In this document: positions 1 to 23,267 of the stretch, piece by piece | Layout of the letters: the number at the start of each line of letters is the position of its first letter | How positions within the stretch are numbered: the first letter of the stretch is position 1 | Source of the DNA: Baffinella frigidus | Lineage: Eukaryota > Cryptophyceae > Cryptomonadales > Baffinellaceae | Assembly: GCA_026770585.1 (NCBI GenBank) | Contig: MU646823.1 | Coordinates: 181,156-204,422 of the forward strand | Direction: 5' to 3' | Length of the DNA stretch: 23,267 nucleotides | Notes under the pieces: generated by a model | Seen by the model: only the letters and a program-made list of their open reading frames with translations | The model's database searches: none | What the model was told of the DNA's origin: nothing | Translations under genes and position numbers: made by a program

Positions 1-39
1 CGCGAAATCGAACTCGGATACCACGAGGTAACACGCCCC

Positions 40-190
40 AAACCCTAAAACCTAAACCCTAAACCCTAAACCCTAAACCCTAAACCCTAAACCCTAAACC
101 CTAAATCCTAAATCCTTGACCCTAAACCCTAAACCCTGAACCCCAAACCCTAAACCCTAAAACCCTAAACCCTAAATCCTGAACCCTAGA
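40..190. repeat. Telomere-like CCCTAAA tract
   Basis: About 150 bases of CCCTAAA heptamers with variants (CCCTGAA, CCTAAAT, CCCTAAAA). It starts 40 bases into the window and is degenerate, so it is interstitial and not a chromosome end. A second tract lies at 1137-1330, where the unit shifts to a CCCTAGACCGAAA pattern. Confidence 0.85.
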
Positions 191-489
191 CCCTACGCTG
201 GCCCTTCGCACGTGGACGGGAAGGCCTGCCCCCCTGGCGACCTAAATCAAGTTTTTTAGTCCTAAGTTGACGTTTTGGCTAAGTCAAGTCGGTGAGTTCT
301 AAGTGGACATTGGGGTGGATCTGCCCTTCTGTTGTTCCGGTCCTGGCGCGTCGTCAACCTTATCCCGCAAGTGCCCATAGGGCGAATATTCACCCTAACT
401 CGCCCTAGGCAGGTCCTAGGGCCCCACCGCAGGGTGTATGAGCCTACTGGTCACTTAAGGGATAACCCAAACCCCTGAACCCCGCGCCC

Positions 490-546
490 CAAACACTAAC
501 CCCGAAAACCGGAATCCGCAGGTGGACGGGCCGGGCCCGCCGAAGA
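490..546 (+). pseudogene. Exon echo: acceptor and start of the 735-800 exon
   Basis: The sequence from the intronic CCCCGAAAACCGGAA through the acceptor and the first about 25 coding bases (GTGGACGGGCCGGGCCCG) is nearly the same as 714-760. The copy therefore spans the intron-exon junction. Its coding part is cut off after CCGAAG. Further echoes of the other end of this exon lie near 935-955 and at 1334-1360, the latter encoding RAKVPLCKK followed by GT. Confidence 0.7.
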
Positions 547-734
547 CGGACCCGTTCCAAGGGTGTCCGTGTACTGCTGTCACGTCCCGAAAGTAGTACC
601 GGGCTGTAACAAGGCGGTACAAAAAGGTACAAGCCGGTACAAAAAGTTACTACCGTCACGTCCAAATAAGCCGTCCATCTATCATATATAGGCCACACCC
701 ACAAGAATTTAACCCCGAAAACCGGAAACCGCAG

Positions 735-1712
735 GTGGACGGGCCGGGCCCGCCGAAGCCGCGGAAGCCGCGCGCCAAGATTCCTATCTGGAAAAAGAAG
801 GTCCCTACCCCTCACCCCTGAAGCCAACGCGGTTTGACCATGAAGGTGAGCGGGGTGGTGTTGGGTGTCCTTGAGGTTAGCGAGTGTGCCGCACGGAACA
901 CACGCTCCAGGAGTGAGGTTCTCTCCTAGCTCGGACGCCGCGCGCCAAGGTTCCCATCGTCCCCCACAACCAACTCCCCACACCCTACGCTGGGATACTC
1001 CTTTTTTTGGAGCGATTTACGAATGGCTCCAAGAAAACTGCGGTGCACCGCGGTTTGACCGTCAGGGTTTGACCATGTTAATGGTCAAACGCTGCTTTTG
1101 ACCATCAAGATGGACCCAGATAACCCGAACCCCTACACCCTCAACGAAAACCCCTAAACCCTAAACCTTAAACCCTGAACCCTGAACCCTAACCCTGAAC
1201 CATAAACCCTAAACCCTAAACCCTAAACCCTAAATATTGGACCCTGAACGGGAAACGCTAGACCGAAACCCTAGACCGAAACCCTAGACTGAAACCCTAG
1301 ACCGAAAGCCTAGACCGAAAGCCTAGACCGAAACGTGCCAAGGTGCCCCTCTGCAAGAAGGTGCCCGCGTCATTAGAAACACCTCTTCTTTTCAGGGAAA
1401 AGTACGTTTAGGGTTTTTTCAGTTTAGGGGTTAGGGGTTAGGTCGTTTAATACGGATCGAAACCAACATGGCCGCCGTGTATTCCCTTTTCTGGTGCTGA
1501 TGAAATCTACTGAAGTTGACCAAAAACACTTCAATTGACAAAGTTTTCTTGAGTTGACAAGGTCCACTTAAGTTGACCAAGTACACTTAAGTTGACGAAG
1601 TTTACTTACGGACGACTTCCTTGTGGAGCAGGGGCCGCTGACGGAGCTGGAGAGAGAGCGGATCGACCTTCTCGGCAAGAAGGCGATTGGCCGCGGCAGG
1701 AAGCCCCGCTAA
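735..1712 (+). CDS. 3' part of an unrecognised plus-strand gene (basic C-terminus)
   Basis: Two candidate exons. The first, 735-800, is preceded by CCGCAG and followed by GTCCCT. It encodes 22 residues rich in Pro, Lys and Arg (VDGPGPPKPRKP, then RAKIPIWKKK). The second is an open terminal exon, clearly codon-like from about 1605 to the TAA at 1710-1712, containing DDFLVEQGPLTELERERIDL and ending GRGRKPR. The best acceptor before it (AG at 1599-1600) does not match the phase of the first exon, so an intermediate exon or another acceptor is needed. The first exon is echoed by decayed copies at 490-546, about 935-955 and 1334-1360, the same signature seen around the better-supported genes, which strengthens the call. 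The charged tail could contact nucleic acid, but I recognise no family. The 5' end lies outside the window or was not found. Confidence 0.45.
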
Positions 1713-1756
1713 GTCAACAACTTGACTTAGCTAAGTCAACAACTTGACTTAATAAG
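1508..1756. repeat. AAGTTGAC repeats and a duplicated small palindrome
   Basis: Between 1508 and 1600 the motif AAGTTGAC or close variants recurs about every 20 bases. At 1709-1752 an approximately 22-base unit with arms CTAAGTCAA and TTGACTTAG occurs twice in a row. The TAA stop of the upstream reading frame (1710-1712) is the first part of this palindrome. The motif also appears at 250-300, 4914-4925, 19768 and 22618, so it is an interspersed element. Confidence 0.6.
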
Positions 1757-2300
1757 GCAAGCCGATCAGTCCTAAGTGGATCGTGTCGACTTACGTCGAA
1801 AACGGACCTCGCAGCGAGCTGATAGGCATCTTCTTCATGGGCTGCAATAAATCGCTGGTCCTGCTCAGCCATAGCTTCCGTGGGTGGGAATAGATGGAAG
1901 CCGTGTCAACACGGCTTACGTGCATCTACGCTTGCTCGTGCATGTACGCTTGCTAGCTAGTCCACTCCTCTGCGGCGCTGGAGGAAGCCCTATCAGGCCT
2001 CCAGAGAGACGAGAGACGTTTCATCGGACATAGAGAGGCCTTCACTCATACCAACACGACCGCCGCCAGTCGTGTCGAGAGAGCCCTTTTCACTACCACG
2101 GCCGCTACGAATGCACCCCCACAGAAGCAGTGTAGTGTCTGAGCAGGACTTGGAGAGAGGTGATGTGCACTCAACGAAGGGAGACAGTGATGCGCTACCA
2201 AGGGAGACAGGCGCGCCCTTCTCCTGGAAACAAGGACAACTTGTCGCCCGCACCAGGGCCCCGAGGGCGTACAGAGTACGGCCCCCAATCGTGTACAGAG
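1757..2300. other. Unassigned intergenic stretch
   Basis: No open frame with splice borders is convincing. Notable only are a short near-repeat at 1915-1956 (GTGCATCTACGCTTGCTCGTG, then GCATGTACGCTTGCTAG) and a fairly open plus frame at 2046-2133 (TNTTAASRVERALF) without clear exon borders. Confidence 0.4.

Positions 2301-2303
<3 letters not shown>

Positions 2304-2338
<35 letters not shown>
2304..2338. repeat. (GA)n microsatellite
   Basis: About 35 bases of pure GA dinucleotide directly before a MITE. Similar tracts lie at 7784-7822 and 18994-19032. Confidence 0.95.
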
Positions 2339-2340
<2 letters not shown>

Positions 2341-2359
2341 CTCCTGGGGTCGCTGGGCG

Positions 2360-2481
2360 TACAGGGGTATCTCGCTCATAAGCAGCCGCCCCCCCCCCTA
2401 GGACCATCGCAGGGTTACAGATTGGCCCACTGTAGGGCCCTAGCTAGGGGGGTGCGCCTCCTTGTGAGCGAGGTGCCCATC
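2360..2481. mobile_element. MITE copy (TACAGGGGTA family), diverged
   Basis: It begins TACAGGGGTATCTCGCTCAT, has the internal block CTAGGACCATCGCAGGG, and ends in a decayed inverted copy (GTGAGCGAGGTGCCCAT). It matches the intact element at 9891-10011 in length and order. It is non-autonomous, with no coding capacity. Confidence 0.75.
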
Positions 2482-2598
2482 TAGCACTGGGCCTGGACCC
2501 ACCGACCGGTGAGTCTCAAACATGCATCTGGCCAGGCCCTTCTCTCTCTCATCTCCATATCAGATCTGGCCCTTGGCTCTCTCTCTCATCTTCTTGGA

Positions 2599-5500
2599 TC
2601 AGATCTGGCCCTTCTCTCGCATCTCGATCAAGAGAATATTCGGGGCCCCGGATCGATGGGGCCCCCAGATGTCCAACACCTCCCCAGCCGCCCGCGGATT
2701 CGAAAGCGCGAGGTCTGTAAACGCCTGCTTCAGGGTTTGGGGTTTGAGGTTTGGGGTGTGGGATGCGGGTGTAGGGTTTGGGGGTTGGGTTTGGGGTTTG
2801 AACCTAGGCAATTTGGGGTTACGGTTGACGGTTGACGGTTTAGAGGTGAGGGGTTATGAGGGCTTAGAGGTTGGGTTTCGGGTATAGGGTGTAGGGATTG
2901 GGGTTCAGGGTTGCTAAACCCACACAACTACTATCAGCTGGACCAAAAGGAGAAGAACAACCTAAACCCTAAACCACAAATGGCAGCAGCAAACAAAAAA
3001 TGTGTTCTCACCAATACAGTCCCGGGGATCAAGTGTCTCACCAACACAGTCCGTGTCTCACCAATCAAGTGTCTCACCAACATCAAGTGTCTCACCAACA
3101 TCAAGTGTCTCACCAACATCAAGTGTCTCACCAACATCAAGTGTCTCACCAACATCAAGTGTCTCACCAACACAGTCCACATCAAGTGTCTCACCAACAC
3201 AGTCCACATCAACCAACACAGTGTCTCACCAACACAGTCCGGGGGATCAAGTGCGCGGAACGACAAGCATGCCTCAATCCTCAATCCTCAACTCCGAACC
3301 CTGAACCCTCAACTGTGAACCCTCAACCCTCAACCTTGAACCGTGGGTTCTCAACCCTAAAGAGGCGAGCCGGGCTGGCCGTATTGCGTGGTGTGGTGCT
3401 CCTGTAGGTCCGTGAGGTTCTTGGAGCTGCCAACATAGGCGCACACTGGAACGTATCCCGCAGGAAAGCCCTGGTTCCTTTCGGATCGCATCTCCCACAA
3501 AGGCGCCGCGACCGGTTTTGCGGTTCGTGTTTGGTGTTTAGGTCTCATGTTTCAGGGTGTAGGGTTGAGCGTGCGGGGTTACGCGGAGCGGGCGGAGCAC
3601 CTGCAACTCTTTCTCGGCCACCCCTTTGTCGCCACGCCTCTCCTATTTAGGGTTTAGGGCTGAGGGTCTAGGGTTGAGGGTTGAGGGTTTAGGGTTTAGG
3701 GTTTAGGGTTGAGGGTTTGGGGTTTAGGGTTCAGGGTTGAGGGTTCAGTGTTCAGTGTTTTGAGAACCGGGTATAGGGTTGAGGGTTTAGGGTCAAGAGT
3801 TTGGGGTCAAGGGTTTGGGGTTGAGGGTTGAGGGTTTAGGGCTTAGGGCTTAGGGCTTAGGGCTTGGGGGCTATGGTTTAGGGTTTAGGGTACCGCCACG
3901 CGGATGCGGAGATCGTGCCCGAGCAGCCCAAAGTACTCCAGATCCTGCGTGCCTGCCGGGTTCAGGGATGAGGGTTGAGGGTTTAGGGGGTTTCCGGTGT
4001 TTTCTTTGGGCTTTCGGGTTTGGGGTTTGGGGTTTAGGGATCGTGCCCGAGGAGCCCAAAGTACTACAAATCCAGCGTGCCTGCCGTCAGGCGTTGCGTT
4101 GGGGGTTTAGGGTTTGGGGTTGGTGGTTTAGGCTTTAAGGTTTAGGGTCAAGGGTTTTAGGGTGTAGTGTTTAGGGTTGAGGGTTTAGGGTTTGGGGTTT
4201 GGTGTTTGGGGTGTGGGGTTTGGGGTTTGGGGTTTGGGGATTGGGGTTTGGGGTTGAGGGGTTAGGGGTGTTACTAGACGACGCCTTGGCTTTCTCTTGG
4301 AAGCGAATCAGCAACGCCTCCAGCCCCGCGTCCTCCTCTGCATTGTTCAAACCGTTCAGGGTTTAGGATTCAGGGTTCAGGGCGAATTTTGTTGTCTCCG
4401 CTTTCTGCTCAAGGGTCACAGGTGAGAGCCACGCCAGGTCACACGGTGCGAATGTCAAACGCACCGTTCCGTGCTCAAAGTGTTTCGCGGTACAGAAAAA
4501 AATGTATAGCAGACAGGAGAATGGCTCCACGGACGAGACGTTGGGCGTGTTTCCCGGGCGAGAATCAACTTTAGCGAGAATCAACTTTACTCGGGCTAGA
4601 TGGCCTTGCAAACGACCGCCCCATTTGTGCCCTGGCGCGGCGTCCAGCAGCGCGAGGCAGAGGGCACGCAGGACTTGGAACTCGAAGCCCACTTTCGTGA
4701 TTTCGCGGGTAGCATCATCGGTCTTGAACGACCCCCTAAATTTGGCGATATCACGTTTACCACAGCCGTTGACTAGTACCTGGCGCGGCGTCCAGCAGCG
4801 CGCGAGGAGGACTTCCAGCTCCAGCGTTTTCGCCGTCTCGATTTTGGAGAAAACGCAACGGTTCGCGGACGTGCATGGTAGCAACCTTTGTACGGACGGT
4901 AGCAATTTTGCTCAACTAAGTCAAGTTATATTTCCCACTCACTCGTGTGACCTGGCGCGGCGTCCAACAGCGCGAGGCAGAGGGCGAGGAGGACTTCGAG
5001 CTCCAGCGTTTTCGCCATGTCGCCATCCTCGACCAAGTCCGTCACTGTTAGCCTGCGGTCATTTAGGTCCTTTAGGTTTTGATTTCTCCCAACATAGCCC
5101 AACGACACGCCTTTCTGTAGAAAAGATCTGCAGAGAAAGCATTTTTGCTTTCGGATCGCAGCGGGGTTTGGGGTTCGGGGGTTAGGTGTAGGATGTTGGG
5201 TGTAGGGTTGGACGCAGGAGCCAGGTGTTGGGGATTTCAAATCGGACACCCTAAACCCTAAACTATAAACCCTCAACCCTCAACCTTAAACCCTAAACCC
5301 TCAACCCTAAACCCTAAACCCTAACCCCTGGACCCTAAACCTTAAACCCTGGATGACACTCGATGCATAATCTGGGGGGTTGGGTCGCGTTGAGAGGCTG
5401 AGAATGACACCGAAACGCGTGGGATGCCATGGACACTGTGTCCAAGAACGCACCAATACCTCCAATAGCGCCAGCCCCCCTTCGGGTGTGCAGAGATGCT

Positions 5501-7718
5501 GGCCAAAGGGAATGATGCGAATTCTGGAAAGCGTTGGCGGTGCTGCAACAAAAAGGCCACTTTGCCCAATTTGCATTATTTCGGCGGCCAACTTCTCTTT
5601 TGATTTATTGATAGCAGACAGTTTAGGGATTAGGGTTCGTTCGATCCGCTGAAGTCCCGGGGAATGGAGTAGGGTTTGGGTTTGAGGTTTAGGGATTGGG
5701 GTTGAAGGTACAGGGTTTAGAGATTAGGGTGTAGGGTTAAGGGGAATTGAGTAGCCTGATTTAGGGTTTAGGGTTTGAGGTTCAGGGTGTAGGGTGTAGG
5801 GTGTAGGGTTTAGGGTTTAGGGTTGAAAGTTCATGGTATGTATGTATTATGGTTTATGGTTCATGGTTGATGGTGTAGGGTGTAGGGTGTAGGGTTGAAG
5901 GTCCATGGTATATACATACTATGGTTTATGGTGGAGGGTGTAGGGTGTAGGGTGTAGGGTTGAAGGTTCATGGTATATAAATATCATGGTTAATGGTGTA
6001 GGGTTTATGGTGTAGGGTTTATGGTTTATGGTGGAGGGTGTAGGGGGTACGCGTGGCGAAGGAGGTCGACAGCCTCCTGCGTCTTGTGCACCCCTTCTCG
6101 GAACACCTGCCAACCCACGCGATGTTTCGGTTTTGGGGATAGTGTTCAGTGTTTAGTGTTGAGGGTGTAGGGTTTAGGGTTTTGGGTTAAGGGTTTGGGG
6201 CTGAGGATTTAGGATTGAGGATTTAGGATTCAGGGTTTGGGGTTTGGGGTTTAGGGTGTAGGGTGTAGGGTGTAGGGTGTAGGGTCCAGGGTTCAGGGTT
6301 CAGGGTTCACGATCTAGGGCTTAACGAACCTGGGTCGCTAGCTGTAGGCACGCATTGCACTCATCCTCTCTTCCTCTCTCTCTCTCTGCTCCCCCCCCCC
6401 CACTCTTTCTGGGAGTCAAGGGCGTAACGCACCAGGGTGGCCAGCTGCAGGCACGCGTTGCACCTGGTTTCGGATTTCGGCATTCGGCTTTAGGCTTCAG
6501 GGTTTCGGGTTTCGCGTTCGGAGTTTCGGGTTTCGGGTTTCGGGTTTCGGGTTTCGGGTTTCGAGTTTCGGAAATCGGGTTTCAGGTTTCGGCGTTGCAC
6601 TCCGTTTCGTAGAAGCCGTGGGCCTGTGCGAGGTCTTGCGCCTGTTTGCACCACTTCCTGGTTTCGGGTTTCGGGTTTGGGGTTTGGGGTTGGGGTTTGG
6701 GGTGAGGGGTTTGGGTTTTGGGGTTGGGGTTTGGGGTTTGGGGTCTGGGTTTGGGGTCTGGGTTTGGGGTTTGGGGTTTGGGTTTGGGGTTTGGGGTTTG
6801 GGGCTTGGGGTTTGGGGCTTGGGGTTTGGGGGTTGGGGTTTAGTGCTGATATGTAGGGGCCAGGGTGAGGATCCGCGGGTTTACCGCGCGGTATCGAGAT
6901 GCCCGGAAGATTGAAACGCCCCCGCAGCCTCCACCATTGCGCGCCCTGAGGAGAGTTGCTTGATTACACCATGACCACGTACTAAGACCCCCCTGTTGGG
7001 GTATTTGGGCTACTAGGATCTGGAGTTCTCTCACACACGAGCGCCCCCGCAGCCTCAACCATGGCGCGGCCCAATCCGGGAGTACCTTTCATTTGAAAGA
7101 AAATGGTCCCCTGTTTGTTCATAGGAGTTGGACGAAGGTTTATCAGGGCTCGACCTAAATTCGATTAGGGTCAGGATCCGGTTTGATAGGCCGTTTTCTT
7201 TTAAACATGTTCCCGGATGAGACCTTGGTCTCGGAAGCGCTGGCATGCGCCCAGGACGTCGACCTTGCGGAGAAAGAACGGAACCGCCTTGGCAAAGTCG
7301 AGCGTCTCCGAGTGCGCGTACGCGAACTCCCCGAGGATCGCTGCGCGGCGCTGGTCGTCGCCCGCCCCAGCGAGGAACTCTTCCAACTTGCCCTCCCACG
7401 CCAGCACGCCGTCCCAGTCGCGCGCAGCGCGCGCATGCTGCACTGCGCTCCAGAATTGTTGCAGCTCCTCCACGCACGTCTGCTTGTGACCTTTCCAGGC
7501 CGCCTTCTGGCACCTGCTCGCAGTCGAGGCCAGGCGTGAATGACGGATTGCCCCACCCAAACACCACCCCACCGTGCGCGCACGCCCTCTGGAAGGGGCA
7601 CTCACTCCTTGCCGCAATAGCTTACGAGCTTGCACCGTAGACACTTCTTCAGATCCCCCTCCCCTTTCTTGGCCTTGCCGCAGTGGCCGCATTTGGCCTC
7701 GCTGGCGCTCGCCGACAT
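2599..7718 (-). CDS. MYND zinc-finger protein with TPR-like helical repeats, 11 exons
   Basis: Exons, 5' to 3' on the minus strand: 7718-7606, 7513-7224, 6945-6885, 6657-6601, 6463-6433, 6106-6051, 5542-5460, 4337-4275, 3952-3894, 3639-3601, and a tentative last exon 2724-2599 ending in TGA. All introns are GT-AG and every junction keeps phase, giving about 325 residues. Residues 10-55 form a MYND finger: CGHC, CLRC, YCGKECQ, then W-K-G-H-K-Q-T-C, i.e. the CxxC, CxxC, CxxxC, HxxxC zinc ligands. The rest is helical and TPR-like (WSAVQHARAARDWDGVLAW; RKWCKQAQDLAQAHGFYETE; REGVHKTQEAVDLLRH; LEALLIRFQEKAKAS). MYND domains bind short Pro-rich peptides, so a scaffold role is likely; there is no SET domain. 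The start was chosen as the ATG directly before the finger. Exons 1-6 are strong, 7-10 good, the last weak. Confidence 0.78.
3005..3252. repeat. 18-base minisatellite inside the last MYND intron
   Basis: The unit CTCACCAACATCAAGTGT is repeated about seven times almost perfectly (roughly 3057-3180), flanked by longer variants with CACAGTCC. It sits between the tentative last two exons of the MYND gene. Spacers are not unique, so it is not a CRISPR array. Confidence 0.9.
3360..3510 (-). mobile_element. SINE-like element, diverged subfamily
   Basis: Contains GTCCGTGAGGTTCTTGGAGC, CCAACATAGGCG, CACTGGAAC, CCCGCAGGA and CCTTTCGGATC in the same order as the copies at 9457-9560 and (other strand) 14421-14531. 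The tail (reading minus) is a decayed CCTAAAGGACCTAAA. Confidence 0.6.
3650..4262. repeat. TTTAGGG-type arrays forming MYND introns, with one exon echo
   Basis: The plus strand is G-rich, so the sense strand of this minus gene reads CCCTAAA. Within it, 4039-4092 is a decayed copy of the exon at 3894-3952: the shared text reads GATCGTGCCCGAGGAGCCCA and AAGTACTACAAATCC. In the copy the frame GTLDL is followed by a stop and then YFGLLGHD, against GTQDLEYFGLLGHD in the exon. Confidence 0.8.
4410..5035. repeat. Composite interspersed repeat (GGCGCGGCGTCCAGCAGCG blocks)
   Basis: The block GGCGCGGCGTCCAGCAGCG, followed by GAGGCAGAGGGC or a variant, occurs three times (about 4635, 4778, 4955). The flank at 4440-4600 (GTGCGAATGTCAAACGCACC, GTGTTTCGCGGTACA, TTGGGCGTGTTTCCCGGGCG) recurs at 17690-17830 in the GGCT-like gene. 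It lies in the MYND intron between exons 7 and 8. Open frames here (LLDAAPGH) are repeat translations. Confidence 0.65.
5060..5162 (-). mobile_element. SINE-like element (CCTAAAGG tail), main subfamily
   Basis: On the minus strand it reads GCGATCCGAAAGCAAAAATG, CTTTCTCTGCAG, GGCGTGTCGTTGGGCTATG, TTGGGAGAAATCAAAACC, then TAAAGGACCTAAATGACC. It closely matches the plus-strand copies at 8.0-9.1 kb. The conserved body and short repeated tail suggest a SINE or similar retroposon. I see no tRNA-like head. Confidence 0.65.
5640..6045. repeat. TTTAGGG-like array with GGGTGTAGGGTGTAGGG variants
   Basis: Nearly the whole intron between MYND exons 6 and 7 is telomere-like, with a shift toward GTGTAGG. 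A higher-order unit of roughly 60-80 bases (TTCATGGTATATA, ATGGTTTATGG, TGTAGGG) repeats about three times at 5830-6040. Confidence 0.85.
6326..6362 (-). pseudogene. Exon echo of MYND exon 5
   Basis: Read on the minus strand it encodes CNACLQLATQ followed by GTTCGTTAAG. The real exon (6463-6433) encodes CNACLQLATL followed by GTGCGTTACG. Of five base differences in ten codons, four are silent. It is flanked by AG and GT, but joining it to exon 4 breaks phase, so I treat it as an echo and not a used exon. Confidence 0.7.
6475..6600. repeat. TTTCGGG array in MYND intron 4
   Basis: A six-base variant array (GTTTCG repeats) fills the intron. The next intron 5'-ward (6658-6884) is a TTTGGGG array (6660-6840). 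Adjacent introns of one gene are thus each homogenised for a different telomere-like variant. Confidence 0.8.
7040..7077 (-). pseudogene. Exon echo of MYND exon 3 (start half)
   Basis: Minus strand: GCGCCATGGTTGAGGCTGCG, then GGGGCGCTC, against the real exon GCGCAATGGTGGAGGCTGCG, then GGGGCGTTT. It would encode AMVEAAGAL against AMVEAAGAF. It lies upstream of its exon within the same intron. Confidence 0.75.
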
Positions 7719-7780
7719 GGCCGACGCTGGGCGGCAGTGTGCGCGAAATCAGGCGAGTCAGCTGGACGTGCGCGCGCACG

Positions 7781-7824
<44 letters not shown>

Positions 7825-7900
7825 GCGGTGGCTCAGTAGAGCGGCAGAGGAAGCTCGGTAACCTTCCTTGACCGGTCAAACATTTGACCACTGATCATCG
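7719..7900 (-). promoter_or_regulatory. Upstream region of the MYND gene with (GA)n tract
   Basis: The start codon at 7718-7716 is preceded by GC-rich sequence and by a 39-base (GA)n tract at 7784-7822 (CT-rich on the sense strand). No TATA box is seen. That it is a promoter follows only from position. Confidence 0.35.
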
Positions 7901-7972
7901 TTCTTGGAGCCCTTGTCCTAAAAACTTAAAGGACTTTTGGGCGAGCGCGCGCCCACCTGGGTAGCCTCAAAC

Positions 7973-8540
7973 ACCCCAACAGAGCCACCCTGTATCCCCT
8001 CTTCACGAGCCTCTGCACTGGAGAGCTAAACGCGATCCGAAAGAAAAAATGCTTTCTCTGCAGTCCTTTCTACGGAAGGGCGTGTCGTTGGCATATGTTG
8101 GGCGAAATTAAAACCTAAAGGACCTAAAGATTGGTCAAATTCCGGACGGCGTGATACACGGCGAGGCAGACTTGGGGTTCGGTGTGTGTGCGAGACTGTG
8201 CCTTTTTGGTCTAACTCAAACACCCCACAAAGAACTCACCCTGTATCCCCTCTTCACGAGCCTCTGCACTGGAGAGCTAAATGCGATCCGAAAGCAAAAA
8301 TGCTTTTTCTGCAGTCCTTTCTACGGAAGGGCGTGTCGTTGGCATATGTTGGGAGAAATTAAAACCTAAAGGACCTAAACACCCCACAAAGAACTCACCC
8401 TGTATCCCCTCTTCACGAGCCTCTGCACTGGAGAGCTAAATGCGATCCGAAAGCAAAAATGCTTTCTCTGCAGTCCCTTCTACGGAACGGCGTGTCGTTG
8501 GGCTATGTTGGGAGAAATTAAAACCTAAAGGACCTAAAAT
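7973..8540 (+). repeat. Three tandem units of about 158 bases carrying SINE-like bodies
   Basis: Each unit has CACCCTGTATCCCCTCTTC, ACGAGCCTCTGCACTGGAGA, GCTAAA, then the SINE-like body GCGATCCGAAAG to CCTAAAGGACCTAAA. Units start near 7973, 8225 and 8383. The latter two are head-to-tail with 158-base spacing and almost the same sequence, so the duplication is young. The leading part is open in one frame (TLYPLFTSLCTGEL) and may be a captured exon fragment. Confidence 0.75.
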
Positions 8541-8932
8541 GGCTCCTACTGGGTGCTCTGCGGGAAAACTAGGGAACGGTGGACGCTTATTGTGACCCTG
8601 TTCCTTGGTGGACCCCAATATGGGTAGTGGCAGTTTCTTGGGCAGGAAAACTCTGGTGCAGTTCCCAAAGGTTTTCCTAACCTCGCCTCAATTCTGTGCC
8701 GTGCATTTCTCTTTCGAATGAAGTCAATAAGTGTCAATAAGTGTCAAAGGATCAAATGCAGGCCCAATGGTCACGCAGTGCGTCCGGGCCAGCTCCACGT
8801 CCTTCTCGCTCCTGGGGCCAGGATCTGTTTTAAAATGGATTTTATGGATCCCCCGGGGGGACGTGACCACCAAAAGCCTCCCAAGGCAAAACTGTATGAA
8901 CCGCGCCAGACCCGTCCAAACCGCTCATCAGA

Positions 8933-9133
8933 AATGCTTTCTCTGCAGTCCTTTCTTCGGAAGGGCGTGTCGTTGGGCTATGTTGGGAGCATTTAAAACC
9001 TAAAGGACCTAAAGGAAACGCGATCCGAAAGCAAAAATGCTTTCTCTGCAGATCCCTTCTACGGAACGGCGTGTCGTTGGCATATGTTGGGAGAAATTAA
9101 AACCTAAAGGACCTAAAACCTAAAGGACCTAAA
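8933..9133 (+). mobile_element. Two more SINE-like copies
   Basis: Copies at 8933-9015 and 9020-9133, both ending in AAACCTAAAGGACCTAAA. The second has its tail doubled, as expected for a retroposon whose 3' tail is a short tandem repeat. Confidence 0.65.
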
Positions 9134-9140
9134 GGCCGAG

Positions 9141-9260
9141 ATGGTCCGGGCTATCGAAAAACCTGAAGAAATTGACTTTTGGAACACCCACCAGCCTTGC
9201 GTGGCCGGCATTTCGGAGTTGGCTTTGGGGAACCTCCATCGTCGTTTGCAATTGAAGTAG
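9141..9260 (+). CDS. Possible orphan exon or small ORF, 39 residues
   Basis: An ATG directly after a SINE-like tail opens a frame with balanced, codon-like composition: MVRAIEKPEEIDFWNTHQ, then CVAGISELALGN, ending in TAG. The frame stays open upstream only within the repeat. A later stretch at 9291-9324 repeats TCGGAGTT and TGCCTTTTGGAAAC, resembling 9210-9232, which may be another echo. I recognise no family. Confidence 0.25.
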   Translation: MVRAIEKPEEIDFWNTHQPCVAGISELALGNLHRRLQLK

Positions 9261-9387
9261 GGTGGGGTTATTGGCTGGGGGGTAATAACTTATCGGAGTT
9301 CTTTCGGAGTTGCCTTTTGGAAACTGTTTGTTGCCTACTCGGGTTCACCGACTATTCTCAAATTGACATGGTGGGTTTGCAGTACAC

Positions 9388-9450
9388 AACAACGCCATGT
9401 GCCGGAGATCCGGCGGGAAACAACGCCATGTGCCGGAGATCCGGCGGGCG
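9388..9450. repeat. 33-base direct repeat
   Basis: CAACGCCATGTGCCGGAGAT plus CCGGCGGG occurs twice in a row. The flank at 9337-9420 resembles 19862-19965 (ACTATTCTCAAGTTGACA and the GGCGGGAAA end), so this is part of another interspersed family. Confidence 0.7.
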
Positions 9451-9456
9451 GTGAGC

Positions 9457-9560
9457 TGGGCATCCTTTAGGTCCTTGAGGTGCTTCGAGCTCCAAACATA
9501 GGCGGACACCGGAACTTGTTCTGCGGAACAGCCATGCTTCCTTTCGGATCACATTCAGGC
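9457..9560 (-). mobile_element. SINE-like element, diverged subfamily
   Basis: Carries CTTTAGGTCCTTGAGGTGC, CCAAACATAGGCGGACACCG, GAACTTGTTCTGCGGAAC and CCTTTCGGATCA. It is the uninterrupted counterpart of the copy split by a MITE at 9891. Confidence 0.6.
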
Positions 9561-9693
9561 CCCCCGGTGCGGAGGATCGCGGCAGAAACCGGCTGGGCAG
9601 AAATGCGCTGGCTCAATCTCGTCCGGAGTTCCCCTCCCACAGTCGGAGTTCCCGTCCTACCCACCGCACCTTCAATTCAACAGAGGATACATG

Positions 9694-9824
9694 TACAGGG
9701 GGGTCTCGCTCATAAGAAAGCGCCCCCCCCACCTTAGGACGACCATAGGCCCCTAGGCAGAGCCCTGCTGCGCCCTGTAGGGTGCTAGAGGGGGGCGGTT
9801 TCTGATGAGCGTAGTACCCCTGTA
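9694..9824. mobile_element. MITE copy, slightly decayed
   Basis: Starts TACAGGGGGGTCTCGCTCAT and ends ATGAGCGTAGTACCCCTGTA, with CTTAGGACGACC and GGGTGCTAG blocks between. It is the same family as 9891-10011. Confidence 0.85.
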
Positions 9825-9837
9825 AACAGAAAACAAA

Positions 9838-10075
9838 CCTTTAGGTCCCTGAGGGTTTGAAAACTCCCACCGTTGGCGGACGCTGGAAAGTACAGGGGTA
9901 CCTCGCTCATAAGAAACGCCTACCCCCCTAGGACCATCGTAGGGCCCTAGGGATAGGCCTACTGTAGGGTCCTAGGGGGGGGCGGCTTCTTATGAGCGAG
10001 GTACCCCTGTATCCGCAGGATGGCCCTGCTTTGTTTCCCATGCACCTCGCGTGCCCCCTGGCGAAGCTTGACGAG
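9838..10075 (-). mobile_element. SINE-like element interrupted by a MITE
   Basis: The left part, 9838-9890 (TTAGGTCCCTGAGGG, CTCCCACCGTTGGCGGACG, CTGGAAAG), and the right part from 10012 (TCCGCAGGATGGCCCTGC) join into the usual order of the diverged SINE-like family once the MITE is removed. A further partial copy on the plus strand lies at 10160-10220 (GTTCCAGTGTCCGCCTATG). Confidence 0.7.
9891..10011. mobile_element. Intact MITE, 121 bases, with 25-base perfect terminal inverted repeats
   Basis: The ends TACAGGGGTACCTCGCTCAT plus AAGAA match their inverted counterpart exactly. TA at both ends fits a TA target duplication as made by Tc1/mariner-type or PIF-type transposases. The internal blocks CCCCCCTAGGACC and GGTCCTAGGGGGG are also inverted, so the element can fold into one hairpin. 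No coding capacity. Related copies: 2360, 9694, and fragments near 20075 and 20800-21000. Confidence 0.92.
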
Positions 10076-10375
10076 GTCGTGTTTTCGTGCTCGTTTCAAC
10101 AAAGTGGTCATATCTTTCTCTGTTTCAAGCAACAGCCTCGCGTGATCACGCCCCATGGCCTTTCTGCGGCAGCAGTTCCAGTGTCCGCCTATGGTGGGAG
10201 TTGAAAGAACCTACATAACCTAACGCGGGCCCCAGGCTGGTTCGGGAGGGTTCAGTAGGTTCTTGCTGGTAAATTCACTCGCACCCCCCAGCTCCACCAC
10301 ACAGCGGACTGCAGAGGCATTTCGCGAATAACCCATAAAGGGATAATGCGTGGAGGTGTGCCGCTGCTGAAGCTC

Positions 10376-10560
10376 GTTCTGGCTAGTAGATGCACTCGCA
10401 CCACCCAGCTCCAATCCTCGAATATCTCCAACACCTTGAAAACCTCGAATGCTTCCAACAGCTCCAACGGATCCGATAGCTCCTACAGCTTGAATAGCTC
10501 CAGTAGCAGAAAGCTCCTGAATAGCTCCAGTGGCTCTACAGCTCGAATGGCTCCACCAGC
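10376..10560. repeat. AGCTCC-rich imperfect repeats
   Basis: Short units such as AATAGCTCCAGTAGC and AACAGCTCCAACGG recur about every 12-24 bases and give Ser/Asn-rich translations. Similar GGAGCCATTGGAGCC units (other orientation) lie at 20140-20400. Nearby 11341-11400 repeats AGTGGCTCTACAGCT. Confidence 0.6.
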
Positions 10561-10641
10561 TCCGAAGGCTCTTGAGAGATTCTTCAGAGGGCCGCAACAG
10601 CCTCAAAGGTTGGAGCGATTGGTGGTGGGAGGAATTGAGCT

Positions 10642-13600
10642 TCAGAGGGCCCCGCACGCCTCGAAGAGCTTGGTGAGCTCGCCGCTCTTGCCCTTGGAGA
10701 CCACGTCATCGCCGCCGCCGATGAACTTGCCTGCGGGGAGAGAGACCTTTGTTACTACCAACACACCCACTGTCTATTCTCCCCCTGCAGGGATAGGGGT
10801 TAGGGGTTTCGGCTGGCCGCTCTTGCCCGTGGCGACACCATCGTCGCTGCCGCCGATGGACTTGCCTAGGGTTTCGGGTCCAGGGTTGAGGGTGTGTGGT
10901 GTATGACAGTTTGTGATAGGGTTTCGGGTTTGAGGTTTGGGGTTTAGGGTTTGGGGTTTGGGGTTTGGGGTGGGGGGGTTGAGGTTTGAGGTTTGGGGTT
11001 TGAGTTTGGGGTTTGGGGCACGTCATCGCCACCCCCGATTAACTTCCCTGCTGGGAGAGAGATGTGCACAGGGTTTAAGGTTTGTGGTCTGGGGTTTTAG
11101 GTTTAGGGTTTAGGAGGGGGCGGAGGGAGGATGAAGCGGGGGCGGGGAGGGTTCGTACACCCTACTCCCTAAACCCTCAACGGTAAATCGCCTACACCCC
11201 AACACTCTCAACGCTAAGAGGAAGGGCAATGAAGACGCGCGTTTTCATCACCGTAAGGGTGTGTCACCCTTCACCCCTTCACTCCTACCCCCTCAATCCC
11301 CTACAACCCAAACTCATGAACGCCAAGTTGACCGTCCAACGCCTTAAATAGCACCAGTGGCTCTACAGCTTGGCTCTACAGCTCAGTGGCTCTACAGCTC
11401 GGGGTTGAGGGGTTCGGGGTTTCGGTTGTAGGAGGGGGGGGAGGACCTCCGATGAAGACGCGCGGCACGTAGCGGCCGCCCGTGATCCCGGTTGGGATCA
11501 CCGGCCAATGGCTCCAACAACTAGTGCCTCAAAACTTTGAGCATGATATCCTGGTTCGCCTCAACACTCAACCCTAAAAATAAATAAAAAACGCTAAACC
11601 CCTGAACCCTAATCCCCTCGACCCCTGAGCTCTGAGCCCCCCAAAAGGTGAACGCGAAGAAGACATGCGGCGAAGAAGCGGGGGACAGAGCGGCCGCCGG
11701 TGACGCCCAACATGATAATCCCTAACCCCTCATCCTTCTAAACCCTACACCCCAACCCCTACTCCCCAAACCACGCTAGGTTGACCGGCGACGAAGCGCC
11801 TTCGGGGTTATGGTTTGGGGAGTAGGGGTTGGGGTTTCGGAACACCTCCGACGAAGACGCGCGGCACTAAGGTGGCCGGTGACGAAGGGTTCGGGGTTCA
11901 GGGGTTCGGGGTTTCGGTTTCAGGTGGGGGAGGCGGACCTGCGACGAAGACGCGGGGGACAGAGCGGCCGCCCGTGATGCCCAGCATGATGTCCTGGATC
12001 TCTGACCCGTCGGCCCGCGTATCCAGCTCGACCACCTTGAGGGGTTTGGGGTTCAGCTGCTTCGCCTTGAAGGTTGCAGGGTTTTGGGGTTGGAGTTGAA
12101 GGGGGGTCGAGGTTTCGGGTCCTGGATGCCCGACCCGTCGGGCCGGGAATCCAGCTCGATCACTTACCATACGGTTTACGTTCAGGCGAGTGTTTAGGGT
12201 GCAGGGTTCCGGATTTAGCTCCATTGCCGTTAGGGTCCAGCGACATTGGCTGTGTGGGTTCAGGGTTGAGGACACGAGAGATGGCGAGAACATCATGTCC
12301 TGGATGTCAGACCCGTCGGGTCGGGCGTCCAGCTCCATTGCTTCTGGGCTTGGCGCCATAGCCTTGACGGTTCAGGGTTTCGGGGTAATGGGAGCTGGGC
12401 TGGGGGTGTAGGTTTAAAGTTTAGGGTTTAGGGGGGTGGGGGGCTAGGGCTTAGGGTTTAGGGGGGTTGGTGTTGAGTGTTGAGTGTTTAGGGTTTGGAG
12501 GGTTTAGGGTTTAGGATTTAGAGTTTAGGGTTTAGGGTTTAGGGTTTCGGGGGGTTCGGGTNNNNNNNNNNNNNNNNNNNNNNNNNNNNNNNNNNNNNNN
12601 NNNNNNNNNNNNNNNNNNNNNNNNNNNNNNNNNNNNNNNNNNNNNNNNNNNNNNNNNNNNNNNNNNNNNNNNNNNNNNNNNNNNNNNNNNNNNNNNNNNN
12701 NNNNNNNNNNNNNNNNNNNNNNNNNNNNNNNNNNNNNNNNNNNNNNNNNNNNNNNNNNNNNNNNNNNNNNNNNNNNNNNNNNNNNNNNNNNNNNNNNNNN
12801 NNNNNNNNNNNNNNNNNNNNNNNNNNNNNNNNNNNNNNNNNNNNNNNNNNNNNNNNNNNNNNNNNNNNNNNNNNNNNNNNNNNNNNNNNNNNNNNNNNNN
12901 NNNGGGGAGGGAATGTGTGTGGTTGAGAAACGGATAGAGAGTGATCGAGCGGGAGAGGAGGGGAGCGCGCGTGTGAGAGAGAGAGTGATTTATTCAGGTC
13001 ACCACGTCCTGGTGCAAATCGGCCGTTCCGAAACGATCTACAAACTCGCCTTGTGGTGGCTGCTGGGTCTATCCGGCAGTAGTTTGAGGGGGGTGCTGGT
13101 GATAGAGAGGGGTCAGCAGAGAGACTCTCGCAGCCCTGCAAGGCACAGCTTCGCACAGGGCCGTGCTGCCCCGACATTCCTCAGTTCAAACCCAAACCCT
13201 CTCTGCAAATCCTCGACCTTCAACCCGGAAACCTGCACCCACACCCCCAACCACCTCTCACCCCAAGCCTAACAAGGCGGGGCGAGACCTTGTTGGAGGA
13301 GATCTGGCTCTGGACCATCTCCTCGAGGTTGCCGCCGTTGGCTGACATGGCCCTGACGCCCGAGACGGTCGAGCCGCGGGGGCGGACGGACGAGCCGCTG
13401 AGCGAGGAGAGCGCGGAGAGGGAGACCGGCGAGGCGAAGGCGAGTGCGGCGGTGTGCGGCGCGGGGCCGGACCTGCGGGTGGGGGGGTGGGGGAGGTTTT
13501 GGTGGATTTTGCAGGGGTGTCTGCACGACAATGTCGGAAGGAGCGGTGGAGGTAGGGTGGGGTGGGGTGGTTGGTGTTGGCGAAAGGCGGCGACGTGTGT

Positions 13601-13970
13601 GCGTGGGGGGGGTAGGTGGGGTTGCGGGAGCGTGAGTGCTCCGGTCGGACCAGGGCTCCCGTCCGCCAAGCCGGGGTCTTGTATGTCGGGGGGGCGCTGA
13701 CCGGAGGCAGGGCGCGCTCGGGCGTTCTCGGAGCAAGCACACGCGGTGGGGAATGGTATGGTGCCACGGGGAACCAGCGGGCCTCGGGCAGAGCTGGCTG
13801 CGGAGCCCGAACGCTGGGTGCAAGGCCACATCGGAGGAGGCCGAAGCACGAGAAGGCTGGATGGTTGTTCCAGAGAGGAAGGGCAAGGGTGCGGGAATCC
13901 CCGATGGGGGGAGGGGGTACCTGCAGAGAGCGGGAAGGGCAAAGGCCAAGATAGCGACGACTCCACGCAT
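10642..13970 (-). CDS. Glutaredoxin with two-part (plastid) leader; active-site exon missing
   Basis: Minus-strand exons: 13970-13921 (ATG), 13472-13289, [missing], 12035-11939, 10730-10642 (TGA). Introns are GT-AG; phases agree, and the missing part must be a multiple of three bases. Exon 1 encodes MRGVVAILAFALPALC, a clean signal peptide. Exon 2 adds a Ser/Ala/Arg-rich stretch with LAFASP, like the Phe-based cleavage motif of complex-plastid proteins, then NLEEMVQSQISSNK, the helix before the active site. Exon 4 gives VVELDTRADGSEIQD and TGGRSVPRVFVAG (VP marks the cis-Pro glutathione site). The last exon gives KFIGGGDDVVSKGKSGELTK, with the GG-DD glutathione-binding motif. The expected about 27 residues with CPYC or CGFS are absent and should lie in the gap at 12562-12903, so mono- or dithiol class is open. 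The ELDxxxDG text favours the dithiol class. Confidence 0.92.
10811..10865 (-). pseudogene. Exon echo 1 of the glutaredoxin last exon
   Basis: Preceded by AG, it would encode GKSIGGSDDGVATGKSGQP, against GKFIGGGDDVVSKGKSGEL in the real exon. It lies upstream of its exon within the last intron and has no stop codon of its own at the expected place. Confidence 0.85.
11020..11060 (-). pseudogene. Exon echo 2 of the glutaredoxin last exon, with its acceptor
   Basis: Minus strand: CTCTCTCCCAGCAG then GGAAGTTAATCGGGGGTGGC, then GATGACGTG. The real junction reads CTCTCTCCCCGCAG then GCAAGTTCATCGGC. The intronic pyrimidine tract and acceptor were thus copied with the coding start. It encodes GKLIGGGDDV, then breaks into CCCCAAA repeat. 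Coding differences are mostly silent. Confidence 0.85.
11445..11886 (-). pseudogene. Three echoes of glutaredoxin exon 4 (3' half and donor)
   Basis: Copies at about 11445-11505 (ITGGRYVPRVFIGG then GTCC), 11655-11714 (MLGVTGGRSVPRFFAA) and 11843-11886 (short, decayed). Each matches the end of the real exon, ITGGRSVPRVFVAG then GTCCGCCTCC; the first also keeps GTCCTCCCCCC after it. All lie downstream of the exon in the last intron, so they copy the exon end plus intron start. Confidence 0.8.
12121..12342 (-). pseudogene. Two echoes of glutaredoxin exon 4 (5' half)
   Basis: 12163-12121 encodes VIELDSRPDGSGIQD. 12342-12292 encodes AMELDARPDGSDIQDMM. The real exon gives VVELDTRADGSEIQDIM. They lie on the 5' side of the exon, so together with the 3'-half echoes on the other side the exon is bracketed by copies of whichever half faces them. 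Confidence 0.85.
12562..12903. other. Assembly gap (342 N)
   Basis: A run of N inside the glutaredoxin gene between exon 2 and exon 4, flanked on the left by TTTAGGG arrays. It probably hides the active-site exon. The true length may differ from 342. Confidence 0.98.
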
Positions 13971-14168
13971 GGAGCTGGTGTGAATGCGGTGTAGTGCTCG
14001 GAAGCGAGTGCACGGAACTTTTGAAAAACAAAACAGGAAAAATCCGGACCTCGGGCGGGCAGGGCTCCACGACACCTAGGACACCCCGCCTCGAACCCGA
14101 CGATCCTAGCATCACCGTCCTAGTGCACAGGCGCTTCTGGACGGCAGTCCGCACATCCGTCGACCACA
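13971..14168. promoter_or_regulatory. Candidate bidirectional promoter
   Basis: Only 198 bases separate the start codon of the minus-strand glutaredoxin (13970) from that of the plus-strand GGCT-like gene (14169). There is no telomere-like array here, unlike almost every other non-coding interval. No TATA box is evident. The hexamer GTGCAC occurs twice (about 14009 and 14122). Promoter function is inferred from position. Confidence 0.5.
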
Positions 14169-17100
14169 ATGCTCCCGCCTGCCGTGCCGCCCCCCGCGTG
14201 GCTCCAGCCGCCGGCGGGCCTCGTCAACCCCTCCACGGGGCGCTTCACGCTCGTCGGGTCAGCCCAGCTCCCGCAACGTCGGCTGTTTCTATCGTCGGCC
14301 GATTTTTAACGGGGGGGGTGTTGTGATTCAGTTCCCGTCCTGGTACAAATCGGCATTCCCCAAGCGATCGAAACAGTCGAGTCGCCCCGCTTGAGGACCA
14401 CTCTTTAGCCAGTTTCTGCTGCGATCCTCCGCGCCGGAATGCTTGATGCTTGAAAAGCAGGGTCATCCTGCGGAACCAGTTCCAGTGTTCGCCTATGGTG
14501 GGAGCTCGAACAACCTAAAGGACCTAAACAGTCGACTTGTGGAGGCTGGTGGCCTCTTCGCCGCCTTTGGGCACGGTTCGGGGCTCTACTTACCCTCACA
14601 GTGGAAGCACTACACCCCAACTTCTAACCCCTAACACCTCAACCCTGACCCCTGAACCGGGTACGGGTCACTGGTGAGCGCGGAGTCAGCGGCGGCGACG
14701 ATGGGCCCCTCGATCTCAACCTCTCACACGGATCCTAATCCAGCCCCGAGGAGGGTGCGGGAGGATCCCAATTTAGCCCCTTGGTGCATTCAAGATGCCC
14801 CTGGAGGCCACGGCTCGTAAGCCCCAGGCGTGAAACAGGTACGGGTCCCTGGTGAGCGAGTCGTCAGCGGCAGCGACGATGGGCCCCTCGATCTCGAAGT
14901 GGCGCACCGGCCGCGTCGAGGGCTACGCTCGCGTGCGAGCCCTTTGGGGGTTGGGGTTTGGGGGTTTAGGGGTTTGGGGCCTTTGGGGTTTGGGGCTTTT
15001 AGAGTGTGGGGTTTGGGGTTGGTGTCGTGAACGATGAACGATGAACGATGAACCGTAAACCTCTCCGCCCCCATTAAAATTATCGGCCGTGTGGGGGGCC
15101 GCTTTCCCTGGCCCAAGTTGGTTCACAAGTTTTTCGCGGACCTTAATACATCGAAAAAAATCTGGCCACCCCTAACCTCGAACCCCCAAACCCCAAACCC
15201 TACCCCGCACCCAAAAACAATCAACCCCCAACCCCCAAAACTAAGCCCTAACCCCTCGAAACTAAACCAGAAACACCACCTCCCAAGCACAAACCCTACA
15301 CCGGAACCCCAAACCCCAAACCCCAAACCCCAAACCCCAAACCCTACGCTCGCGTGCGTACCCCCCCCCCCGTGTTCAACCCGGGCGTGACTGAGTACAA
15401 ACCCTCGATGGACGTGACCATGTGTTCAACTCGGACGCGACCCACACATAACCCCATAAACCCTGGACCCTGGACCCCACACCCTAAACCCCACCCCACC
15501 GCTCCTGGCCTGTAGGTGTTCAACCTGGTCTCGATCATCAACATCGCGCGCAATTTCACGGATGGGGACCGCATGGCCACCTGCACGGCCGTTTCCACCC
15601 CTGGGGCACACCTCGAGGTTTATCCCACAGTCCCGTGATGTGCCGATGTGTACCGCGCGGGGTACGATTTCGTGCCCGTGCGGTACACCTCGGCATTTCC
15701 CAACCGGTCCATCAAGTGCCCAACCCTGGGGCACACCTCGAGGTTTCCACCCACAGCGGTTGACTGACTCGGGCAGGGTTTGTACCGGGGCGGGGATGGG
15801 ACCGGGCAGGGTTAGTATCAGGGACGCGTGTGATCAGTCAACTGCCTGGGACTGTAGTTGACTAAAATTGAACACGTTCGCCGATGACACCCGTGTGGTA
15901 CAAATCGAGTATGCCAATTTGAAATCCAAACTGGATTGGAACTAAAATTGATTTCAAACCAGGCGTGCATCTTCGACGCGCCTGCCGAGCGGTGCGAGAG
16001 GACTTCACAGCCCTTAACACCCTAACTGTGGGGGAGGCTATGGGGCACATAGGCTCCGGATATCCGGGGATAACGCGACCAAAAATTGCTGACTTTTGAC
16101 ATGTTTCCTTAAGAAACAATCGAATAATTAACTTTAGAATGTTCCCCGTGGTGTTCCGAGTGCCCCCCCGTATTAAATACAGGTATCTCTCTCTCTCGGA
16201 CAGACGGTTACAAAAGATATCAGCAAACGAGAGAGACTTTCACTTTATCCTTTCTAACATTTTTTACAGAAAGAGAGAGAGAGAGACCTATATTGAATGA
16301 AAATCGCGCGTATTATTTCCCTAAGCGTCTTAATCCGTTTGGCACGTTCGTTTTGGACGTAACGGTCCCTCTACAACAGGTGAGCTTCTTCGAGGCGCCT
16401 GCCGAGCGGTACGCGGACTCCACAACCCCTAGCCCGTTAACCCCTTGAACCCTACACCCGACACCCTACACTATACACCCTAAAGCCTCAAGTGGGAGGG
16501 TGCATACATATCAGACCTTGACGTATCAGTCAAGGTCTCACTCCCCGGATGGCGTTGGGGTCCCGGACATCTGACCCAAATCCCTAACCCCTAACCCCTT
16601 ACCCCTGAAGGTGTGCATATTCGACGCGCCTGCCGAGCGGTACGAGGACTTCGCGCGGCGAGAGGCCCGCCTCCAACACCAGGTCCTCCACCCGAAACCC
16701 AACCCCTAAACCGAAACCCAACCCATAAACCCGAAACCCAACCCATAAACCCCGAAACCCAACCCATAAACCACCCGAAACCCAACCCATAAACCCAACC
16801 CATAAACCTTAAACCCTAAGACCTTAACCCTGGGGTTAGTGTTTAGTATTTCGGGTTTAGGGTGGGGGTTTAGGGGTTAGCGGTTAGGGGCGCGGGTGCA
16901 GGGTTAGGGGTTAGGGGTAAGGGTTGAGGGGTTGAGGGTTAGGGGTTAGGGTTGAGGAGTGGTACACGGACTTCGCGCGAAGAGAGGCCTGCCTCCAACA
17001 TCAGGTCCTCCAACCTGCACCCCAACCCCTCATCTCTGAACCATGAACCCTCAATCTTGAATTCTGAACCCTACACCCTGCACCCTGAACCTCAACCCCA

Positions 17101-18989
17101 AACCCTAACCCCTGGGGTTCGGGTTCAGGGTTTAGGGTTGGAACAAAACCAGCGATGGTACGTGGATCGAGGCAGTCAGCCCCACTATCGGTAGGACCAA
17201 CCCGCAGTCCCTACAGACGGCCTACCGTAGGGTACTATGGGAAACCCGAAACCCGAAACTCGAAACCCGAAACCCGAAACCCGAAACCCGAAACCCTGTT
17301 GGAGCAGCTTTACGTGACTGAGGGCGACAGGAAAGTGAAGCGGGGGTGGGAGTCAGGTGGTGGATTTCACAGAGGATGGGGGGGGGGTCGGACGAGGCAT
17401 CATGTGCACCGCGTGGTCTGACGAGGTACCAACACGCGAGGCGCCTGTTGACTCATCCGGATCCGGGTTGTCACGGGAACGTCTCTACACCCAGAGGGTG
17501 ACACCCAGAGGGTGTGGACGGGAAATAGCGATGACTGGTCACGGGGGGGTTGGGGTTTGGAGTTCGGGGTTTAGGTTTTAGGGATAAGGGTTTAGGGTTT
17601 AGGGGTTTAGGTTCACACACCGTGACACGCCGCCGTACCTGAGAGAACACGCACTTTTGGATGACAGCCAACCCACGCCAGATCACGCGTGCGAATGCCA
17701 GATCACGCGTGCGAATTTCAAACGCAACGTTTCGCTGTACAAGTGTTTCGTGGTACAAATTCCATATTGCTGCGGCAGCGGGCTTTGACTTTGGGCGTGA
17801 TTCCCAGGCAGAAAATCACCAAATCAACCCTATGCTCTAATCATTTATTGCCACTTAGCAGCGACCGAGGACCTTTTCATCTTGAATCCAAGGTGAAATT
17901 CCGGTTAGGTTCTAGGGCAGTGGATTAGATTCTAGTACAAATCGCTTGGATGACTGTATCCGTGAAGCCCCCGATGGCTGCTGAGTGGTTGGGGGCTGCG
18001 CGTGTGATCCTGACAGGAGTACCGGAAAGAGCGGATCTGCGACGAAGCAGACTATCACGAGCAGGTGTCCACACCCTTCACCCCAAAACCCCGAAACCTA
18101 AACCCCCCAACCCCTAAACCCTAAACCCTAAACCCTAAACCCTAAACCCTAAACCCTAAACCCTAAACCTTAAACCCTTCAGGTCGGGCGGTTCTACACC
18201 GGGAAGCTCTGGCGGGACGACTTGCTCCCTGTCCCGCGGTGCCCCCCCCCCCCCCCTCCTCCTCCCGCGCTAGACTCTTCTTTGCATCTCTCCGACCTCG
18301 AAAAAGAGGGATCAAAAAGTGAAACGATGATAATCTCGTGTTGGGCGGTCGACGCGGTCCCCGTGGCGGGACAACTTGCTCCCTGTCCCGCGGCGCCTCC
18401 TCCTCCCCTTCTCTCGCGCTCGGGTCTCGGGTGTAGGGTGAACGGTGTAGGGTGAAGGGTGACGGGCGAGAGGGAAGGATGTAGTGTTTAGGGTCTAGGG
18501 TTGTGGGTTTCGGGTGGCGGCTTGCGCTCTGTCCCGCGGTGCCCCCCCTCTCCTCTCGCTTTAGGTTTTGGGGTTTAGGGAATAATTTTCAGGGTTTAGG
18601 GGTTCAGCGTTCGGGGTTTAGGATGAAGGGTTCAGGGTTGAAGGGTTCGGGGTTGGGGGTGAGGGACGTTGCGTGTGTAGTTACTTGCAAGTAGCCAAAA
18701 ACGGCGTGTGGACTCGCGTTGTCCCTGAATACATGGCGGCCGAGCTGGTACTACTCAAGGTCTCTCGCTCTCTCGTCGCCTCCTCGGCTACTTCCTAGAG
18801 AGACGTGAACCCCCAAATATAAACCCCAAACCCCAAACCCCAAACCCTAAACCCTAAACCCTAAACCCTAAACCCTAAACCCTGACATGAAAAGCAGGTA
18901 TCTATCGCTGGTGGTGGAGGCGCACCGAGAGCTGGACGCGCGGCTGGGGACCACGCGCTTCTCCGATAACCTCCTGCAGGTACTTGTCT

Positions 18990-19034
<45 letters not shown>

Positions 19035-19431
19035 GGTTGACAGCCTGTTGCGAAACCTTTGAGGAACAGGTTCCGGTGTTCTGGGAGAACACTTGAGCGA
19101 GGGGTCTCCCGCGCTCTCTCTCTTTGGAGCAACTCGTCGCTCGTGTTGTTGAGAGGCCTTGACGCTTTTGTGGGGACCGCGCGCTTCTCGGATATCCTTT
19201 TGCAGGTGAAGGATTCATGGTTGTGGGTGTAGGGATGAGGGTGTAGGGTTCAGGGGTTTAGGGTTTAAGGTTTAGGGTTTAGGGGTTTGATAACCTCGTG
19301 CAGATTGCGAGCCTTACTTGTTCGTCTTTGATAAGTGTCTGATGAGAGAAGCGCGCATCCCCCCTCCCCTTCAGCACACTTGTCCCAGGCCTGTAATCCT
19401 CGGGGTGTTACACTTTTTCTTTGGTGTTTGT

Positions 19432-19470
<39 letters not shown>

Positions 19471-20087
19471 CGTGTGTGTGTGTGCTGAAAGAAAGTTTGA
19501 TTTGGAGTTTGTGCGATGATGCTTGGCGTTTTCCGCTGCACATGTTCCTCGGCGTTTCGTGGTACTCAATGAGTGTGCGCTCCCCGGTGAAACGCAACTC
19601 CTCGTCCTTCCCACGTCCAATCGTTTACTCGATTCCAAAAACAAAATTACACACGGTCAAACCAGACTTGTACCTAAAATTCCTACGTGTGCCCTGACGT
19701 GGCCTGCCGTGTGGCGAGCCCGGGCTCTTTTCAGCTCCAAAGTTGACGGATTTGTACCGCAAACCCAGCATGTCAACTTAAGCATAGGCTCTTGCGTGGA
19801 CAGTGCGCGTTCCTGGGCGACGGCACTCGCCTCGCTCTGCCTCTCGCGTCGCTCTGCCTTACTCGGGTTTCACTCGGGTTGCCGGACTATTCTCAAGTTG
19901 ACACGCCGGGTGTGCGCTACAAATCTGCCAACTTTGCAGGCTAAATCGGGCGGGAAAGAGCATGGTCGCAAGCGAAATAGACCGTTAACGTGCCGCCCTC
20001 TCCTTGCAGCACACGTTTCTGGGCGACGGCACGCGCCTCGACAGCTTCCTCGAAAAAGAAAATGCCACCTCCAAGACCTTACAGTAG
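14169..20087 (+). CDS. Gamma-glutamylcyclotransferase-fold (AIG2/GGCT-like) protein, nine exons, 229 residues
   Basis: Exons: 14169-14257, 14839-14932, 15516-15617, 16611-16682, 17357-17425, 18017-18064, 18183-18238, 18898-18979, 20010-20087. All eight introns are GT-AG and phases agree at every junction. The N-terminus is Pro-rich (MLPPAVPPPAWLQPP). STGRFTLV-GYGSL carries the YGSL loop that binds the gamma-glutamyl group in this fold. Then come GRVEGYAR-VFNLVSI, MATCTAV, VCIFDAPAERYEDFARREAR (the Glu of RRE is a candidate catalytic acid, by comparison with ChaC REKGGY), VVDFTEDGG, MCTAWSDE-EYRKERICDEA, VGRFYTGKLWRDDLLPVP, YLSLVVEAHRELDARLG and HTFLGDGTRLDSFLEKE. The fold includes enzymes that release 5-oxoproline from glutathione or gamma-glutamyl amino acids, but many members are uncharacterised and activity is unproven. 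No leader is evident, so cytosol is likely. The stop lies in MITE-like sequence. Confidence 0.82.
14421..14531 (+). mobile_element. SINE-like element in intron 1 of the GGCT-like gene
   Basis: GCGATCCTCCGCGCCGG, CATCCTGCGGAACCAGTTCC, AGTGTTCGCCTATGGTGGGA, GCTCGAACAACCTAAAGGAC, CTAAA. It is the plus-strand counterpart of 3360-3510 and 9457-9560, with the clean CCTAAAGGACCTAAA tail. Confidence 0.65.
14655..14727 (+). pseudogene. Exon echo of GGCT-like exon 2 (start half)
   Basis: Encodes YGSLVSAESAAATMGPSIS, against YGSLVSESSAAATMGPSIS in the real exon at 14839. It lies in intron 1. The acceptor AG is lost (CCGG instead of ACAG), so it should not be spliced. Confidence 0.88.
15343..15440 (+). 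pseudogene. Echoes of the exon 2 end and exon 3 start
   Basis: CCTACGCTCGCGTGCGTACC repeats the exon 2 end plus donor (GCTACGCTCGC then GTGCGAGCC). After a run of C, GTGTTCAACCCGGGCG and then TGTGTTCAACTCGGACG repeat the start of exon 3 (GTGTTCAACCTGG). All lie in intron 2. Confidence 0.75.
15629..15760 (+). pseudogene. Echo of the exon 3 end in intron 3
   Basis: CTGGGGCACACCTCGAGGTT at 15727-15746 repeats 15601-15620 exactly (exon end plus GT), and both are followed by similar pyrimidine-rich text with CCCACAG. The intervening 15640-15720 reads open as YDFVPVRYTSAFPNRSIK but includes the repeated CGGTACACCTCGGCATTTCC motif (compare 14341 and 13012), so I treat it as repeat. Confidence 0.7.
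15960..16430 (+). pseudogene. Two echoes of GGCT-like exon 4 (start half)
   Basis: 15961-16010 (CAGGCGTGCATCTTCGACGC, GCCTGCCGAGCGG) and 16379-16430 (AGGTGAGCTTCTTCGAGGCG, CCTGCCGAGCGGTACG) both match the real start at 16611 (AAGGTGTGCATATTCGACGC). Both keep an upstream AG and are followed by a run that ends in CCCTAA-type repeat. The first has an extra G that breaks the frame. Confidence 0.88.
16140..16300. other. AT-richer intronic stretch with CT/GA tracts
   Basis: Between the two exon 4 echoes lies a lower-GC stretch with TCTCTCTCTC and AGAGAGAGAGAG, able to pair with each other across about 90 bases. No gene signal. Confidence 0.4.
16690..17110. repeat. Telomere-like arrays of intron 4, with exon 4 3' echo
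   Basis: C-rich CCGAAACCCAACCCATAAA units (16690-16825) are followed by a G-rich inverted block (16830-16950), then an echo of the exon 4 end at 16954-17015 (GGTACACGGACTTCGCGCGA, GAGAGGCCTGC, CTCCAACATCAGGTCCTCC; real CTCCAACACCAGGTCCTCC), then C-rich units again to 17110. The donor GT was copied with the exon end. Confidence 0.85.
17666..17830 (+). repeat. Second copy of the 4.4-kb composite repeat
   Basis: GCCAGATCACGCGTGCGAAT (a 20-base piece duplicated in tandem), TTTCAAACGCAACGTTTCGC, AAGTGTTTCGTGGTACAAAT and TTGGGCGTGATTCCCAGGC match 4432-4565 in order. It lies in intron 5 of the GGCT-like gene. Confidence 0.65.
18065..18182 (+). repeat. 118-base intron made almost wholly of CCCTAAA
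   Basis: Intron 6 of the GGCT-like gene: GTGTCCACACCCTTCACC, then about ten CCCTAAA-type heptamers (18109-18170 nearly perfect), then CCCTTCAG. The array itself abuts the acceptor, so it supplies the pyrimidine-rich tract and any branch site (CTAAAC). Confidence 0.92.
18360..18560 (+). pseudogene. Two echoes of the GGCT-like exon 7 end
   Basis: 18363-18397 (GTGGCGGGACAACTTGCTCC, CTGTCCCGCGG) and 18513-18548 (GGCGGCTTGCGCTCTGTCCC, GCGGTGCCCCCC) match the end of exon 7 and its intron start at 18210-18250 (TGGCGGGACGACTTGCTCCC, TGTCCCGCG then GTGCCCCCC). Both lie downstream in intron 7. Confidence 0.88.
18690..18752 (+). other. Possible cryptic exon in intron 7
   Basis: GTAG, then an open codon-like run encoding KNGVWTRVVPEYMAAELVLL and K, then GTCTCT. 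Exon 7 joins exon 8 in perfect phase without it, so it is not needed, and in no phase does it fit between them cleanly. It could be a decayed alternative exon. Confidence 0.25.
19165..19310 (+). pseudogene. Two echoes of the GGCT-like exon 8 end
   Basis: 19171-19206 encodes GTARFSDILLQ then GTGAAG; the real exon end encodes GTTRFSDNLLQ then GTACTT. A weaker third copy at 19286-19302 (TTTGATAACCTCGTGCAG) follows a TTTAGGG block. All lie in intron 8. Confidence 0.85.
19434..19484. repeat. (GT)n microsatellite
   Basis: About 50 bases of GT with a single interruption, in intron 8 of the GGCT-like gene. Confidence 0.95.
19801..19840 (+). pseudogene. Exon echo of the last GGCT-like exon (start)
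   Basis: GCGTTCCTGGGCGACGGCAC, TCGCCTCG matches the last exon ACGTTTCTGGGCGACGGCAC, GCGCCTCG. It encodes FLGDGTRL, then diverges. It lies about 200 bases upstream of the real exon in the same intron. Confidence 0.85.
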
Positions 20088-20140
20088 GCCTATGCAGAGG
20101 GTCCTATGGTTGTCCTAGGGGGGGGGGCGCTTTCGTATCG
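20074..20140. mobile_element. MITE fragment that ends the GGCT-like reading frame
   Basis: GACCTTACAGTAGGCCTATG, then GGTCCTATGGTTGTCCTAGG and GGGGGG, matches the internal part of the 9891 MITE (inverted strand: GACCCTACAGTAGGCCTATC). The codons TLQ and the stop TAG of the protein fall inside it. Confidence 0.7.
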
Positions 20141-20760
20141 GAGAAGTTGGGGGCGTTGGAGCCGCTGGAGCCATTGAATCCTGAATAAACGGTACCGCCT
20201 GCTCCTCGCCTCGCGCGCAAGAGGACTCGCTAGGTCCGGCTGAACCTCGAATTGGAGAAGTTGGAGCCATTTTTCGTCGCTACTGAACCCTTGGAGCCAT
20301 TCGAGCCGCTGGAGCCATTGGCTCCTCAATAAGCGCCAAACAACTCAGTCTGTTGATCGTTTTGGCATGATGACCGCTTCCTCGAATCGGAGCTCTTGGA
20401 GCCGTTCGTCGCTGCTGAACTGAGACCCCGCTTAGGAGGCATTAGTCAACCATCGAGGCTCATCACCTGTCCGACCGAGGCTCGCATGAACCCTAGGTTA
20501 CGAGCCTCCGTGGGGAGAGGCGCCTCTTTGCCACGCTTGTGTCAATACACCTACATGTACAGGTCTTAATCAAATGCGGTGCCGCGTGGCACCCATGGTG
20601 CCGCGTCGGCCCAGAATCCGAGTCTGGGCGCAGAATTAGTCAACTTGGACCCAAGCGAAACGTTTGTGTGGAGTAAAGCGACTCTAACGGGCGATGAGCG
20701 ATACCGCCTAGAGCCACATGTAATTTCAGTGCCAGGCCCACCAATCCTTCTGAAAGGACA
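20141..20760. other. Repeat-rich intergenic stretch
   Basis: Units such as TTGGAGCCATTCGAGCCGCTGG recur at 20155-20330 and 20394-20415. ACATGTACAGGTCTTA occurs at 20553 and 20758. An open plus frame from 20579 has no recognisable domain and runs into MITE sequence at 20800, so it is probably not a gene. Confidence 0.45.
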
Positions 20761-20799
20761 TGTACAGGTCTTACTCGAAATTAAGTACTCGATTTCGAG

Positions 20800-21003
20800 T
20801 ACAGGGGTACATCGCTCATACGCGCACTTCAAATCCAACGTGTGCTGCAGGGGTTCATCACACACACACACACACGGAATCAGACTTCATCGCACGAGGA
20901 GGCGCACCCCTCTAGGACCCTACAGTAGGCTGCAAGGCCCTATTCACCGCAAGGCCCTATGCACACGCCGTGTGTAGGCTCCTAGGAGGGGCGCGCATTC
21001 TTG
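20800..21003. mobile_element. Decayed, expanded MITE copy
   Basis: Left end TACAGGGGTACATCGCTCAT. Internal CTCTAGGACCCTACAGTAGG and GCTCCTAGGAGGGGCGCGCA, with AAGGCCCTATxCACxC duplicated. It is longer than the 121-base form, with an insert containing a short (CA)n tract. The right end is not intact. Confidence 0.6.
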
Positions 21004-21950
21004 TCTGTCCCGGGAGCTCTGCAGACACAACCAAGTATGCCAGCGGTCTTATGTTGTACAATTATTGTGGCCGACGAGCGAGGGCGAAGGCCACCCATCA
21101 GTTCTTCAGCACGAGAGAAAGCTACCCATTAGTTTTTTACACCAATAAAGTTGCAGTTTGGGTCCGTTTTTTAGTCGAAAAACTGAAAAACAGACCCATG
21201 ACCCGGACAGTTTCAGTTTTTGACAAACAAGTGGCGGGTGTGAGACTGGTTGATGGGTTCTCGTCGGCCACACTAGAGGACTGCCCTGTATCAATGCCGG
21301 TACATGTACAGGAAAAAAATCGAAGCACCAATATCTTGTTAAACACATTAAATTAAAAGTATGTTCACAGCTGCAGGACTGGGGGCCGCGTTATTTTACA
21401 GTACACATTTCAAGATAGGAGTCCGTATTGGTTTAACGGGGTATGGTCGAGTACTGTGGTACTTGAGAATTGTCTGTGCATGGGAGGAATCGGCGGCTCG
21501 TTGCAAGTTGCTGTGTGTGCGAATGACAGGAATTGATTAAGAGTTGGATCAGAATTATTACTTATTCTTATGGTCCATCATCCAAAGCAATTCGGCCCTG
21601 GCTGCAGACCTGAAAAGGGAGTGAATCGCAAAAGCCAACTCCGAGTGGGATCGAGTCAACTTTTGGCGGAAATCCTAGAAAACCAGAAATTGTTCCCCTA
21701 GGGCAACTTTTGATTGACCCCCATCTCGTCTAAAATAGATCCGAACAGTCGACGACCGATTCGACGAACACCACCAATCCTGGTTCTTCTGGGGTTCAGG
21801 GTTCAGGGTTCAGGGGGGTTTCAGGCAGAGTATGCACCTCTGATTCTCAGGAGGGGGAAGAAACCGCGGTGTCCAACCAGGAGAGTCCGCTGATTCTCCA
21901 CGTTGGGCCTAAAAAAAAGGCCCATTTCTGGACATTTCTGAGGGTGGAGT
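21004..21950. other. Lower-GC intergenic stretch without a clear gene
   Basis: Composition drops clearly at 21090-21370. An open plus frame reaching 21356 shows no motif I know. A hairpin at 21158-21200 has arms TGGGTCCGTTTTTTAGT and ACTGAAAAACAGACCCA. A GGGTTCAGGGTTCAGGG remnant lies at 21794-21812. Confidence 0.4.
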
Positions 21951-21976
21951 AGTGGGCGTTTTGTGGGGTTCTATGC

Positions 21977-22082
21977 TCTTCCCCGCCGCGTCGGAAAAAT
22001 CTGAGACCACATTTATGAAACAACTTTCGAAAGTTGGTTCAAAAATGTGGTTTCAGATTTTTCCGACACGGCGGGGAACAAG
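21977..22082. repeat. Long foldback hairpin 1
   Basis: The left arm CTTCCCCGCCGCGTCGGAAA, AATCTGAGACCACATTTATG, AAACAACTTTC pairs with the right arm GAAAGTTGGTTC, AAAAATGTGGTTTCAGATTT, TTCCGACACGGCGGGGAACA over about 50 bases with few mismatches and almost no loop. Confidence 0.9.
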
Positions 22083-22154
22083 TCCAACTTTTCGCATTGT
22101 TCTAAGAAATCGAGGTTTGGGGGCCCAGATTCGAGAAATTGAGGAAGGTTTTGG

Positions 22155-22263
22155 AGATGTTCCGGGCCGCGCCCCCCAAATCTGAAACCACATTAGTGAA
22201 CCAACTTTTAATTCTGTTTCACAAATGTGGTCTCTGATTTTTGGGGCGCGGCCCGGAACATCG
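22155..22263. repeat. Long foldback hairpin 2, related to hairpin 1
   Basis: The left arm GATGTTCCGGGCCGCGCCCC, CCAAATCTGAAACCACATTA pairs with the right arm AATGTGGTCTCTGATTTTTG, GGGCGCGGCCCGGAACATCG. The inner core (AATCTGAAACCACATT, TGAAACAAC-like) is shared with hairpin 1, but the outer arms are unrelated in sequence yet still perfectly matched. Confidence 0.9.
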
Positions 22264-23267
22264 TCCTAAAATCCCCACTAAGACTTACTCCCTTTTTGAA
22301 GAGACCCCGACAACCGGATTTTCTCTGTGGAATCATGGGAAAGTTTGACGTAATTTCAACCTTCTTAAGTTGTCGCCCTTACGTAAGGCCGACTGTAAGT
22401 GGTCTCTCCAAAGGGCTCTAATATCCCCTGGGTCAAACATAAGTGGTTCTCTCCACTTATGGATCACTCAAAAGGGTTCAAGTGGCCTGTAGAGTGATTA
22501 ATGTATCAACCTTCGTTTCCCAAAGCTGAGTTCCCACGCCTTTGCCTCGCGACAAGCGGATCCTTCCCCAGAGAGTGCGGTTGGCCCTTCAGGTGAGACA
22601 CAGGCCCGGGAAGTCTCCTTAAGTTGACGTGGTTCCATTAGGTTATGAGCCCTGGCGCTCCCAGCGCTGCGGGAAGTCAAGGAAACAACTGAGAAGCCCA
22701 CTGACCCCTCAGGCTTGCAACCAGGTGAGCCAGAGGAGCACAGCGCTCGTCACAGCCTTGACTGAGACCTAAGCGAAGCGCATACTTACGCTCCTCCCCC
22801 GAAGCAGGGGAGACCTGTACGCGTGGAACGTGTAGTTCTGCGAGGATCTGCGATCTCCGGGGATCGGGCGGGCCGTGGGGGAGAAATTTCTTCCACGGGA
22901 CACGCTTGGCACGAGGTCGGGCAGCGCGAGCCGTCTAGCTGCGCGCACGAGACCAGACCACGCGGGGGCCACCACCCTCACGGAGGAACGGCGGTGCGCA
23001 ATTCACGAGCCGAGCACCAAATTCTCAAAAAGGTGCACATCAGGTGAGCCATCACGGCCGACCTGGTGGAAACGCCACAGCCTGTGGGACGAGGTGCACT
23101 CGTCCTGCCGAAGGGCTCGGCGTCATCCTGACAGGAGGTCAGGCAGCTCACCTTCGCTCTACCTCGAGCCCTCCGCCTTCCAGCGGACGCATGTGGGAAG
23201 CTGAGGATCCGAGCGCAAGGCGGGATCGCTCCCGCCAGGAAAGGAAGAACCGGCTGAAGGAAACGAC
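22264..23267. other. Right-hand intergenic stretch
   Basis: A 24-base hairpin CATAAGTGG-TTCTCT-CCACTTATG lies at 22438-22461. GC rises again after 22700. Three GGTGAG donors follow open text (CCCTTCAG at 22590, CAACCAG at 22721, CATCAG at 23041), and 22665-22720 reads LREVKETTEKPTDPSGLQP before one of them, but no chain of exons could be built. A GGCGGGATCGCTCCCGCC hairpin lies near 23219. Confidence 0.3.

What the first reader, a model, noticed from the sequence alone, without database searches (positions are those of the whole stretch)
10811..20010. Exon echoes: decayed partial copies of exons spanning splice junctions beside nearly every exon
At least 15 exons of four genes have one to five degraded partial copies in the adjoining intron. 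Copies on the 5' side carry intron end, AG and exon start (for example 11020-11060, 15961, 16379). Copies on the 3' side carry exon end, GT and intron start (for example 16954-17015, 18363, 18513, 19171, 11445). Each half faces its own intron. Duplication of a segment containing AGGT is an established model of intron gain, but repeated, two-sided echoes throughout a genome region, interleaved with telomere-like arrays, look like an active intron-growth process I have not seen described in this form.
Basis: partly seen in the sequence, partly recalled or inferred. Interest (0 to 1): 0.88.

Follow-up and report, generated by a model that had tools for sequence, protein, structure and literature searches.

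The report
Exon-end copies left by insertions
In this alga, probably a cryptophyte, many exons have worn copies of one of their ends in the neighbouring intron, each on the side expected if other DNA had landed at the exon's edge and doubled the target, so the copies are likely scars of insertions that made introns grow.

Summary
The echoes are real, local and one-sided. With 18 window exons as queries, all 18 strong matches (E<1e-4) are on the sense strand within 605 bp of their own exon; 5'-half copies lie upstream (9 of 9), 3'-half copies downstream (9 of 9). A CCT1 gene elsewhere (17 exons) repeats this, 7 of 7. They are less universal than claimed: 11 of 18 window exons, 14 of 30 exons fixed by protein homology. 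They are not decayed tandem duplications: copies stay short and sharp-edged at every age and are separated by unrelated filler. Copy-filler-copy with the exon body always outside is the shape of a target-site duplication around an insert. One insert is identified: 161 bp between 52-bp repeats (window 497-761) recurs at 40 further places at 98-100% identity; of 14 fetched, four have their own abutting 32-43-bp repeats and ten do not. Telomere-like arrays are some of the fillers but at most about twofold enriched. Intron growth by staggered breaks is published for Daphnia with 4-12-bp repeats; junction-spanning repeats of 27-69 bp in series are a new variant. The insertion route is inferred.

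The parts
14169..20087 (+). Nine-exon gene (exons 14169-14257, 14839-14932, 15516-15617, 16611-16682, 17357-17425, 18017-18064, 18183-18238, 18898-18979, 20010-20087)
   Evidence: one open frame, GT-AG introns; 53% and 51% identical to Guillardia and Hanusia proteins
14653..14717 (+). 5'-half echo of exon 2
   Evidence: 89%, E 3e-20
15344..15358 (+). weak 3' echo of exon 2
   Evidence: 15 of 15 bases, E 0.008
15720..15756 (+). 3'-half echo of exon 3 with donor
   Evidence: 89%, E 3e-8
15961..16006 (+). 5'-half echo of exon 4 with acceptor AG
   Evidence: 89%, E 4e-12
16378..16419 (+). second 5'-half echo of exon 4
   Evidence: 88%, E 2e-10
16957..17025 (+). 3'-half echo of exon 4 with donor
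   Evidence: 84%, E 6e-16
18364..18408 (+). 3'-half echo of exon 7 with donor
   Evidence: 89%, E 3e-12
18518..18548 (+). second 3'-half echo of exon 7
   Evidence: 90%, E 3e-7
19171..19207 (+). 3'-half echo of exon 8 with donor
   Evidence: 86%, E 1e-7
19808..19834 (+). 5'-half echo of exon 9
   Evidence: 93%, E 1e-6
11939..12035 (-). Glutaredoxin-like exon B
   Evidence: joined to exon C it matches PF00462 at E 0.0013, below the cut-off
11430..11489 (-). 3'-half echo of exon B, with adjoining array
   Evidence: 83%, E 1e-13
11662..11716 (-). 3'-half echo of exon B
   Evidence: 89%, E 2e-16
12119..12163 (-). 5'-half echo of exon B
   Evidence: 84%, E 3e-9
12291..12335 (-). second 5'-half echo of exon B
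   Evidence: 82%, E 3e-8
10642..10730 (-). Glutaredoxin-like exon C
10812..10867 (-). 5'-half echo of exon C
   Evidence: 84%, E 1e-12
11019..11062 (-). second 5'-half echo of exon C with acceptor
   Evidence: 88.6%, E 3e-9; not in the table, which drops array-rich matches
497..761 (+). 52-bp direct repeat (497-548, 710-761) around a 161-bp dispersed element (549-709); second copy spans acceptor and start of exon W (735-800)
   Evidence: 96%; element at 40 further places at 98-100%; repeat absent from the 14 fetched copies
3894..4086 (-). Exon My8 (3894-3952), filler mostly telomere-like array (3958-4039) and 5'-half echo (4039-4086)
   Evidence: 92%, E 2e-15; array fraction 0.79
6313..6463 (-). 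Exon My5 (6433-6463) and its downstream copy (6313-6360)
   Evidence: 83%, E 3e-10
6464..6600 (-). Candidate newborn intron: C-rich array between two copies of a 9-bp repeat (6592-6600, 6455-6463)

Best explanation
The echoes are copies of exon ends, 27-69 bp long in the strong cases, each separated from its exon by unrelated DNA and on the side where a target-site duplication would leave it, so they are likely old target-site duplications around DNA inserted at exon-intron borders. Shown: the copy-filler-copy shape, sharp edges at all ages, the sidedness, and one young case whose filler is a dispersed, recently spread element. Inferred: when the duplicated target spans a splice junction, splicing to the copy joined to the exon body restores the old mRNA, so the insert and the other half-copy become intron; repeated hits give a series of echoes, and each side keeps only its own half because the other half was never duplicated. 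Inferred, and the least certain step, is the route: a target-primed, reverse-transcription-like insertion with a wide stagger (about 30-55 bp), since the element's copies end near two 3' points but start at many 5' points.
For: Sidedness: 18 of 18 strong matches in the window and 7 of 7 in an independently found 17-exon CCT1 gene. Test without gene models: in 63 pairs from random loci the outer flanks look more coding than the filler-facing flanks in 41 (Wilcoxon p 0.005), while inverted control pairs give 16 of 34 (p 0.81); above a coding score of 0.2 there are 9 outer and 0 inner of 58 pairs. Shape: median copy 46-47 bp in the three bands from 80 to 100% identity (63 bp at 70-80%), adjoining 20-mers 25-27% identical against 25.5% for random ones, 1 of 144 pairs near its period in length. 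Insert: window 549-709 matches 40 further places at 98-100%; of the 14 of these that I fetched, four have abutting repeats of 43, 36, 32 and 37 bp at 97-100% identity, none holds the window's 52-bp repeat, and 5' starts vary while 3' ends cluster. A 35-bp perfect repeat flanks a left-truncated piece of a MITE-like repeat (L012:6173-6377).
Against: Ten of the 15 copies of the 161-bp element examined (the window's own included) have no clear abutting repeat (one of the ten is ambiguous), so this element often inserts without a long duplication. Fillers as a class do not stand out: telomere-like fraction 0.207 vs 0.206, dispersed-repeat hits 21 of 92 vs 112 of 460 random segments; of 29 exon-echo fillers 11 are at least half array, 4 hold a dispersed repeat and 14 are unidentified. 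Only one exon-echo filler (that of W) was matched to a young element, and W itself is an exon by my reading only. The reverse-transcriptase search (PF00078) did not complete. No relative's genome was at hand to show empty sites.
Confidence: 0.6

Rival explanations
1. Same shape, other route: staggered double-strand breaks are filled in and joined after capturing stray DNA (array pieces, repeat fragments, cDNA); no dedicated insertion enzyme is needed.
For: Fillers are mixed and resemble the genome average; 10 of 15 copies of the dated element lack a clear repeat, as expected if some breaks are blunt or trimmed; the Daphnia precedent (PMC4202315, passages) and fill-in at broken ends (PMC8355091, abstract).
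Against: The element's 3' ends cluster while its 5' ends are ragged, which random capture would not give.
Confidence: 0.27
2. Ordinary tandem duplications (for example of AGGT-holding segments) that have decayed, leaving only the constrained exon end recognisable.
For: AG|GT stands at 14 of 24 exon starts; selection on the exon copy does favour detection of exon parts.
Against: Young pairs are as short as old ones and have sharp edges; 1 of 144 fills its period.
Confidence: 0.04
3. Replication template switching: synthesis leaves the template after an exon end, copies other DNA, and returns slightly upstream, so that the exon end is copied twice around a templated filler.
For: Gives the same copy-filler-copy shape and sidedness; fillers resemble average genomic DNA.
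Against: The one identified young filler is a dispersed element with clustered 3' ends, which this route does not predict.
Confidence: 0.07
4. Local copying of exon ends into nearby pre-existing intron DNA; the sequence between copies is old.
For: Filler composition equals the background.
Against: Copies would land on either side; 25 of 25 strong ones lie on one predicted side, and outer flanks are the coding ones.
Confidence: 0.01
5. Functional elements (alternative exons or decoy splice sites) kept by selection, or an assembly artefact.
For: Some copies keep AG or GT beside the exon piece.
Against: Most strong copies cover at most one of the exon's two junctions and their identity is spread over 70-100%, unlike collapsed or duplicated reads; not tested with RNA or long reads.
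Confidence: 0.01

Closest known systems
Intron gain and growth by staggered double-strand-break repair, Daphnia pulex (PMC4202315, abstract and passages)
   Same: A direct repeat of the adjacent exon end lies at the far side of an insert; repeated bouts lengthen introns; 55 of 90 new introns had internal repeats (as printed).
   Different: There 4-12 bp and new introns averaging 77.7 bp; here 27-69 bp in the strong cases, spanning existing splice junctions, in decayed series, with up to several hundred bp of filler. My search would miss copies much under 25 bp.
Tandem genomic duplication of AGGT segments (review PMC3443670, passages)
   Same: Duplicated exon sequence becomes intron; AG|GT context at 14 of 24 exon starts.
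   Different: Copies are neither adjacent nor whole-unit.
Telomeric-repeat insertion at breaks in mammals (PMC2246262, passages)
   Same: Telomere-like DNA between duplicated target ends in some cases.
   Different: There duplication is a minority outcome (6 of 130 rodent and 4 of 25 primate loci as printed); here arrays are one filler among several.
Non-LTR retroposons, SINE/LINE type (recalled)
   Same: Clustered 3' ends, ragged 5' starts, variable target duplications in the 161-bp element.
   Different: Duplications of 32-52 bp are longer than the usual 5-20 bp (recalled) and clear in 5 of 15 copies; no enzyme identified.
Introner elements (recalled)
   Same: Short, near-identical, dispersed sequences that end up in introns.
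   Different: Not shown to supply splice sites at both ends; most echoes lengthen existing introns.

Membership tests
Staggered-break intron growth (Daphnia type) | insert bounded by direct repeats of the target | tested here: met
   abutting repeats around the dated element in 5 of 15 copies
Staggered-break intron growth (Daphnia type) | repeat length 4-12 bp | tested here: not met
   27-69 bp in strong cases; one 9-bp candidate at 6455-6463/6592-6600; shorter repeats largely undetectable here
Staggered-break intron growth (Daphnia type) | presence/absence of the insert between close relatives | not testable with these tools
   no relative held; P0003 reads through exons 2-6 without a break, DNA not available
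Tandem genomic duplication | copies homologous over the whole repeated unit | tested here: not met
   1 of 144 pairs
Non-LTR retroposon (161-bp element) | common 3' end with variable 5' truncation | tested here: met
   15 copies, 3' ends near two points
Non-LTR retroposon (161-bp element) | target-site duplication abutting both ends | tested here: inconclusive
   clear in 5 of 15 copies
Non-LTR retroposon (161-bp element) | reverse-transcriptase partner in the genome | not tested
   PF00078 search not answered
Telomeric-repeat insertion at breaks | arrays bounded by target duplications more often than other DNA | tested here: inconclusive
   16 of 353 vs 46 of 2,108, p 0.015 at the lowest cut and 0.028 at the next; p 0.08-0.16 at three higher cuts

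The most novel reading that the evidence does not exclude
A genome-wide ratchet: an insertion machinery that duplicates 30-55 bp of target keeps hitting exon borders, and splicing tolerates exactly those hits whose duplication spans a junction, so introns grow from both ends. Most intron mass of this genome, telomere-like arrays included, would be stacked inserts, each labelled by an exon-end copy that records its order of arrival; the arrays would be inserted telomeric-repeat DNA or cDNA.
Probability: 0.3. Interest if true: 0.82.

Novelty: new variant of a known kind. Interest (0 to 1): 0.6.

Why it matters
Where intron length comes from is rarely visible, because the sequence decays. Here each insertion at an exon border leaves a datable copy of a constrained sequence, so the order and age of intron-growth events can be read gene by gene. 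If the reading is right, this genome makes it possible to measure how often insertions at splice junctions survive, to tell growth from birth of introns, and to identify the enzyme that makes unusually long target duplications.

Tried and rejected
Telomere-like arrays as the specific cause: filler fraction equals background; edges of pairs are array-like in 41 of 300 inner and 26 of 298 outer cases. Dispersed repeats as the general filler: no enrichment. Decayed tandem duplication: opposed. A supposed exon at about 18673-18758 was dropped because homologues lack it. Pfam gave no family for my first reading of the nine-exon protein, which lacked one exon; the corrected reading was not rescanned. 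Rfam: no match in the window at gathering scores; in three element copies one match far below its cut-off. P0003 in viral contigs: nothing. Protein search with exons 2-4: nothing. Literature: eight searches listed no paper whose title or abstract start describes junction-spanning exon-end copies in introns; this covers open-licence full texts and those terms only.

Weak points: exon ends of My1, My2 and My4 were off by one to three bases (none of the three has an echo). L043 proved to be all N. The window part of the coding-flank test is partly circular.

Unanswered by the server: 18S rRNA (RF01960), PF00225, PF00069, PF00012, PF00078, exon 4 DNA (window:16605-16690), L023:6845-7099, L012:6208-6335, window:440-820.

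Full report
WHAT THE WINDOW IS. The window is G000:C512:181156-204422 of a 382-Mb, 1,364-contig assembly. The + strand gene at 14169-20087 has nine exons whose spliced frame is open throughout with GT-AG introns. Its best named relatives are proteins of Guillardia theta (53% identical over the alignment) and Hanusia phi (51%); a metagenome protein, P0003, is 59% and another, P0007, 44%. The organism is therefore probably a cryptophyte. Baffinella sp. CCMP2293 (534.5 Mbp, 10,880 scaffolds, GC 53.9% in PMC9756366, passages) is a candidate, but the assembly held here is smaller and has fewer pieces, so this is a guess. Of 20 stretches of 10 kb that I picked by place, 8 were wholly N.

THE OBSERVATION. 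Self-comparison of the window with telomere-like and tandem sequence masked shows many direct repeats some 90-650 bp apart. With 18 exons as queries against the whole window, 28 matches reach E 0.05: 18 with E<1e-4 and 10 weaker. All 18 strong ones are on the sense strand and within 605 bp of their own exon; nine cover the 5' half and lie upstream, nine cover the 3' half and lie downstream. Of the 10 weak ones, two are concordant copies beside their own exon and the others look like chance. One further concordant copy, 11019-11062, is but was dropped from that table by my filter against array-rich matches. Exons with a strong echo: 11 of 18, and 6 of 9 in the main gene. Five of the 18 exons (W, My4, My5, My6, My8) were delimited by eye after repeats had been seen.

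AN INDEPENDENT GENE. A CCT1 (TCP-1 alpha) gene found by a Pfam search was fetched (L042) and modelled as 17 exons in one open frame, one of its introns with a GC donor. I had already seen repeats at two of its exons in the search loci. Of 12 matches up to E 0.05, the seven with E up to 1.1e-4 are all sense, in the exon's own intron and on the predicted side; of the five weaker ones two also are, and three are antisense elsewhere. Six of 17 exons carry a strong echo. Together 25 of 25 strong copies are on the predicted side. In exons fixed by homology there are 21 such copies on 16 distinct exon sides, and 14 of 30 such exons have one (main gene 6 of 9, CCT1 6 of 17, glutaredoxin-like 2 of 2, MYND 0 of 2). 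The MYND pair passes Pfam's cut-off, the glutaredoxin-like pair does not quite (E 0.0013). The remaining exon-centred search loci show repeats at one further TCP1 exon (L029) and none at the others.

A TEST WITHOUT GENE MODELS. If filler separates two copies of a target, an exon body can only lie outside the pair. A codon score trained on 1,031 codons was applied to 60-bp flanks of direct pairs in loci not used for its coding part (some served for its background table). Outer flanks score higher in 41 of 63 pairs (binomial p 0.023, Wilcoxon p 0.005), in the window in 20 of 26 (partly circular), and in inverted control pairs in 16 of 34 (p 0.81). Above a score of 0.2, 9 outer and 0 inner flanks of 58 pairs look coding (with a slightly stricter removal of redundant pairs).

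NOT TANDEM DUPLICATIONS. In 97.2 kb of real sequence there are 127 direct and 36 inverted pairs within 1 kb, and no direct pair in three Markov controls. Copies have a median length of 46-47 bp in the identity bands 93-100, 88-93 and 80-88%, and 63 bp in 70-80%; the adjoining 20-mers match at 25-27% against 25.5% for random ones; 1 of 144 pairs reaches 80% of its period. So the copies were short from the start. Exact direct matches also exceed inverted ones at 10-12 bp (199 vs 104), so shorter duplications that my thresholds miss probably exist.

THE INSERT. The filler of the youngest exon-end case (497-548 and 710-761, 96%) is 161 bp long and matches 40 other places at 98-100%, 39 of them over at least 152 bases (291 first-look candidates, 40 scored). 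I fetched 14 of these 40 with 300 bp on each side. None holds the window's 52-bp repeat, so the repeat belongs to the target. Four have abutting direct repeats of 43 (L045, 100%), 36 (L047, 97%), 32 (L054, 100%) and 37 bp (L056, 97%); L053 is ambiguous in repetitive sequence; nine show none. Their 5' starts are ragged and their 3' ends lie near two points. In L012 a 35-bp perfect repeat flanks a left-truncated piece of a MITE-like repeat with 12 further matches in the sample.

OTHER FILLERS. Of 29 exon-echo fillers, 11 are at least half telomere-like array, 4 contain a dispersed repeat and 14 are unidentified. As a class, gaps do not differ from random segments in array content (0.207 vs 0.206) or dispersed repeats (21 of 92 vs 112 of 460), and inner edges of pairs are array-like only slightly more often than outer ones (41 of 300 vs 26 of 298). 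Arrays have abutting direct repeats about twice as often as control segments at the two lowest cuts (p 0.015 and 0.028), not significantly at three higher ones. I do not claim the arrays as the agent; a background that itself consists of such inserts would give the same picture.

HOW IT LIKELY WORKS (inferred). An insert enters with a wide stagger and duplicates 30-55 bp. If the duplicated target spans an acceptor, the second copy keeps acceptor and exon body and the first becomes intron; if it spans a donor, the mirror holds. The mRNA is unchanged, so the event is tolerated; hits inside exons are tolerated only if spliced out as new introns. A candidate newborn intron is 6464-6600 (minus strand): a C-rich array with a 9-bp repeat at both ends whose removal leaves a continuous frame. 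Fourteen of 24 exon starts of the two main genes read GT after AG; among the 22 that start with G, 14 go on with T, against 13% T after G inside the same exons (binomial tail 4e-8). This fits duplication of GT-starting targets but also a preference for AGGT sites. P0003, from contigs up to 22 kb, reads through exons 2 to 6 without interruption, which suggests that four of these introns are absent in a relative; its DNA could not be fetched and a transcript origin is not excluded.

HOW MUCH. In the nine-exon gene 2,526 of 5,229 intronic bases lie between an exon and its farthest own copy; without the two weak copies at 15344 and 19289 it is 2,007 (my arithmetic). Two of its eight introns have no echo.

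WHAT IS NEW. Repeats of exon ends across new introns, and repeated staggered breaks as a passive cause of intron growth, are published for Daphnia with 4-12-bp repeats (PMC4202315, abstract and passages). Fill-in at broken ends as a source of short tandem duplications is published for human and mouse cells (PMC8355091, abstract and outline). I found no description of long, junction-spanning, serial exon-end copies (eight searches, listed under Tried and rejected). This is a new variant of a known kind, with the route of insertion open.

Noticed in passing
window 3600-13970 and 14258-20009: Telomere-like arrays are strand-biased relative to genes: in the 150 nt before acceptors of the nine-exon gene 360 C-rich vs 24 G-rich bases (whole introns 945 vs 791); C-rich also prevails in sense in the MYND (1292 vs 204) and glutaredoxin-like (851 vs 418) regions. 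C-rich repeats might supply branch-point-like and pyrimidine signals.
   Followed up: partly
window 6464-6600: C-rich array intron with the 9-bp repeat GTGCAACGC at both ends: candidate newborn intron.
   Followed up: partly
exon starts of the genes in L042 and window: 14 of 24 exons start with GT after AG.
   Followed up: partly
L023:6136-7159: An exon-like stretch near 6742-6830 has a 5'-type copy upstream (6136-6188) and a 3'-type copy downstream (7100-7159); the origin of the downstream filler could not be searched.
   Followed up: partly
L025:1477-2066: 39-bp repeat, 97%, apparently spanning a start codon, with a 512-bp gap holding a dispersed inverted element: a duplication away from a splice junction.
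   Followed up: no
window 2359, 9693, 9890, 10011, 20799: Dispersed element with ends like ACAGGGGTACCTCGCTCATAAGAA in both orientations; related sequence in L002 and L025.
   Followed up: no
L012, L014, L022, L023, L002, L004: MITE-like family with inverted ends CCACACAGCGG and CCGCTGTGTGG.
   Followed up: partly
window 21979-22270: Two large imperfect palindromes that are also direct repeats of each other.
   Followed up: no
L009:1605-2643: Series of a 47-bp unit alternating with two different fillers, one telomere-like.
   Followed up: no
window 12562-13970: The start of the glutaredoxin-like gene looks like a signal plus transit peptide (recalled pattern); one of its exons probably lies in the 342-N gap at 12562-12903.
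   Followed up: no
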